This document shows, piece after piece, positions 1 to 64,000 of a stretch of DNA of 64,000 nucleotides (the stretch's first letter is position 1; the number at the start of each line of letters is the position of its first letter). Made by a program: the position numbers and the translations under genes. Source of the DNA: Mesorhizobium sp. ES1-1 (GTDB taxonomy: Bacteria; Pseudomonadota; Alphaproteobacteria; Rhizobiales; Rhizobiaceae); contig NZ_JAIUGX010000006.1 of the NCBI RefSeq assembly GCF_020164785.1, forward strand, positions 62,001-126,000. The letters run 5' to 3'. The notes under the pieces were generated by a model. It was not told the origin of the DNA. It searched no databases and saw only the letters and a program-made list of their open reading frames with translations.

Positions 1-2
1 GC

Positions 3-1304
3 GTTGCACCCTTCGATCCGATCATGCACGAGACCCGGATCGTGGTGGGCAAGGAACCCGTTTCGCAGGCATCCATCCAGTCGGATTTTCGCGGCCTGCC
101 CTACCTCCTGTTCAACGGAACGATGGCGAGCCCGCCCCGGCATCCGTTCTGGCTGCATCTTCTGTCGATGATGCGGGGCCTGGCTCATGCCAAGAACGTT
201 CTGGATGCCACGGGACCATGCCTGCTGACCTCAGCCCAGCGTGGTTTCGCGGATCAGGACGCCTTCGCCATTCAGCCTTCGGGCCTCTTTACGCCTGTAC
301 TGTCGGGCGGTTCGAAGCCTGAAGCCGATGCAGATACGGCGCCCCTTTCGATCCACCACTGGGCGGGCACATGGTGGAAGCCGGAGCCGCCGCCGAACTG
401 GAGCAGCAAGCTTCGCAGCCAAGCGCACCGGCTATGGTATCACCTGACGCGCCGTCCGCATCTGGATGAAACGGCGGCGAAAGCAAGCGTCAGCACTGCC
501 GCGCTCGCGGCGCCGCTGCCCGCAGGCCGCAACATCGCTGTTCTGGTGCCGCTTCGCGATGCCGCCGACCTTATCCAACCGTTTCTGGAAACGCTCGGCG
601 GTCTCGACTACCCCAAAGACAGAATCAAGCTGGTGTTCTGCGAAGGCGACAGCGTGGATGGAAGCTGGGACCGGTTGAAGGCTGCTACGGCAGGCTTGGC
701 CGGCGAATATCGCGACATTGTCGTGCTGCAAAGCCATGTTGGCACCACCTTGGACAGGGTAAGGCGCGCCAGGCCACGCATGCAGCGCGTGAGGCGGGGC
801 GCCATTGCCAAGGTCCGCAACTATCTGATCGATCACGGGCTGGATGATGAGGACGATTGGGCGTTGTGGATCGACATCGATGTCTGGCGCTTTCCCGCCG
901 ATGTCGTAAATCGGCTGCTTGCCACGGGACAGCGCATCGTAGTGCCTAATTGCGTGAAGGTTGCCGGCGGCCGCAGCTTCGATCTCAACAGCTTCGTCAT
1001 CACACGCCATGAGAAGGACTACCGCTACTATCGCGACATACGCGGCGGCTTGCACCAGCCGCCAGTGCAGACGCAGAGCCGCTATCACCTCAGCGATCTC
1101 AGGCATCTCGACCTCGTCGGCCTGGATGCGGTCGGCGGCACCATGCTTCTGGTCGATGCCGGCCTGCATCGCGGCGGCCTGCGCTTCCCGGAAATTCCTT
1201 ATAGGGACCTGATCGAAACCGAGGCCTTCGGCCTTCTCGCAAACGATCTCGGCATCAGGCCGGTCGGCCTGCCGAAACTCGAAATACTCCATGTGCCGTG
1301 GTGA
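3..1304 (+). CDS. GT32-tail / Anp1-like glycosyltransferase fusion, 5' truncated by window edge
   Basis: The frame is open to the first bases of the window, so the true start lies upstream; the first visible ATG is at 24. About the first 110 visible residues (PFWLHLLSMM, then ATGPCLLT) look like the C-terminal part of a GT32/Och1-type sugar transferase. From about residue 170 a second nucleotide-diphospho-sugar transferase fold begins (NIAVLVPLRD) and carries the metal-binding motif WALWIDIDVW, as in the Anp1/mannan-polymerase family. By family it would add sugars to a surface polysaccharide or glycoprotein. The donor and acceptor cannot be told. It converges with the neighbouring glycosyltransferase genes on the minus strand, which suggests a glycan locus continuing to the left. 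Confidence 0.75.
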   Translation, partial: VAPFDPIMHETRIVVGKEPVSQASIQSDFRGLPYLLFNGTMASPPRHPFWLHLLSMMRGLAHAKNVLDATGPCLLTSAQRGFADQDAFAIQPSGLFTPVLSGGSKPEADADTAPLSIHHWAGTWWKPEPPPNWSSKLRSQAHRLWYHLTRRPHLDETAAKASVSTAALAAPLPAGRNIAVLVPLRDAADLIQPFLETLGGLDYPKDRIKLVFCEGDSVDGSWDRLKAATAGLAGEYRDIVVLQSHVGTTLDRVRRARPRMQRVRRGAIAKVRNYLIDHGLDDEDDWALWIDIDVWRFPADVVNRLLATGQRIVVPNCVKVAGGRSFDLNSFVITRHEKDYRYYRDIRGGLHQPPVQTQSRYHLSDLRHLDLVGLDAVGGTMLLVDAGLHRGGLRFPEIPYRDLIETEAFGLLANDLGIRPVGLPKLEILHVPW

Positions 1305-1332
1305 TGGAGCCGTGATGAGGCGCCGGGCCGGT

Positions 1333-2115
1333 TCACCTTGCCCGAGGGCGGAGACGATTGGTCAGACGGCGCAGCAGTGATTTTTCGCGCCGCTCCCGCA
1401 GCCAGTATGCGGTTGGCAGGAAGGCTTGCTGACAGGTCAGGAGATGGTCGTGTGCAAAGACGAGCGCCGCCGACTGAGCCGGTGAGTCCGGGACAAATCC
1501 GCTGCCGTGGTCGAGCCCGCCATATGGGTGATAGTTCTCGCCGTGAATGCCCAGATGCTGGACGCGGCTACGTCTCATGGCGGCCAGTGGCACTTTCAAG
1601 CCATTGAAGTGCTCGCAGTAACGGTCGTCTATGTGAGGCTGTCCACCCACGCCCTCGAGCGCCAGGCTCGCAAGAGAACGTCGCCAAAGCGTCCCGGCGT
1701 TGCCGATCCTGGCCTTGCGAACGAGATCGGCCCCCGCCGCGTCGCCAGCGTGCAGGATCGAATTGTAGAGGGTCAGCAACCCGTCGAAACCTGCCAGTTG
1801 CTCAAGCCCGGCGCCAATGGCGTCGCGGTTGATGATCATGTCGCTGTCGAGGAAAAGCAGATACTCATGACGCGATGCCAGGAATGATCGCCACACTTCC
1901 GTGATCATCCCCGAGGCGCCCTGTCTCACCGGCGTGCGCTCGAGCCTGGCCCAAAGCCCTGCCTCGCTGATCAGCCTCGCCGTGTCGAGGGTCGGGCTTG
2001 CGTCGTCATAGACCACAATCTCCGAACCCTCGGGCAGGATCAATTCGGCGGCCGTGGCAAAGCAATGGCGGACCAACTCCGCGCGCTCGTGGACCGTGAT
2101 GGCGATTAGAACCAT
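1333..2115 (-). CDS. Glycosyltransferase family 2 (GT-A fold)
   Basis: A 260-residue protein beginning MVLIAITVHERAELVRHC. The N-terminal half has the GT-A layout: a nucleotide-binding beta strand, then VVYDDASPT near residue 35-45, then the DxD-type motif in LFLDSDMI near residue 90. That matches GT2 enzymes, which transfer a sugar from a nucleotide donor in the cytoplasm. There is no membrane segment, so it is a soluble transferase rather than a polymerising synthase. It lies 50 bp downstream of the exostosin-like gene on the same strand, so the two are probably co-transcribed. Sugar specificity is unknown. Confidence 0.8.
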   Translation of the reverse strand: MVLIAITVHERAELVRHCFATAAELILPEGSEIVVYDDASPTLDTARLISEAGLWARLERTPVRQGASGMITEVWRSFLASRHEYLLFLDSDMIINRDAIGAGLEQLAGFDGLLTLYNSILHAGDAAGADLVRKARIGNAGTLWRRSLASLALEGVGGQPHIDDRYCEHFNGLKVPLAAMRRSRVQHLGIHGENYHPYGGLDHGSGFVPDSPAQSAALVFAHDHLLTCQQAFLPTAYWLRERREKSLLRRLTNRLRPRAR

Positions 2116-2164
2116 CGGGCACCGCTAGCACGGCGCGACGACAATCGATATGCCGTTGCGCGTC

Positions 2165-3139
2165 TCAGCGCGAAGCCAATTCCTGCCGCATGGCTTTCAG
2201 ATAGGTCTCGGGCCTCAGCCTTTGCCAGAGGTAGCCAGGCTCGGTAAGCGGCTTGAGTTTCTTGACCTCGCGCTCCAGCAGATCGAGGTCCCAAACCTGC
2301 CGCCAGTCATCGACCACAATGACCGGCAGTCCTTCATAGAGCGGGTCCAATGGCGAGGTTTTGGTGATGACGATGCAGCCAAGATAGAGCAACTCCCACA
2401 TCCTGTGGCAATCCATCCCGTTTCCTTCGGTGGACAGGACAAGCGGATACTGTGAATAGAGCTCCCATATCGCTTGCTGCGCCACATGCCGCTCCAGAAA
2501 GTCGACATGGGGGCATCCATGCAGCGCATCGATCAGCTCCCGGCGCTGCCTGGAGCCTCGGCTGACTTTGAAATCGCAGAATATCTTCAGTGATTCGGTC
2601 TTGCGATTCCGCCTACCGCTTAGTGTTTCGAGTTGTTTCACCATGGTGTTGGGCGTTGTGAAGGACCGAAAAGTGTGGAGATCGAGGCCTATAGGGAAAG
2701 GCTTGATCCTGGGGTCAGCGCGATCGCAATTCTGCGTGTACCACGATACCAGGAAAGGATTGGCGAGCAGACGGTCGACGGTCTCCTCCGCTAGATCCGA
2801 CGGCACCGAGGCATCGCCATCGGTGGTCAGCAACGTGAAGGGAGCCCTGATCGTCGGCAGGACAATCCTGGCGAACGTGTCGATATCGCAACGTTGCGAA
2901 TCCCTGGCGAGAGTGCTCAGGCGCACCCATACCAGGCCATGCGCGCCAGTGTAGTGCCGGCGGAAGAACGAATCGCTCTGTGCGGATTCGGTCGGCGCGC
3001 AACGGTACCAGGCCGGCCCGGCGAAATCGCAGAAATGGCCGATGCCTTTCGACCACAGGACGGGGGGAACGCCGAGAAACCGCAGCGACTTCGAATAGAC
3101 GGTTCGTTTGACCGTTGCCCGCCAGCGCGACATGCCCAT
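2165..3139 (-). CDS. Exostosin-like putative glycosyltransferase
   Basis: A 324-residue protein. The C-terminal half (about residues 190-290) contains STEGNGMDCHRMWELLYLGC followed by VITKTSPLDPLYEGLPVIVV. This is the GT-B nucleotide-sugar binding layout seen in exostosin/GT47-like bacterial proteins, where an acidic residue and a Leu/Ile-rich helix contact the donor. The N-terminal half is not recognised. No signal peptide or transmembrane helix is evident. Its position beside a GT2 enzyme and opposite a GT32/Anp1 protein supports a role in building a surface glycan. It could instead be described simply as a conserved hypothetical protein; the family call is from pattern memory. Confidence 0.6.
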   Translation of the reverse strand: MGMSRWRATVKRTVYSKSLRFLGVPPVLWSKGIGHFCDFAGPAWYRCAPTESAQSDSFFRRHYTGAHGLVWVRLSTLARDSQRCDIDTFARIVLPTIRAPFTLLTTDGDASVPSDLAEETVDRLLANPFLVSWYTQNCDRADPRIKPFPIGLDLHTFRSFTTPNTMVKQLETLSGRRNRKTESLKIFCDFKVSRGSRQRRELIDALHGCPHVDFLERHVAQQAIWELYSQYPLVLSTEGNGMDCHRMWELLYLGCIVITKTSPLDPLYEGLPVIVVDDWRQVWDLDLLEREVKKLKPLTEPGYLWQRLRPETYLKAMRQELASR

Positions 3140-3221
3140 CGACCAGCTTTAGCCCGGGCGCCACCGCGGTTGCAATGCCGACGGGCATGTCGAAGCCGAC
3201 GGCATCCGGCTCCTTGTGCTA

Positions 3222-3797
3222 TCAATCGTGGAGTTCGCGTGAAATCGGCGGACCAATCGAAAAGCCTGAAAAGCTGACCTCGAAGCCTTCGCGTTGCGGC
3301 GAACAGCACATCATGCCGACATCGACGGCAGCGGAGATCGGAAAATAGGCGAGCCGCACAGGCTTCCAATGACCGTCGGACGCATCGAGGTACTGGACGC
3401 GGATCGTCTCGGCGTGGCGCGTCAGCCGGATGGTGACGCCATGCGGCCCGGCCGGGATGGTGGCCAGCGACCAGTCCGAGGTATCGTTGGTGACGACGAC
3501 GGAGAGATACATCACGCCGTCGGTGTATTCGATGCCGGCCTTGACCCAGTGTGTCTCACTGAGCCGGACCATAAGTCCGGCCTGGTCGTAGAGTGTCTCG
3601 TAGCGTCCGTCGACCGTGACTTCGGCGGTGAAATCGCCCTCGACCGGCCGATGCAGGAAGTGGCCGTCGTCGCGCCAGAACCCGTAGAAGGTCTCTCGCC
3701 AGAAATCGGTCTTTTTGCCGGTGCGGACCTTAACGACATCGCCTTCGATGGTGTGGTGCGGCGGCGGGTTGAGCCAGGCCAGATCCTTCAACGTCAT
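3222..3797 (-). CDS. DUF1349 (concanavalin A-like fold) protein
   Basis: A 191-residue protein. GKKTDFWRETFYGFWRDDGH near the N-terminus, the middle stretch YDQAGLMVR...WVKAGIEY, and VGMMCCSPQREGFEV near the C-terminus are characteristic of DUF1349, a beta-sandwich family related to concanavalin A-like lectin/glucanase folds. Members are cytosolic and their biochemical role is not established; a carbohydrate-binding role is often assumed from the fold. The gene sits 82 bp upstream of the exostosin-like gene on the same strand and 64 bp downstream of the aldehyde dehydrogenase, so it could be transcribed with either. Confidence 0.75.
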   Translation of the reverse strand: MTLKDLAWLNPPPHHTIEGDVVKVRTGKKTDFWRETFYGFWRDDGHFLHRPVEGDFTAEVTVDGRYETLYDQAGLMVRLSETHWVKAGIEYTDGVMYLSVVVTNDTSDWSLATIPAGPHGVTIRLTRHAETIRVQYLDASDGHWKPVRLAYFPISAAVDVGMMCCSPQREGFEVSFSGFSIGPPISRELHD

Positions 3798-3861
3798 TGC
3801 TTCAGCCAGTCCGGTTCTTGATCCGCATAGGCGGTCGCCGGCCCGATCGGCCGGCGTCCGA

Positions 3862-5301
3862 TCAGCCCGCGAACGTATAGGCCGTCTTCACCGTGGTGTA
3901 GAACTCCGCCGCGTAACGGCCTTGTTCGCGCGGACCGTAGCTCGACCCCTTGCGGCCGCCAAAGGGCACATGGAAATCGACACCCGCGGTCGGCAGGTTG
4001 ACCATCACCATGCCGGCCTCCGAATTGCGCTTGAAGTGGGTGGCGTGCTTGAGGCTTGACGTGCAGATGCCCGACGTCAGGCCGAAGGGGGTATCGTTGG
4101 CGACAGCCAGCGCCTCGTCGTAATCCTTGACGCGGATGACGCTGGCGACAGGGCCGAAAATCTCCTCGCGCGAGCTGCGCATCGCATTGGTGGCCTCGGT
4201 CAGCAACGCGGGGCTAAGGTAGAAGCCCGGTGCCTTGCGGTCGAGCCTTTCACCGCCGAAGGCAAGCGTGGCGCCTTCCCTGACGCCGATGGCGATGTAA
4301 TCCTCGTCCTGCTTCAACTGGGTCGCATCGACGACCGGACCGATCTGGGTCTGAGCATCGAGCGCGTCACCGATCACCAGTTTTTCCATGCGGTCCTTGA
4401 GGGCGTCGACGAAGCGGTCATGGATGGCTTCGGTCACGATCAGCCTCGAGGAGGCGGTGCAGCGCTGGCCGGTCGAGAAGAATGCGCCGTTGATCGCGCA
4501 ATCGACGGCAGTGCCAAGATCGGCGTCGTCAAGCACGACGAGCGGATTCTTGCCGCCCATTTCGAGCTGGAACTTTCGCATGTGCTCGACGCTCGCGGCG
4601 GCGACGCGCTTGCCGGTTCCGACCGAGCCGGTGAAGCTGATGGCGTTGACATCGGGGCTGTCGAGCATCGCTTGGCCGACCACCGAGCCCTTGCCCATGA
4701 CGAGATTGAGCACGCCCTTCGGCAGGCCGGCACGATGCAGGATGTCGACGATGGACCAGGCGCTCTCCGGAACAAGTTCCGCGGGCTTGATGACGATGGT
4801 GTTGCCGTAGGCCAGCGCCGGCGCGATCTTCCAGGCCGGGATGGCAATGGGAAAGTTCCAGGGCGTGATGATGCCGACCACACCGACGGCCTCGCGGGTC
4901 ATCTCGACCCCAACCCCGGGCCGCACGCTGGGCACGACTTCACCAGTCAGTCGCAGCGTCTCGCCCGCGAAGAAATCAAAGATCTGGGCGGCGCGAATGG
5001 TCTCGCCGATGCCCTCGGCCAAGGTCTTGCCTTCCTCGCGGGCCAGATTGCGGCCGATCTCATCCTTGCGCGCCATGATCTCGTCGGAGGTCTTTTTCAG
5101 CACCGCGTGGCGGGCCAGGGGGCCGGAGCGGGACCATGCCGGAAATGCCGCCTTGGCCGCCGCGATCGCCTGCTTTGCCTGTTCGGCTCCCGCCGAGGCG
5201 TATTCGCCGACGATGTCGCTGGTGTCCGACGGATTGATGTTGCGCGAACCGGCGTCGCCGACCCATTCGCCATCAATGAGGTTCTTCCGGAGCAGAGTCA
5301 T
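3862..5301 (-). CDS. NAD(P)+-dependent aldehyde dehydrogenase (2-oxoglutarate semialdehyde dehydrogenase-like)
   Basis: A full-length 479-residue ALDH superfamily enzyme oxidising an aldehyde to the acid. All catalytic elements are visible: TPWNF with Asn149, the cofactor-binding Lys172 in VIKPAE, FTGSVGTGK, the general base Glu247 in LEMGGKNP and the nucleophile Cys281 in TGQRC. Overall sequence and the C-terminal YTTVKTAYTFAG resemble alpha-ketoglutaric semialdehyde dehydrogenases of pentose and hydroxyproline catabolism, but substrate cannot be fixed from sequence. A clear AGGAAAG Shine-Dalgarno precedes the ATG at 5301. It diverges from the sarcosine oxidase operon, so it might handle an aldehyde from a related methylamine or betaine pathway; that is inference. 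Confidence 0.88.
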   Translation of the reverse strand: MTLLRKNLIDGEWVGDAGSRNINPSDTSDIVGEYASAGAEQAKQAIAAAKAAFPAWSRSGPLARHAVLKKTSDEIMARKDEIGRNLAREEGKTLAEGIGETIRAAQIFDFFAGETLRLTGEVVPSVRPGVGVEMTREAVGVVGIITPWNFPIAIPAWKIAPALAYGNTIVIKPAELVPESAWSIVDILHRAGLPKGVLNLVMGKGSVVGQAMLDSPDVNAISFTGSVGTGKRVAAASVEHMRKFQLEMGGKNPLVVLDDADLGTAVDCAINGAFFSTGQRCTASSRLIVTEAIHDRFVDALKDRMEKLVIGDALDAQTQIGPVVDATQLKQDEDYIAIGVREGATLAFGGERLDRKAPGFYLSPALLTEATNAMRSSREEIFGPVASVIRVKDYDEALAVANDTPFGLTSGICTSSLKHATHFKRNSEAGMVMVNLPTAGVDFHVPFGGRKGSSYGPREQGRYAAEFYTTVKTAYTFAG

Positions 5302-5613
5302 GGTCTTGTCTTTCCTACTGGCTGGCCGAGAGGCGGCATCTGTCTGGACCCGTATTTGACAGACAAATGCGCTGCGGGAAAGTATACAGTGCTGCGTTCA
5401 TCCCGACAAAAATCCCAAATAAAACGCCCATCCAGCGCGGATTGCTTCGGCGTGTGAACTTGTCTGTACGGCAGCGCCAGGTTCATCGCGATCTAGTATC
5501 GATATGAGTTGACAAGCCATGTTCCCGGCGTCGAAGAAGGGGGGCTCGCTCATCGCGGTCCCCTCCTGCAACGACCGACCGTCCTTCCGCAAACCAGCCC
5601 TTTCCGGCCCGTC
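5302..5613. other. Divergent promoter region between aldehyde dehydrogenase and soxBDAG
   Basis: This 312-bp stretch separates two divergently read operons and must hold both promoters. Apart from a doubtful 51-codon reading frame on the minus strand, no recognised gene or RNA is seen. No regulator gene lies next to it. Confidence 0.5.
5398..5553 (-). CDS. Possible 51-residue small protein with a strong ribosome binding site
   Basis: The ATG at 5553 follows GCAGGAGGGGACCGCG, an unusually good Shine-Dalgarno at proper spacing. The product (MSEPPFFDAGNMACQLISIL..., ending FYLGFLSG) matches no family I recognise. It lies in the divergent region upstream of soxB and could be a small gene, a leader peptide, or the leftover 5' end of a decayed gene. 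There is no homology support, so it may be chance. Confidence 0.25.
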   Translation of the reverse strand: MSEPPFFDAGNMACQLISILDRDEPGAAVQTSSHAEAIRAGWAFYLGFLSG

Positions 5614-6867
5614 ATGACAAGAACCTATTCAGCTCTGTCGCTCTTCAAGGAGGGTCTTGCCGGTCAGACCGGCTGGCAGCCTGCCTGGCGTTCGCCCGAG
5701 CCAAAACCGTCCTACGACGCCATCGTCATCGGCGGCGGCGGCCATGGGCTGGCGACCGCCTACTATCTGGCCAGGAACCATAACATCTCCAGGGTCGCCG
5801 TGCTGGAAAAGGGCTGGATCGGCGGCGGCAATACCGGCCGCAACACCACTGTGGTGCGTTCCAATTACTATTATCCGGAAAGCGTTGAGCTCTACGGACT
5901 GGCGCATCGACTCTACGAAGGGCTGTCGAAAGACCTCAATTACAATGTGATGCTGTCGCAACGCGGCATGGTCAATGTGTGCCACTCGACTGCCGAGATG
6001 GAAGTCGGCGCGCGCACCGTCAACGCCATGCAGATCAACGGCATCGACGCGGAGCTGTTTTCTCCAGACGACGTGCGCCGCGTGGCGCCGATATACAATT
6101 TCTCGGCCAATGCCCGTTTCCCCGTCTTCGGCGGCGTCTGGCAGGGCAGGGCCGGAACGGCGCGGCATGACGCGGTCGCCTGGGGGTATGCGCGCGCGGC
6201 AAGCCGGCTCGGCGTCGACATCATCCAGAACTGCGAGATCACCGACTTCATGATCGAAGGCGGCCGCTGCCGGGGCGTTCAGACCTCGCGCGGCGCCATC
6301 CGCGCCGAGCGCATCGGCATGGCGGTGGCCGGTCATTCCTCTCATCTGGCGGCCAAGGCGGGCTTCCGGCTGCCGATCAACTCCTATGCGCTGCAGGCTT
6401 GCGTGTCCGAGCCGGTCAAGCCGATCCTCGACACGGTTCTGTCGTCGCCGGCAAACGGCGTCTATGTCAGCCAGTCGGACAAGGGCGAGATCGTCATCGG
6501 CGGCGGGCTGGATCGCATCCCCTCCTACGCGCAACGCGGCAATCTACCGACGCTCGAAGGTGTGATCGCGGGCCTGCTGGAGATGTTCCCGATTTTCGGA
6601 CAGTTGAAGCTGATGCGGCAATGGGCGGGGATCGTCGACGTCGTGCCCGATTCCTCGCCGATCATCGGCGAATCGCCGCTGCCCAATTTGTTCCTGAATT
6701 GCGGTTGGGGCACCGGCGGCTTCAAGGCCATTCCCGCGGGCGGCACGCTGCTGGCGCAGCTGCTCGCCACCGGCAAGCACAACGACATCAGCCGCCCTTT
6801 CGATCTCGACCGCTTCGCCACCGGGCGGCTGATCGACGAAGCGGCCGGCTCCGGCATCGCGCATTAG
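5614..6867 (+). CDS. soxB: Sarcosine oxidase beta subunit
   Basis: The subunit of heterotetrameric sarcosine oxidase that carries the catalytic flavin site and oxidises N-methylglycine to glycine. The product is 417 residues from the ATG at 5614, a typical length; a longer frame to 5509 has no similarity and was discarded. The dinucleotide fold IVIGGGGHGLATAYYLA spans residues 37-53. GRAGTARHDAVAWGY holds His185, equivalent to the histidine that binds FMN covalently in this family. The C-terminus has the usual GWGTGGFKAIPAGG. It is the first gene of soxBDAG. The Shine-Dalgarno is poor, so initiation may be weak or use another upstream feature. Confidence 0.93.
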   Translation: MTRTYSALSLFKEGLAGQTGWQPAWRSPEPKPSYDAIVIGGGGHGLATAYYLARNHNISRVAVLEKGWIGGGNTGRNTTVVRSNYYYPESVELYGLAHRLYEGLSKDLNYNVMLSQRGMVNVCHSTAEMEVGARTVNAMQINGIDAELFSPDDVRRVAPIYNFSANARFPVFGGVWQGRAGTARHDAVAWGYARAASRLGVDIIQNCEITDFMIEGGRCRGVQTSRGAIRAERIGMAVAGHSSHLAAKAGFRLPINSYALQACVSEPVKPILDTVLSSPANGVYVSQSDKGEIVIGGGLDRIPSYAQRGNLPTLEGVIAGLLEMFPIFGQLKLMRQWAGIVDVVPDSSPIIGESPLPNLFLNCGWGTGGFKAIPAGGTLLAQLLATGKHNDISRPFDLDRFATGRLIDEAAGSGIAH

Positions 6868-6875
6868 AGGCAATC

Positions 6876-7142
6876 ATGCAGCTTTTCCCCTGCCCGTTCT
6901 GCGGCCCTCGCGACGAGAGCGAATTCCACTATGGCGGCCATGCCGGCAACGCGCGGCCCGACGGCGCCGGCATGCCGGCTGAGGGCTGGGCCGGCTACCT
7001 CTATCTGCGGCCCAATCCGAAGGGCACGGCACGCGAAATCTGGGTTCACATGAATTGCGGCGAGTTCTTCGTCATGGAACGGGACACCGTCAGCCACACG
7101 GTGCTGTCGGTGACGACACTTGGCGGGGAGCACGCGGCGTGA
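6876..7142 (+). CDS. soxD: Sarcosine oxidase delta subunit
   Basis: An 88-residue zinc-binding subunit of tetrameric sarcosine oxidase. The N-terminal CPFC (Cys6, Cys9) and the later VHMNC (His58, Cys61) give the expected metal ligands. The ATG at 6876 follows a GAGG ribosome binding site 8 bp after the soxB stop. Its TGA stop overlaps the GTG start of soxA, which points to translational coupling and an equal subunit ratio. It has no catalytic role of its own; it stabilises the complex. Confidence 0.93.
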   Translation: MQLFPCPFCGPRDESEFHYGGHAGNARPDGAGMPAEGWAGYLYLRPNPKGTAREIWVHMNCGEFFVMERDTVSHTVLSVTTLGGEHAA

Positions 7143-10024
7143 CCGCCTCGCGCCTCGCCAAAGGCGGCAGCGCCATCGACCGGTCGCGGCCGATCCGCTT
7201 CAGCTTCGACGGCTCCACCGTGCATGGCTTTGCCGGCGACACCATCGCCTCGGCTCTGCTGGCCGGCGATGTGGCGGTGGTCGGCCGCAGCTTCAAATAT
7301 CACCGGCCGCGCGGCATCTGGGGCGCCGGCGTCGAGGAGCCGAATGCAATGGTCGATGTCGGCGGCAGCCTGGCTTCGGCGCCGAACATTCGTGCCACGA
7401 CCGAGCCGGCGCGCGACGGGCTGGTGACCAGAAGCGTGAACGCCACGCCCACCGCCCAGACCGACCGCAACGCGTTCCTCGACCGATTTGCCCGCTTCAT
7501 CCCGGCGGCATTTTACTACAAGACGTTCATGTGGCCTGACTGGCACATGTTCGAACCGCGCATCCGCGCCATGGCGGGCCTGGGCAAGGTCGACAGGGAC
7601 TGGACCTCGCCTGGCATAGCGGACCAGATCAATCATCACTGCGATTTGCTGGTGGTGGGCGCGGGACCGGCCGGACTGGCGGCGGCCAAGCTGGCGGCCG
7701 GAGCGGGCCTGTCCGTCACCCTTGTCGACGACCAGCGGAAGCCGGGCGGATCGCTCGCCCACCGCGCCGGCGATGTCGACGGCAAACCGGCGGCAACATG
7801 GGTGGCGGAGTCGGTTGCGCAGCTTGCGGGCGCCGGTCACGTGATCCTGCCTTCGACCCCCGCCTTCGGCATCTACGACCACAATCTGGTGGGGCTGAAC
7901 CAGCGCCATTTCGACGGCCGACCGGACACGCTGTGGCGGGTCAGGCCGCGCCAGATCGTGCTGGCGACCGGGGCCATCGAACGGCCGCTGCCTTTCGCCA
8001 ACAACGACCTGCCCGGCATAATGTCCGCGGATGCCGCGCTCGTCTATCTCCGGCGCTATGCCGTGCTGGTCGGCCGCCGCGTCGTCGTCGCCACCAACAA
8101 TGACAGCGCCTATGAAGTTGCGGCGGCACTGGCCGAAGCCGGAGCCGATGTCACGCTTGTCGACATCAGGCGTGACGGCATGCCGGATACGCCGGCCAAG
8201 GTGCGACTGGTCAAAGGACAGGCGCTTGCCTCCGCCAGCGGCAGATTGCGTGTCGAGGGCGTGACGCTCGACGACGGCACCAGGCTCGACGCCGATTGCG
8301 TGCTGGTGTCGGGCGGCTGGACGCCGACCATCCATCTCTTCGGCCAGGCCAGGGGAAAGCTCGCCTGGAGCGAGCAGCGCGCCGCCTTCCTGCCGGGCGA
8401 TGCCGTCGACGGCATCGCGGTTGCCGGCGCCGCCTCTGGAGCGGTCTCGTTGTCGGAGGTGTTCGCCAGCTCAGTGAACGCCGTCGCATCGCTAGGGGAG
8501 ACGGCGGAACCCGCGCCACGCAGCACCGGGCCGGAGTCGACCGGCGGTATAAGCGCCGCGTGGCCGATGCCGGGTTCGAAAGGGCGCATCTGGATCGACT
8601 ACCAGAACGACGTGACGGCCAAGGACGTCGAACTGGCGGCACGGGAGAACTTCGTCTCCGTCGAGCATCTGAAGCGCTACACCACGCTCGGCATGGCGAC
8701 CGACCAAGGCAAGACCTCCAACCTGCCCGGCCTGGCGTTGATGGCCGCCATCACCGGCCGTACAGTGCCGGAGGTCGGTACCACCACCTACAGGCCGCCA
8801 TTCACGCCGGTGCCGCTGCCGAGCTTCGCCGGTGTGCGTGTCGGCGAAATGCTGGCGCCGTTGCGGCGGCTGCCGCTGGAAAACGTTCACCGCGCCAGCG
8901 GTGGCGTGTTCCAGGAATATGGCGGCTGGCTGCGGCCGGCCCATTATGGCGGTGGCGCCGATGCGGACAGATCCATTCAGGACGAGGCCCTGCGCGCCCG
9001 TCAATCCGTTGCGCTGTTCGACGGCTCCACGCTCGGCAAGATCGAGGTGATCGGGCCCAAGGCGGCGGAGTTCCTCGATTTCATCTATTACAACACCATG
9101 TCCACGCTGAAACCCGGCCGCTGCCGCTACGGTTTCATGCTGTCGGAGAACGGCGTAGTCTTCGACGACGGCGTGCTGGTCAGGCTGGACGAGCATCGCT
9201 TTGTGGTGTCGTGCTCCTCCTCGCATGTCGCGGCCGTGCATGCCCGGCTGGAGGAATGGCGACAGGACCGTTTCGGGAGGGGCGCGGTCTACATCCACAA
9301 CGCGACCGCCGACATGGCGACGCTGACCGTCTCCGGTCCGAATGCCAGGAAGCTGGTTGAAACATTGGAACTGGGCCTGTCGCTCGACGATGCGGTCCTG
9401 CCGCACATGGCAATCGGCCATGGCAGCTATGGCGGGGACGAGGTTCGCATAGCCCGCGTCAGTTTTACCGGCGACAGGAGCTACGAGATCTCGATCCGGG
9501 CGGATCGCGCCGAGCCACTTTGGGCGCATCTGCGTCAGGCCGGCCAAGCCTTCGATGCCGTCCTCATCGGTCTGGAGGCGCTGATGATCCTGCGGGCCGA
9601 GAAGGGCTTCATCGTCATCGGCAAGGACACCGACGGCACCACGCTGCCGCATGATCTCGGGAGCGATGCGCCCAGAGCCAAACGCCAGGCCGACTATGTC
9701 GGCCGCCGTTCGCTGTTCACCGATGAGGCATCGCGCGGCAATCGCATGCAGCTGGTCGGTCTGACGGTGCCTCAGGGCGAAGCGCCGCTGCCGACAGGGG
9801 GACATGGCATCACGCGAATTGAGGGTAGATTGCGCAGCCAGGGCTTTGTCACCTCGAGCTACCAAAGCCCGACGCTTGGACGACCGGTCGCGCTTGGCCT
9901 GATCGAACGCGGTGGAGCTCGCCATGGCGAGGCGATCGAAATCCAGCATCTCGGCAAGATCAGGACCGCGACGATCGCCGCCCCTTGCGCTTTCGACCCG
10001 GCAGGAGACCGGCTGCATGCGTGA
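7139..10024 (+). CDS. soxA: Sarcosine oxidase alpha subunit
   Basis: The 961-residue large subunit. Domains in order: an N-terminal ferredoxin-like segment (residues about 15-95, GRSFKYHRPRG) without iron-sulfur cysteines, a FAD/NAD dinucleotide fold (DLLVVGAGPAGLAAAKLA near residue 170), a middle pyridine nucleotide-disulfide reductase part, and a C-terminal aminomethyltransferase (GcvT-like) domain from about residue 580 that passes the methyl group to tetrahydrofolate. The start chosen is the GTG overlapping the soxD stop; the frame extends to 7055 but that part is not family-like. It works with SoxB, SoxD and SoxG in the cytoplasm, producing glycine, methylene-tetrahydrofolate and hydrogen peroxide. 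Confidence 0.92.
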   Translation: MTASRLAKGGSAIDRSRPIRFSFDGSTVHGFAGDTIASALLAGDVAVVGRSFKYHRPRGIWGAGVEEPNAMVDVGGSLASAPNIRATTEPARDGLVTRSVNATPTAQTDRNAFLDRFARFIPAAFYYKTFMWPDWHMFEPRIRAMAGLGKVDRDWTSPGIADQINHHCDLLVVGAGPAGLAAAKLAAGAGLSVTLVDDQRKPGGSLAHRAGDVDGKPAATWVAESVAQLAGAGHVILPSTPAFGIYDHNLVGLNQRHFDGRPDTLWRVRPRQIVLATGAIERPLPFANNDLPGIMSADAALVYLRRYAVLVGRRVVVATNNDSAYEVAAALAEAGADVTLVDIRRDGMPDTPAKVRLVKGQALASASGRLRVEGVTLDDGTRLDADCVLVSGGWTPTIHLFGQARGKLAWSEQRAAFLPGDAVDGIAVAGAASGAVSLSEVFASSVNAVASLGETAEPAPRSTGPESTGGISAAWPMPGSKGRIWIDYQNDVTAKDVELAARENFVSVEHLKRYTTLGMATDQGKTSNLPGLALMAAITGRTVPEVGTTTYRPPFTPVPLPSFAGVRVGEMLAPLRRLPLENVHRASGGVFQEYGGWLRPAHYGGGADADRSIQDEALRARQSVALFDGSTLGKIEVIGPKAAEFLDFIYYNTMSTLKPGRCRYGFMLSENGVVFDDGVLVRLDEHRFVVSCSSSHVAAVHARLEEWRQDRFGRGAVYIHNATADMATLTVSGPNARKLVETLELGLSLDDAVLPHMAIGHGSYGGDEVRIARVSFTGDRSYEISIRADRAEPLWAHLRQAGQAFDAVLIGLEALMILRAEKGFIVIGKDTDGTTLPHDLGSDAPRAKRQADYVGRRSLFTDEASRGNRMQLVGLTVPQGEAPLPTGGHGITRIEGRLRSQGFVTSSYQSPTLGRPVALGLIERGGARHGEAIEIQHLGKIRTATIAAPCAFDPAGDRLHA

Positions 10025-10550
10025 TCTGGCGGAGAAATGGTCCGTAACGCCTGACTGGGATTTGGCGGCGATCACCGCACCCGGCCTTATGGTGCGGGCC
10101 CTGGCTGGCCTAGACCAGGTCCTGGTCAGCGGCGATCTCGATGCCTGGGCGAACGTCTCAGGCCTGGAGGGGACAGGCGTGGGCGCCTTCGGCGCCGCGC
10201 GCGGCGATCGCTACACGGTGCGGCTGGCGCGTGACAGGCTGCTCGCTGTGTCGGGAACGCCGCTCACCATTGCGGCCGGGTGGCACCCGGAGGGCTTCGC
10301 GGTAACGCCGATCAGCGCCGGATTGCGGGCGTTCGAGATCGAAGGTACGGCCGTCGACGCTTTCATCGCGCGCGGGGCAACGCTCGATCCGAACCAGGCG
10401 AGCCCCAGCGCAGCACTCTCCTTCGCCGGCATCAATGCAATCGCCTACCGGCACGAGGACAAACTGCGCATCCATGTCGACCGGGGTCTTGCTGCGTATC
10501 TCTGGACATGGATGGAGCAGGCCGCCGGCCACATCGCAGCCGGAAACTAG
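10017..10550 (+). CDS. soxG: Sarcosine oxidase gamma subunit
   Basis: A 177-residue subunit, the last gene of soxBDAG. The ATG at 10017 lies inside the end of soxA (8-bp overlap), so translation is likely coupled. The sequence is the weakly conserved gamma type (VSGDLDAWANVSGL, then a C-terminal DRGLAAYLWTWMEQAAGH), related in fold to the folate-binding GcvT/YgfZ family and needed for assembly of the tetramer. Its stop is 10 bp from the convergent membrane-protein gene, and no terminator hairpin is seen there. Confidence 0.9.
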   Translation: MRDLAEKWSVTPDWDLAAITAPGLMVRALAGLDQVLVSGDLDAWANVSGLEGTGVGAFGAARGDRYTVRLARDRLLAVSGTPLTIAAGWHPEGFAVTPISAGLRAFEIEGTAVDAFIARGATLDPNQASPSAALSFAGINAIAYRHEDKLRIHVDRGLAAYLWTWMEQAAGHIAAGN

Positions 10551-10559
10551 CCGCTATCC

Positions 10560-11045
10560 TCAGAGCGTGAACGACCAGAACAGGCAGGCCACGGTCGCAG
10601 CGGCGAAGATCACGAAAAACAGGCTGCGCAGCAACACATTGCGGCGCAGTTCGTTCATGACGAAGTGGCACCCGATCACCGCGGCGGCAAACAGGAACCG
10701 CCAGTTCAGCAGCGCCCACAGGGCAGCGCCCTGGCCGAACGCCCATCTGGCGACAAGTCCGCCAAGGATCGCCGCGAGCAGAACGATCACCGTCCAGAAC
10801 AGGGCATCGGCGGCGTGGGTCAGGACAATGCCGGCCGCCCTGATCGGCAGGACCATCATCAAGAGCGCGCTGAAGAAATAGACCGCTGCAAGCGGAATGA
10901 ACGTCCCGGCATCGGCAATGGCGTCCAGCCGCTTCACGCCGATCGCTCCGTAGGGATAACCGTGCCTGGCCACCGCCAGGCTCAGCGCCATGAGCAACGC
11001 GGCCAGCACCGCGACCAATGCGAAGGATGTGAGGGCTTTGCTCAT
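10560..11045 (-). CDS. Hypothetical integral membrane protein, 4-5 TM helices
   Basis: A 161-residue very hydrophobic protein. Predicted helices by eye: residues 5-27, 49-67, 80-99, 115-130 and 140-160. No catalytic motif is visible. The ATG at 11045 has AGGAGC upstream. It stands alone, convergent with soxG, and I do not recognise its family. Confidence 0.65.
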   Translation of the reverse strand: MSKALTSFALVAVLAALLMALSLAVARHGYPYGAIGVKRLDAIADAGTFIPLAAVYFFSALLMMVLPIRAAGIVLTHAADALFWTVIVLLAAILGGLVARWAFGQGAALWALLNWRFLFAAAVIGCHFVMNELRRNVLLRSLFFVIFAAATVACLFWSFTL

Positions 11046-11164
11046 GATGCTCCTGTGCCGAACGAATCAGACAGGAACGTTGTAGTCGCCGGTCGTAAAT
11101 CGGGGGTAAGCGCGAGGGGCTCGCCTTGCGGATTTCGATCCGCGCGGCTCGACTTGGCGGCTGG

Positions 11165-11725
11165 CTATTCCGCGGCGATCCTGGATGCCGGACGGTTGGC
11201 CAGCACGAGGCCGACCTCCTCCACGGCCTGGGCCGCACGCTTGAGGATGGCTTGCGAATGCAGCACGCCGTTGGTGAAATCCTTGTCGGTGGCATAGACG
11301 GCCGTAGGCAGGGTGAAAGCCTCGAAGAAGCCGAAGAGCGGCCGAAGCTGATGCTCGACGATCAGCGAATGGCGCTCCCCGCCGCCGGTCGCGGTCAGCA
11401 CGATCGGCTTTCCGCGCAGCGCGGCCGGGTCGATCAGGTCGAAGACGTGCTTGAACAGACCGGTATAGCTGCCCTTGTAGGTCGGCGAGCCCACGACGAG
11501 CACATCGGCGTCGAGGATCTTCTCCAGGATCGCCATGGCTTGGCCGTCAAGGTCGCGGGCCGATCTCGCCGCGCCGAGCGAGGGGCCGAGATCCTCGATA
11601 TCATAGGTGACCGCCGACAGACCGTGGCGCGAGGCGATATCCCTAGCGACAAGATCGACGAAGGCGCGCGTCTTGGAGGGTCGCGTGATGTTGCCGGAGA
11701 AGCCGACGACTGATGGATTTGGCAT
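11165..11725 (-). CDS. NAD(P)H-dependent FMN reductase (MsuE/SsuE-like)
   Basis: A 186-residue flavodoxin-fold reductase. The N-terminal FSGNITRPSKTR is the FMN phosphate loop, VVGSPTYKGSYTGLFKHVFD near residues 76-95 is the signature of SsuE/MsuE-type FMN reductases, and ATGGGERH follows. These enzymes supply reduced FMN to two-component monooxygenases such as alkanesulfonate or methanesulfonate monooxygenase. No monooxygenase or sulfonate transporter gene is next to it here, so the partner is unknown. Confidence 0.85.
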   Translation of the reverse strand: MPNPSVVGFSGNITRPSKTRAFVDLVARDIASRHGLSAVTYDIEDLGPSLGAARSARDLDGQAMAILEKILDADVLVVGSPTYKGSYTGLFKHVFDLIDPAALRGKPIVLTATGGGERHSLIVEHQLRPLFGFFEAFTLPTAVYATDKDFTNGVLHSQAILKRAAQAVEEVGLVLANRPASRIAAE

Positions 11726-11978
11726 GGCGGCGGGCCCTTCTGCGAACGTGACAGGTCAATACGACACCCCTGCGGCCGTCCGCGAGGCAGGTGAACAACA
11801 GACCGCCAGCAGATTGCCCGTTCCACAGATCGTGTGGAGCCCGTTTATTCCAAATCCATTGCCGCGATTAGAAATTCTCCTTTGATCTGGCGACGACAAT
11901 TACGGCGATGTCACCTGACCGGCAGTTTCGCCGGCCGAGGCGCGGATTTAGGTGGAGCGATGCCCCGGTCGCACGAAG

Positions 11979-12785
11979 CTAATCGACTTCCTGCGTAATG
12001 ACCTCGAAGCGGGTGAGCTGCGACTGACCGAAGCTGGTCGAGATCGCCACGTCCGTCGCGTCGCGGCCCGTCGCCATCAAGATCCGGCCGATCCTCGGCT
12101 TGTTGTGGCGCGCGTCGAAAGTATACCAGTTGCCGCCCAGATATGCCTGGAACCAGGCGCTGAAATCCATTGGATCCGGAACGGGCGGAACACCGATATC
12201 GCCGAGATAGCCGGTGCAGTAGCGCGCCGGAATGTTCATGCATCGGCATAGCGTGATGGCAAGATGAGCGAAGTCGCGGCACACGCCTTGCCTGTCGATG
12301 AAGCCGCCATAGGCTGTGCGCATGGCGTCTGCGTTCTGATAGTTGAATGTTATATGGCCATGCACGAAGTCGCAGATTGCCTGGACGCGCGCCCAGCCCG
12401 GTTGTGTATTGGAGAAGTTGGCCCAGGCGAAATCGCTGAGCCGTTGCGTGTCGCAATAGCGGCTCCCAAGCAGGAACACGAGGACTTCATCGGGCAGATC
12501 CTTGATATCGTGCTGCACGGCGTCCCAAGCCACGACATCGGGCCGGCCGCTGTCGTGCACTACGAAATCCGATGACATCTGGATTGTGCCCGCCGGCGCG
12601 GTGACGCGGGTGCAGGCGTTGCCGAAGCTGTCGGTATATCCGCGCGCCTCGACGCGGGGATCGAACGCAACGGTCGCCTCGCTGAGTAGGTCGGCGCGGC
12701 GAGAAGGATGGACGTCCAGAACCAGCAGCATCTGCGTCGGCTGGGGACATTGATAGGCGATGTTGAAGCCGGCGCGGATTTTCAT
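11979..12785 (-). CDS. Transglutaminase-like protein with altered catalytic triad
   Basis: A 268-residue protein with an N-terminal bacterial transglutaminase-like beta domain and a C-terminal papain-like domain. The nucleophile Cys is present in RQGVCRDFAH and the Asp in YTFDARHN. The position that holds His in the usual THAW motif reads FSAW (Ser). It may therefore be a subfamily using another base, or a non-catalytic member. It lies 31 bp downstream of a second transglutaminase-like gene on the same strand, so the pair is probably one transcript. The substrate is unknown. Confidence 0.8.
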   Translation of the reverse strand: MKIRAGFNIAYQCPQPTQMLLVLDVHPSRRADLLSEATVAFDPRVEARGYTDSFGNACTRVTAPAGTIQMSSDFVVHDSGRPDVVAWDAVQHDIKDLPDEVLVFLLGSRYCDTQRLSDFAWANFSNTQPGWARVQAICDFVHGHITFNYQNADAMRTAYGGFIDRQGVCRDFAHLAITLCRCMNIPARYCTGYLGDIGVPPVPDPMDFSAWFQAYLGGNWYTFDARHNKPRIGRILMATGRDATDVAISTSFGQSQLTRFEVITQEVD

Positions 12786-12816
12786 GATGCCCCCTGTTGC
12801 TGGAGCTTCTAACGCC

Positions 12817-13737
12817 TTAGACCGGATCCGGTTGCCAGGCTTTTTCGGCCTCTTCTCCTGGATGCTTTTCAGACGTTACATTGACCCGCACCGTCATGCC
12901 GAGATCGTCCGAGGCCTTGCCGTAATAGCTCCCCGACAGGGGGACGGCCTGTGACGGATCGCGCGCGACTGCAACCCGGATCAAGTCCCGGTTGCCGACG
13001 ATGCCGTTGGTGGGGTCGAACTCGACCCATCCGGCGCCCGGCAGATAGACCTGGCACCATGCATGCGTCGATCCGCCGCCGAGGTTGGGTTTTCCATCGC
13101 GGCTCGCGACGTAGATGTAGCCTGTGACGAAACGGGCGGCGAGGCCGAGAGCGCGGACCGCTTCCATCATCAACAACGCGAAATCTCGGCATGAGCCCTG
13201 TTTCGATCGCAGTGTTACGATCGGCGCCTGGGTACCGTGTTCGGTCCGGCGCTTGTAGGTAAATCCTTCGTGGATGGCATAGCAGAGGGTCATCAACAGC
13301 TTGCCGGTCTCGACCACCGGACCACCGCTATGGAATTGGCGGGCCCATTTCTCGATTTCGCCGCCATCGTCGACGAATTGTCTGCGGATGGCGCTTTCCA
13401 GGTCCGGCAATTCGTCGGGAGGGTAGCGGAACGGGTACACCAGGGCTTTCTCGTCGGTGCGAAAGTCTGGCCCGGCCTGCGGCGTATGCTCGAGACTGAT
13501 ATTGGTTTCGAAGCGCAGTTCGTCCGCCATCTCCGCTATGCTCACATGCGCCAGGCAGTTGCCGAACACATCATGGGTCCAGCGGACGGATTTCGGCTGC
13601 GGGCTGACACGCAACGACACGTCGAGCAGCCTCTGGTCGTAGCTGTCGCGCGGCCGGAACATGAGCACGTGTTCGCCAAAGCGGACCGGCCGCCTGTAGC
13701 GGTAGACCGTAACATGGTTCACGGAGAATGTTGGCAT
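12817..13737 (-). CDS. Transglutaminase-like cysteine peptidase family protein
   Basis: A 306-residue protein of the same architecture as its downstream neighbour: an N-terminal transglutaminase-associated domain (from VTVYRYRRPVRFGEHVLMF) and a C-terminal transglutaminase/protease-like core. Here the triad is intact: Cys in KQGSCRDFALL, His in STHAWCQVYLPG and Asp in WVEFDPTNG. No signal peptide is seen, so it is probably cytoplasmic. Paired genes of this kind are common in alphaproteobacteria; their physiological substrates are not established. Confidence 0.85.
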   Translation of the reverse strand: MPTFSVNHVTVYRYRRPVRFGEHVLMFRPRDSYDQRLLDVSLRVSPQPKSVRWTHDVFGNCLAHVSIAEMADELRFETNISLEHTPQAGPDFRTDEKALVYPFRYPPDELPDLESAIRRQFVDDGGEIEKWARQFHSGGPVVETGKLLMTLCYAIHEGFTYKRRTEHGTQAPIVTLRSKQGSCRDFALLMMEAVRALGLAARFVTGYIYVASRDGKPNLGGGSTHAWCQVYLPGAGWVEFDPTNGIVGNRDLIRVAVARDPSQAVPLSGSYYGKASDDLGMTVRVNVTSEKHPGEEAEKAWQPDPV

Positions 13738-13964
13738 CGGAGATGGGCTCTACCTGTCGGCACACTTCGTATCGGAAAATAAGGTTACGACAATGGTTAA
13801 GTGGCCATCGAGCGCGGACAGCCGGCCAATTCATTGTCGGTGCACCGAGACGCCGTCAACGAAAGTCGCGCAGGCATGGGCTGATATCCTGCTCGAAAAC
13901 CGTTGTTTCGCCATTGAATATTCGGTCCGAAGGGTACGCGGACCGCCTCGGATCGTTACCGCCT

Positions 13965-14618
13965 TCAGAAATCACTTGGGCTTTGTTGCCCGTAGGTCTT
14001 GTAGCGGGTTTTGACGACGCCAAGTTCCTCCTCCGTCAACATGACCGGCCGCCCCACGGACCTTGCCAGCAGGTACTGCCTGGCCAGGGTCTCGAGCTTC
14101 TGCGTGCGGGCGAGCGCGATGGCAAGGCTGGGGCCGAAAGAGATCATGCCGTGATTGGCCAGGAGGCAACTGTTCCTGCCGGCAAGCGCCCTTACCGCAG
14201 CCTGCGCTAATTCCTCTGTGCCGAAAGGCGCATAGTCGGAACATGGAACATCATCGCCCCCGAACGATGCGATCATGTAGTGGAAGGGAGGGATCGATTC
14301 CCGCAGGCAGGACAGGGCAACGCAATGATCGGGATGGGCATGGACGATCGCCTCGGCCTCCGGAATTGCCCGATAGATCGCCGCATGCATGTTCCATTCG
14401 CTCGACGGGCGAACCGTTCCCTGCCATTCGCCATCAAGGCTCATTTCCACCATGGAAGCCCGCCCGAGGGCATCGGGAGCAATGCCGGTCGGAGTGATCA
14501 GCATGCCTGTATCCAGCCTCAGGCTGATGTTGCCCGAGGTCCCACTATTCAGGCCCTTCGCCGCGACATGGCGCACGGCATCGACGAGGGTTTGGCGCGG
14601 ATCGATCAGGTTGGTCAT
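13965..14618 (-). CDS. otnC: Class II aldolase (3-oxo-tetronate 4-phosphate decarboxylase-like)
   Basis: A 217-residue class II aldolase/adducin enzyme. The N-terminal GLNSGTSGNISLR binds the phosphate of the substrate, HAHPDHCVAL gives the paired zinc histidines, and LLANHGMISFG holds the third. The ATG at 14618 overlaps the stop of the upstream kinase gene as ATGA, which fixes the start. The kinase partner makes OtnC (decarboxylation of 3-oxo-tetronate 4-phosphate to dihydroxyacetone phosphate) the best guess. A fuculose-phosphate or ribulose-phosphate aldolase activity cannot be excluded. Confidence 0.82.
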   Translation of the reverse strand: MTNLIDPRQTLVDAVRHVAAKGLNSGTSGNISLRLDTGMLITPTGIAPDALGRASMVEMSLDGEWQGTVRPSSEWNMHAAIYRAIPEAEAIVHAHPDHCVALSCLRESIPPFHYMIASFGGDDVPCSDYAPFGTEELAQAAVRALAGRNSCLLANHGMISFGPSLAIALARTQKLETLARQYLLARSVGRPVMLTEEELGVVKTRYKTYGQQSPSDF

Positions 14619-15955
14619 TGAACCCTCGCTTGCGGCGGCCACTCGTCGACATAAGGCTCTATGCTGACCGGCCGCGTCATCTCGTCGAGCACGGCCGAAA
14701 AGACGTCCAGCGCGCCCAGTTTTCCGGATTTGAGCATCAGAGCCACCGGAAACGGCATCTCCGCCACCATGCGACCGGTGCCCAGGCCCTGATACGGCCC
14801 GAGCGCGAAGCGCGATATCGGAAGTTTCGCAACGATTGCGCCGGCGGTTTCTCCCCCGGCGATGATAAGGCGCCGAACCCCATAGGCGAAGATCAGCTCT
14901 TGGGCCATATCGGCCAGGAAGTCCTCGGCCGCCCGGGCTACAACCTCGCGCCCGTGCTGGGCCTGCAGATTTTCCACCATATCCTGCGGGGCCGTGGTGA
15001 CGATCGCAATCGGCGTGCCTGCGGCGATGGCTCGCTGGGCCGCCGAGAGCGCTTGCGCCGCTATGTCTTCGCCGGCAAGAACGGCCGAAAGATCGACCGT
15101 GAACACCTCGCCGCGCCTGCCGAACTCGGCCAATTGCTCCGCCGTTCGCGGCGCCACGCTTCCGGCAAGGATGGCGGCAGGACCATCTATGGCAGGCAGT
15201 GTAATGGCCTCGGGCTGGCCAAGCTTGCCGCGGCGGCGCCAGGCGCTGGGGAGATGAGCGGCGACCGAGGCGTTGCCGGTAAACAGCGGCATGTCGGCAG
15301 CGGCTTCGGCGATTGCCGCAAGGTCGCGCTCATAGATCGTATCGGTAATCGCGAAGCGGATTCCGTCGGCCGCGAGGCGCTGGTAGTGCGAGCGCACCGC
15401 CTGCGCGCCTTTGTCGACCACCGGATGCGGCACGAGACCAACACGGACGGTGCTTTGCGCGGCCAGCACACGCACCAGATTGGAATCCGTCATCGGCGTC
15501 AGCGGGTCGAACCGCTTGGGCGATTCCGCGAGGATCTGCGAGCCGCCGAACATATAGCCTTGGAATACGGTCCGCTCGGTCTCGCACAGAGCTGGACAGA
15601 ACAGCACCATTTCCGCCCCAAGCAATTGCGCCAGCACCTCGGCGCACGGCCCGATATTTCCGGCCGGCGTCGAATCGAACGTGGCGCAATATTTGAAGAA
15701 GATCTGCTCGCAACCGGCCGCCAGAAACGTTCGCGCGGCGCGAAGCGTGCGCTCGACGGCCTCGGCGGCGGGAATGACACGCGTCTTCAGGGCAATCACA
15801 TGGGCAAGCGAGGCAGGGTCGATCGGCGTCTCCGCATCCGTCGAGAACCCGGTCGCCACACCGCGCGCGACCATCATGGCCGCAAGCTCCGACCCACCGG
15901 TAAGGTCGTCGGCGATCGCGCCGAACAAGAGCGGCCGCGTTCGTTGCGCTGTCAT
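14615..15955 (-). CDS. otnK: 3-oxo-tetronate kinase-like (four-carbon acid sugar kinase)
   Basis: A 446-residue DUF1537-type kinase. The N-terminal acid-sugar-binding domain starts GAIADDLTGGSELA and includes KYCATFDSTPAGNIGP; the C-terminal nucleotide-binding domain has LIIAGGETAGAIV. This is the OtnK pattern: ATP-dependent phosphorylation of a 3-oxo-tetronate at C4. The start at 15955 follows GGAAGG and begins where family similarity begins; the frame extends to 16078 with no similarity. It is coupled to the class II aldolase by an ATGA overlap. The dehydrogenase and isomerase that normally accompany these genes are not in the window. Confidence 0.82.
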   Translation of the reverse strand: MTAQRTRPLLFGAIADDLTGGSELAAMMVARGVATGFSTDAETPIDPASLAHVIALKTRVIPAAEAVERTLRAARTFLAAGCEQIFFKYCATFDSTPAGNIGPCAEVLAQLLGAEMVLFCPALCETERTVFQGYMFGGSQILAESPKRFDPLTPMTDSNLVRVLAAQSTVRVGLVPHPVVDKGAQAVRSHYQRLAADGIRFAITDTIYERDLAAIAEAAADMPLFTGNASVAAHLPSAWRRRGKLGQPEAITLPAIDGPAAILAGSVAPRTAEQLAEFGRRGEVFTVDLSAVLAGEDIAAQALSAAQRAIAAGTPIAIVTTAPQDMVENLQAQHGREVVARAAEDFLADMAQELIFAYGVRRLIIAGGETAGAIVAKLPISRFALGPYQGLGTGRMVAEMPFPVALMLKSGKLGALDVFSAVLDEMTRPVSIEPYVDEWPPQARVQ

Positions 15956-16200
15956 GGGCCAGGTGCCTTCCAATTCGCCGGCTTGAGCGGGCGTCGCGAC
16001 ATTCAAATCCGTGGCGGGAATGGAGCGACACGAACCACAGGATCTGCCCTCAGCAGCATGATCTTCCTGTGCCCGCACCTTACGTCGCGTCTACATCCAA
16101 CCTCGTCTGCGCCTTCCATAATATGAGAAATATCGATTATCAATTGAGGTTGTCGGCTGCTTGCCGGACCGACGATCCGGCAATTGCCGGCGTTCCTTGG

Positions 16201-16881
16201 CTAGATTGATGGCTCACGCGGGATAAGAAGTTCAGGCAGATAGCACCTGAGATAGGCAATGCCCGCCTGATGTGCCTCCGCGATATATTCATCGGTGATT
16301 GTGCCATTTTCGGTGTAGGAGAGCCCGAAGACGCCGTCGACCACCGAAAAATAAGTCGCAAGCCGTCGGCGCCAGCCCGGAATCTCCGGCATGTGGAAGT
16401 AATGATCGAGAAGCTTGGCGCGCTCATCCACCAGGCGATAGGTCTGCGAAATGTCGGCGCTCTTCACTTCCATGCTGATATTGGCGCCGAGAAACAAGCG
16501 CAGCGCCGCCGGATGGTGGTTGTAATAGTGCGCCGCCTCGCTCAGCTTCAATCGGAACACATCCTGCCAGCGTTTCGGCGGGCTCGGCAGGTGTCCCTTG
16601 GAAAGATCCAGAAGCGCGTTGTGGTGCACTGCAGCCAGCGCCAGCAGAGCGGCCTCCGTGCTCGGAAAGAAATGATAGATCGAAGCGTTAGGAACTTTGG
16701 CATGGGCCGCGATCTGGTACAGGCCGATATCCTGGACGTTGTTGTTGGCCAGAAGCTGGTCCAGTGCCTCGAGAAGCTTGCGGAATCGCACTTGCCCCGG
16801 CTTTCGCTGAGGCTGCCGGGCGACAATGCGCTTTGCAGGGCGATCGACGGATACCGCCGCACCAGATTTGCTTTTCATCAT
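16201..16881 (-). CDS. TetR/AcrR family transcriptional regulator
   Basis: A 226-residue protein. The DNA-binding domain is at about residues 30-75: DQLLANNNVQDIGLYQIAAH, then KVPNASIYHFFPS, the helix-turn-helix and recognition-helix layout of TetR regulators. The all-helical C-terminal ligand domain follows. The start at 16881 has an AAAGG ribosome binding site; a longer frame reaches 16968. It lies between the CoA-transferase gene and otnK on the same strand and probably controls one of these neighbours. The ligand is unknown. Confidence 0.85.
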   Translation of the reverse strand: MMKSKSGAAVSVDRPAKRIVARQPQRKPGQVRFRKLLEALDQLLANNNVQDIGLYQIAAHAKVPNASIYHFFPSTEAALLALAAVHHNALLDLSKGHLPSPPKRWQDVFRLKLSEAAHYYNHHPAALRLFLGANISMEVKSADISQTYRLVDERAKLLDHYFHMPEIPGWRRRLATYFSVVDGVFGLSYTENGTITDEYIAEAHQAGIAYLRCYLPELLIPREPSI

Positions 16882-17021
16882 GCATTCGCCTTTGCGAAGT
16901 CGGTCGCTGAAAGAAGCGCATTCCAGTTTATGCAGGGCAATCTGCCAATTTGGTCGAGTCCCTACCATATCCTGGGCATGTGGTCATGCAGTGCTTCGCG
17001 GCTTCCAGCGCGTGCCGCGCT

Positions 17022-18284
17022 TCAGGCTGCTTGCGGCGCCGAGAACTGACGCACGACACCCAGTTGCAGCAGTTGCGCGATTTCGTCGGCGGTATAATTG
17101 AGGACGTCTGCCAGGATTGCCGTGGTGTCTTCGCCTAGCATTGGAGGCGCCTTGTAGCGCGCATGCTCCTGCGAGGTCAGGCCTTGGGCCGGACGGACCA
17201 GCGACACAGGTCCGAGATGGTCGCTCTGGAGCGTCTGAACGACGTTGCGCGCCTTCACGGTCTGGCTCTCGAACGCCTCCGGAACGGACTTGACCTCGCC
17301 GGCGGGAACACCGTGGCGCAGGCATGCGGCCATCCAGTGATGGCGCGTGTTCTGCCGGAAAGACTGACCCAGGATCGCCAGCAAGCTGTCGCGATTGATC
17401 GCGCGGAGCGCGGACGTGGTGTAAAGCGGATTTGCCGCCACATCCGGAATGTTCAGGACCTTCTCGCACAGCGCCACGAACTGCTTGTCGTTGCCAACCG
17501 CGAGGGCGAAATTGCCATCGGAGCATTCACATATCTGATAGGGGACAACGGTCGGATGCGCGTTCCCGTAGCGGCGCGGTATGACGCCGGCGTTCAGATA
17601 TCCGCTGCCGACATTGATCAGCGTGTTCATCGCGCATTCGAGCAATGAAATGTCGATATATTGCCCGACGCCTGTCTGCTGGCGCTGGTAAAGCGCCGCC
17701 AATACGGACTGCACTGCCACCATGCCGGCGACGATGTCGGTCATAGCGACACCGATGCGTTGAGGTTCGCCGTCGACCGGACCGGTGATGGACATCAAGC
17801 CGCTTTCGGCCTGAACGACAAAGTCATAGCCTGGGCGGTCCCACTCCGGGCCAGTCTGGCCATAGCCTGAAATCGAACAGTAGATGATCTCGGGATTGGC
17901 GGCCTTGAGCGTGTCATAATCGATCTTCAACCGCTGGACCGTGCCGGGGCGAAAATTCTCAATGACGACATCCGCCTGGGCTGCGAGCCGATGGATGATC
18001 TCGAGCCCCTTGGGGTGCTTGAGGTCGAGCGCGATGCTGGACTTGCCGCGGTTGGCGCAAAGATAATAGGTGCTGACGCCCCTATAGTTTGGAACCGACC
18101 AGGCGCGGGTGTCGTCGCCGCCTTCGATATTCTCGATCTTCCAGACCTCGGCGCCAAGATCCGACAGGCTCATGCTCGCCCAAGGTCCGGCCAGCACTCG
18201 GGAAAGGTCGAGGACCTTTATACCCGTGAGCGGCAAGGCCGCGACGCTTGTCTCGCCGAGCCGGCCGTCAACGGATTGCGCCAT
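17022..18284 (-). CDS. Class III CoA-transferase (CaiB/BaiF family)
   Basis: A 420-residue family III CoA-transferase moving CoA between acyl-CoA and a carboxylic acid. [19 protein letters not shown] starts the fold, and [13 protein letters not shown] and ISGYGQTGP are typical core motifs. The catalytic aspartate is expected near [10 protein letters not shown]. The start at 18284 is fixed by GGGAGGAAAC directly upstream. Only 23 bp separate it from the last ABC transporter gene, so it is probably the last gene of that importer operon. The imported or processed compound may thus be activated as a CoA thioester. Confidence 0.9.
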
Positions 18285-18307
18285 GTTTCCTCCCATTCGC
18301 GGACGCC

Positions 18308-19357
18308 CTAGGCCAGTCGTGCCTGGCCGGGCAGGACGTTTTCGACCGGCCCCGGGAAGTGACACGCAACGAGATGGCCAGGCTCGACTTCAGCAAGCGG
18401 GGGCTTCACTCGCGCACATATGTCCTGCGTCTTGAAACACCGTGTGCGGAACGGACAGCCCGATGGAGGATTGATCGGGCTTGGAACATCGCCTTTCAGA
18501 ACGATCTGATTGCGGCTCCGCTCCAGGTCAGGATCCGCGACGGGTACGGCGGACAGCAAGGCTTGCGAATATGGATGCAGCGGCCGTGCATAAAGATGAT
18601 GCGCCGCTGCCACTTCGACAAAGTTGCCCAGATACATTACCGCGACCTTGTGCGAGATGTGCCGCACCACAGACAGGTCATGCGCTATGAAGACATAGGC
18701 GGTCTGCATCCTCTGCTGGATTTCCTGGAGGAGGTTCAGCACCCCGGCCTGAACGGAGACGTCAAGCGCCGATACCGGCTCGTCCAGGACGAGAACCTCG
18801 GGCTTAAGCGCCAGAGCGCGCGCGATGACGACGCGCTGGCGCTGTCCGCCCGACAGCTGATGCGGATAGCGTTTGCCGTGCGCGGCGGCGAGATTGACCA
18901 GATCGAGCATCTCCCGCACCCGCTCGCCCCGCTGTGCTCGCGACATTTTCAACAGACGCAACGGCTCGGCGATGCTGTCTTCTATGCGCATACGCGGATG
19001 CAGGGAACCGTAGGGATCCTGGAAAACCAGTTGCAGATGACGACGCATCTGCCGCATCTCGGCGGCGCCGAGCGAAACGATATCCACGCCACCGACGGTG
19101 ACACTGCCGGAGGTTGGTTCGATGAGGCGAAGCAGGCAGCGCCCCAGCGTGGACTTGCCGCATCCCGATTCGCCGACAAGGCCAAGCGTCTGGCCGCGAT
19201 CGAGATCGAAGGAAATGTCGTCGACCGCCTTGAGCTGCGCGACCTCGCGGCGGATCACCGCGCCCCCCACGATCGGGAAGATCTTGCGCAGATTCCGGAC
19301 CGACAATGCGGTGCCTGGTGTGTCGCCTTGTGGTGTGAGAGCGGCGACGTCAGTCAT
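18308..19357 (-). CDS. Dipeptide/oligopeptide-type ABC transporter ATP-binding protein (DppF-like)
   Basis: A 349-residue ATPase. Walker A is GESGCGKST, the signature is LSGGQRQR and Walker B is [14 protein letters not shown]-terminal oligopeptide_HPY-type extension has paired cysteines (CPFRTRC...DIC) as in DppF/OppF. The start at 19357 overlaps the stop of the upstream ATPase gene by 8 bp; an ATG three codons earlier is also possible. With the second ATPase it would power import of a peptide-like or other small solute across the inner membrane. Confidence 0.92.
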
Positions 19358-20399
19358 TGGCACCATTTTCCGGCGCAGCGGCGCCAAGGCCTCCGTTCCA
19401 TGCCGGCAGGCTGGCGGCGAAGTGGCAGGCAGATTTGTGCGTTCCCACCCTGTGGGTCGGAGGCTCCACCTTGCGGCATACATCCTGGGCATAGGCACAG
19501 CGTGGATGGAATGCGCACCCGCCGGGCAATGCGCCGAGCATGGGCGGCGCACCCGGGATCGAATAGAGCTTGTCTTCGGACATTGTGAGCTTCGGGATCG
19601 AAGCAATCAGCCCGCGCGTGTAAGGATGGCGCGGATCGGCGAACAACTCACGTACCGCCGCTTCTTCGACAACCCGGCCGGCATAGATCACCGCCACCCG
19701 GTCGGCATGGCCAGCAACGACGCCGAGGTCGTGGGTGATCAATACCAAGGCGAGCCCGAGCTTGTCCTTCAGATCGCGAAGCATCAGCATAATCTGCGCC
19801 TGCACGGTGACGTCGAGCGCGGTCGTCGGCTCGTCGGCCACCAGCAATTCCGGATCGTTGGCCACCGCCATGGCGATCATGACGCGCTGGCGCATGCCGC
19901 CCGAAAACTCATGCGGATATTGGTTGATCCTGCCCTGCGGTTGCGGAATGGCCACCAGCCGCAAAAGGTCCAAAACCCTCTGCGTCGCCTTTTGCTTGGT
20001 CATCTGACGGTTGTGCAGATAGAGCGCTTCGCGGATCTGGTCGCCCACTGTCATGACAGGATTGAGCGATGACAGCGGATCCTGGAAGATCATGCTGATC
20101 TGCGCGCCCCGGAGCGCGCGCAGCTCTCGCCGCGGCCGGCCGATCAGTTCCTGGCCCTTGAAGCGAACGGAGCCGCTGACGAGCGCGTTGCGTGCCTGTA
20201 ACCCGAGCGACGCCAACATGCCCAAGGACTTGCCGGACCCGGATTCGCCGACAACGCCGAGCACTTCGCCGCGCGACACATGAAGGTCCAGCCCGCGCAC
20301 GGCAGGCAGGGTGCCGTTGCGCCCGGAGAACCCCACATTGAGATCGCGGATGCGCAACAGCGCGTCGACGCCATCGGCCTCTGCAATCGGCGCGGTCAT
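19350..20399 (-). CDS. Dipeptide/oligopeptide-type ABC transporter ATP-binding protein (DppD-like)
   Basis: A 349-residue ATPase with Walker A GESGSGKS, signature FSGGMRQR, Walker [13 protein letters not shown], and the C-terminal extension [14 protein letters not shown] typical of DppD/OppD. The ATG at 20399 overlaps the upstream permease stop as ATGA, which selects this start over the much longer frame reaching 20783. It is the third gene of the dppBCDF-like operon. Confidence 0.92.
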
Positions 20400-21241
20400 T
20401 TGGACGATCTCGGATCGAAATAATCGCGCAGGCCGTCGCCTATGAAATTGAACCCCAGCACGACGGTCAGGATCGCCATGCCAGGACCAAAGGCGATCCA
20501 CCAGCTGTAGAAATAGGTCGCGCCATCCGAGATCATCGCGCCCCATTCGGGTGTCGGCGGTGTGGCGCCCAGTCCGATGAAGCTCAGCGACGCGGCGAGA
20601 AGGATGACCTGGCCGATATCCATGGTGGCGCTGATCAGGATGGGTGTCCAGCACAGCGGCAGGATGTGCTTGGTGAGAATGCGAAAGTGTCCGGCGCCGG
20701 CGGCCACGGCCGCCTCGACATGCTCGCGCTCGCGCACCTCGAGAACCTGTGCGCGCATCAGCCGCGCATAGACCGGCCACCACACCACGACCATCGCGAT
20801 GCCGGCATTGCCAAGCCCCGGCCCGAGCGACGCAGCGACCGCCATGGCGAGCAGCATGGGCGGAAACGACAGCGTGATATCGACCAGCCGCATGATCGCA
20901 GCGCCGATCAGGCCACCGCGATATCCGGCGATGGCGCCGGCGCCGGCGCCGATGACGACGGCGCTCGTCACGACGATCAGGGCGATGGGCAGCGAGTGCC
21001 GCGCGCCATGGATCATGCGCGAAAATACGTCGCGGCCCAACGCATCCGTCCCCAGCAGATAATTGGCGCTGGGCCCCTGCAAGCGGCGCCCGGCCAGTTC
21101 GAGCGGGTCATGTGGCGCCAGCCAATATGGGAAAGCCGTCGCCGCGAGCCACGCCAGGACGACGAGACCCCCGACGATGAATGTAGGCGTTGCCCAGTCG
21201 GGGAGTTGGAAACGCGTTCGCGTGGTCTGGACCAGGGCCAT
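20396..21241 (-). CDS. Dipeptide-type ABC transporter permease (DppC-like)
   Basis: An inner-membrane permease of about 281 residues with an N-terminal helix, a periplasmic segment (PHDPLELAGRRLQGPS...LGTDALGRDVFSR, the classic DppC signature) and five further helices. The EAA loop for ATPase contact is EREHVEAAVAAGAGHFRILTK (shown without its flanks). ATG 21241 is used here. A TTG at 21256 that overlaps the DppB stop (TTGA) is an equally plausible start and would add five residues. Confidence 0.9.
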   Translation of the reverse strand: MALVQTTRTRFQLPDWATPTFIVGGLVVLAWLAATAFPYWLAPHDPLELAGRRLQGPSANYLLGTDALGRDVFSRMIHGARHSLPIALIVVTSAVVIGAGAGAIAGYRGGLIGAAIMRLVDITLSFPPMLLAMAVAASLGPGLGNAGIAMVVVWWPVYARLMRAQVLEVREREHVEAAVAAGAGHFRILTKHILPLCWTPILISATMDIGQVILLAASLSFIGLGATPPTPEWGAMISDGATYFYSWWIAFGPGMAILTVVLGFNFIGDGLRDYFDPRSSK

Positions 21242-21252
21242 CGCCTCAACCG

Positions 21253-22266
21253 TCAATTCAGCCGGACCCGGGGATTCGCAAGAACATAGGCGATATCCGT
21301 CAACAGGTTGGTGATCAGGAACATGACGCCGCCGACTATGGTAACGCCGATGATGGCGGGGAAATCGAGCGACCGTGCGGCGGTAACGGCGTAGCTGCCG
21401 ACCCCCGGCCAGGCAAACACCGATTCCGTCAGGACCGCGCCGGTGATGAGATAGGCGAAGGAGTAGCTGATGACGGTGAGCACCGGCACCAATATGTTGC
21501 GGAAAGCGTGGCGCAGGACCACCCTTATCTCACCTGCGCCCTTGGCGCGCGCCGTCAGAATGAACTCGCGCTCCATTACTTCCAGCATGTTGGCGCGGAC
21601 GAGGCGGGAGATGGTGCCCGCGACGGTCCAGCCGAGGACAAAGGAAGGCAGCACGAGATGGGCCAGCGCATCCCTAAAGGCGGTCATATCGCCGGCCAGC
21701 AAAGTGTCGATGGTCATGAAACCGGTGATGACGGGCGGCGGCGACATGCGGGGATCGATCCGCCCGAGACCCGGCAGGACCTGAAAATAGACTGAAAAGA
21801 CAAACAGCAGAGCGAGGCCCATCCAGAAGATCGGCACCGAAGATCCGAACAGGGAGAAGAGACGCGCGACCTGATCGATCGCCGTGTCGCGATAGTAGGC
21901 GGCCAGCAACCCGAAAAGGATACCGACCACACTGCCTATGATCATGGCAGCGAGCACCAGCTCGAAAGTCGCCGGCAGGCGCGCCACCAGATCTGTCGAA
22001 ACCGGCCTGCGGGTGACGAAGGACGTGCCCATGTCGCCTCGCAGCAGGTTGCCGACATAGATGAGATACCGCTCCGGCAAGGGACGATCCAGGCCCCAGC
22101 GCTGCCTCGCCGCTGCGACGATTTCCGGGTTGTTCATCTGCTGTTCGCTGACGACGGCCGTCAGAGGATCGCCCTTCGTGACCGTTGTCAGAAGAAACGC
22201 CATGGTGACGATGCCCAGGAGAATGAAGGGCATCGCGATGCCGCGCCGGAGAATATAATTCAGCAT
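21253..22266 (-). CDS. Dipeptide-type ABC transporter permease (DppB-like)
   Basis: A 337-residue permease, first gene of the importer operon. MLNYILRRGIAMPFILLGIV is the usual DppB N-terminal helix. GLDRPLPERYLIYVGNLLRG and the C-terminal DFPAIIGVTIVGGVMFLITN are family hallmarks. The start at 22266 is where family similarity begins; an open frame to 22341 lacks it. The promoter lies in the divergent region shared with the iclR-type gene, 89 bp from a putative IclR operator. The binding protein for this importer is probably the one encoded at 33964. Confidence 0.92.
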   Translation of the reverse strand: MLNYILRRGIAMPFILLGIVTMAFLLTTVTKGDPLTAVVSEQQMNNPEIVAAARQRWGLDRPLPERYLIYVGNLLRGDMGTSFVTRRPVSTDLVARLPATFELVLAAMIIGSVVGILFGLLAAYYRDTAIDQVARLFSLFGSSVPIFWMGLALLFVFSVYFQVLPGLGRIDPRMSPPPVITGFMTIDTLLAGDMTAFRDALAHLVLPSFVLGWTVAGTISRLVRANMLEVMEREFILTARAKGAGEIRVVLRHAFRNILVPVLTVISYSFAYLITGAVLTESVFAWPGVGSYAVTAARSLDFPAIIGVTIVGGVMFLITNLLTDIAYVLANPRVRLN

Positions 22267-22354
22267 CGCCTTCCCAAGGGTTCCCCGGTTGCCACCCCTC
22301 CTCGAGCGGTCATTGGGCAATATTGACAAGCCTCGAAACACCCGTCAATAGAAA

Positions 22355-22369
22355 TGAAATTAAGTTCCA
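22355..22369. promoter_or_regulatory. Putative IclR-family operator
   Basis: TGAAATTAAGTTCCA is an imperfect palindrome resembling the family consensus TGGAAATnATTTCCA. It lies between the divergent importer operon and the iclR-type gene. A copy differing at one base (TGAAATTAAATTCCA) lies at 31582-31596 in another divergent promoter region of the same island. Confidence 0.6.
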
Positions 22370-22475
22370 AATTTGAGCGCTTTCCGGTTCAAGCAGCGTT
22401 ATAATGCCGGAAATCGGGCTCGGGGACCGTAGAATCGCTCGTCACGACATCGCCGCGCTGTAGGGCAGGAGCAGC

Positions 22476-23339
22476 ATGCGAAAACGAAACAAGCCGATTA
22501 TCGCGCCGACGAGCGAGGATGCAGGGCATTCTTCCGCACTCGTGCGTGGATTGCAAATCTTGCGCGCCTTCACGCCAGCCGACGCCTCGCTCGGCAATCA
22601 GGATCTGATCGAGCGCACCGGCCTTCCCAAGGCGACCATTTCGCGCCTCACCTATACGCTGATAGGCCTGGGTTACCTGATCTACGACCCCGCTCTCGGT
22701 CGCTACCGCGTCGGTCCGGCGACCGTATCGCTGGGCTATTCCGGGCTGAGCAGCAGCGCCGTCATCTACATGGCCAAGCCCTTGATGCAGGCGTTGGCCA
22801 TCGACACCGGTGTGGCGGTCGCGATGGGCATGCGCGACGGGCTGGAAATGGTCTATGTCGCCAACTGCCGTCCAGAAACTCCGGTAACGCTGCGGTTGAA
22901 CGTCGGATCGCGCCTGCCGATCTGGCAGACATCCATGGGGCTCGCCTACATGGCGGCCATGGAAGACGCTGCGCGCGACAAGATTGTTTCCAAGCTTGTC
23001 GAAGCTCACCCCGACAGGAAGCACGTGATGCTCTCGGCCATCGATCGGGCACGCGAGAGCTATGCCCGCCAGGGCTTCGTCACGTCTTTCGGTGAATGGT
23101 ACAGCTATATCAATGCCGTCGGCATTCCGTTCCGCCCAACGGACGGGTCGCAGCTGGTTGCCATTACCTGCGGCGGCATCAAGGATCTCGCGCCTGTCGA
23201 GGAGTGTCTGGGCAGCTTCGCGCCACGGCTCAAGGACCTGGTGGCGGAGCTCCAGGGTCGCCTGACGGGGGCCATCCCGCCTTTCGCACAGCCCGACGCC
23301 GGCGAGACGCCCTCCGACGGGTTCGACTACAGGGGATAG
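22476..23339 (+). CDS. IclR family transcriptional regulator
   Basis: A 287-residue regulator. The winged helix-turn-helix is at about residues 20-80 (SSALVRGLQILRAF, then LIERTGLPKATISRLTYTL); the effector-binding IclR domain follows to about residue 265 and ends with the usual LVAITCGGI. The ATG has a GGCAGGAG ribosome binding site. It is divergent from the ABC importer and is the first gene of a plus-strand run with the E2-like, acyl-CoA dehydrogenase and aminotransferase genes. The two putative operators suggest it controls both the importer and the distant E1 region, in addition to itself. Confidence 0.92.
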   Translation: MRKRNKPIIAPTSEDAGHSSALVRGLQILRAFTPADASLGNQDLIERTGLPKATISRLTYTLIGLGYLIYDPALGRYRVGPATVSLGYSGLSSSAVIYMAKPLMQALAIDTGVAVAMGMRDGLEMVYVANCRPETPVTLRLNVGSRLPIWQTSMGLAYMAAMEDAARDKIVSKLVEAHPDRKHVMLSAIDRARESYARQGFVTSFGEWYSYINAVGIPFRPTDGSQLVAITCGGIKDLAPVEECLGSFAPRLKDLVAELQGRLTGAIPPFAQPDAGETPSDGFDYRG

Positions 23340-23346
23340 ATGATCC

Positions 23347-24651
23347 ATGCCGGTCGCGATTGTATTCCCGAAAGTGAGCCTCGAAACCGATGTCGGCACC
23401 ATTGCGCGCTGGCTGAAGGATAACGGCGCGGCCGTCGCTCCAGGCGAAGCCCTGTTCGAGATCGACAATGACAAGGCGGCTGTCGAAGTCGAAGCCACGG
23501 CGCCCGGCACCGTGGTGCATCTGCGCAAGGCCGGCGACGAGGTGCGGGTCGGGGATGTGGTCGGACACATTCTGGCCGCCGGCGAACAGCCTCCGGCCCT
23601 CACGTCAACGACAGGGACCGAGCCATCGGCCGAAACCACAGGCGGGCCGCAGCCGCCGACCAATAAACAAGCTTCGCATGGCGGCTCGCGCATCGTCGCG
23701 ACGCCGCTGGCGCGTCGCCTGGCCGAGCAGTCAGCGATTGACCTCTCGGCCATCCAGGGGTCCGGGCCGCGCGGACGCATCCAGAAGAAGGATTTGATCG
23801 GACTGGCAAAGGCATCCGGTGCCGCGCAGAAGGCGGCTACCGGCGCTCGTTTGAACGCCGTCTGGCTTCAGAAGGAAGGCGCGGGGACCATCGTCGCCCT
23901 GCACGGCTTTGCCTCCGACCACAATGCCTGGCGGACCCTGCTTGCCGCAGGCCGCCCGGATGCTCGCTTCCTGGCGGTTGACTTGCCGGGCCATGGTGGC
24001 TCCCCCCGCACGGTCCCCGCCGATCTCGACCTGGTTTGCGATATGGTCGAAGGCGTGCTTGCGGAGCAAGGCGTGGACAGCGCGACCGTAGTCGGCCATT
24101 CCTTCGGCGCTGCGGTCGCCGCAAGGCTTGCCAGCCGTGGCTTTCTTTCCGTGCGCTCCCTGCTGATGATTTCTCCTGCCGGACTCGGACCCGAGATCCG
24201 GGAGGAATTCCTCAAAGGCTTCGTCGCCGCGAGGCAGGCGTCCAGCCTGCTGCCCTGGCTGCGGGAACTGGTCTTCGACCCCGGCGTCCTTTCGCAGGCA
24301 TTCCTGCGCAGCGTGGAGGAGCAGCGCAGGGATGAGGGGCTTTCGGCTTCGCTGAGGGCTTTTGCGGAGCTGCATTTCTGTGACGGCACGCAGACCTTCT
24401 CGATCCGCCCCGACCTTGAAAGGCTTCGGATGCCGGCGCGTATCATTTTCGGCATACAGGACAGGATCATTCCTTTCAGCCATTGCCACGCCCTGCCCGG
24501 TCGTATCGGCCTTCATGCGTTTCAGCGCTGTGGCCACCTGCCGTTCCTGGAACAGCCTGACATGACGATGTCGATCCTCGAGGAAATGCTGGCGCTGGCC
24601 AATGCCAGCGACACGGCTTCGCTTGGCGAGCGGACACGCCATGTCGCTTGA
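23347..24651 (+). CDS. E2-like protein: lipoyl domain + E3-binding domain + alpha/beta hydrolase (AcoC-type)
   Basis: A 434-residue fusion. Residues 1-78 form a biotinyl/lipoyl domain with the lipoylation Lys43 in EIDNDKAAVEV. Residues 115-155 form a peripheral subunit-binding domain (VATPLARRLAEQSAIDLSAI). Residues 175-415 form an alpha/beta hydrolase with Ser252 in GHSFG, Asp372 and His397. The usual acyltransferase core with HxxxDG is absent, as in the acetoin dehydrogenase E2 subunit AcoC. By family it would accept the acyl group made by a thiamine-dependent E1, presumably the fused E1 at 31761. It begins 7 bp after the IclR gene. The chain carries no E3 activity, and none is encoded in the window. 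Confidence 0.88.
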   Translation: MPVAIVFPKVSLETDVGTIARWLKDNGAAVAPGEALFEIDNDKAAVEVEATAPGTVVHLRKAGDEVRVGDVVGHILAAGEQPPALTSTTGTEPSAETTGGPQPPTNKQASHGGSRIVATPLARRLAEQSAIDLSAIQGSGPRGRIQKKDLIGLAKASGAAQKAATGARLNAVWLQKEGAGTIVALHGFASDHNAWRTLLAAGRPDARFLAVDLPGHGGSPRTVPADLDLVCDMVEGVLAEQGVDSATVVGHSFGAAVAARLASRGFLSVRSLLMISPAGLGPEIREEFLKGFVAARQASSLLPWLRELVFDPGVLSQAFLRSVEEQRRDEGLSASLRAFAELHFCDGTQTFSIRPDLERLRMPARIIFGIQDRIIPFSHCHALPGRIGLHAFQRCGHLPFLEQPDMTMSILEEMLALANASDTASLGERTRHVA

Positions 24652-25801
24652 GCCCGAGATTTTCCAGCAATTGCTCGAGACCGTCCGCCGGTTCGTCAAG
24701 GAGCGTCTTGTTCCACTCGAAGCGGAGGTCAGCCGGTCCGACCGGGTGCCGGGAGGCGTCAAGCAGGAGATGCGCGAGCTGGGCTTTTTCGGCCTCTCCA
24801 TTCCGCAGGAGTTCGGCGGACTGGGCCTGACCATGGAGGAAGAGGTCCGCGTCACCTTCGAGCTCGGCCGCACATCGCCGGCCTTCCGTTCGGTTTTCGG
24901 CACCAATAACGGCATCGGCTCGCAGGGTATCGTCATGGACGGCACCGACGAGCAGAAGCGCCATTATCTGCCCCGCCTCGCCACAGGCGACATTATCAGT
25001 TCGTTCGCCCTAACGGAGCCGGAGGCTGGCTCGGACGCGGCGTCGCTGCGCACGACAGCGCGCAGGGAGGGCGAGTTCTATATTCTGAACGGCACCAAGC
25101 GGTTCATCACCAACGCGCCCTATGCCGATCTTTTCACAGTGTTTGCCCGCACGGAGTCGGCAAGCCGCCCCGAAGGGGTGGTAACCGCCTTTCTAATCGA
25201 CGCCAGGACGCCCGGCCTGTCGCTGGGAAAGATCGACAGGAAAATGGGACAATCCGGCTCCCACACCTGCGATGTCATATTCGAGGATTGCAAGGTCCCG
25301 GCATCGGCTGTGCTTGGCGGCACGGAGGGACAGGGCTTCAAGACGGCGATGAAAGTGCTGGACCGGGGTCGCCTCCACATTTCCGCCCTCTGCGTCGGCA
25401 TGGCCGAGCGCCTGATCGCCTACAGCCTGTCCTACGCCATGCAGCGCAAACAGTTCGGCCAGCCGATCGCCGAGTTCCAGTTGATACAAGCCATGCTGGC
25501 CGATAGCCGCGCCGAAACCTACGCGGCCAAATGCATGGTGCTGGAGACCGCGCGCGGCAAGGACCGCGGCGACAACGTCTCGACCGACGCGGCGTGCTGC
25601 AAGATGTTTGCCAGCGAAATGGTCGGACGGGTTGCCGACCGCGCGGTTCAGATCCATGGCGGAGCCGGCTATATGGAAGAATACGGCATCGAGCGCGCCT
25701 ACCGGGACGTGCGTCTGTTCCGGATCTACGAGGGGACCACGCAGATCCACCAGATCCTGATCGCCAGGAACATGATCAAGGAAGCCCTTGCCGCCGCCTG
25801 A
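24641..25801 (+). CDS. Acyl-CoA dehydrogenase
   Basis: A 386-residue FAD enzyme forming a trans-2-enoyl-CoA. FALTEPEAGSDAASL and the C-terminal QIHGGAGYMEEYGIERAYRD are diagnostic. The catalytic base is Glu364 in RIYEGTTQIH, at the position used by short- and medium-chain enzymes. The ATG at 24641 overlaps the E2-like gene by 11 bp, so the two are translationally linked. Substrate chain or branching cannot be read from the sequence. Its place in the operon suggests it desaturates the CoA ester made in this pathway. Confidence 0.92.
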   Translation: MSLEPEIFQQLLETVRRFVKERLVPLEAEVSRSDRVPGGVKQEMRELGFFGLSIPQEFGGLGLTMEEEVRVTFELGRTSPAFRSVFGTNNGIGSQGIVMDGTDEQKRHYLPRLATGDIISSFALTEPEAGSDAASLRTTARREGEFYILNGTKRFITNAPYADLFTVFARTESASRPEGVVTAFLIDARTPGLSLGKIDRKMGQSGSHTCDVIFEDCKVPASAVLGGTEGQGFKTAMKVLDRGRLHISALCVGMAERLIAYSLSYAMQRKQFGQPIAEFQLIQAMLADSRAETYAAKCMVLETARGKDRGDNVSTDAACCKMFASEMVGRVADRAVQIHGGAGYMEEYGIERAYRDVRLFRIYEGTTQIHQILIARNMIKEALAAA

Positions 25802-25902
25802 CGCCAGCTACGGGCGCCGCCCCCCGCAGGTCTCGCGTCTATGAGATTGAACGCCGATTTCTTTATCACCCTCGCCCAACATCAAGCCAACCGGTGACCT
25901 CC

Positions 25903-27288
25903 ATGTCCTTGAACGAGCCGACCGAAACCAATGCGATGGATCTCGCCTATCATTTCCATTCGCAGACCAACCCTCAGGCCTTATCGCGCGAAGGCGCCTA
26001 TGTCGTGGTCAAGGGCGACGGGGCTCACGTCATAGACGAGAGCGGCAAGCGCTATATAGATGCGATGGCGGGGCTGTGGTGCGCTTCGCTCGGCTTCAAC
26101 GATCAGCGCCTCGGACAAGCGGCGGCCGCGCAGTACCAGGAACTCGGCTATTATCACAGCTTCTACGGCCGCACGAACCCGAAGGCGGCGGCGCTCAGCA
26201 AGAAGCTCGTCGAACTGACGAAGATGGAGGGCGGGCGCACTTTCTTCGTGACATCCGGCTCCGAAGCCAATGAAACCATGGTCAAGCTGGCCTGGCTTTA
26301 TCACGCCTCGCGCGGCAAGCCGACCAAGCGCAAGATCATTGCGAGGGACCGGGCCTTCCACGGATCGACCATTGTCGCCGGATCGATGTGCGGCCTGGAG
26401 ATGATGCACCGCGAGTTCGGACTGCCGCTGCCGGGTTTCGTGCACACGCTGCATCCGAACAGTTACCGCGTGAAGCTGCCCGATGAAAGCGAAGGCGAAT
26501 TCGTTGGCCGGCTGGCGGCCGAACTCGAACGGCTGATCCTGCGGGAAGGGCCGGACTCCGTCGCCGGTTTCATCGCGGAGCCGGTGATGGCGGCCGGAGG
26601 GATCCTGCCGCCGCCGGCGGGATATTTCGAAGCGGTCCAGACGATCCTGACCAAATACGACATATTGCTCCTCGACGACGAGGTCGTCTGCGGATTTGGC
26701 CGGACGGGCAACTGGTTCGGGTGTCAGACTGTCGGCATGCAGCCCGACATGATGTCGCTGGCGAAAGGCATCACATCCTCCCACTTCCCGCTCGCAGCCG
26801 TGGTTGTGGCGCCGAAGATCATCGAAGCGGTGGAGCGCTACAATGAAGGCGGCACATCGTTCGGGCACGGCTTCACCAATGCCGCGCATCCCGTAGGGGC
26901 CGCCGTCGCCCTGGAGGCCATCGCCATCTACGAGGAACTGGAAATCGTCGCCCGGGTCCGCAAGATGGGCGCGCTGCTTTTCGATCGGCTGAAGCATGCA
27001 ACCAGGAATTCGTCCATTGTCGGGGACGTGCGCGGGATCGGGCTGATGTATGGTGTGGAACTGGTGGAGGACCGGGACACCAGGGCACCTTTCGCCCCGG
27101 CGCGCATGATCGGCGCCAAGCTGGCGGCCAGCGCCTACGAGCATGGACTCGTCGTCCGGGCGATGCGCGATACGATAGGCTTCTGCCCGCCGCTGATCAT
27201 CAACGAGGCGGATGTCGAAGAGATCGGCGGCAAACTCGAGAAGGCCCTGGCCGACGTGGAAAGGGATCTTCGGCAGCAGTCCATCTAG
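25903..27288 (+). CDS. Class III aminotransferase (omega-amino acid/diamine:pyruvate type)
   Basis: A 461-residue fold-type I PLP enzyme. The Schiff-base Lys288 is in SLAKGITSSHFPLAA, Asp259 in LLLDDEVVCGFGRTG binds the pyridine nitrogen, and TSGSEANETMVKLA lines the phosphate site. The closest family type is omega-amino acid, putrescine or taurine:pyruvate aminotransferase. ATG 25903 begins similarity; another ATG lies 11 codons downstream. It follows the acyl-CoA dehydrogenase by about 100 bp in the same direction. Confidence 0.9.
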   Translation: MSLNEPTETNAMDLAYHFHSQTNPQALSREGAYVVVKGDGAHVIDESGKRYIDAMAGLWCASLGFNDQRLGQAAAAQYQELGYYHSFYGRTNPKAAALSKKLVELTKMEGGRTFFVTSGSEANETMVKLAWLYHASRGKPTKRKIIARDRAFHGSTIVAGSMCGLEMMHREFGLPLPGFVHTLHPNSYRVKLPDESEGEFVGRLAAELERLILREGPDSVAGFIAEPVMAAGGILPPPAGYFEAVQTILTKYDILLLDDEVVCGFGRTGNWFGCQTVGMQPDMMSLAKGITSSHFPLAAVVVAPKIIEAVERYNEGGTSFGHGFTNAAHPVGAAVALEAIAIYEELEIVARVRKMGALLFDRLKHATRNSSIVGDVRGIGLMYGVELVEDRDTRAPFAPARMIGAKLAASAYEHGLVVRAMRDTIGFCPPLIINEADVEEIGGKLEKALADVERDLRQQSI

Positions 27289-27384
27289 CATTAGGCCGGC
27301 GCGCTCACCCCGGCGTCCTTCAAATGCCGGCACGCCGGTCAGCGGGCGGCCACGACCGCAAGCCCAGCGGCCTCCGCGAAGGGA

Positions 27385-28593
27385 TCAGACCCGCTCGATG
27401 GCAATGGCGATGCCCTGCCCGACGCCGATGCACATGGTTGCCAGTGCCAGTCTGGCGCCGCGTTCCCGCAATTCCAGCGCGGCGCTGCCCGTGATGCGCG
27501 CTCCCGACATGCCGAGCGGATGGCCAAGCGCGATTGCACCGCCATTCGGGTTTACATGCGCCGCGTCCTCGGCCAGGCCGAGCTGCCGCAGGACGGCAAT
27601 GCCTTGTGCGGCAAAAGCCTCGTTGAGTTCCACCACGTCGAAATCGCCGGGGGTCAACCCGAGCCGCTGGCACAGTTTCTTTGTGGCCGGCACCGGCCCC
27701 ATGCCCATGAAGCGCGGCTCGACGCCGGCGGTCGCCGCGGCGAGAACCCGCGCGATCGGGGTAAGCCCATGCTTCCTGGCCGCCGCCTCGGAAGCCAGGA
27801 TCAGCCCGGCCGCTCCGTCATTGACGCCGGATGCATTGCCCGCCGTGACCGTGCCGCCCTCCTTGCGGAAAGGCGTCGGCAGCAGCGATAGTTTGTCCAC
27901 GGTGGTTCCCGCACGCGGATGCTCGTCCCGATCGACAATCACGGCCTCGCCCTTGCGCTGGGGGATGGTTACCGGCGCGATCTCGCGGGCGAGGCGTCCG
28001 TTCGCCTGCGCCGCGACAGCCTTGTCCTGGCTGCGCACGGCGAAAGCGTCCTGATCCGCGCGAGAGACCGAAAATTCGGCCGCCACATTCTCGGCGGTCT
28101 CGGGCATCGAATCCACGCCATATTGCTTTTTCATCAATGGGTTCACGAAGCGCCATCCGATGGTCGTGTCGTAGATCTCGGCATTGCGCGAAAATGCCTC
28201 GGACGCTTTCGGCATGACAAAAGGCGCGCGCGACATGCTCTCGACGCCGCCGGCGATCGTGAGTTCGGCCTCGCCTGCCTTGATCGACCTCGCCGCGATC
28301 GAGATCGCATCCATGCCCGATCCGCACAGGCGGTTCACGGTGGCGCCCGGCACCCCGACTGGCAAGCCGGCCAGCAGCGACGCCATGCGCGCGACGTTGC
28401 GGTTGTCCTCGCCGGCTTGGTTGGCGCAACCAAGGATGACGTCATCGACGGCCTCCCAGTCCACTGTGGCATTTCGGCCCATCAGCGCCTTGAGCGGAAC
28501 GGCGCCAAGGTCGTCGGCGCGAACCGCCGACAAGGATCCTCCAAAACGGCCGATCGGCGTGCGGATGTAATCGCAGATGAAGACTTCGGTCAT
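27385..28593 (-). CDS. Acetyl-CoA acyltransferase (3-oxoadipyl-CoA thiolase-like)
   Basis: A 402-residue thiolase. The nucleophile is Cys90 in NRLCGSGMDAI, the general base lies in GAIALGHPLG and the second cysteine in TMCIGVGQG. The N-terminus (MTEVFICDYIRTPIGRFGGS) and length are those of PcaF, which cleaves 3-oxoadipyl-CoA to succinyl-CoA and acetyl-CoA. No other beta-ketoadipate pathway gene is nearby, so a different 3-oxoacyl-CoA is possible. It is 46 bp downstream of the SMP-30 gene and probably ends that operon. Confidence 0.9.
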   Translation of the reverse strand: MTEVFICDYIRTPIGRFGGSLSAVRADDLGAVPLKALMGRNATVDWEAVDDVILGCANQAGEDNRNVARMASLLAGLPVGVPGATVNRLCGSGMDAISIAARSIKAGEAELTIAGGVESMSRAPFVMPKASEAFSRNAEIYDTTIGWRFVNPLMKKQYGVDSMPETAENVAAEFSVSRADQDAFAVRSQDKAVAAQANGRLAREIAPVTIPQRKGEAVIVDRDEHPRAGTTVDKLSLLPTPFRKEGGTVTAGNASGVNDGAAGLILASEAAARKHGLTPIARVLAAATAGVEPRFMGMGPVPATKKLCQRLGLTPGDFDVVELNEAFAAQGIAVLRQLGLAEDAAHVNPNGGAIALGHPLGMSGARITGSAALELRERGARLALATMCIGVGQGIAIAIERV

Positions 28594-28639
28594 TGTTCCT
28601 CCCCGAACGAGCGGCGCTCGAATTCAGCAATCTGACAGG

Positions 28640-29578
28640 TTAGGCGATGGCTCGTGAGCCGGAATGGTGCAAGGCCAATCCCGGCTCGTGCCATGCAAGC
28701 CTGACCAATCGTGCCTGGTGCGAGAGTGTCACGTAGCAGGTCCGCATGTCGGTGCCACCGAAACATAGATTGGTCACCAGCAAGTCCGGGACGGGGTGCA
28801 CGATCGCCTCGCTGCCTGGCCCACGGAACTCAAGGATGGCGCACAGGTCGAGTGCCGCCGCGCAAACCGCGCCAGACTGCGTAACGGCCAGCCCGTCGAA
28901 CCGGGCGCGGCCGCCCGGGCTGGCGAAAAGGGCGCCGCCGGCCGGCGAAGGCCAATCCAGCTTTCGAACCTGGCCGGGCGCTTCGATGGTCCACGACCAG
29001 ATACGGCCGGTATAGGTCTCGGCGACGTAAAGCGTCTTTCCATCCGGCGAGAGCGCGATGCCGTTCGGGGAGATGAGACCGTAAATGACCTCTTTTATCG
29101 CCGAGCCGTCGGCCGCGGCCCAATAGACGGCGCCGAGATCCATATCGCGCTGGCGCCGCTTGCCCATGTCGGTGAACCAGAAGCCGCCGGTTCCGTCGAA
29201 CACCAGATCGTTCGGCCCGCGCAACTGATAATCGCCACACCGGTCGTAGAGGCGCTCGACGTGTCCCGATTGGAGGTCAACGACGTCGATGCCGCCTCCC
29301 TGGTAGTCCGCCCGTTGCGCTCCGGTGCGCAGCCGGCCGCCCTGCACATCGATCCAGTCGACCCCGCCATGGTTGCAGACATATATGCGGCCGTCCGGCC
29401 CCAGCGCGGCACCGTTAGGCCCTCCCGGGATCGTGGCAATGACATCGACAGACCCATCCGGCAAGACACGCTTGAGGCTCTCATCCGCTATATCGACAAG
29501 GACGACTGAACCGTCCGCCATCACGACCGGGCCTTCGGGATAGACGAGATTGTCAGTTACGACCCTCATACCCGTCAT
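28640..29578 (-). CDS. SMP-30/gluconolactonase-like beta-propeller protein
   Basis: A 312-residue six-bladed beta-propeller. The repeat-like PNGAALGPDGRIYVCNHGG, RGPNDLVFDGTGGFWFTD and SPNGIALSPDGKTLYVAE supply the conserved acidic and Asn ligands of a divalent metal, as in lactonases of this family. It would hydrolyse a lactone. The ATG at 29578 overlaps the stop of the preceding dehydratase gene (ATGA), so the two are coupled. Confidence 0.88.
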   Translation of the reverse strand: MTGMRVVTDNLVYPEGPVVMADGSVVLVDIADESLKRVLPDGSVDVIATIPGGPNGAALGPDGRIYVCNHGGVDWIDVQGGRLRTGAQRADYQGGGIDVVDLQSGHVERLYDRCGDYQLRGPNDLVFDGTGGFWFTDMGKRRQRDMDLGAVYWAAADGSAIKEVIYGLISPNGIALSPDGKTLYVAETYTGRIWSWTIEAPGQVRKLDWPSPAGGALFASPGGRARFDGLAVTQSGAVCAAALDLCAILEFRGPGSEAIVHPVPDLLVTNLCFGGTDMRTCYVTLSHQARLVRLAWHEPGLALHHSGSRAIA

Positions 29579-30594
29579 CCGGCCAGTCGTGCGGGTGACG
29601 GGTCGACGAGAGCGGTATCAGCGATCTCGCGCCGATAGAGATCGAGATCCACGTTGCGGCCGCTGAGCACGACGGCGAACGTGCGGCCCTGCACGTCCAT
29701 CCTGCCTGTGAGAATTGCGCCCAGTGCCAGCGCCCCGCTTGGCTCCGCGACCAGGCCGAACTCTTCGAACGCGGCCTTCATTCCAACGCGCGCGTCGTCA
29801 TCGCTGGCACGCACGATGCCCGACAATGACTTGCGGTTGATCGTGAACGTCAGTTCGCCGGGCGTCAGCGACAGCAAGGCGTCGCATATGGTCTTGCCGG
29901 ATGCGGAAACGGCTACCCGCTCGCCTGCCGACAGGCTTCGTGCCGTATCGTCATAGGCTTCGGGCTCGACGCCCCAGATTTCCGTTTTCGGCGACAGGGA
30001 GCGAAGCGCGAGGGCGCTGCCGGCGATCAGACCGCCACCGGAACAAGGGGCGGTAAACAGATCGATCGCAATGTCCGAAGCCGCCGCCTCCTGAACTGTT
30101 TCATAAGCGACGGTCGCCGCGCCGGCAATAATTTCGGCATCATCGAAGGCGGGTATGTAGATCAGGCCCTGATCGTTGCGCCATTGGGCAACCAGCGCAT
30201 TGCGGTCTGCCGTGCGGCGGTCGTAGGCGATAATTTCGGCGCCGAATGCCCGCGTCTGCTCGATCTTGGTGCGCGGCGCATCCACCGGCATCAAGATGAC
30301 GATGCGCCGCGCGCCGGCTTGTCGGGCCGCCCACGCCACAGCCAGCCCGTGATTGCCCGAGGACAGAGCGAAGACGCCTCTGGAGAGCTCGCCAGGGGAT
30401 AGCCGCGATATCCTGTTCCAGGCGCCCCGGATCTTGAAACTTCCCGTAGGCTGCAGCGTCTCGGCCTTTACGAGCAGGCGGCCGCCAATATGCGTATTCA
30501 GCCGCTCGCTCTCGAACAGCCATGTCTTGCGCAGAACCGGCGCCAGCCGTCTGGCCGCGTCCTCGATCTGCCGAATATCCGGCGCACCCGTCAT
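29575..30594 (-). CDS. Threonine/serine dehydratase-like PLP enzyme
   Basis: A 339-residue fold-type II PLP enzyme. The cofactor lysine is Lys54 in GSFKIRGAWN, ALSSGNHGLAVAWAA holds the phosphate/substrate loop and CSGGGLIAG the glycine loop. This matches catabolic threonine dehydratase/serine racemase types, with no C-terminal ACT regulatory domain. It would deaminate a beta-hydroxy amino acid to a 2-oxo acid, which could feed the E1 component encoded next to this operon. The start overlaps the SDR stop by ATGA. Confidence 0.87.
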   Translation of the reverse strand: MTGAPDIRQIEDAARRLAPVLRKTWLFESERLNTHIGGRLLVKAETLQPTGSFKIRGAWNRISRLSPGELSRGVFALSSGNHGLAVAWAARQAGARRIVILMPVDAPRTKIEQTRAFGAEIIAYDRRTADRNALVAQWRNDQGLIYIPAFDDAEIIAGAATVAYETVQEAAASDIAIDLFTAPCSGGGLIAGSALALRSLSPKTEIWGVEPEAYDDTARSLSAGERVAVSASGKTICDALLSLTPGELTFTINRKSLSGIVRASDDDARVGMKAAFEEFGLVAEPSGALALGAILTGRMDVQGRTFAVVLSGRNVDLDLYRREIADTALVDPSPARLAG

Positions 30595-31403
30595 AGTGAC
30601 GCCTTGCGATCGGCCAGGGCTTTGGCGCCAATCTCCTGGTTCTTCTGTACGACGTCGAACAGCCGGCGCGGGTTGGCGCCGATCGCCTTGACCACGCGGC
30701 CTCGCGCGGAGGGTATGCAGACCTCGACTTTTCTCGCCTTGATCGCCTTCAGGATGATCGCCGCTATGGCGTCGGGAGACGCGGCAGCCCGCGCAAATGC
30801 CGCGGTGACGTTCTTCTCCGCTTCCAGTTCAAGCATCGGCGTCTCGGTCGCACCGGGGTGGACAATGGTGAAATCGATCGGCGAGGCGCGCTCCTCCAGA
30901 GCGATGCCGAAATGCATGGCGCGCAGCGCATGTTTCGAAGCAGCGTAACTCACCAGGCCAGGCAGTGTGAGGAATGACGTCATCGAGCACACCGTCACGA
31001 CGTGACCCGACCCTTGGGCCTTGAAATGAGGGATGACCGTCATGGCTCCGAGCATCGGCCCAAGTGCGTTCACCTTGAGCGTCTGCTCATGCATTTCCAA
31101 AGGCACGTCCGCTGTCAGGCCGGGATGCGCAATGCCCGCATTGTTCACGAGAATGTCCAGTCCGCCGAAATGCTGGCGGGTCGCATCGAGTGCCTGCCGC
31201 CACATCTGCGGCGAGCAGATATCAAGGTCGATCGGCAAGGCATTGTCGCCGAGCTCAGAGGCGAGCTTTCTCGCCGCATCGAAGGCGATATCGGCGATCG
31301 CAACCCGATAGGCTTTTTGCACGGCAAGCCTGGCGATCGCAGCGCCGATGCCACTTGCCGCCCCGGTTATCAACATCACTTCCGGCCGTCGCTGTCCCGT
31401 CAT
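30591..31403 (-). CDS. Short-chain dehydrogenase/reductase
   Basis: A 270-residue SDR. The NAD(P)-binding motif TGAASGIG is at residues 14-21, NNAG lies near residue 87 and the active-site YAASK near residue 154. It would oxidise or reduce a hydroxyl/keto group and could serve as the 3-hydroxyacyl-CoA or hydroxy-acid dehydrogenase of the pathway. It is the first gene of the minus-strand operon SDR, dehydratase, SMP-30, thiolase, transcribed from the divergent region shared with the E1 gene. Confidence 0.9.
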   Translation of the reverse strand: MTGQRRPEVMLITGAASGIGAAIARLAVQKAYRVAIADIAFDAARKLASELGDNALPIDLDICSPQMWRQALDATRQHFGGLDILVNNAGIAHPGLTADVPLEMHEQTLKVNALGPMLGAMTVIPHFKAQGSGHVVTVCSMTSFLTLPGLVSYAASKHALRAMHFGIALEERASPIDFTIVHPGATETPMLELEAEKNVTAAFARAAASPDAIAAIILKAIKARKVEVCIPSARGRVVKAIGANPRRLFDVVQKNQEIGAKALADRKASL

Positions 31404-31760
31404 TCCTTAACTCCAAAACCTTCCGCGTCTTCAGCCGGACAAACAAGCGAGCGGCTCCGGCAATCTGCAGCAGGCGTGCTGCCCGGTAATGCGCCTTTTA
31501 TCGATTATGGCTGGTCCACGACCAGGCGGCGATTTTCTGTTGCGGCCAAAAAATCTGCTCTCTATAGTCGATAAACGGTTGTGAAATTAAATTCCACACA
31601 TGAGTTTTCCGGTGTGAGCAGCGTGAGCCAGATCGTTGTGCGAAGTCCGCCCGTGGACGTCGGAGGAACGGTGGATATCCACCTCCAGAAAGCATGCAAT
31701 GCCCCCAGCCAGAGCCGAGGAGCATGGCTTTGCGTAAGCGCCATGGGAGGGCTCTAGCTG
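31404..31760. other. Divergent promoter region of SDR operon and E1 gene
   Basis: This 357-bp stretch has no recognised gene. It holds a putative IclR-family operator at 31582-31596 within AT-rich sequence (31540-31605) that stands out from the GC-rich surroundings, and must contain both promoters. Confidence 0.55.
31582..31596. promoter_or_regulatory. Putative IclR-family operator
   Basis: TGAAATTAAATTCCA is a near-perfect palindrome (half sites TGAAATT and TGGAATT around a central A) resembling the IclR-family consensus. It differs by one base from the site at 22355-22369, beside the iclR-type gene. It lies about 165 bp upstream of the E1 start and 180 bp upstream of the SDR start. Confidence 0.62.
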
Positions 31761-33935
31761 GTGCGGAAGCATGAACTGAGGCCATCGGCGCCCTGGTACA
31801 GGATCGAAACCGACGAGGCGGATTGGGCCGCCGTGCCGGAACGCGACCTCGTTCAGCTTTACAGCCAGATGCAGCTGATCCGGCGCTTCGAGGAGAAGAT
31901 CCTCGAACTCGAAAAGTCGGGCCTCGTCCACGGCCCTGCCCATGCCAGCATAGGCCAGGAGGCAGCGGCCGTCGGCGCCATGTCGATCCTGCGCGCCGAC
32001 GACCAGATCAACGGCACGCACCGCGCCCACCACCAGGTCCTGACTAAACTCGTCAATGCGCAGACACAGACCTATTTCGATATCCGCAGTGCCGATTTTA
32101 CAGAGCCGATGAGCGAAGCGGTCTACCGGCTGATGGCCGAGATCATGGGGTTGCTGCCGGGCTATTGCGGGGGCCGCGGCGGCTCGATGCATATGCGCGA
32201 CGCGGCCTCCGGCGTGGCCGGAACCAGCGCGATCGTCGGCGGCAACATTCCGCATGGCGTCGGCTACGCGCTGGCGGATCGGGTGCTTGGCCGCGACGGG
32301 ATTTCGGTGACGTTCTTCGGCGACGGCGCTTCGCTGCAGGGAGCGACCTATGAATCCATGAACATCGCCGCCGCCTACAAGCTGCCGGTGATCTTCTTCG
32401 TGGAGAACAATCTCTACGCCGTGTCGACGCACATCGACGACGTGACTGCGGAGCCCCGTATCGCCTCGCGCGGCCCCATGCTCGGCTTCACCGGCATCGA
32501 ATGCGACGGCATGGATGTCGTGGCGGTCCACCAGGCAATGGCCGACGCGCGCGCGATCATCCGCGAGGGGCGCGGGCCGGTGGTGGTCGAGGCGAGATGT
32601 TATCGGCATTTCCACCAAAGCGGTGGCAAGACGGGCAGCGAGTTCGGCTACCGCAGCCGCGAGGAAGAACAGGAGTGGCTCAAACGCGATCCGTTGCGCC
32701 TTGCCGAGCAGCGCCTGGCGGCACTCGGCATACTGGACAGCGCCGGCTTTGCCCATATCGATGCAAGCGTCAGCGCCGTGGTGCAGGCGGCCGCCAACCG
32801 GCTGACGGAAACCATGCCGGGAAGCAATCAGCCGCGCATCCCCGAAGCCCTGTGGCCCTCGCCACAAAGCGTGGATGATGGGATCCTGGCGGACCCATCG
32901 GAAAGCGCCGGCCTGAAATATCGCGAGATCGAGGATTTCGCCGAGGGCGAACTGGTCAAGACCCGGTTCGTGACCGCTGCGGGAGAGGCGTTGAGCGCTG
33001 CAATGGCCGCGGATCCCACCATCATTGTTCTTGGCGAGGACGTGCACCGTCTTCGCGGCGGGGTCAGCGGTTTCACACGCTCGGCCCTGGAACAGTTTCC
33101 AGGCCGGGTTCTGGCGATGCCGATCGCGGAAAACGGCTTCACAGGCGTGGCACTCGGTGCTGCGCTGCGCGGGTTGAGGCCCGTGGTCGAAATCATGTTC
33201 GGCGACTTCTGTCTCGTCGCCGCCGACCAGATCGGCAATGGCATCGCCAAGGTGCGCCATATGTTCGGCAGCGGTTTCCCCGTGCCGGTCGTGCTGCGTG
33301 TGCGGGTGTCGCCCCACACAGGTTACGGCTCGCAGCATTCGGGTGACCCGTCGGCGCTGTTCAGGCTTTTCCCCGGCTGGCACATCGTGTCGCCGACCAG
33401 CCCGTTCGACTATGTCGGGCTGCTCAACACCGCGCTGAAATCCAACGATCCCGTAGCCATCATCGAGCATGTCGAATTCTACCAACGCGAGGGAATGGTG
33501 CCGCGCGACGAGCGCGACTATTGCATCCCGCTCGGCAAGGCCAAGATCGTGCGATCAGGATCGGCCTGCACGGTTCTGGCGACCTCTGCCATGGTGCCGA
33601 CGGCGTTGAAGGTCGCCGAGGAAACCGGCATCGATGCCGAGATCATCGACATGCGCAGCGTTGGCCAACTCTCCACGGACTGGCCGCTCGTTCTGCAATC
33701 CGTCGCAAAGACAAACCGGGCCATCATAGCCGAGCAGGTCTCCAGCGGCTTCACGCTCGGGCGCCACTGGATCGCCGAGATCCAGTCTCGCGCCTTCGAT
33801 GATTTGGATCATGAGATACTTCACGTGACAGGCAGCCTGTCGGCTCCCGTCGTATCGGCCGTCCTGAACAAGGCCGCGCTGGGGTCGGCCGACAAATTGC
33901 GGAGCGCGATGGAGTTGATTACCGAGACTGCCTAA
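31761..33935 (+). CDS. 2-oxoacid/acetoin dehydrogenase E1, fused alpha and beta subunits
   Basis: A 724-residue thiamine diphosphate enzyme. The alpha part (about 30-350) has HASIGQEAAAVG, GGRGGSMHM and the cofactor motif GDG (187-189) ending in ENN (215-217). The beta part (about 372-715) starts VTAAGEALSAAMAADPTII and has PIAENGFTGVALGAALRG. Alpha and beta are separate chains in most pyruvate, branched-chain and acetoin E1 enzymes; here they are one. The GTG at 31761 is used because a TAG lies two codons before it and GGGAGG is upstream. It should hand an acyl group to the lipoyl E2-like protein at 23347. Confidence 0.9.
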   Translation: MRKHELRPSAPWYRIETDEADWAAVPERDLVQLYSQMQLIRRFEEKILELEKSGLVHGPAHASIGQEAAAVGAMSILRADDQINGTHRAHHQVLTKLVNAQTQTYFDIRSADFTEPMSEAVYRLMAEIMGLLPGYCGGRGGSMHMRDAASGVAGTSAIVGGNIPHGVGYALADRVLGRDGISVTFFGDGASLQGATYESMNIAAAYKLPVIFFVENNLYAVSTHIDDVTAEPRIASRGPMLGFTGIECDGMDVVAVHQAMADARAIIREGRGPVVVEARCYRHFHQSGGKTGSEFGYRSREEEQEWLKRDPLRLAEQRLAALGILDSAGFAHIDASVSAVVQAAANRLTETMPGSNQPRIPEALWPSPQSVDDGILADPSESAGLKYREIEDFAEGELVKTRFVTAAGEALSAAMAADPTIIVLGEDVHRLRGGVSGFTRSALEQFPGRVLAMPIAENGFTGVALGAALRGLRPVVEIMFGDFCLVAADQIGNGIAKVRHMFGSGFPVPVVLRVRVSPHTGYGSQHSGDPSALFRLFPGWHIVSPTSPFDYVGLLNTALKSNDPVAIIEHVEFYQREGMVPRDERDYCIPLGKAKIVRSGSACTVLATSAMVPTALKVAEETGIDAEIIDMRSVGQLSTDWPLVLQSVAKTNRAIIAEQVSSGFTLGRHWIAEIQSRAFDDLDHEILHVTGSLSAPVVSAVLNKAALGSADKLRSAMELITETA

Positions 33936-33963
33936 ACTGACCAAAACGAAGAGGAGCACGATA

Positions 33964-35577
33964 ATGAAAATGGGGAACATCAATCAATTCTCGAAGCTGC
34001 GCTGGAAAAGCCTTGCTTCGGCGACAATGCTGCTGGGCCTGGCAGCGATCGCCACGCCCGCTGACGCCAAGACGCTGGTCATCGCACGCGACATGGACAT
34101 CAACTCGCTGGATATCACGCGGGGCTGGTGCGACACCTGCATGATCTACAACGCGGCGGTCTATGACGGCCTTCTCGGGCTCGACGCTAAGAACAAGCTG
34201 GTCCCTGTTATCGCGGAAAGCTGGGAAGCAAGCGCCGACCAGACGACCTTCACTTTCAAGCTGAACCCGAAAGCCAAGTTTTCCGATGGTTCGCCTGTCG
34301 AGGCCAAGGATGTCAAATGGTCGTGGGAGCGGCTAAAGAACATAAAGGGTAGCCCCTCCGACCTCGCCGCTTCGATCGCATCGATCGAAACGCCTGACGC
34401 GGCAACCGTCGTCGTCAAGACGGCGGCGCCGAATTCGGAACTCCTGAACGTCCTGGCGGCCAGCTATTTCGGCGTCGTCAACAGCGATGTAGCCCAGGCC
34501 GAAGGCAAGGCGTCGTCCGCCGCCGATGCCGCGACGACCGACCAGGCGGAACCCTGGTTCCTGGCGCACTCGGTCGGCGCCGGTCCGTTCGTGCTGGAAT
34601 CGTACCAGCCTGGCGCCGAACTGCGCCTGAAGCGCAATGAGAATTATTGGCGCGAGCCGGCAAAGGTCGACGAGATCGTCATCCGCCAGGTCGGCGATGC
34701 CGTCGCGCAGGCTCAATTGCTGCAGAGCGGGCAGGCTGATGTGGCCATGAACATCGATCCGGAAACGGCCAAAACGCTGACCGGCGACAATGTGAAAGTC
34801 GAGTCCGCGCCTTCCAACAATTTCGTCTACATGACGCTGAGCCCCGGCGCGGTGTCGAACCCCGTGCCGATGACGCCGGAAATCCGCGAAGCCATCTCCA
34901 TGGCAGTCGATCGCAATTCGCTGATCGAGTTCACGCTCGGCACGGGCAATGGCCGTCTGATCTCCGTGCCCTTCCCGCTCGATTTTCCTGGCGGCGCGAA
35001 CCACCCAATTCCGGAATACAATCCGGAAAAGGCCAAGGAAATGCTGGCGAAGGCCGGTCATGCCGACGGATTCACCCTCGACGCGACCTACCCGAAGCTG
35101 AACGTCTATGGCGTCGACTTCACGCTCGCCATGCAGAAGATCCAGCAGGATCTGGCAAAGGTGAACATCAAGCTGGAATTGCAACCGGTCGAATTCCCCA
35201 ACTGGCGTGAGAAGGCGACGAAGGATCACATCCCGCTTTCGTTCGTTTTCTTCGCACCGGATTTCTACGGCACCTCGCAATATGTTGGCTATTTCGGCCT
35301 GGCGCCCGATTCACCCTGGGCAAAGCGTGGCGGCGGCGAACGCGACCCTTCCTTCCTGTTGCCCGAGACCAAGACCATGCTCGCGGAAGCGTTGAAGTCG
35401 ACGCCGGAGAAAGCCGAGAAGATCTACTTCGACATCGGCGAGAAGATCCGCGCCCAGAATGTGATCATTCCAATGATCAGCCCGAACACCATTCTCGCCT
35501 TCGGCAGCAAGGTCCACGGGGTACGCAATTCGCCGAGTTCCAACGTTCCCCTCTACGAGATCTCGATCGACAATTGA
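33964..35577 (+). CDS. ABC transporter substrate-binding protein (SBP family 5, peptide type)
   Basis: A 537-residue periplasmic protein with a signal peptide to about residue 35 (cleavage near PADAKT). Family 5 hallmarks are VYDGLLGLD, LVPVIAESWEAS, FTFKLNPKAKFSDGSPVEAKDV (split here across the motif) and the C-terminal NTILAFGSKVHGVRNSP. Two cysteines close together (GWCDTCM) could form a disulfide. It starts 28 bp after the E1 gene with GAGGAG upstream. It is the likely binding protein of the importer at 18308-22266, which has no binding protein of its own, and is followed by a terminator. Confidence 0.92.
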   Translation: MKMGNINQFSKLRWKSLASATMLLGLAAIATPADAKTLVIARDMDINSLDITRGWCDTCMIYNAAVYDGLLGLDAKNKLVPVIAESWEASADQTTFTFKLNPKAKFSDGSPVEAKDVKWSWERLKNIKGSPSDLAASIASIETPDAATVVVKTAAPNSELLNVLAASYFGVVNSDVAQAEGKASSAADAATTDQAEPWFLAHSVGAGPFVLESYQPGAELRLKRNENYWREPAKVDEIVIRQVGDAVAQAQLLQSGQADVAMNIDPETAKTLTGDNVKVESAPSNNFVYMTLSPGAVSNPVPMTPEIREAISMAVDRNSLIEFTLGTGNGRLISVPFPLDFPGGANHPIPEYNPEKAKEMLAKAGHADGFTLDATYPKLNVYGVDFTLAMQKIQQDLAKVNIKLELQPVEFPNWREKATKDHIPLSFVFFAPDFYGTSQYVGYFGLAPDSPWAKRGGGERDPSFLLPETKTMLAEALKSTPEKAEKIYFDIGEKIRAQNVIIPMISPNTILAFGSKVHGVRNSPSSNVPLYEISIDN

Positions 35578-35597
35578 GACGCCGAAAGCAGTCGGAG

Positions 35598-35626
35598 AAA
35601 AGGCCCCCTCGCGGGGCCTTTTTTTT
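35598..35626 (+). terminator. Rho-independent terminator after the binding-protein gene
   Basis: A perfect 10-bp stem (AAAAGGCCCC at 35598-35607 with GGGGCCTTTT at 35613-35622) encloses a 5-base loop and continues into eight consecutive T residues. Confidence 0.92.
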
Positions 35627-35712
35627 GGTCCTAGACCAGAATTAAAGTTGACTGATCAGCATCTTAGGAACAAATTTACATAATCAAAAAATATCCACTT
35701 TCGGAGATTGCG

Positions 35713-36672
35713 GTGTCCTATACGGATTTCATTTTCACTGACTACCGAAAGCGGGTGGCGGAGTTGCAGGCGAGCGACAATCCGCTCTCCCAAGGGGTCG
35801 CCTATATCGAGGGCGAGCTTTATCCCATCAACGAGGCGCGCATACCGATACTGGACCAGGGCTTCCTGCACTCCGACCTGACCTACGACGTGCCGTCCAT
35901 ATGGGACGGTCGCTTCTTCAGGCTGGACGACCACCTTGACCGGTTCGAACGCAGCCTGAAACTGCTTCGTCTCCGCAGTCCGCTGGACCGCGATGCAATT
36001 CGCCAGAAGCTGGTAGAGATGGCTGCGAAAAGCGGTATCCGCGACGCCTATGTCTGCATGATCGTGACCCGCGGGCTGAAATTCATCCGCCAGTACAGTC
36101 CAGAAGAGATCGAGAACAATCTCTACCTCATCGTACAGCCATTCCTTTGGGTCATGGGCGAAGAGATGCAGAAGACCGGCGGATCGGCGATCATCGCGCG
36201 CGACGTGCGGCGCGTGCCGCCGGGGGCGATCGATCCAACCGTCAAGAACCTGCAATGGGGTGACTTCGTGCGGGGAATGTTCGAGGCGCGAGACCGCGGC
36301 GCCAACTATCCCATCCTGACCGACGGCGATGGAAACCTGACAGAGGGGTCGGGATTCAACGTTTGCATCATCAAGAACGGCATCCTGCGCACCCCGAAGC
36401 GAGGCGTTCTCGAAGGCGTGACGCGCAAGACGGTTCTTGAGGTTGCCCGCGCAAACGGCATCGAATGCCATGTCGAGGACGTGCCCGTGAGCGCCGCCTA
36501 TGATTGCGACGAACTGCTGTTCGTGACCACCGCCGGCGGCGTCATGCCCATCACAACGCTTGACGGAACGCCCGTCGGCAATGGCGGTGTCGGGCCGCTC
36601 AGCAAGACGATCTGGAAGGCCTATTGGGAAGCGCACTACGATCCGATGCGCAGCTTCGCAATCAACTATTGA
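35713..36672 (+). CDS. Class IV aminotransferase, (R)-selective amine transaminase-like
   Basis: A 319-residue fold-type IV PLP enzyme. The Schiff-base lysine is Lys178 in [24 protein letters not shown] and the phosphate-binding TTAGGVMP are typical of branched-chain/D-amino acid aminotransferases. The active-site stretch [20 protein letters not shown], followed by [12 protein letters not shown], is much closer to bacterial and fungal (R)-selective amine:pyruvate transaminases than to IlvE or Dat. The GTG start at 35713 follows GGAG. It stands after a terminator, so it has its own promoter. Confidence 0.82.
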
Positions 36673-36707
36673 CGGTCGCGGAAAAGCCGGTCCGGCTTGC
36701 CCCGCCC

Positions 36708-37991
36708 TTAACGGGCCAGCTTCAGCCGGGCGAGTACCAGGGGGTTCTCGTTCGCCGGAATTCGCGTACGGTCTGCCTTCAGTTCTGCAAAAGCGCGTTC
36801 GCTCGCCTGCAACGTCTGGTCGATGTCGGCGGCCGTCATCGCCGCATTCAGGAACATGTTGTGATAGGGGTGCAAATAGACGCCATGTTTAAGCGCGTTC
36901 GACACCCATGCATATCCGAGCCGCATGTCGGGATCCTCGTGAAACAGGATTTGCGGCATCTGGGATGGACCTGTCTGGCGCAGCGAGAAGCCAAAGGCGG
37001 CAGCCTGCTCGTGCAGCCCGGCGCGTAGCCTGTCGCCCAGCTCGACCGTCTGTTCCAGATATCTGGTTTCTCGGATAAGCCGCAGCGTCTCGACGCCGGC
37101 CGCCATCGGTACGGCGGAGAACCAGAAGGATCCGGTCGCAAAAATAGAACGCGCCGCTGCATAGAACCGGTGCGAGCCGACCATGGACGAAATCGGATGC
37201 CCGTTGGCGATCGCCTTGCCCCAGCAGCTGATGTCCGGCTGGACGCCGAGGATCGACCAGGAGCAGTCCCGAGCCAGCCTGAAGCCGGCGCGGACATCGT
37301 CGACGATGAGGGCGACATCCTGGGCGTCGCAAATCTTGCGCACGGCTTGAGCAAACTCCACCGATGGGATCATCTGGTCGGAGAACACTTCGTGCCGGAA
37401 CGGCGTGGCGAAGATACCGGCCAGATCGCCGTCCGCCTGGCGCACAGCGGCCTCCAGGGTTTCGATGTTGTTGTATTCATAGGTGATGATGTTGCGGCGG
37501 TCGTCATCGACGATGCCGGTGCGGTTGGGCGTGCACCATGGCTGGCTGCCGTGGTAGGCGCCGACCGCCACGATGATCTTGCGACGCCCGGAATAGGCGC
37601 GCGCCGTCGTCATCGCCATCGTGGTCGCGTCACCGCCATTCTTGCAGAACATCGCCCAATCGGCATGCGAGATCATCGACACCAGCGCTTCCGCCAGATC
37701 GACCATGACATGAGAAGGGCCGGTCATCGTATCGCCGAACTCAGCCTGCTTGCGCGCTGCGGCGTCGATATCAGAATTGCCATAGCCGAACAGGTTCGGC
37801 CCGTAGGCGCTCATATAGTCGATATATTCATTGCCATCCACGTCCCAGAGCCGTGCACCCTTCGCACGGCTGAAGAACTGCGGGAAATCGGCAGGCAAAA
37901 GCGCGGTCGATTCATGACCATACATACCGCCGGGAATGACACGCCGCGCCCGCTCTACCAGTTCGGAATTCTTGTCGTTCGACCAGGGCAT
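36708..37991 (-). CDS. Class III aminotransferase, glutamate-1-semialdehyde aminomutase-like
   Basis: A 427-residue fold-type I PLP enzyme. Lys259 in ISCWGKAIANGHPISSMVG binds PLP, Asp231 in ALIVDDVRAGFR contacts the ring, and MFCKNGGDATTMAM replaces the usual SGSEA phosphate loop. The GGMYGHESTALLP N-terminal region resembles GSA aminomutase-like proteins outside tetrapyrrole synthesis. The ATG at 37991 has GGAGG upstream. It converges with the class IV aminotransferase (36-bp gap). The substrate is unknown. Confidence 0.85.
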   Translation of the reverse strand: MPWSNDKNSELVERARRVIPGGMYGHESTALLPADFPQFFSRAKGARLWDVDGNEYIDYMSAYGPNLFGYGNSDIDAAARKQAEFGDTMTGPSHVMVDLAEALVSMISHADWAMFCKNGGDATTMAMTTARAYSGRRKIIVAVGAYHGSQPWCTPNRTGIVDDDRRNIITYEYNNIETLEAAVRQADGDLAGIFATPFRHEVFSDQMIPSVEFAQAVRKICDAQDVALIVDDVRAGFRLARDCSWSILGVQPDISCWGKAIANGHPISSMVGSHRFYAAARSIFATGSFWFSAVPMAAGVETLRLIRETRYLEQTVELGDRLRAGLHEQAAAFGFSLRQTGPSQMPQILFHEDPDMRLGYAWVSNALKHGVYLHPYHNMFLNAAMTAADIDQTLQASERAFAELKADRTRIPANENPLVLARLKLAR

Positions 37992-38339
37992 CGCGAGGGG
38001 CCTCCATTGAGCAGACCGGCTATAGCAAGACAAATATCCACTATCAACGCGAATCGGGCGGCGGCCCCAAATTCCCGCTGGGGCGGCACGGCGGCGGGCC
38101 CGCAGGCCCCCCAAGTTGGCGAGGCCTGGAACCCGACGATGATCCTCGCGAGGTGGGGACGCAACCAGTGTCGTTAGGTGCTGTCTGCCGCGATCGGGCA
38201 TCGCCGGGTGCTTGCCGGGGACAGCGAGTTGGCGCCAAATTCGAGCTAAGCTCTTGAAAACAGATTCATTTCGACTCGGAACATAGTGGCGGGACGTAGC
38301 TTTAGTGACTCGTATAAGTTGTGTCGGAGTGCGGGTATC
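37992..38339. other. Divergent intergenic region before the ku operon
   Basis: A 348-bp region with a very GC-rich centre (about 38050-38120) and no recognised gene. It carries an RpoE2/EcfG-like promoter at 38278-38302 reading toward ku and must also hold the promoter of the minus-strand aminotransferase. Confidence 0.5.
38278..38302 (+). promoter_or_regulatory. Putative RpoE2/EcfG-type general stress promoter of the ku operon
   Basis: GGAAC at 38278-38282, an 18-base spacer, then TT at 38301-38302 within GCTTT. This fits the GGAAC-N18/19-TT pattern described for the extracytoplasmic general stress sigma factor of rhizobia. The ku start codon is 38 bp downstream. Confidence 0.5.
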
Positions 38340-39212
38340 ATGGTTGCGGCGGCGCGTGCCAATTGGAAGGGCTATATCAAGTTTGGCGAAGTAGCCTGCG
38401 CTGTCGCGCTCTACACGGCGGCTTCGTCATCGGAGCGGATCGCTTTCAACACCCTCAACAGAACGACCGGCAACCGCGTGCGGCGCGAATTCATCGATAG
38501 TGAGACGGGCTACCCGGTCGACCGCGAAGATCAGGTCAAAGGCTACGAGATCGAGAACGGCGATTACATCGTGCTCGAGCCCGACGAGGTCGCGGCGGCA
38601 GTGCCCAAGAGCGACAAGACGCTCAAGATCGAGGCGTTTGTCCCCTGCGACGAAGTCGACGACGTCTATTTCGACAAGCCCTATTACCTGACACCAGACA
38701 AAATGGGGGCGGACGCCTTCAGGTTGCTGCGCGACGGCATGCGGCAGGCCAAGGTCGTCGCATTGGCGCGGACCGTCCTGTTTCGGCGTCTGCGGACAGT
38801 GTTGATCCGTCCGCATGGCAAGGGCCTGATAGGGACGACGCTGAATTTCGATTACGAAGTCCGGTCTTCCAAGGAGGCCTTCGACGATGTGCCGGCGATG
38901 AAGATCGAAGGCGAGATGCTGGATCTCGCCAAGCACATCATAAACACCAAGAAAGGCTCATTCGACGTCAAGGCCTTCGACGACCGCTACGATGCCGCTG
39001 TCGCTGAACTCGTCAAGGCGAAGATCGAAGGCCGCACGCTTCCGAAAAAGAAGACTCCACCGCCCTCCAAGGCCAGCGACCTGTTGCAGGCGCTGCGTCA
39101 GAGCGCCGGTTTAGGCCTGGGCGGCAAGGAAAAGCGGCCTGCGAGCAAGGCACCCGTCCCCGCAAACGCAAAGCAACCCAAACGAAGTGCCGGCTCCAAG
39201 CGCGCGGCGTGA
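38340..39212 (+). CDS. ku: Non-homologous end joining protein Ku
   Basis: A 290-residue bacterial Ku forming the DNA-end-binding ring. NWKGYIKFGEVACAVALYTA opens the core, KPYYLTPDKMGADAFRLLRD and HGKGLIGTTLNFDYEVR are family motifs, and the C-terminus from about 245 is a basic, Lys/Pro-rich tail of the kind that contacts DNA and LigD. The ATG at 38340 is the first that fits family starts; the frame opens earlier at 38286. A second ku gene follows 12 bp later, so hetero- or homo-oligomers are possible. Confidence 0.95.
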   Translation: MVAAARANWKGYIKFGEVACAVALYTAASSSERIAFNTLNRTTGNRVRREFIDSETGYPVDREDQVKGYEIENGDYIVLEPDEVAAAVPKSDKTLKIEAFVPCDEVDDVYFDKPYYLTPDKMGADAFRLLRDGMRQAKVVALARTVLFRRLRTVLIRPHGKGLIGTTLNFDYEVRSSKEAFDDVPAMKIEGEMLDLAKHIINTKKGSFDVKAFDDRYDAAVAELVKAKIEGRTLPKKKTPPPSKASDLLQALRQSAGLGLGGKEKRPASKAPVPANAKQPKRSAGSKRAA

Positions 39213-39224
39213 TCGGAGAACAAG

Positions 39225-40034
39225 ATGGCCTTGCGTCCCTACTGGAAGGGCTACCTGAAGCTTTCCCTCGTCACCTGCCCGGTGCAGATGACGCCGGCGA
39301 CCTCCGGCAGCGAAAAAGTGCGCTTCCATACGCTGAACCGCCAGACCAGCAATCGCGTCATCAGCCATTATGTCGACGCGGTCAGCGGCAAGGAGGTCAA
39401 GGAAGAGGACGAGGTAAAGGGCTATCAGCGAGGCGAGAACGACTACATCCTCCTTGAGGAGGAAGAGCTCGAAAACGTCGCCCTGGACAGCACAAAGACC
39501 ATCGACATCAACGTCTTTTCGCCACGCGATACGATCGAATGGATCTGGCTCGACACGCCCTATTACCTTTCGCCGGACGATCCGGTCGGCCAGGAAGCTT
39601 TCTCGGTAATACGCGACGCCATGGCTGCCGAAGACATGGTGGGCATTTCCCGCCTCGTCCTGGCGCGCCGCGAGCGGGCCGTCATGCTGGAACCGCGGGG
39701 CAAGGGTATTGTCCTGTGGACCCTGCGCTATGGCGACGAGGTGCGCGACGAGGACAGCTATTTTAGCGGTATCGGGGACGCGGTCTCCGACGCGGAGATG
39801 ATGCCGCTCATCAAGCAGCTTATCAAGAAGCAGACCCGCCACTGGGACAGCAAGCTGGTATCGGACCCGGTGCAGGACAAGCTCCTCGAAATCATCGAGG
39901 CGAAGCGCAAGAAGACGAAGCGGAATGGCAAGCCCAAGGCCGCGGCAGGCAGGGCCCCCTCGGGCAATGTCATCAACATCATGGATGCCCTGCGCAAATC
40001 CGTTGAATCTGAGAACCGGCCGGGCAAACGGTGA
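39225..40034 (+). CDS. ku: Non-homologous end joining protein Ku, second copy
   Basis: A 269-residue paralogue of the upstream Ku (RPYWKGYLKLSLVTCPVQMT, TPYYLSPDDPVGQEAFSVIR, RGKGIVLWTLRYGDEVRD). It differs widely from the first copy, so the duplication is old rather than recent. The C-terminal tail is basic (KRKKTKRNGKPK). Its TGA overlaps the ATG of the ligase gene (TGATG), so all three are one operon. It binds broken DNA ends and recruits LigD. Confidence 0.95.
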   Translation: MALRPYWKGYLKLSLVTCPVQMTPATSGSEKVRFHTLNRQTSNRVISHYVDAVSGKEVKEEDEVKGYQRGENDYILLEEEELENVALDSTKTIDINVFSPRDTIEWIWLDTPYYLSPDDPVGQEAFSVIRDAMAAEDMVGISRLVLARRERAVMLEPRGKGIVLWTLRYGDEVRDEDSYFSGIGDAVSDAEMMPLIKQLIKKQTRHWDSKLVSDPVQDKLLEIIEAKRKKTKRNGKPKAAAGRAPSGNVINIMDALRKSVESENRPGKR

Positions 40035-41119
40035 TGGCCGGCGTGCGGAAACGGCAAGCGTCCGCTCCTGCCATATCCGCGTCATCACAAGCGACGGTTG
40101 CGTCGCGGCGGGCGCTTCCCGGGCGCCATGCCAGGCAGGCTGATCCACAGCAAGATCCCATGCCACCGCACGATCCCATGCCACAGCGCGTCGAACCCTG
40201 CCTGGCATTGCTCAAGTCGAAAGTGCCAGCGGGGCAGGACTGGATTTTCGAGATCAAATGGGACGGCTACCGGCTCGCGGTGCATATCGAGCCGTCCGGC
40301 GTGCGCATCATCACGCGTGGCGGGCACGACTGGACGCACCGGTTTCCCGCCATCGCGGCTGCCGCAAGGCAGCTGAACGTCCAAACGGCCATTCTCGATG
40401 GTGAGGCAGTCGTGCTGAAGGGCGACGGTCGCTCGGACTTCGGAGCCCTGCAGCAGTCGCTGGGCGGGCGCGGCGGCAAGAGGATTTCAACGGAATCCAT
40501 TCTCATGGCTTTCGATCTCCTCTATCTCGACGGACATGACCTTACCGGGACGGAATTGTCGGTGCGCCGCCATCTGCTCGAGGACCTCGTGACAGCTGAT
40601 GGCGACGGTGCAATTCGCCTTTCGGAAGAGGTCGAAGTCGACGGAGCCAGCCTCCTGGCACGCGCCTGCCAGTTGGGCCTCGAAGGCATCATCGCCAAGC
40701 AGCGCGGCCAGCCCTACCAATCGGGCCGGACCGGAGACTGGCTGAAGATCAAGTGCATCCAGAGCGAAAGCTTCATGATCGTGGGATATGAAGCCTCGGC
40801 CGCCGCGAGGGGTGGCATCGGCAGCCTCCTGCTTGCCGGCAGGCGTGGCGATGGGTGGGTCTATGTAGGCTCGGTCGGAACCGGATTTAGCGGCCAGGTC
40901 GCGAAGGATCTCCGTGGCGCGCTCGACGAACTCAGGACACAGACGCCCGCCGTGCCCCTCAAGGGCAAGAGGCTGGTCTTTGCCAAGCCTGTGCTGGTGG
41001 CGGAAATAGAGTTTCGTGGGTGGTCGCAGGATGGGAAATTGCGGCACGCGTCCTACAAGGGTTTGCGCGACACGCATGACAATACGGCCGTGTTTACCCT
41101 CGCCGAAAACGATGCCTGA
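40034..41119 (+). CDS. Stand-alone ATP-dependent DNA ligase (LigD ligase-domain type)
   Basis: A ligase of 361 residues. The adenylated lysine is Lys75 in EIKWDGYR. Further nucleotidyltransferase motifs are ILDGEAVV, FDLLYLDGHDL, GLEGIIAKQ and WLKIKC, and an OB-fold domain follows to the end. There is no phosphoesterase or polymerase domain. The first 45-50 residues are Arg/Ala/Pro-rich and unlike the family, so translation might begin at a later ATG (residues 43 or 49). It is coupled to the second ku by TGATG, and its end is directly adjacent to the end of convergent ligD. Confidence 0.92.
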   Translation: MAGVRKRQASAPAISASSQATVASRRALPGRHARQADPQQDPMPPHDPMPQRVEPCLALLKSKVPAGQDWIFEIKWDGYRLAVHIEPSGVRIITRGGHDWTHRFPAIAAAARQLNVQTAILDGEAVVLKGDGRSDFGALQQSLGGRGGKRISTESILMAFDLLYLDGHDLTGTELSVRRHLLEDLVTADGDGAIRLSEEVEVDGASLLARACQLGLEGIIAKQRGQPYQSGRTGDWLKIKCIQSESFMIVGYEASAAARGGIGSLLLAGRRGDGWVYVGSVGTGFSGQVAKDLRGALDELRTQTPAVPLKGKRLVFAKPVLVAEIEFRGWSQDGKLRHASYKGLRDTHDNTAVFTLAENDA

Positions 41120-43762
41120 TCAAGCCGCTTGTTTCATCGACCTCGACAGCCGCCGGATGGCGTCTTCGAGGGGCCTGTAGCCATCCTCATAGTCCTGCCA
41201 TGCGGTGGTCTTTGCCAGCAGGGCCGGAACGGTGCGGATCGTGAAGCGCTTCGGGTCGAGATCGGCCTTGACCTGCGTCCAGGTGAGAGGCATCGAGACT
41301 GTGGCGCCTGGCCGGGCGCGGGGCGATAGGGGCGCCACGGCTGTCGCCATGCGATCATTGCGCAGGTAATCCAGGAAAATGCGGCCGTGCCGCTGGTTCT
41401 TCGCCATCTTGATCAGGTAAAGTTCCGGATTGTCGCGGGCCATCTGCAGGCAGACATCATGCGCGAAACCCTTGGCTTCGGGCCAGGAGAGCTTCTTGCG
41501 TTTGGCTACGGCGAGAGGCGTAACCACGTGAAGCCCCTTCCCGCCTGTCGACTTGCAGAAGCTGACAAGCCCAAGCGCGTCGAGCCGGTCGCGCATTTCC
41601 CGCGCCGCCGCTACCACGGTCGAAAAAGGCACGTCCGGGCCTGGATCGAGATCAAAGACAAGTCGGCCGGGCACTTCGGGGTGTTGCGGCTGACAATTCC
41701 AGGGGTGAAGTTCCATGGCGCCAACCTGGGCGACGGCAATGAGGCCCTCTATGCGGTCGATCTGAAGGTATGGCTTCCTGTCGCCGAACACCGTCACGAG
41801 CTCCAACAGGTTAGACGTCCCGGGCATGGCGTGGCGCTGGAAGAACTCCTCGCCGCCGATGCCGTCCGGGGCGCGGATGATCGAGCATGGCCGCCCTCTG
41901 ATGTGGTCGATCAGCCATGCACCGACCGCTTCATAGTAGCGAGCCAGATCCTCCTTCGTCACCGGCGTGTCGTCATTGGCATCGGGCCACAGGGGCTTGT
42001 CGGGGTTTGAGACAAGCACACCCATGACCTCGGCCTTGCCGCCGCGCCTCGGCGGCTTGGAAGAGGTGGTTGGGGCCGGCTGGCGCACAGGGGTTTTCGC
42101 AGGAGGCGCCGGCTTCTCCGTCTCGACCTCATTGGCAGGCTTGTCTTCTCTCAGGCCCTTGAATGCCGCCTGGCGCACGAGACCGTCGGTGGTCCAGCCG
42201 GCAAACTCGATTTCCGCGACGACTTCCGGCTTTAGCCATACAACGCCGGGCTCCTTCTTCGGCGCGCCTATCCCGGTGAACGGCGACTTCGCCGCCTCGA
42301 CCGCTTTCAGCCTGGGAAGCAATTCCTTGACCTTGGCAGCGCCATAGCCGGTTCCAACACGCCCGACATAGACGAAATTGTCGCCGCGATGCGCGCCCAC
42401 CAGCAAGGACCGGAATTTGCCGTTGGTCGTCGCATAGCCGCCGATGACGACCTCATGGCCGGCGCGGCATTTCGATTTTGCCCAGGTTTCCGTGCGGCCT
42501 GATTGGTAAGGGGCGTCGGCGCGTTTCGATACGATGCCCTCGAGCGAAAGGCGGCATGCCGATCGGAGAACCGCGTCGCCGCCGGTCTCGAAATGTTCGA
42601 CGAAACGCAGGCGTGGGTCCTCGCCGGCGTCCTCCAGGAGCTGTTTCAAGCGCGCCTTTCGGTCAGCCAGGGGAGAGGCCCGCAGATCCTCGCCGGCTTC
42701 GAACAAAAGGTCAAAGGCAAAGTAGACAAGTTCATCGGTCTTGCCCTCCGACAGAGCCGCCTGAAGGGCGGCAAAGTCCGGCGCGCCGTTATCGTCCAAA
42801 GCGCAGATCTCGCCGTCGATGATTGCGTCCGGAAGCTTGGCGGCGGCGCGTGCGATCGCCGGATATTTGGCCGTCCAGTCGAGGCCCTTGCGGGTCTTCA
42901 GCGTCGACTTCCCGTCAAGCACCCGCATCTGGATGCGGTAACCGTCGAATTTGATTTCGTGGAGCCATCCGCCACCCGATGGAGGACGCTGCAAAGTCTC
43001 GCATAGCTGAGGCTCGATGAAATCGGGAAGATCGACGACAACCCCCTGCTGCCTGCCTTTTGCTTTGGCGCTCGCTTTGCGCGCCGTTGCCGCCAGGCCC
43101 GTACTGCTGTCCCAGATCGCGTCCGCACCCATGTCCCCGCCCTTCAGCATGAAGGGCTTGGGTTTGCGGCCCTTGCCAGCGGCGATCGCATCCATGCTCC
43201 GCCCCGAAGCAACGGAGGTGTCATTCTCTTCCAGGATTGCCGCGCCATTCGCCTCCACCGAAAAGTCGTCGCGATGCTTGATCAGGAGCCAGTTGGTGCG
43301 CTTGCCCCGCTCCCGGTCATGCGCCATGCGAACCAGCACGAAGCTGCCATGCAACCGCTCGCCCTCCAGCGTGAACTTGAAATCACCTTTTGCGAGCGCC
43401 TGTTGCGGACTTTTCTTCCCTTCCGGCTCCCAATAGCCACGGTCCCACAACATGACCGTGCCGCCGCCATATTGGCCCTTGGGAATTGTGCCCTCGAAAT
43501 CTCCATAGTCCAGAGGATGATCCTCCACTTCGACGGCAAGCCTCTTGTCATGCGGGTCGAGGGAAGGACCTCGTGTCACCGCCCAGGATTTGAAGACACC
43601 GTCCAGTTCAAGGCGAAGATCGTAATGCAGCCGCGTGGCGTCATGTTTCTGGATGACGAAGCGAAGACGGTTGGAAGGCTTGACCGCCTCCTGACCGCTC
43701 GGCTCCTGCGTCTGTCGAAAATCACGCTTCGACTTGTAAGTAGTGAGCTTGTCGCCGGCCAT
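41120..43762 (-). CDS. ligD: Multifunctional NHEJ DNA ligase D (phosphoesterase-ligase-polymerase)
   Basis: An 880-residue full-length LigD. The 3'-phosphoesterase domain (about 30-190) keeps its metal and catalytic residues His40, His46, Asp48, Arg50 and His82. The ligase domain (about 245-545) has Lys271 in [17 protein letters not shown] and SLEGIVSKR. After a Lys/Pro-rich linker, the archaeo-eukaryotic primase-type polymerase (about 585-875) has [10 protein letters not shown] for metal binding. It repairs double-strand breaks with Ku by trimming, filling and sealing ends. It is convergent with the ku-ku-ligase operon and so is separately transcribed. Confidence 0.96.
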
Positions 43763-43871
43763 ACGCGTCCCCAGGGTTCTCGCATAGTAAGAATGCCCCC
43801 GGGCGACACATGTTCCGCCGCGAGGCGGCTCCGCACAGCGAGCCGGACCCGAGGTACCGCGAGTTAAGTCT

Positions 43872-44303
43872 TCAGCCCTTCAGGATGTCCCTCGAAGCTT
43901 CATCCATCTTGCCGGCGAACCAGCGGTCCAGCGCCGCGCGGAAGGGATTGTCGGCGACCTGGCAGGCCATCGCAAAGAGCGACATCGACGAGTGAAACTT
44001 CAGGTCGTCCGGCGAGCCGAAAATCTCGCGCAGCGACAGACCGTTTGTGGCGAGTACCGTCCGCGTGGCAAGATCAAGGCGGGGGCCGAGAACAGGATGC
44101 GCCAAATAGGCGACGGCTTCGTCGAGCGATGCAATGCCGTAGAATTGCGCGGTAGATGACCTGCCAAGACCCCGCAATTGCGGAAAGATGAACCACATCC
44201 AATGCGTGCGCTTCCTGCCGTCGCGCAGTTCGCCGATCGCGTTTTCGAATGTGTCCGCCTGCGCGTGGACGAAGCGCTGCAGGTCGAATGGATCTTCTGC
44301 CAT
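43872..44303 (-). CDS. DUF1810 family protein
   Basis: A 143-residue protein starting at the ATG at 44303. [20 protein letters not shown] at the N-terminus, [17 protein letters not shown] in the middle and [13 protein letters not shown] are characteristic of DUF1810. The function is not established. The frame is open to 44357 but similarity starts at MAEDPFDL. It lies between ligD and the signalling operon with its own spacing on both sides. Confidence 0.88.
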
Positions 44304-44368
44304 ATGTCTGCCTTTGGCGCGAGGCCTACGGGACAGGGTGGAAGTTCGGTCCCGCAATCATGAGTGTC

Positions 44369-45502
44369 TCATGCGTTAGATGGCGTGGGCACAAGGCTTG
44401 CCAAGGGGATCTTGAGCAACAGGGAGAGCCCATCGCTTTTCCAATTCCTCTCGATGGTCCCGTTAAGGCCCCGCAACGCCACTCTTTCGAGCGTCGTTCC
44501 GAAACCCTCGCGCCCTGACCCTTCTGGCGAAGGGGGCGAGCCGCGCTCGTCCCAGGCAACATGAAGATCGGCGTCAACCCGTGAAACGTCGATCGTCAAT
44601 CGGCCGGTGGGCGTCGACAACGCGCCATATTTCGCCGCATTGGTCGCCAGTTCGTGAAGCAATAGCGCAAGCGATGTCAGGGCACTGCCCAGAAGCGGCA
44701 CGTCGGAGCCACTGACCAGGATGCGCGAGTGCTGCACATGTTCGTGTGGCGCCAAGATCGCTTTCATCAAGGCGAACACCGTCGTCTTGGTGGCGGCGGC
44801 GCCTTGATTGCTCAGGTCGGGCAGCGTCAAATCATGTGCGCGCCCGAGCGCGTGCAGGCGGGCCTTCAGATCCACCGAAAACTCCTGGACGCTCTTGGCG
44901 CTCTGGGCGCTGAGCGAGATCATGCCTGCGGTGACGCTGAACAGGTTCTTGATGCGGTGGTTTATTTCGCGCAGCAGCACCTCCTGCTGGGCGCGGGCGT
45001 CCTTGTGCTGGGTGATGTCATCCCTCAGCGTGACGAGGAATTCATCCTTCCGCCGCCCGGCTTCCCGCAGCGCCTGCGCTTGCGTCTCCAACTCGTCTCG
45101 TTGCGCAGCTATCTGCTGGCGCTGCCGATACAATTCAAAGAACACCTCCACCTTGCTGCGCAGAATGTCCGGCTCGATGGGCTTTTGGATGAAGTCGACG
45201 GCGCCGGCCTCGTAGCCCCGGAACCGGCGTTGGTTATCGGCGCTGCCGGCGGTCACGAAAATGATCGGAATGCGTCGCGTCCGTTCGTTGCCGCGCATCA
45301 GTTCGGCCAGTTCGAAACCATTAAGGCCGGGCATCTGCACATCGACAAGCGCCAGCGCGACATCATGCTGAAGCAGGAGTTCAAGCGCCTGGTCGCCCGA
45401 ACGGGCTTTAAGAAGAACCAGATTCGGCCGGCGCAGCAGCGCCTCCAGGGACAGGAGGTTTTCCTCCAGATCGTCGACCAACAGACAAGTGACGGGATGC
45501 AT
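44369..45502 (-). CDS. Response regulator receiver - HWE/HisKA_2 sensor histidine kinase
   Basis: A 377-residue protein. The receiver domain (residues 3-120) has CLLVDDLEENLL and the phospho-acceptor Asp in ALVDVQMPGLNG. A coiled-coil linker (about 120-165) follows, then a dimerisation/phosphorylation box of HWE/HisKA_2 type with the histidine in LREINHRIKNLF, and an ATPase domain with ELATNAAKYGAL. There is no membrane segment, so input is probably phosphotransfer to the receiver from the upstream hybrid kinase. HWE kinases often feed the PhyR-EcfG general stress response in this class; that link is inferred. It is the last gene of the four-gene operon. Confidence 0.9.
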   Translation of the reverse strand: MHPVTCLLVDDLEENLLSLEALLRRPNLVLLKARSGDQALELLLQHDVALALVDVQMPGLNGFELAELMRGNERTRRIPIIFVTAGSADNQRRFRGYEAGAVDFIQKPIEPDILRSKVEVFFELYRQRQQIAAQRDELETQAQALREAGRRKDEFLVTLRDDITQHKDARAQQEVLLREINHRIKNLFSVTAGMISLSAQSAKSVQEFSVDLKARLHALGRAHDLTLPDLSNQGAAATKTTVFALMKAILAPHEHVQHSRILVSGSDVPLLGSALTSLALLLHELATNAAKYGALSTPTGRLTIDVSRVDADLHVAWDERGSPPSPEGSGREGFGTTLERVALRGLNGTIERNWKSDGLSLLLKIPLASLVPTPSNA

Positions 45503-45510
45503 GGCCGGTC

Positions 45511-46074
45511 TCAAACCTCTTGCAAATAGGCGGCTATGGCGCTCAGCGACAGGACGCTCGCAGTCGGACACATCGCAATGGCGGCTTCGGGCATCGCGGT
45601 TGCGAAAGCCCCCTCCGGGCTCTGAACGATACCGCTGCCACCCGCATCGACAACAGCCCGCATTCCTTTGGCGCCGTCATGGTTGGCGCCGGTCAGGACG
45701 ATCGCGATCAAAGCCGGGCCATAGGCGTCGGCCGCGCTTTCGAACAGAACGTCGATCGAGGGGCGTGAAAACAGGACGGGTTCGTCGCTGGAAAGCGATA
45801 GATGTTTGTCGGCCTCCACCAACAGATGGTAGTCCGGAGGCGCGAAATAGACCGTCCCCCCAACGATCGGCTCCTTGTCTTCCGCTTCGCGAACCGGAAC
45901 CCGGCATTTCGCCTGGAACAGTTCGGCAAGCACGCTGCGTTTGTCGGGGGGGATATGGACGACCACAATCACCGGCAGGCTGAAGCCTTCCGGCAGGGCT
46001 GGAAGAATAACCGACAGCGCATCCAGCGCGCCTGCGGATGCCCCAATCACGATGGCTCCCACCGCAGCGCCCAT
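45511..46074 (-). CDS. CheB-type protein-glutamate methylesterase, single domain
   Basis: A 187-residue methylesterase with the catalytic triad visible as Ser13 (GASAGALDAL), His40 (VVVHIPP) and Asp133 (TGANHDGAKG). It lacks the N-terminal receiver domain that regulates chemotaxis CheB. The ATG shares one base with the CheR stop (TGATG). No chemoreceptor gene is in the window, so its methylated target is unknown and may be a signalling protein of this operon. Confidence 0.9.
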   Translation of the reverse strand: MGAAVGAIVIGASAGALDALSVILPALPEGFSLPVIVVVHIPPDKRSVLAELFQAKCRVPVREAEDKEPIVGGTVYFAPPDYHLLVEADKHLSLSSDEPVLFSRPSIDVLFESAADAYGPALIAIVLTGANHDGAKGMRAVVDAGGSGIVQSPEGAFATAMPEAAIAMCPTASVLSLSAIAAYLQEV

Positions 46075-46913
46075 CAGTCGCCACGCCTTTGATAAATCTT
46101 CTCGTCACGCACGAAATCCGTAAAGGCCGCACCCTCGTTGGAAAAACGCAGGCTTTCCTTAGCGCCAAGGCCGAGAAAACCCTTCCTCGCCAGCGAATCC
46201 TTGAATAGGCCAAGCGCGCGATCCTGCAGATCCCGATCGAAATAGATCAGGACGTTCCGGCACGAGATCAAGTTCATTTCGCCGAACACGGCGTCGGTGA
46301 CCAGGCTGTGGTCGGAGAAGACCACGTTGCGGCGCAGGCTCTTGTCGAACGACACCCTGCCATAGGCCGCCTGATAGTAATCGGACAGGGACGACTTGCC
46401 GCCGGACTTGCGATGGTTTTCCGTAAACAGCGGTATCCGGTCCATTGTAAAGATGCCTGCCTCGGCCTCCTGCAGCGCGTCCTGGCTGATATCGGTGGCA
46501 TAGAAAAGGGTGCGGTCCTCGAGCCCTTCTTCCCGGAACAGGATAACGAGCGAATACAGCTCCTCGCCCCTGCTGCACCCGGCAATCCAGACCTTGAGCG
46601 AGGGATAGGTGCGCAAATGCGGGACGACCTTCTCGCGGATCGCCTTGAAGTAGGAGGGATCACGAAACATCTCGCTGACGTGGACGGTCAGATACCGGAG
46701 CAGATGCGCCAGCATGGCGGGATCGTGCAGGAGGCTTTCCTGCATGGCCGAGAAGGTCGGGAACCCCAGCTGCTCTCGACCCTGCTTCAGGCGACGTTTG
46801 ATGGAGGCCATCGCATAGTTGCGAAAATCATAGTGATATCTCGTGTACAGCGCGTCCAGCAGGAGCCGGATTTCAATGTCTTCCGTCTTTTCCGAAGCAG
46901 TTGTGTCCGTCAC
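46074..46913 (-). CDS. CheR-type protein-glutamate methyltransferase
   Basis: A 279-residue S-adenosylmethionine-dependent methyltransferase. The N-terminal all-helical CheR domain (DFRNYAMASIKRRLKQG, LLRYLTVHVSEMFRDPSYF) is followed by the SAM-binding domain with VWIAGCSRGEELYSL and the CRNVLIYF motif. The start is the GTG at 46913, overlapping the hybrid kinase stop (GTGA). Beside a single-domain CheB and two kinases, it probably belongs to a non-chemotaxis adaptive signalling module. Confidence 0.92.
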   Translation of the reverse strand: MTDTTASEKTEDIEIRLLLDALYTRYHYDFRNYAMASIKRRLKQGREQLGFPTFSAMQESLLHDPAMLAHLLRYLTVHVSEMFRDPSYFKAIREKVVPHLRTYPSLKVWIAGCSRGEELYSLVILFREEGLEDRTLFYATDISQDALQEAEAGIFTMDRIPLFTENHRKSGGKSSLSDYYQAAYGRVSFDKSLRRNVVFSDHSLVTDAVFGEMNLISCRNVLIYFDRDLQDRALGLFKDSLARKGFLGLGAKESLRFSNEGAAFTDFVRDEKIYQRRGD

Positions 46914-49900
46914 TTAGGCATCCAGACCCGCACGAGGGACAGAAGCTTTTCCACATCCAGCGGCTTGGCCATGTAGTCATTGGCGCCGGCATCGATGCAG
47001 CGCTGCTGGTCATCGGGCATGGCCTTGGCGGTAAGCGTGATAATGGGCAGTTTCTTCCAGGCGGCGTTCTTGCGTATCGCCCGCGTCGCCTCGAGCCCAT
47101 CCATGACCGGCATCATCACATCCATCAGCACGAGATCGATCGCCGAGCCCGCGCGGCTGGAGGATTTTTCCAATGCGTCCAGCGCCTCGCGTCCGTTGCG
47201 GGCAATCTCGACGACGGCGCCGCGTGGTTCCAGAATGTTTGTCAGCGCATAGACGTTGCGCACGTCATCCTCCACCACGAGGATGCGCCGCCCTTCCAGC
47301 AAGGCGTCCCGGTTTCGCGCCTTGCGGATCATTTTTTGCTGCTCGTCGGGAAGTTCCGAGACCACCTGATGGAGGAAAAGGGTGACCTCGTCCAGAAGGC
47401 GTTCGGGCGACTTCGCGCCCTTGATGATGATCGATTTCGAGTATTTGCGCAGGCGATGTTCGTCGGCCGCCGACAAGTCCCTGCCGGTGTAGACGATCAC
47501 CTGCGGAAACGAATAAGCGGTTTCTCCGCTCAATGTTTCGAGCAATGAATAGCCCGACGCGTCGGGGAGCGACAGATCCAGCACCATGCAGTCGAAGGTC
47601 TGGCTCTTCAACAGCTCGAGGCATTCGGCCGCGGTTCCGGCAGTCACCGTTTCGACGTCGTGAGAGGTCAGCAGCTTCGCCATCGCCTCGCGCTGTACCC
47701 GATCATCCTCGACGATGAGCACGCGGTGCAGGCGTTGCGAGATCTTGGCCTCAAGCTTCTTCAGCACCTCGACCAGTTGTTCGCGCCTGACAGGCTTGAG
47801 GTCGTAGCCGACGGCACCGAGCGAGAACGCCGTTGCCGCGTGATCCCCGCCCGAGACGATATGGATGGGAATGTGGCGCGTCTCGACATCGTGCTTGAGC
47901 CGGTCGAGCACCGCCAGCCCGGACTGATCGGGCAGGCCGACATCGAGAATAATGGCGCTCGGCAAGAATTCCTTGGCAAGGGCCAGCGCTTCTTCGGCTG
48001 TCCCGGCCACGATCGAGCGGAATCCCATCTCGCGGGACAGATCGCGCAGGATGGACGCAAAGTTGGCGTCGTCCTCGATGACCAGAAGCACACGCTTGCC
48101 GTCGGATTTGCCGTCGGGCATTCCGTCCCGGTCGTCCTCGACTGTACGGGTCCGCGCCGGCGCCGCCGGGCGAGGTTTTTCGATACCGGGGAGTGCGGGC
48201 GTGGCAGCAATGTTTTCGAGCGCCTCGCGGGGCGCGACCTTGGACGGGTCATAGGACAGCGGAATCGTGATCGTGAAGGTGCTGCCCTGGCCGGGTTCAC
48301 TCTCCAGCTCCATGGCGCCGCCCAGCAGGCGAACCAATTGCCGCGATATCGAAAGCCCCAGGCCGGTGCCGCCATATTTGCGGCTGATCGTACCGTCGGC
48401 CTGATGGAATGCCTCGAAAACGCTTTGCTGCTGCTCCTTGGCAATGCCGATGCCCGTATCCGATACGGCAAAGGAAATCTGCCCATCGTCGACGGCGCGT
48501 ATGGAAACCGCGACCTCGCCCACCTCGGTGAATTTGAAGGCGTTGGACAGCAGATTCTTGAGCACCTGCTCGAGGCGCTGCGCATCCGTTTCTATGCTGT
48601 CGGGAAGGTCCGGCGCGATCTCGATCTTGAACGCCAGCCCTTTGTCCCGCGCAACGGGATCGAACATCTGGCGGATGCTGTCGGCCAGCCGACGTACAGC
48701 GACCGGTTCGGGCCTGATTTCCACATGGCCGGCCTCGATCTTGGAGAGGTCCAGTATGTCGTTGATCAGGTTGAGAAGATCATTGCCCGACGATTGAATG
48801 GTCTGCGCGTACTTGACCTGTTCGGCGGTGAGATTGTCATCGGGATTGTCGGCCAGCAGCTTGGCCAGGATCAGCGAGGAGTTGAGCGGCGTGCGCAGCT
48901 CATGGGACATGTTGGCAAGAAAGTCGGACTTGTATCGGCTCGCCTGTTCGAGTTCCCGCGCCTTGAGATTGACCGAGGCGTTGACGCGCTCCAGATCGTC
49001 GCGTTGCGCTTCCAGCTGCTGGGCCTGTTCCTCCAGCTGCGAATTTGTCTGTTCGAGTTCGACCTGCTGCAGTTCGAGCCGCGATTGGGATTCCTTGAGG
49101 GCCCGGCTTTGCTCCTCCAATTCCTCGTTCGAGACACGCAACTCCTCGCTCTGCGTCTGCAGTTCTTCCGACTGGCGTTGGGTCTGTTCGAGGAGGTTTT
49201 GCAACTCGCCACGGTAGTTTGCCGAACGCACCGCGATCGCGATCGCCGGCGCCGCCTCTTCGAGAAGGCTGACAACGCGCTCGTCGACGCTACGCAGGAA
49301 GCCAAGCTCAAGCACGGCGTTGACCCGCCTGTCGATGCTTGCGGGCAAGATGACGAGATGCTTCGGCCTATTCCGACCCAACGCCGAGCCAAATTCGAGG
49401 TATCCGTCCGGCACATCCGCGACAAGCATGGACCGGCCATCGGACACGGCCTGTCCGAGCAGGCCTTCCCTGCGCGAGACCTGCATCGGGACTTTGGCGT
49501 CGGTGGGGACGCCATAGGTCGCTGCGCGCCGATAGACGTCGCCGCTGCCGACAAACAGGGCCCCGGCGACGGCGCCAAGGTAGCTTGCGAGGAATTCCAG
49601 AATGCTGTTGCCGAGTTGCTCAACCTGCTGGTCGCCGATGATCGCGGAGGCCAATCCCACCTGGCCGGACTGAAGCCACTCCTCACGTCGACGCGCCAGC
49701 GTGGCCCTGCGCATCAGCAAGCCGATCGCGGCAGTCAGCACGATACCCAGCACGGCAGAAAGCAAGCCGCTGGCCAATGCGGTCCGCTGCGCCGAATCCA
49801 TCTCGGCGAGCCGCCTGGAGCGAAGCGTCGCCTCTTCCTGGGCCATGGCAGCGAGCTGTGTGCGGATCGCATCCATCTCCGTCTTGCCGCGATCGGCGTT

Positions 49901-50359
49901 AACGACCGCCAAGGCGGCCTCCAGGCCCTGAGTACGGCGCAGTTCGATCGTCCTGGCGAGTTCGGCGAGTTTGGCTTCGACATGCAGTTTGAGCGCAGCG
50001 GTCGTTCTTTCCTGCGCAGGATTGTCGCGTGTCAGCAGCACGATCTCGTTGAGCCTTGCCGGGATATCAGACAGGGCGGCGCTGTATGGTTCGAGATATT
50101 TTTCATTGTTTGTCAGCAGGAACCCGCGCTGGCCCGTCTCAGCGTCCTGGGCACTGGACAACAAGCCATCGAGAGCCACGATGACGTCATAGGACTGAAC
50201 AATCTTCTGATTGCCCTCGCGCACGGCCTGCAGATTGAAATAGGCAAGCGTGCCGCTTAACAGAAAGAAAACCACGGCCACCGCAAGGCCCAACGCGACA
50301 GCGGAGTCTAGCCCGAGCGTGCGTTCGGAACGACTTGAGAGAGAGCTTCGCATCATCAT
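46910..50359 (-). CDS. Hybrid sensor histidine kinase: TM-CHASE3-TM-GAF-kinase-three receivers
   Basis: A 1149-residue protein. A transmembrane helix at about 20-44, a periplasmic CHASE3 domain (SSAQDAETGQRGFLLTNNEKY), a second helix at about 197-216 and a GAF domain (about 240-385) come first. A long Glu/Gln-rich coiled coil (about 385-475) leads to the HisKA box with His486 in NMSHELRTPLN. The ATPase domain shows LLSNAFKFTE, DTGIGIA and GGTGLGLS. Three receivers follow, near 765, 885 and 1030, with acceptor Asp in ILDVGLPD, VLDLSLPD and LMDVMMPV. It heads the operon with CheR, CheB and the receiver-HWE kinase. ATG codons at 50359, 50356 and 50353 are all possible starts. Confidence 0.93.
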   Translation of the reverse strand: MMMRSSLSSRSERTLGLDSAVALGLAVAVVFFLLSGTLAYFNLQAVREGNQKIVQSYDVIVALDGLLSSAQDAETGQRGFLLTNNEKYLEPYSAALSDIPARLNEIVLLTRDNPAQERTTAALKLHVEAKLAELARTIELRRTQGLEAALAVVNADRGKTEMDAIRTQLAAMAQEEATLRSRRLAEMDSAQRTALASGLLSAVLGIVLTAAIGLLMRRATLARRREEWLQSGQVGLASAIIGDQQVEQLGNSILEFLASYLGAVAGALFVGSGDVYRRAATYGVPTDAKVPMQVSRREGLLGQAVSDGRSMLVADVPDGYLEFGSALGRNRPKHLVILPASIDRRVNAVLELGFLRSVDERVVSLLEEAAPAIAIAVRSANYRGELQNLLEQTQRQSEELQTQSEELRVSNEELEEQSRALKESQSRLELQQVELEQTNSQLEEQAQQLEAQRDDLERVNASVNLKARELEQASRYKSDFLANMSHELRTPLNSSLILAKLLADNPDDNLTAEQVKYAQTIQSSGNDLLNLINDILDLSKIEAGHVEIRPEPVAVRRLADSIRQMFDPVARDKGLAFKIEIAPDLPDSIETDAQRLEQVLKNLLSNAFKFTEVGEVAVSIRAVDDGQISFAVSDTGIGIAKEQQQSVFEAFHQADGTISRKYGGTGLGLSISRQLVRLLGGAMELESEPGQGSTFTITIPLSYDPSKVAPREALENIAATPALPGIEKPRPAAPARTRTVEDDRDGMPDGKSDGKRVLLVIEDDANFASILRDLSREMGFRSIVAGTAEEALALAKEFLPSAIILDVGLPDQSGLAVLDRLKHDVETRHIPIHIVSGGDHAATAFSLGAVGYDLKPVRREQLVEVLKKLEAKISQRLHRVLIVEDDRVQREAMAKLLTSHDVETVTAGTAAECLELLKSQTFDCMVLDLSLPDASGYSLLETLSGETAYSFPQVIVYTGRDLSAADEHRLRKYSKSIIIKGAKSPERLLDEVTLFLHQVVSELPDEQQKMIRKARNRDALLEGRRILVVEDDVRNVYALTNILEPRGAVVEIARNGREALDALEKSSSRAGSAIDLVLMDVMMPVMDGLEATRAIRKNAAWKKLPIITLTAKAMPDDQQRCIDAGANDYMAKPLDVEKLLSLVRVWMPK

Positions 50360-50713
50360 TTGGTCTCAAGAACTGCATGCCAGCGTCGAACAGACTTCTG
50401 CCAAGGCGCCAATGTGAGGGTTGGCGGGCGCCGAGCATCTGAACGGCCCTGACACCCCCGAATGGGATAAGAGCGATCTATATGTGTTGGAATTCGCCAC
50501 CACAAGCAGGCTTTGACCTTAGGCTTTTACCAGCAGATGGCGTGCCCATGGCATCATGATTGGTACGTGCTCCGTTCGATCCTACCAAACACATAAGCGC
50601 AAAAGCCCGCCGACAAGAGCCAGCGGGCTGGTTTACCCAGAGACCTTGAAGCCCGTCCTAGCGCATGTCGCGGGCTCATCGCCGTCTGGAGATATTGTAC
50701 GGGGCGGGATTGA
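50360..50713. other. Intergenic region upstream of the hybrid kinase
   Basis: This 354-bp region holds the promoter of the signalling operon and, at 50601-50631, a terminator serving the small gene to its right. No protein-coding or RNA gene is supported. Confidence 0.5.
50601..50631 (-). terminator. Rho-independent terminator (minus strand)
   Basis: Read on the minus strand, the 7-bp stem AGCCCGC...GCGGGCT (50629-50623 with 50610-50604) is followed by a TTTT run. It lies about 85 bp past the stop of the 91-residue gene at 50714. Confidence 0.6.
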
Positions 50714-50989
50714 CTAGGCCGGGGCCGATCCAGGGGTTGCTTGGACCACAACGCGACGATGACCCGATCTGCGGCTTCGCGGCGGCAGTATCCGAGCCCG
50801 GTTCCTTTCCGCGTCAAGCAACTCCTGCTCGCGCTTCAAGCCATTCATGAACAGGGTCAATAACCGCGATCCCGTCCGTTCGGCCTCCCGCGAATTGAGC
50901 GACAGTCCATGTTCGGCACAAACTGCGCGGCACACCCGAGCGAGCATGTCGATTTCATTGGGTTCAAGGCACTGGCCAGGGAAAAGCAT
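50714..50989 (-). CDS. Hypothetical 91-residue protein
   Basis: The ATG at 50989 is preceded by GAGGAGGAAAGACT, an excellent ribosome binding site, so this start is preferred over the open frame to 51172. The N-terminal two thirds (LEPNEIDMLARVCRAVCAEH, then GSRLLTLFMNGLKREQELL) look like amphipathic helices; the last 25 residues are basic (RSRRSGHRRVVV). A small DNA- or RNA-binding or regulatory protein is possible. I do not recognise the family, though small proteins of this look are frequent in Rhizobiales. Confidence 0.7.
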   Translation of the reverse strand: MLFPGQCLEPNEIDMLARVCRAVCAEHGLSLNSREAERTGSRLLTLFMNGLKREQELLDAERNRARILPPRSRRSGHRRVVVQATPGSAPA

Positions 50990-51082
50990 AGTCTTTCCTC
51001 CTCGAAAGCCTACCGCCCCCGGATATAGCAGCGACTGGATCGCTGCAAAATAAAATTTGATGGAAGGCCAGCCCAAAACACG

Positions 51083-51111
51083 AAAGCCCGCCGGCCGAAG
51101 CCGCGGGCTTT
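51083..51111. repeat. Inverted repeat, possible weak terminator
   Basis: AAAGCCCG and CGGGCTTT form arms of a hairpin around a GC-rich inner stem closed by a CGAA/TTCG loop. Neither side has a clean T run. It lies in the 400-bp gap between two small minus-strand genes and might end transcripts from the right. Confidence 0.4.
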
Positions 51112-51390
51112 GTGATAAGGCGCGAACTTTGGCGATACTAGTTATGGAAGGCACGGCTCGGAAGGCGCGCATGATGCAGTGACGGCTGAAAGCTTATCTC
51201 GCTTGGTCAGCAGTGGCTTTTGATAGGTCTTCTTCATGGAGATTCCCCTTTCCGTTTCCCTCGACTTGGAAAGTGCCAAGAGCTTGGAAAGCTGTCAAGA
51301 CAAACGCGATAGAGATCAGGCGACTCGCGGCCGCATCTGGGTTGGGGCGGATGCCATCGGCTCACACGTTACCAGACATCGACCGTAGCT
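51112..51390. other. Intergenic region with no supported gene
   Basis: About 280 bp. Short open frames on both strands lack ribosome binding sites or recognisable products. Confidence 0.4.
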
Positions 51391-51729
51391 TTACTTGGCT
51401 GTGAAGAATGTCAGCAGAACTTTGCCTTTGTCCCCTACCAAGCAAACGAACCGGTCCGCCGCGCCGGTCTTGCCATTTCGAGCAATATACGCCTCGCCGA
51501 GGACGACTATTTTGATTGGAACGTCCCCAACGGCGGTGTCAGCCTTGCTCATCGCGACACTTTCCATGTCGATGACGAGGTCGCTAATGTCCTTCGACTT
51601 TTCCTGAAGAGCCAACAGGCCGGTGGATTTGCAAGCGCTGATTGCCGGGTCGTCGGTTGTCTGCGCAAGGCAGCTTCCGGTCAGCAGGCCAAGGAGGACT
51701 GACGACGCCACAATAGTCTTTACCGGCAT
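51391..51729 (-). CDS. Small exported hypothetical protein
   Basis: A 112-residue protein with a signal peptide at the ATG at 51729 (MPVKTIVASSVLLGLLTGSC, cleavage near LAQ). The cysteine in TGSCLAQ is reminiscent of a lipobox but does not fit it well. The mature part (ACKSTGLLALQEKSKDISDL to a C-terminal VCLVGDKGKVLLTFFTAK) has two cysteines and no known motif. GGAGAA precedes the start. An RpoE2-like promoter lies 48 bp upstream, hinting at stress induction. Confidence 0.7.
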   Translation of the reverse strand: MPVKTIVASSVLLGLLTGSCLAQTTDDPAISACKSTGLLALQEKSKDISDLVIDMESVAMSKADTAVGDVPIKIVVLGEAYIARNGKTGAADRFVCLVGDKGKVLLTFFTAK

Positions 51730-51776
51730 ATGAGTTCTCCAACGAACGAGATGCACGACGAGGCGCACCGTTAGGT

Positions 51777-51801
51777 AAGCCACGGTCGAGACATTCGTTC
51801 C
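51777..51801 (-). promoter_or_regulatory. Putative RpoE2/EcfG-type promoter of the exported small protein
   Basis: On the minus strand, GGAAC (51801-51797) is followed by 18 bases and TT (51778-51777), the same spacing as before ku. The element around the second box reads GGCTTA, close to AGCTTT at ku. Confidence 0.42.
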
Positions 51802-51920
51802 TTTCGTGGAGACAGACTGCCACGCCGACGTGCGCAAGCGCGACGCCGGCCCTTTTGCACCTTTGGGGGCTCGTGCCGGGCAGGTTGATCAGTTTCGGAT
51901 TATCGGAGTACGGTCGCCTG

Positions 51921-52025
51921 ATGACCGAATACGATAAGAAGCGCGGTAACCGGGGCGGCCAAGTGCTGTTCTGGCTTGTCTTCGTCCTGCTGCTGATCGC
52001 TGGCGCGATCTGGTGGGCGAGATAG
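51921..52025 (+). CDS. 34-residue single-pass membrane peptide
   Basis: An ATG frame of 34 codons ending in TAG at 52025. The first 14 residues are polar and basic (MTEYDKKRGNRGGQ); the rest is one transmembrane helix (VLFWLVFVLLLIAGAIWW). GGAG lies 12 bases before the ATG. The charge pattern predicts an N-in orientation. Such short proteins are often missed in annotation; codon use is GC-rich like the neighbours. The function is unknown. Confidence 0.5.
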   Translation: MTEYDKKRGNRGGQVLFWLVFVLLLIAGAIWWAR

Positions 52026-52151
52026 CCATAGGGGTCGAGCGGCTCATAACTTCGATTGGCACTGGCTTCTATGCAGGGGCGCCCGGGCCGGTCGCCGGAA
52101 TGACAGCCAAACGTGGCTGTTTCCAAGAGTATTGAAATCCTAGGAGATGAC

Positions 52152-52227
<76 letters not shown>

Positions 52228-52400
52228 ACTTCCGGCAGTCGGCCGGCGCCGTTTCCGGCGAAGAGATCCGGCGCGGGTTGGAGACCGCGCCGTCAGTGCA
52301 GGCGGCTTCTAACCCCGCCCTTCGTCAATATCAAGCCTTCGTCAGCGGCTTTTTCTTCTCAGGACGCGAAAGCCGGCAAAGGCATACGCGCGAAGGCGGA

Positions 52401-52790
52401 TCAGACCTCGTCGTCGTCGTCGCCGACGCCGATCATGTCGGCGACGTCGTCGTCTTCTTCCTCTTCGTCGGCGAGGAAAGTGTCATCCTCGTCGTCGCCA
52501 AGATCGACATCGTCCTCGTCGTCGCCAAGATCGGGAAGATCGTCGGCCTTGACGTCCTCGTCGGCCTCTTCGAGCGAGACAACCTCGACGCCCTCTTCTT
52601 CCTCGGCGTCCACTTCCTTCTCGGCCACTTCCTCTTCCTCTTCGATGGCGGCGATCTTGCCTTCCTCGAAATAGGAGCGCGGATAGGTCTTGCCGGTGTA
52701 AGGCGAGACGATCGGGTCCTTGTTCAGGTCGTAGAATTTTCGCCCCGTCTCCGGGTCGATGCGTTTTGTGCCAAGTTCGGTTTTTGCCAC
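52401..52790 (-). CDS. FYDLN acid domain protein (TIGR02300-type)
   Basis: A 129-residue protein starting with GTG at 52790 (VAKTELGTKRIDPETGRKFY). It contains the name-giving FYDLNKDPIVSPYTG and a C-terminal half made almost entirely of Asp and Glu. The acidic tail is encoded by low-complexity GAC/GAG/GAA repeats at about 52405-52640. The family is common in alphaproteobacteria and of unknown function; the acidic tail suggests binding to basic proteins. The ORF extends upstream to 53039 but only this part is family-like. Confidence 0.88.
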   Translation of the reverse strand: MAKTELGTKRIDPETGRKFYDLNKDPIVSPYTGKTYPRSYFEEGKIAAIEEEEEVAEKEVDAEEEEGVEVVSLEEADEDVKADDLPDLGDDEDDVDLGDDEDDTFLADEEEEDDDVADMIGVGDDDDEV

Positions 52791-52915
52791 GGCAAGCCTC
52801 GTCAGTAAAAGAGTGGTCCCCTTAACCACAGTTTGCAGCGCTGTCAAAGCGAAAAGCCGGCCCTGCAAAACCATGCATTGGAAGGCGTCGCGCCAAGTGA
52901 CGGCGATGGGGATGA

Positions 52916-54352
<1,437 letters not shown>

Positions 54353-54434
54353 TGGCGAGCACCTTCTTCGGAGAGACCAGCCGTGCAGAGATGTCGGCGG
54401 GACAGCGACGCCTGTACCCTTGGTTGCCCTATCA

Positions 54435-55085
54435 ATGACACACGTCTTCACCATCGCCATCGACGGTCCGGCGGGCGCCGGCAAGGGCACGCTGGCCCGA
54501 CGCCTCGCCGACCACTACCGGCTGAACCTGCTCGACACCGGCCTTACCTACCGCGCCGTTGCCCATGCAATGCTGCAGGTCGGCCTGCCGCTCGACAATG
54601 TCTCTGCGGCCGAGACCGCCGCGCGCCAGGTCGATCTAGCCAAGCTCGACCGTGCTGTCTTGTCGGCGCACGCAGTCGGCGAGGCCGCCTCCAAGGTCGC
54701 GGTGTTTCCGACGGTGCGGCGCATCTTGGTCGAAAAACAGCGCGCGTTCGCTAGGACGCCGCCGGGCGCCGTGCTCGACGGCCGTGACATCGGCACCGTC
54801 GTGTGCCCCGATGCCGACATCAAGCTCTATGTGACCGCGAGCGCCGAGGTGCGGGCAAGGCGGCGGCTGGCCGAGATCGAAAGCATCGGCGGCACCGCCG
54901 ATTTCGCCGAGATCCTCGCCGATATCATGCGCCGCGACGAGCGCGACATGGGCCGTGCCGACTCGCCGCTGAAGCCTGCCGCCGACGCGCACTTGCTTGA
55001 TACCAGTGAAATGGCTATAGAAGCCGCGTTTCTCGCAGCCAGAGCTGTCATCGACGACGCGCTGGCCATGAGAAACAGGGCCTGA
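54435..55085 (+). CDS. cmk: Cytidylate kinase
   Basis: A 216-residue (d)CMP kinase. The P-loop [17 protein letters not shown] is at residues 9-25, [12 protein letters not shown] follows, and [20 protein letters not shown] is the CMP-binding signature, with [14 protein letters not shown] as the lid. ATG 54435 starts family similarity; a TTG 15 bases upstream is possible. It lies 82 bp after aroA in the same direction and supplies CDP for nucleic acid and lipid synthesis. Confidence 0.95.
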
Positions 55086-55257
55086 TCCGGGTTTTCTCCC
55101 GCGTTTCCGTTGCCGGAAGCGATGAAAATACCCATATCGGGCGTAAACCAGCCTGCCAGCATTCTTCATGCGCCGGAATTGCCGCCTGAACAGCGGCCCA
55201 GGGCTTTTGCAGCCCGGAGCGCCGGCAGGCCAACGCAACGCTAACCTACGGCGCCCG

Positions 55258-55276
55258 CCCCGCTCGAAATGCGGGG
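55258..55276 (+). promoter_or_regulatory. Hairpin in the rpsA leader
   Basis: CCCCGC (55258-55263) and GCGGGG (55271-55276) flank a 7-base loop, ending seven bases before the AGGAG ribosome binding site of rpsA. It could affect translation, for example in S1 autoregulation. Confidence 0.4.
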
Positions 55277-55292
55277 TATTCCAGGAGAAACA

Positions 55293-56990
55293 ATGTCAGC
55301 TGCAAATCCCACTCGCGACGATTTCGCGAGCCTGCTTGAAGAATCATTTACCGCCGGCCATTCCGGCGAAGGTCAGGTCGTCAAGGGCACCATCACCGCC
55401 ATTGAAAAGGACATGGCCATCATCGACGTCGGCCTCAAGGTCGAAGGCCGCGTGCCGCTGAAGGAATTCGGCGTCAAGGGCAAGGACACCACCCTCAAGG
55501 TCGGTGACACCGTCGAAGTCTATGTCGAGCGCATCGAAAACGCGCTTGGCGAAGCGATGCTTTCCCGTGAGAAGGCCCGCCGCGAAGAGAGCTGGGTCCG
55601 TCTCGAAGAGAAGTTCACCAAGGGTGAGCGCGTCGAAGGCGTCATCTTCAACCAGGTCAAGGGCGGCTTTACCGTCGACCTCGACGGCGCCGTGGCCTTC
55701 CTGCCGCGCAGCCAGGTCGATATCCGCCCGATCCGCGATGTCTCCCCGCTGATGCACAACCCGCAGCCCTTCGAGATCCTCAAGATGGATCGCCGCCGCG
55801 GCAACATCGTGGTGTCGCGCCGCACCGTGCTCGAGGAAAGCCGCGCCGAACAGCGTTCGGAAATCGTGCAGAACCTCGAAGAAGGCCAGGTTGTCGAAGG
55901 CGTCGTCAAGAACATCACCGACTATGGTGCGTTCGTCGACCTCGGCGGCATCGACGGCCTGCTGCATGTCACCGACATGGCATGGCGCCGCGTCAACCAT
56001 CCGACCGAAATCCTCAACATCGGTCAGACGGTCAAGGTGCAGATCATCCGCATCAACCAGGAAACCCACCGCATCTCGCTCGGCATGAAGCAGCTCGAGA
56101 GCGATCCCTGGTCCGAGATCGGCACCAAGTTCCCGATCGGCAAGAAGATCAAAGGCACCGTCACCAACATCACCGACTACGGCGCGTTCGTCGAGCTGGA
56201 GCCGGGCATCGAGGGCCTCATCCACGTTTCGGAAATGTCGTGGACGAAGAAGAACGTGCATCCCGGCAAGATCCTGTCGACCACACAGGAAGTCGACGTG
56301 GTGGTGCTCGAGGTCGATCCGGCCAAGCGCCGCATCTCGCTCGGCCTCAAGCAGACGCTCGAAAATCCGTGGCAGGCTTTCGCCAACAGCCATCCGGTCG
56401 GCAGCCAGGTGGAGGGCGAGGTCAAGAACAAGACCGAGTTCGGCCTGTTCATCGGCCTCGACGGCGACGTGGACGGCATGGTCCATCTCTCCGACCTCGA
56501 CTGGACCCGTCCGGGCGAGCAGGTCATCGAAGAGTACAATCGCGGCGACATGGTCAAGGCGCAAGTGCTCGACGTCGACATCGACAAGGAGCGCATCTCG
56601 CTCGGCATCAAGCAGCTGGCCAAGGATTCGGTCGGCGAGGCGGCGACTTCAGGCGAACTGCGCAAGAACGCCGTCGTCACCTGCGAAGTCACCGGGATCA
56701 AGGATGGCGGTCTGGAAGTGCGGCTCGTCGAGAGCGGCATCGAGACCTTCATCAAGCGCAACGACCTCAGCCGCGACCGTGACGAGCAGCGCCCCGAGCG
56801 TTTCTCGGTCGGCCAAAAGCTCGATGCGCGCGTCATCGCCTTCGACAAGAAGACCCGCAAGCTGCAGGTCTCGATCAAGGCGCTGGAAATCGCCGAGGAG
56901 AAGGAAGCGGTTGCCCAGTACGGGTCGACCGACTCCGGCGCTTCGCTGGGCGACATCCTGGGTGCCGCGCTGAAGAAGCAGGGCAGCTAA
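55293..56990 (+). CDS. rpsA: 30S ribosomal protein S1
   Basis: A 565-residue protein with six S1 RNA-binding domains in series (for example GTITAIEKDMAIIDVGLKVE, GVVKNITDYGAFVDLGGIDG and GTVTNITDYGAFVELEPGIE), the usual bacterial S1 length. It binds mRNA on the small ribosomal subunit and helps initiation. The ATG at 55293 follows AGGAG closely; the open frame before it is not family-like. A 207-bp leader separates it from cmk, and a strong terminator follows. Confidence 0.97.
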   Translation: MSAANPTRDDFASLLEESFTAGHSGEGQVVKGTITAIEKDMAIIDVGLKVEGRVPLKEFGVKGKDTTLKVGDTVEVYVERIENALGEAMLSREKARREESWVRLEEKFTKGERVEGVIFNQVKGGFTVDLDGAVAFLPRSQVDIRPIRDVSPLMHNPQPFEILKMDRRRGNIVVSRRTVLEESRAEQRSEIVQNLEEGQVVEGVVKNITDYGAFVDLGGIDGLLHVTDMAWRRVNHPTEILNIGQTVKVQIIRINQETHRISLGMKQLESDPWSEIGTKFPIGKKIKGTVTNITDYGAFVELEPGIEGLIHVSEMSWTKKNVHPGKILSTTQEVDVVVLEVDPAKRRISLGLKQTLENPWQAFANSHPVGSQVEGEVKNKTEFGLFIGLDGDVDGMVHLSDLDWTRPGEQVIEEYNRGDMVKAQVLDVDIDKERISLGIKQLAKDSVGEAATSGELRKNAVVTCEVTGIKDGGLEVRLVESGIETFIKRNDLSRDRDEQRPERFSVGQKLDARVIAFDKKTRKLQVSIKALEIAEEKEAVAQYGSTDSGASLGDILGAALKKQGS

Positions 56991-57029
56991 GCATCGGCTG
57001 CCGCGCCTCCGGCGCGACCCGAACCAAGC

Positions 57030-57060
57030 AACCCGCGGGCCGAAAGGCTCGCGGGTTTTT
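57030..57060 (+). terminator. Rho-independent terminator of rpsA
   Basis: A 12-bp stem (AACCCGCGGGCC at 57030-57041 with GGCTCGCGGGTT at 57046-57057, one G-T pair) has a GAAA loop and runs into a T tract. Confidence 0.92.
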
Positions 57061-57129
57061 CATTTCGTGATGCTGGCACAAGACAATGGCGGCGCAATCC
57101 CTTCAACTCCACGCTTCGGCAACAGGGCC

Positions 57130-57951
57130 ATGCGCATGAAGGTCGTTGGACTCTATCGCTATCCGGTCAAGAGCCTGCGCGGCCATGCCGTGCGGAGCGC
57201 CACTATCGAGACCATGGGAATGGAAGGGGACCGCCGCTGGATGGTCGTCGACAAGGATGGACGCTTCCTGACCATCCGCCAGATACCTTCCATGACGACG
57301 ATCGACGTCGAGCCTCGCGGCACGGGCATTCTGCTGAAACATGCAGAGCACGGCTCCCTTATCGTCGAGGTTCCCGGCGCCACGCCCCGAACTGTCAAGA
57401 TCTGGAAGGATACGGTTGCGGCGCGAACGGCCGATCCGGCAGCCGGCGCCTATCTGTCGGCGATTCTCGGGGAGGCCGTCGACCTCGTCTATTCCGACGA
57501 TCCGCAAAACCGGCCGGTCGACCCGGAGTTTGGCCTGCCCGGCGACCATGTCAGCTTTGCCGACGGCTTCCCGTTGCTGGTGACCACAAAGGGTTCGCTT
57601 GACCACTTGAACGGCCATCTTGCCAGCCCCGTCGGAATGGCGCGTTTTCGGCCAAACGTCGTCGTCGACGCTGTGGGCGCGTGGCCCGAAGACAGCTGGA
57701 AGACGATCCGCGTCGGCCCGGTCGTCATGCGGATCGCAAAACCCTGCTCGCGCTGCGTCATCACCACCCGCGACCCCCTCAGCGGCGAGCAGCCGGACCC
57801 GAGCGAGCCTCTGCGAACCCTTGGCCGTCTCCACCGCTCCTCGAAAGGCGGCACCATCTTCGGCCAGAACGCGATCCCGAACAATGCCGGCGCGATCTCG
57901 ATCGGCGACGAGGTCGAGGTCATCGAGGCCGGCGCCTCGAACCTTCTATAG
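57130..57951 (+). CDS. MOSC domain-containing protein
   Basis: A 273-residue protein with an N-terminal MOSC_N beta-barrel domain (VVGLYRYPVKSLRGHAV, then GDRRWMVVDKDGRFLT) and a C-terminal MOSC domain with the conserved cysteine motif AKPCSRCVITTRD. This is the molybdenum-cofactor sulfurase C-terminal family (YcbX/mARC-like), usually a molybdenum-cofactor-binding reductase of N-hydroxylated compounds. An ATG two codons later is also possible. The open frame back to 57067 starts too close to the rpsA terminator to be likely. Confidence 0.88.
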   Translation: MRMKVVGLYRYPVKSLRGHAVRSATIETMGMEGDRRWMVVDKDGRFLTIRQIPSMTTIDVEPRGTGILLKHAEHGSLIVEVPGATPRTVKIWKDTVAARTADPAAGAYLSAILGEAVDLVYSDDPQNRPVDPEFGLPGDHVSFADGFPLLVTTKGSLDHLNGHLASPVGMARFRPNVVVDAVGAWPEDSWKTIRVGPVVMRIAKPCSRCVITTRDPLSGEQPDPSEPLRTLGRLHRSSKGGTIFGQNAIPNNAGAISIGDEVEVIEAGASNLL

Positions 57952-58043
57952 CGCTGTCGGGTTTGCCGTCGGGCAACCTCAAAACATCTTTCATGCGGAT
58001 CGCTCTTAAAGCACCGGCCGGCCAACACAGGGCTTGATCGCGA

Positions 58044-58751
58044 TCAGGCGCGGCCGTAGAGCGGCACCAGCGTGCCGCTCATCGCCTGGTTGGCGGGCGA
58101 GGCAAGATAGGCGATGGCTTCGGCGGCTGCCTCGAGGCTGACCCATTTGGTGAAATCGGCGTCGGGCATGTCTGACCGGTTCGTCGGCGTGTCCAGTATC
58201 GACGGCGCCACGGCATTGACCAGTATGCCCTTGTGCTTCAGCTCCTCGGCCATCGCCACCGTCATCGCCGCCACCGCCGCCTTGCTGGCCGCGTAGGCGA
58301 CCGCACCGGCGCCCTTGCGTGGCTCCAGTGCCGCGCGCGCGGCGATATTGACGATACGGCCGGCCGTGTCCGACGCCAGCATCGAGCGGATCGCTGCGCG
58401 GCAGCACAGGAAGGCGGTGCGCGCGTTGGTGTCCATCATCTCGGCGAAGGATGCCGACTCGATCTTTTCCACCGGCGCCATGGCAAAGCCGCCAGCCAGA
58501 TGGATCGACCCCCACAGGCCCGGAACCTGGCTATAGAATGCCTCGACCTTGGCGGGATCGGAGAGGTCGACATTGTGCGCCAGCATGACTCTGTCATGCA
58601 TGGCAAAGGGGAAATGGGCCGGCGCCGTGGCGTGGGCATTGGGTACATGGCAGATCGCGCCCTCGTCCAGCAGCTTGCCGACGACCGCGCCGCCCAGCGC
58701 TCCGGTTCCGCCGGTCACGACGATATGCCTTCCCTGAAGTGTTTCCGTCAT
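58044..58751 (-). CDS. Short-chain dehydrogenase/reductase
   Basis: A 235-residue SDR from the ATG at 58751. The cofactor loop is VVTGGTGALGGAV at residues 11-23, and AYAASKAAVAAM carries the active-site Tyr and Lys. NSAG-type NNAG is replaced by LAGGFA. It is probably cytoplasmic, with an unknown alcohol or keto substrate. The long in-frame extension to 59270 is antisense to the next gene and lacks similarity. It lies 229 bp downstream of the decarboxylase gene, so co-transcription is uncertain. Confidence 0.88.
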   Translation of the reverse strand: MTETLQGRHIVVTGGTGALGGAVVGKLLDEGAICHVPNAHATAPAHFPFAMHDRVMLAHNVDLSDPAKVEAFYSQVPGLWGSIHLAGGFAMAPVEKIESASFAEMMDTNARTAFLCCRAAIRSMLASDTAGRIVNIAARAALEPRKGAGAVAYAASKAAVAAMTVAMAEELKHKGILVNAVAPSILDTPTNRSDMPDADFTKWVSLEAAAEAIAYLASPANQAMSGTLVPLYGRA

Positions 58752-58980
58752 CCTTTGGACCGCTCCTGAAATTTTCTTATGATTATGCTGATTGCCGCGC
58801 CCGACGCGAAGCGTCGCGCCTTTTGCGCGATCACTCAACCGATATCTCGACATGGCAGCTGTCGCGACTTTGCATGAGTGGGCGCGCATAGGCGGCGCGA
58901 CCGTTGCCGTCATCCGTCCCGGGCGGGAGCTTACCCGGCGAATGACGGAGCATGCTGGCAAACCGACGCAGGTCTCCGAC

Positions 58981-60582
58981 TCAGTCGACGGTGATTTCGA
59001 TGACGCGCGGCAACCCGGTCGCCCGAGCGTCACGCAATGCCCGCGGCAGGTCGCCGATATCGGCAAGCCGCTGCGCGCCGATGCCGTAAGCTTCGGCCAG
59101 CTTGCAGAAATCCGGCGGCGCGGGCGACACGCCGACCGGCTCGACGCCGACATCGAGCATCGAGGTTTCGATCTCTCGATAGCCTCTGTTGTTCCAGACG
59201 ACGAAAATGACCGGCGCGCCGGCATCGAGCGTGGCACCCAGCTCCGGCAGCGTGAACTGGAAGCCGCCATCGCCGGTCAGGCAGACCACCGGCGCGTCAG
59301 GCGTTGCGATGGCCGCGCCGATCGCCGCGGGTGGACCGTAGCCAAGCGCGCCAAACCCCGTGGCGGCGTTGAACCAGCCGCCCGGACGATCATGGTCGTA
59401 ATAAAGGTTGGCGGCATAGATGGGCTGTGTGGAATCGCCGACGATGATCGAGCCGGGCAGTTCATCCCGGATCATCTCGACGGCGCGCACCTGCGCCTGC
59501 ATCACTGGCGCGAGCTCGGCAAAGGCAGCTTCGCGCGTCGCTGCTGCGCGGGCCGCGCCGCTCTCGCTGCCGGCGACGGCGCTGGTTTGCAGGAGCAGCG
59601 CTTCGAGCGCCTCGCCACAATCGGCGTGGATCGCGACCGTTACGCGGCGGCGGACAAGCTGGTCGGCGCCGATATCGATGCGGATCAGGTTGGCGGGCAG
59701 GACAAAACCGCCGTCGCCGTAGCCATCATAGTCGGTCGGTCCGAATTCCGTGCCGGCGGCGATAACCAGATCGGCCTCCGCCATCAGCGCCCGCACCGCC
59801 TTCAGGCTCGGACTTGCCGGCACGCAGAGCGCATGGCCGTGCAGCAGGCCACGCGCATTGGCTGTCTGGATGACGGGCGCTCCCAGCCTCTCGGCCAGAC
59901 GCCTCAACGGATCTTCGGCGCGCTTTGCACCGCCGCCCGCCAGGATGACCGGACGGCGGGCAGCGGCGACGAGCCTTGCGGCGCTCGCGATCGCCGTGGC
60001 GTCCGGCTCCGGCGGTGCGGCATTGCCCAGCATGGCGGCTAAGCCTTGGGCCGGCTTGACCATGACGTCGGTCGGGATCTCGATATGCACCGGGCCCGGC
60101 CGCGACGATGAAAACAGCGCGAACGCCCGCGCGAGCGCGCCCGGAAGCTCACCGGCCTCGGTGACGCGCGTCGAAAACAGCGCCACCTTTTCCATCATGC
60201 CGCGCTGGTCGGGTAGTTCATGCAGATAGCCCAGGCCCTTGCCCAGGGTGGGCGTGGCATTGACGCCCGATATGACCAGCATCGGCACAGAATCGGCGCG
60301 CGCCTGCCCCATGGCGGTGATCGCGTTGGTCAGCCCAGGCCCGGTAATGACGAAGGCGACGCCCGGCCTGCCGCTGGCGCGCGCATAGCCATCGGCCATG
60401 AAGCCGGCGCCTTGTTCGTGGCGGGGCGTGACGTGGCGGATTTTCGAGCGCGCCAAGCCCCGGTAGAGCTCGACCGTGTGGACCCCCGGAATACCGAACA
60501 CGGTATCGACACCATGCGCCTCAAGCAGCGAAATGAGGGCTTCGCCGACGGTGGTGACGGTGGCAGCCCCGGCGCTTGTCAT
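58981..60582 (-). CDS. aruI: Thiamine diphosphate decarboxylase, 5-guanidino-2-oxopentanoate decarboxylase-like
   Basis: A 533-residue acetolactate-synthase-fold enzyme. The N-terminal PYR domain has the cofactor-activating Glu56 in RHEQGAGFMADGYAR; the C-terminal PP domain has LTGDGGFQFTLPEL ending in VVWNN. The overall pattern (FGIPGVHTVELYRGL, GKGLGYLHELPDQ) matches AruI-type enzymes that decarboxylate 2-ketoarginine to 4-guanidinobutanal in the arginine transaminase pathway. The start overlaps the stop of the dimethylargininase-like gene (ATGA), which supports a guanidino substrate. The partner transaminase is not in the window, so other 2-oxoacid substrates remain possible. Confidence 0.85.
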   Translation of the reverse strand: MTSAGAATVTTVGEALISLLEAHGVDTVFGIPGVHTVELYRGLARSKIRHVTPRHEQGAGFMADGYARASGRPGVAFVITGPGLTNAITAMGQARADSVPMLVISGVNATPTLGKGLGYLHELPDQRGMMEKVALFSTRVTEAGELPGALARAFALFSSSRPGPVHIEIPTDVMVKPAQGLAAMLGNAAPPEPDATAIASAARLVAAARRPVILAGGGAKRAEDPLRRLAERLGAPVIQTANARGLLHGHALCVPASPSLKAVRALMAEADLVIAAGTEFGPTDYDGYGDGGFVLPANLIRIDIGADQLVRRRVTVAIHADCGEALEALLLQTSAVAGSESGAARAAATREAAFAELAPVMQAQVRAVEMIRDELPGSIIVGDSTQPIYAANLYYDHDRPGGWFNAATGFGALGYGPPAAIGAAIATPDAPVVCLTGDGGFQFTLPELGATLDAGAPVIFVVWNNRGYREIETSMLDVGVEPVGVSPAPPDFCKLAEAYGIGAQRLADIGDLPRALRDARATGLPRVIEITVD

Positions 60583-61454
60583 TGGCGCAGCACCGGCCGC
60601 GTCAGGCAGGTCGGGCCACCCTCGCAAGCAATGCAGAGCGCGTCCGCCTCGAAGGTCGAAACCGTGCAGCCGGCCGCCTGCATGGCGGCCGCCGTCCTGG
60701 GAAAGCCGGCAACCGCGATGACCTGGCGCGGCGCCGTCGGCAGGACATTGAGGCTGAGCCCGTTGGATGCCATGAACTCGTCGGGGTCGCCCTCGACCAG
60801 CCGGATGCCACGCGCACGCAGCATCTGGTAGAAGGCGGCCGGCAGAAGCGGTGCGTGGACCAGGGCCAGGTCGTCTGCCAGCGGACTGATCACCGACATC
60901 AGGTGCAGGCAGGCTTCCTCGCCTTGCCAAAGCGGCAGGTCGTAGCTATGAACCGAGATGCCCTTGGGCGAGAGCAGGTCCGAAAGCTGCCGGATGCCAT
61001 CCTGATTGGTGCGCACGCCACGACCGACAGCCAGCGTGTTCGCATCGACCCAGACGCAGTCGCCGCCTTCCACTTGGCCGGGAGGATCGATGCGGCCCAG
61101 GACAGGCACGCCCATCCTGATGTAGGCCGCTTCGTGCAGAGCCGGTTCGGCGCGGCGCAGCGCCTTGCCCATGGACAGGATGACCGCGCCCTGATCGGTC
61201 ACCAGTGAGGGATCATGCGTGAAGACGGAGTCGGCCAGCCCGTCATCGGCATCCGTCAACCATTCGATCTCGGCGCCCGAGGCCGCGATCATGCTGGTGA
61301 GCTGTTCATGCTGGACAGCGGCTTTTCGCGCATCGAAACCTTGGCCGTAATGCCATTCCTGCGCCTTGGCATGTCGCATGGCGCTAGTGGAGGAGCGCAT
61401 CAGCACACGCTTCAACGGCCCGGCCATCGACTGCGACCCGTAAGCTCTGTCCAA
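60579..61454 (-). CDS. Dimethylargininase / arginine deiminase family protein
   Basis: A 291-residue guanidino-modifying enzyme with the catalytic set of this superfamily: acidic residues in EGGDCVWVD (129-137), His184 in CLHLMSVIS and the nucleophile Cys283 in EGGPTCLTRP. It would hydrolyse arginine, methylarginine or a similar guanidino compound. No ATG fits the family N-terminus; a TTG at 61454 does (then DRAYGSQSM) and has AGGAGA six bases upstream, so TTG is chosen over the ATG at 61427. It is the first gene of the operon with the AruI-like gene and divergent from an amino acid importer. Confidence 0.86.
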   Translation of the reverse strand: MDRAYGSQSMAGPLKRVLMRSSTSAMRHAKAQEWHYGQGFDARKAAVQHEQLTSMIAASGAEIEWLTDADDGLADSVFTHDPSLVTDQGAVILSMGKALRRAEPALHEAAYIRMGVPVLGRIDPPGQVEGGDCVWVDANTLAVGRGVRTNQDGIRQLSDLLSPKGISVHSYDLPLWQGEEACLHLMSVISPLADDLALVHAPLLPAAFYQMLRARGIRLVEGDPDEFMASNGLSLNVLPTAPRQVIAVAGFPRTAAAMQAAGCTVSTFEADALCIACEGGPTCLTRPVLRQ

Positions 61455-61644
61455 TGAACTCTCCTGAAAAGCCCTCACCTGCCAATAGCCACTCGGCAAG
61501 CCATGATCAATGGTCCAAAAAAGCACGGTTGACGGAGGCAAGTGGAACGGTCCATCTTGAGAATGGGAACTCTGTCCAGTGACGGGTAATGGGTAAAAGA
61601 TACCAGCAGCGACGGGCTCGGCCGCTCCACGGGGCGTCGCAGGC

Positions 61645-62460
61645 ATGACGGCTCCAGGCGCCGCATCCGCACAGAAACACATGGCGCAAAAAGGCGCCGC
61701 CGAAGCCATCCATGTCGAGAACCTGCACAAGAAGTTCGGTGAGCTGCATGTGCTGAAGGGCGTATCGCTGTCGGCGCGAGACGGTGAGGTGATCGCCATC
61801 ATCGGCGGCTCGGGGTCGGGCAAGTCGACGCTGCTGCGCTGCATCAACTGCCTGGAAAATCCAACCAGCGGCATCATCCGCGTCAATGGCGAAGAGATCA
61901 AGCTGAAGGCCGACAGCCATGGCCACACGGTTCCGGCCGATCGCAAGCAGATCGAGCGTATCCGCTCCAAGCTTGGCATGGTGTTCCAGAATTTCAATTT
62001 GTGGAGCCACATGACGCTGATCGAGAACGTCATCGAGGTGCCGGTGCACGTGCTTGGCGTCAAGCGCGACGTCGCCATCGCCGAGGCCGAAAAGCTGCTT
62101 GCCCGCGTCGGCCTGGCTGAGAAACGCGACGTCTACCCGGCCTATCTTTCGGGCGGTCAGCAACAGCGCGCGGCGATAGCGCGCGCACTGGCCATCAATC
62201 CGCGCGTGATGCTGTTCGACGAGCCGACCTCGGCGCTCGATCCGGAACTGGTCGGCGAAGTGCTGAGGGTGATCGGCGACCTGGCGCGCGAGGGCCGGAC
62301 CATGGTCCTGGTCACCCATGAGATGAAGTTCGCCCGCGAGGTCGCGACGCATGTCGTCTACCTCTACAATGGTCAGGTCGAGGAAGAAGGCCCGCCCGAG
62401 CAGATCTTCGGTGCGCCAAAGTCCGACAGGCTGAAACAGTTCATCCGCAACATCGGCTAG
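61645..62460 (+). CDS. Polar amino acid ABC transporter ATP-binding protein (HisP/OccP-like)
   Basis: A 271-residue ATPase. Walker A GGSGSGKST, the signature LSGGQQQRAAIARAL and Walker B VMLFDEPTSALDPE are intact. The insertion after the first helix (IKLKADSHGHTVPADRKQIE) is typical of HisP, ArgT-partner and octopine/nopaline transport ATPases. It is the first gene of an importer operon, 190 bp from the divergent guanidino operon, which points to arginine or a related opine or guanidino compound as substrate. Confidence 0.93.
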   Translation: MTAPGAASAQKHMAQKGAAEAIHVENLHKKFGELHVLKGVSLSARDGEVIAIIGGSGSGKSTLLRCINCLENPTSGIIRVNGEEIKLKADSHGHTVPADRKQIERIRSKLGMVFQNFNLWSHMTLIENVIEVPVHVLGVKRDVAIAEAEKLLARVGLAEKRDVYPAYLSGGQQQRAAIARALAINPRVMLFDEPTSALDPELVGEVLRVIGDLAREGRTMVLVTHEMKFAREVATHVVYLYNGQVEEEGPPEQIFGAPKSDRLKQFIRNIG

Positions 62461-62509
62461 GAAAGCTCGGGGCGGAGAAGTCCGGGAACCAACAACTGGG
62501 AGTCGTTAC

Positions 62510-63307
62510 ATGAACACCGTGCTGAAGACATTCGCCGCAGCGCTGCTGCTCGGCGTCGCCGCCATGGGCGCGGCCAAGGCCGATCCGGTCAAGGTTGGCG
62601 TCGCCGCCGAGCCCTATCCGCCCTTCACCTCGCCGGATGCGTCGGGCAAATGGGTGGGCTGGGAGATCGAATTCATCGAGGCCGTATGCGCTGAGGAGAA
62701 ACTCGACTGCGTCATCACGCCTGTCGCCTGGGACGGCATCATACCGGCGCTGACGACCAAGAAAATCGACCTCATCGCCGGCTCGATGTCGATCACCGAG
62801 GAGCGCAAGAAGACGATCGACTTCTCGGACAAGTACTACAACACGCCGACAGCCATCATTGGCCCGAAGGACCAGAAGTTCGGCGCTACGCCCGATGATC
62901 TCAAGGGCAAGGTGCTCGGCGTGCAGGTGTCGACCACCCATGCGGCCTATGCCAAGAAGCATTTCGGCCCAACCGCGGCGGAAATCAAGGAATACCAAAC
63001 CCAGGACGAGGCCAATCAGGATCTCGCCGCCGGCCGTCTCGATGCGGTTCAAGCGGATTCGATCGCACTCGACGCCTTCCTGAAATCGGACCAGGGCAAG
63101 GCCTGCTGCGACTTGAAGGGCATGGTCGAGCCGGACGACGAGGTGCTCGGGCCTGGCGTCGGCGCCGGCGTGCGCAAGGAAGACACGGCTCTCAAGGAAA
63201 AGATCAACGCTGGCATCAAGGCAATCCGAGCCAACGGTAAATATGCCGAGATCACCAAGAAATACTTCGATTTCGATATTTATGGCGGCGATAAGCAGGC
63301 GAACTGA
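62510..63307 (+). CDS. Amino acid ABC transporter substrate-binding protein (SBP family 3)
   Basis: A 265-residue periplasmic protein with a signal peptide to about residue 24 (cleavage after AKA). The family 3 motif GWEIEFIEAVCAEEKLDC is followed by WDGIIPALTTKKIDLIAGSM and TEERKKTIDFSDKYY. This is the lysine/arginine/ornithine-histidine/octopine type. Cysteine pairs (near 60-67 and 198-199) are unusual. A 49-bp gap separates it from the ATPase gene; an RNA hairpin follows. Confidence 0.93.
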   Translation: MNTVLKTFAAALLLGVAAMGAAKADPVKVGVAAEPYPPFTSPDASGKWVGWEIEFIEAVCAEEKLDCVITPVAWDGIIPALTTKKIDLIAGSMSITEERKKTIDFSDKYYNTPTAIIGPKDQKFGATPDDLKGKVLGVQVSTTHAAYAKKHFGPTAAEIKEYQTQDEANQDLAAGRLDAVQADSIALDAFLKSDQGKACCDLKGMVEPDDEVLGPGVGAGVRKEDTALKEKINAGIKAIRANGKYAEITKKYFDFDIYGGDKQAN

Positions 63308-63331
63308 CCGTCGCCGGCGCAGGAACGAAAT

Positions 63332-63354
63332 CCGCACGGCCTTGCGCCGTGCGG
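63332..63354 (+). repeat. Intercistronic hairpin between binding protein and permease genes
   Basis: A perfect 9-bp stem (CCGCACGGC with GCCGTGCGG) has a 5-base loop and no T run. At this place such hairpins often stabilise the 5' mRNA or reduce read-through, giving more binding protein than permease. Confidence 0.55.
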
Positions 63355-63431
63355 TCTCGCCTGACCTGTCCACGCACGCTTTCCGCTGAGCGGAGCTGAC
63401 AGCGGCGGGCGCCAGCAATTCGGGGGCGACG

Positions 63432-64000
63432 CTGATCGACGCATTTCTTTCGGCCTCCGCGGCCGGCATCATCGACCTGCTTTCGCCCACTCCGCCGGGC
63501 TGGGGCGGCGCCCTGCTGCTTGGGCTTCTCCATTCCATCGAGATCGCGCTCGGCGCCACGGTCCTGGGCCTGCTGATCGGCACGGGCGGCGCCTATGGCA
63601 AGCTCTATGGCGGGCCGGTGGTGCGCGATCTGCTGGCGGTTTACACCACGATCGTTCGCGCTGTGCCCGAACTTGTGCTGATCCTGCTGCTCTATTATGC
63701 CGGAACCGACCTCATCAACAAGGCACTGACGGCGATAGGCTATCAGCGCATCGACATCAGCGGCCTGGCGGCAGGCATCGCTGTGCTCGGCTTTGTCCAG
63801 GGTGCCTATTCGACGGAAGTGATACGCGGGGCCATCCTGGCCATACCGCAAGGACAGATCGAAGCCGCCCGTGCCTACGGCATGTCTCCCGGCCTGATGC
63901 TGCGGCGCATAACGCTGCCGGCCATGCTGCCCTTCGCCATACCGGGGCTTGCCAATCTCTGGCTGATCGCCACCAAGGACACAGCGCTGCTGGCGGTCGT
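63432..64000 (+). CDS. Amino acid ABC transporter permease (HisQ/OccQ-like), 3' truncated by window end
   Basis: The frame encodes an inner-membrane permease: GGALLLGLLHSIEIALGATV as first helix, TIVRAVPELVLILLLYY, then YSTEVIRGAILAIPQGQIEA and AARAYGMSPGLMLRRITLPA, the EAA loop that docks the ATPase. It runs off the window. From the in-frame TGA at 63387 up to a GTG at 63618, which lies inside the first helix region, there is no ATG, GTG or TTG. The start is placed at the CTG at 63432 (GGGGG upstream); the CTG at 63396 is an alternative. A sequence error upstream is the other explanation. Confidence 0.8.
   Translation, partial: MIDAFLSASAAGIIDLLSPTPPGWGGALLLGLLHSIEIALGATVLGLLIGTGGAYGKLYGGPVVRDLLAVYTTIVRAVPELVLILLLYYAGTDLINKALTAIGYQRIDISGLAAGIAVLGFVQGAYSTEVIRGAILAIPQGQIEAARAYGMSPGLMLRRITLPAMLPFAIPGLANLWLIATKDTALLAV

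Follow-up and report, generated by a model that had tools for sequence, protein, structure and literature searches.

At positions 23347-24651 (+) of the window, by which we mean the whole stretch of 64,000 nucleotides of Mesorhizobium sp. ES1-1 DNA that was analysed, lies an open reading frame whose 434-residue product has the make-up of an E2-type subunit. The features of the locus are given below; counts are descriptive and refer to the 23 cluster loci introduced further on.

13965-14642 (-): class II aldolase; 13-14 of 23 cluster loci
14615-16078 (-): 3-oxo-tetronate kinase-like protein (384 bits, cut-off 350); 17 of 23 cluster loci
17022-18365 (-): CaiB/family III CoA-transferase; 23 of 23 cluster loci
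18308-20366 (-): two dipeptide-type ABC ATPases (ends approximate); 23 of 23 cluster loci
20396-22341 (-): two ABC permeases, 21253-22341 and 20396-21256 (Pfam); 23 of 23 cluster loci
22476-23339 (+): IclR-family regulator (Pfam); 23 of 23 cluster loci
23347-24651 (+): E2-type subunit with lipoyl, E3-binding and alpha/beta hydrolase domains, 434 aa (Pfam, NCBIfam, AF2)
23359-23568 (+): lipoyl domain, residues 5-74 (Pfam); predicted lipoylation site Lys43 at 23473-23475
23692-23793 (+): E3-binding domain, residues 116-149 (Pfam), preceded by a flexible linker, residues 89-112
23890-24561 (+): alpha/beta hydrolase domain, residues 182-405 (Pfam); Ser252 at 24100-24102, Asp372 at 24460-24462, His397 at 24535-24537
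24641-25801 (+): acyl-CoA dehydrogenase (Pfam); 20 of 23 cluster loci
25918-27288 (+): class III aminotransferase (start approximate; a longer ORF runs from 25531)
27385-28593 (-): 3-oxoadipyl-CoA thiolase PcaF (682 bits, cut-off 597); only 5 of 23 flanks
31761-33935 (+): fused E1 alpha-beta, a thiamine-diphosphate dehydrogenase/ketolase that presumably pairs with the E2 (E1_dh, Transket_pyr and Transketolase_C)
33964-35577 (+): family 5 solute-binding protein of an ABC transporter; 19 of 23 cluster loci
35713-36672 (+): class IV aminotransferase, 70% identical to the copy at locus L040

The E2 gene is tightly packed between its neighbours: the stop codon of the IclR gene precedes its start by 7 bases on the same strand, and the ATG of the acyl-CoA dehydrogenase gene (24641) overlaps its stop codon (24649-24651), confirming the link to an acyl-CoA dehydrogenase that a preliminary description of this DNA had pointed out. 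Between the class III aminotransferase and the fused E1 lies a block of opposite-strand genes encoding the PcaF thiolase, an SMP30-like protein, a PALP protein and a short-chain dehydrogenase. The best NCBIfam match of the CaiB protein, succinate-glutarate CoA-transferase, is under the cut-off of that model (373 vs 750 bits). Adjoining the cluster, at 38286-43762 of the window, are the end-joining genes for Ku and LigD, which lie on opposite strands.

Pfam assigns to the E2 a Biotin_lipoyl domain at residues 5-74 (E = 2e-10), an E3_binding domain at 116-149 (5.5e-14) and an Abhydrolase_6 domain at 182-405 (1.6e-23), and the 2-oxoacid dehydrogenase acyltransferase core is absent from the six Pfam families that the protein matches at E <= 0.001. 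Read from the translation, residues 43, 252, 372 and 397 are Lys, Ser, Asp and His. The preliminary description had proposed intact lipoyl and E3-binding domains with Lys43 and, as catalytic core, an alpha/beta hydrolase with a Ser252-Asp372-His397 triad; both proposals stand on the Pfam matches and the residues, and the second on the alignment as well. Its view of the core swap as unusual does not hold per se: because AcoX-linked E2s carry the same hydrolase core, the swap is of a known kind and the window protein represents a new sub-branch of it. The three-domain hydrolase-core architecture is already covered by databases in the form of the NCBIfam model NF011457 ("acetoin dehydrogenase E2"), for which the window E2 scores 344.3 bits vs a cut-off of 307, in keeping with the resemblance to AcoC noted earlier.

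The AlphaFold (AF2) model of the protein (mean pLDDT 89.2, pTM 0.67) is confident for the lipoyl and hydrolase domains; residues 89-112 have a pLDDT under 50, which suits the linker of a swinging arm. The Ser, Asp and His of the triad are identical in all 131 aligned rows, the window E2 counted, making a covalent acyl-serine the natural reading. The position of Lys43 is a lysine in 126 of these rows, the other five being exactly the stand-alone hydrolases that have no lipoyl domain. From this alignment L115, whose frame is broken early, was dropped, L147, a broken gene beside transposases, was omitted, and L055, a near copy, was thinned. For the own-genome stand-alone hydrolase (contig C9), no neighbour was recognised in the ORF list. 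In the fold search with the predicted model, the nearest solved structures, at Z about 29 and with an rmsd of 2.1-2.7 across some 250 residues, were meta-cleavage-product C-C hydrolases (16-24% identity), and the HsaD family model gave the window E2 47 bits vs a cut-off of 400. No acyltransferase was recognised among the best 50 matches in each of two fold searches, a method that is unable to separate hydrolase from transferase. In a sequence search of solved structures, the N-terminal part matched lipoyl/E3-binding proteins and the C-terminal part hydrolases, and the best 60 of 164 matches include no full-length relative.

The E2 gene belongs to a conserved alphaproteobacterial cluster that comprises a fused E1, an IclR regulator, a dipeptide-type ABC transporter, CaiB and an acyl-CoA dehydrogenase. 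Among 80 genome loci sampled out of 509, and among plasmids, 23 cluster loci (21 genome contigs and two plasmids, from Shinella, Agrobacterium, Mesorhizobium, Ochrobactrum-type Brucella species, Rhodobacteraceae and others) were picked by hand because the cluster was visible, and the identity cut-offs were set after viewing the neighbourhood table; the gene counts that follow are descriptive for these reasons. CaiB, both ATPases, both permeases and IclR were each found in 23/23 loci; the fused E1 (within 10 kb), the acyl-CoA dehydrogenase and an aldehyde dehydrogenase each in 20/23; the solute-binding protein in 19/23; the kinase-like gene in 17/23; a class III aminotransferase of the L040 type and the class IV aminotransferase each in 13/23; a hydroxyacyl-CoA dehydrogenase in 12/23; PcaF in 5/23; and the class III aminotransferase of the window type in 3/23. 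Absences are not firm since the flanks stop at 10 kb. The genomes of L045-L047, with no fused E1 in the flank view, still encode one (84-85% identity), and the distance between fused E1 and E2 is about 28 kb on the L046 contig and, likewise on a shared contig, about 27 kb in G080. The window has no match to the hydroxyacyl-CoA dehydrogenase of the cluster, and its only match to the aldehyde dehydrogenase is one of 36% identity far from the E2, at 3898-5280. As to distribution, 23/151 genomes of the same family have an E2 match at E <= 1e-40 and 12/398 genomes of the phylum a match over the NF011457 cut-off, the own genome being counted in both cases, and 65 plasmid records have an E2 match at E <= 1e-20.

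The relationship of this E2 to AcoC was addressed by phylogeny, for which the preliminary description had called. In a hydrolase-domain tree of 100 rows, one clade (100/92) unites nine AcoX-linked E2s with three close relatives, and two E2s of sugar loci (L132, L146) join it (99/95). The clade of the window E2 consists of 24 rows (100/98), namely 23 fused-E1 cluster rows, the window included, and one other, L100, a 3.9-kb contig that is the sole row without the cluster; 21 of the 23 picked loci are rows of the tree, all of them inside this clade. It falls among the other 81 E2 rows (98/97), apart from the acetoin-type clade, and a tree in which the acetoin and window groups were forced together was 99.9 log units worse (p-AU 4.6e-6). 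Tight clustering with acetoin E2s was thus not found; the two groups are separate clades whose joining is rejected. Domain make-up draws the same line. An E3-binding domain profile scored 24-76 bits in 23/23 relatives from same-family genomes, which had been retrieved with the whole E2 protein as query, and <=0.2 bits in 12/12 acetoin-type E2s and in L132 and L146; among the controls, four ORFs of the genome's other E1-E2 loci scored 18-59 bits and the others listed <=5.3. The missing E3_binding domain of acetoin-type E2s rests on these profile scores, the Pfam list giving the best 25 of 38 families, and a further E3-binding count of 51/51 is biased because those loci were retrieved with patterns that include the E3-binding motif. 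Gene content agrees: AcoX has no match in the own genome nor in G080 and was found in 4/4 acetoin-locus control genomes, and tblastn of the window (E 1e-10) with AcoX, AcoR and butanediol dehydrogenase of one Paracoccus locus as references gave no match, AcoR and butanediol dehydrogenase being accessory genes that do not occur in every AcoX locus examined. The preliminary remark that acoR and acoX are not present here was therefore correct and, for AcoX, extends to the whole genome. Judged by these sequence comparisons, the window E2 is not the acetoin enzyme and has an ancestry separate from that of AcoX-linked E2s.

The fused E1 that the preliminary description had reported is borne out at 31761-33935 (+) by its E1_dh, Transket_pyr and Transketolase_C domains. 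Its alignment retains GDG...NN as well as the beta-subunit Glu and His, which we take to be the E1 motifs. Its identity is 35-37% with five acetoin E1s, 34% with the pyruvate-type E1 of the genome and 28% with the branched-chain-type one (types assigned by neighbourhood), values that point to no substrate, and its assignment as an acetoin or branched-chain E1 was dropped. In the E1 tree, whose backbone is unresolved and where long branches meet, the fused E1s of the cluster are a clade of their own (seven rows, 100/99) away from acetoin E1. Three lipoamide dehydrogenases over the cut-off are encoded in the own genome, all on other contigs; in two relatives, L043 and L100, lpdA adjoins the E2 gene.

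Other E1-E2 arrangements were seen in passing. The own genome has a second E1alpha-E1beta-E2 set (C3, 109739-112957; L150), whose hydrolase-type E2 is 35% identical to the window E2 and belongs to another clade, and, on contig C12 (L181, 4261-6693), a fused E1 of ~810 aa with a lipoyl-like C-terminal stretch and an E3-binding ORF ~1 kb downstream. Hydrolase-core E2s labelled acetoin dehydrogenase also occur on plasmids (L146, L149, L043) in sugar loci that encode an FGGY kinase, a sugar isomerase, a transaldolase and a class II aldolase.

On this basis we propose, with roughly even confidence, that the catabolic cluster encodes a dedicated E1-E2 complex other than the acetoin enzyme, with the window gene product as its E2, whose Ser252 would pass the lipoyl-bound acyl group to CoA. 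The fused E1, as the presumed partner, would bind thiamine diphosphate, cleave a 2-oxo acid or alpha-hydroxyketone derived from an imported compound and reductively acylate the lipoyl group predicted on Lys43. Swinging over to the hydrolase domain on its linker, the lipoyl domain would present the acyl-dihydrolipoyl thioester to Ser252, which, aided by His397 and Asp372, would attack it to give an acyl-serine. From this intermediate CoA could accept the acyl group, and the product would enter the branch of acyl-CoA dehydrogenase and thiolase. A lipoamide dehydrogenase encoded elsewhere, recruited by the E3-binding domain, would re-oxidise the lipoyl group. Transfer to CoA is the outcome we favour, at even odds or a little better, given the acyl-CoA dehydrogenase and thiolase of the cluster, the economy of the reaction and the product of acetoin dehydrogenase, which in Pelobacter is acetyl-CoA according to the excerpted text of one study (PMC3543383), where the E2 may be of another type. 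Counting against it are the predicted fold, whose nearest solved relatives are hydrolases, and the presence in 23/23 clusters of CaiB, which would be needed if a free acid were released. The pairing of E1 and E2 has against it the 7.1-kb gap between their genes in the window with opposite-strand genes in between, and the proposal as a whole the hydroxyacyl-CoA dehydrogenase that the window lacks and its distant aldehyde dehydrogenase match. An omega-amino acid degraded via a dicarboxylyl-CoA was considered as substrate and would fit the CoA-transferase, aldehyde dehydrogenase, aminotransferases, hydroxyacyl-CoA dehydrogenase and PcaF; we name no substrate because the 3-oxo-tetronate kinase and the aldolase do not fit that route. 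Further substrate clues sought in the G080 cluster and its Mesorhizobium counterpart (a split transketolase, luciferase-like monooxygenases and a shikimate-dehydrogenase-like gene) were not decisive.

The same complex could instead work as a lipoyl-tethered thioesterase: once the acyl group had moved to Ser252, water would free the acid and CaiB would add CoA, making the oxidative cleavage itself independent of CoA. The preliminary description had considered release of a free acid alongside an unusual transfer. We regard such release as less likely, yet as a serious rival: it would suit the hydrolase fold with its complete triad, the best structural matches, which are C-C hydrolases that include HsaD and BphD (Z about 29), and the occurrence in every cluster of a CoA-transferase whose best match, under cut-off, is a dicarboxylate CoA-transferase, but it would waste the energy of the thioester, CaiB may act at another step of the pathway, and the acetyl-CoA of the Pelobacter acetoin dehydrogenase (PMC3543383, as excerpted; E2 perhaps of another type) speaks for a CoA acceptor. 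That the window E2 is the ordinary acetoin dehydrogenase E2 of its database name, as its NF011457 score (344 vs 307 bits) and the hydrolase core and conserved residues it has in common with AcoX-linked E2s would have it, is very improbable and was rejected on the tree (AU p 4.6e-6), the domain make-up and the gene content: its clade is separate, its E3-binding domain is missing in 12/12 acetoin-type E2s, AcoX is not in the genome yet present in 4/4 acetoin-locus genomes, AcoR and butanediol dehydrogenase have no match in the window, and its E1 (35-37% identical to acetoin E1s) belongs to another clade. Equally improbable is an alteration of the lipoyl-bound product by the hydrolase domain before release, for instance C-C cleavage of a tethered beta-dicarbonyl, which would fit the closest solved structures, by sequence as well as by fold meta-cleavage-product C-C hydrolases, but has against it an identity of only 16-24% and the use of the same core by AcoX-linked acetoin E2s, which need no such step.

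The sister group of the window clade (joint clade of 43 rows, 99/91) is made up of part of the DRL-type E2 rows. Among 58 DRL-type loci, hand-picked in the same manner as the 23 cluster loci (L041, L042, L059-L119 and others), E1alpha and E1beta directly precede the E2 in 57/58 and PTS glucitol genes are present in 46/58, and a DXR-II/DRL-type oxidoreductase lies upstream in 47 of the 49 with enough upstream sequence. The own genome has such a locus on contig C10 (about 73500-77555; L180), whose E2 shows no hydrolase core because the contig ends after its E3-binding domain. The oxidoreductase matches structure 3UPL, presumably the Brucella DRL, with 709 bits in the L041 copy and 730 bits in the own-genome copy. 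DXR-I (TIGR00243) has no match in the own genome and matches 9/14 control genomes, and the single DRL_cat gene of the genome is that upstream of E1alpha, E1beta and E2 on C10 (0/14 controls match). A ketolase-type E1 and the presumed sole MEP-forming enzyme of this genome may be encoded in one operon. One speculative idea is that the PTS would take up methylerythritol, that DRL running in reverse would yield 1-deoxyxylulose 5-phosphate and that the E1-E2 pair would cleave it in an acetoin-like manner; the excerpted text of a study in E. coli describes pyruvate dehydrogenase E1 mutants that enable cellular DXP synthesis (PMC3424233).

As far as the open-licence literature tells, the sub-branch that combines an E3-binding domain, a fused E1 and this cluster appears to be uncharacterised, and no title among the open-licence matches listed concerns a serine-hydrolase core replacing the acyltransferase core. 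Public records label close relatives of the window E2 acetoin dehydrogenase subunits, a label that would assign the wrong substrate to a whole sub-branch owning a conserved cluster. E2s of the kind that carries an E3-binding domain are a clean system for deciding between CoA and water as acceptor. A broader and rather doubtful possibility is that of a widespread lipoyl E1-E2 family that needs no CoA acceptor, its built-in serine thioesterase setting free an acid (or a hydroxy acid) that CaiB would activate in the window cluster; if true, much of the family would be mislabelled as 'acetyltransferase'.

Compared with known systems, the window E2 has lipoyl and E3-binding domains in common with the classical E2 acyltransferases of the pyruvate, 2-oxoglutarate and branched-chain dehydrogenases, whose usual core-forming domain is missing and replaced by an alpha/beta hydrolase. 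The predicted fold of this C-terminal domain is that of meta-cleavage-product C-C hydrolases (HsaD, BphD, CumD, DxnB2), whose solved chains, unlike the window E2, are about 260-285 residues long and devoid of lipoyl and E3-binding domains. AcoC-type acetoin E2s (NF011457; e.g. that of Paracoccus pantotrophus, L044) resemble it in their lipoyl domain, Ser-Asp-His hydrolase core and nearby E1, but are of another clade and have no E3-binding domain (0/12), and the AcoX loci examined encode split E1 subunits and AcoX where the window has a fused E1 in an IclR/CaiB/ABC transporter cluster. The DRL-E1alpha-E1beta-E2 loci of Phyllobacterium, Aminobacter, Ochrobactrum and others (L041, L059) carry the same three-domain E2 as the window; they combine it with a split E1, a DXR-II-like oxidoreductase and PTS glucitol genes, whereas the window combines it with a fused E1, IclR, CaiB and an ABC transporter.
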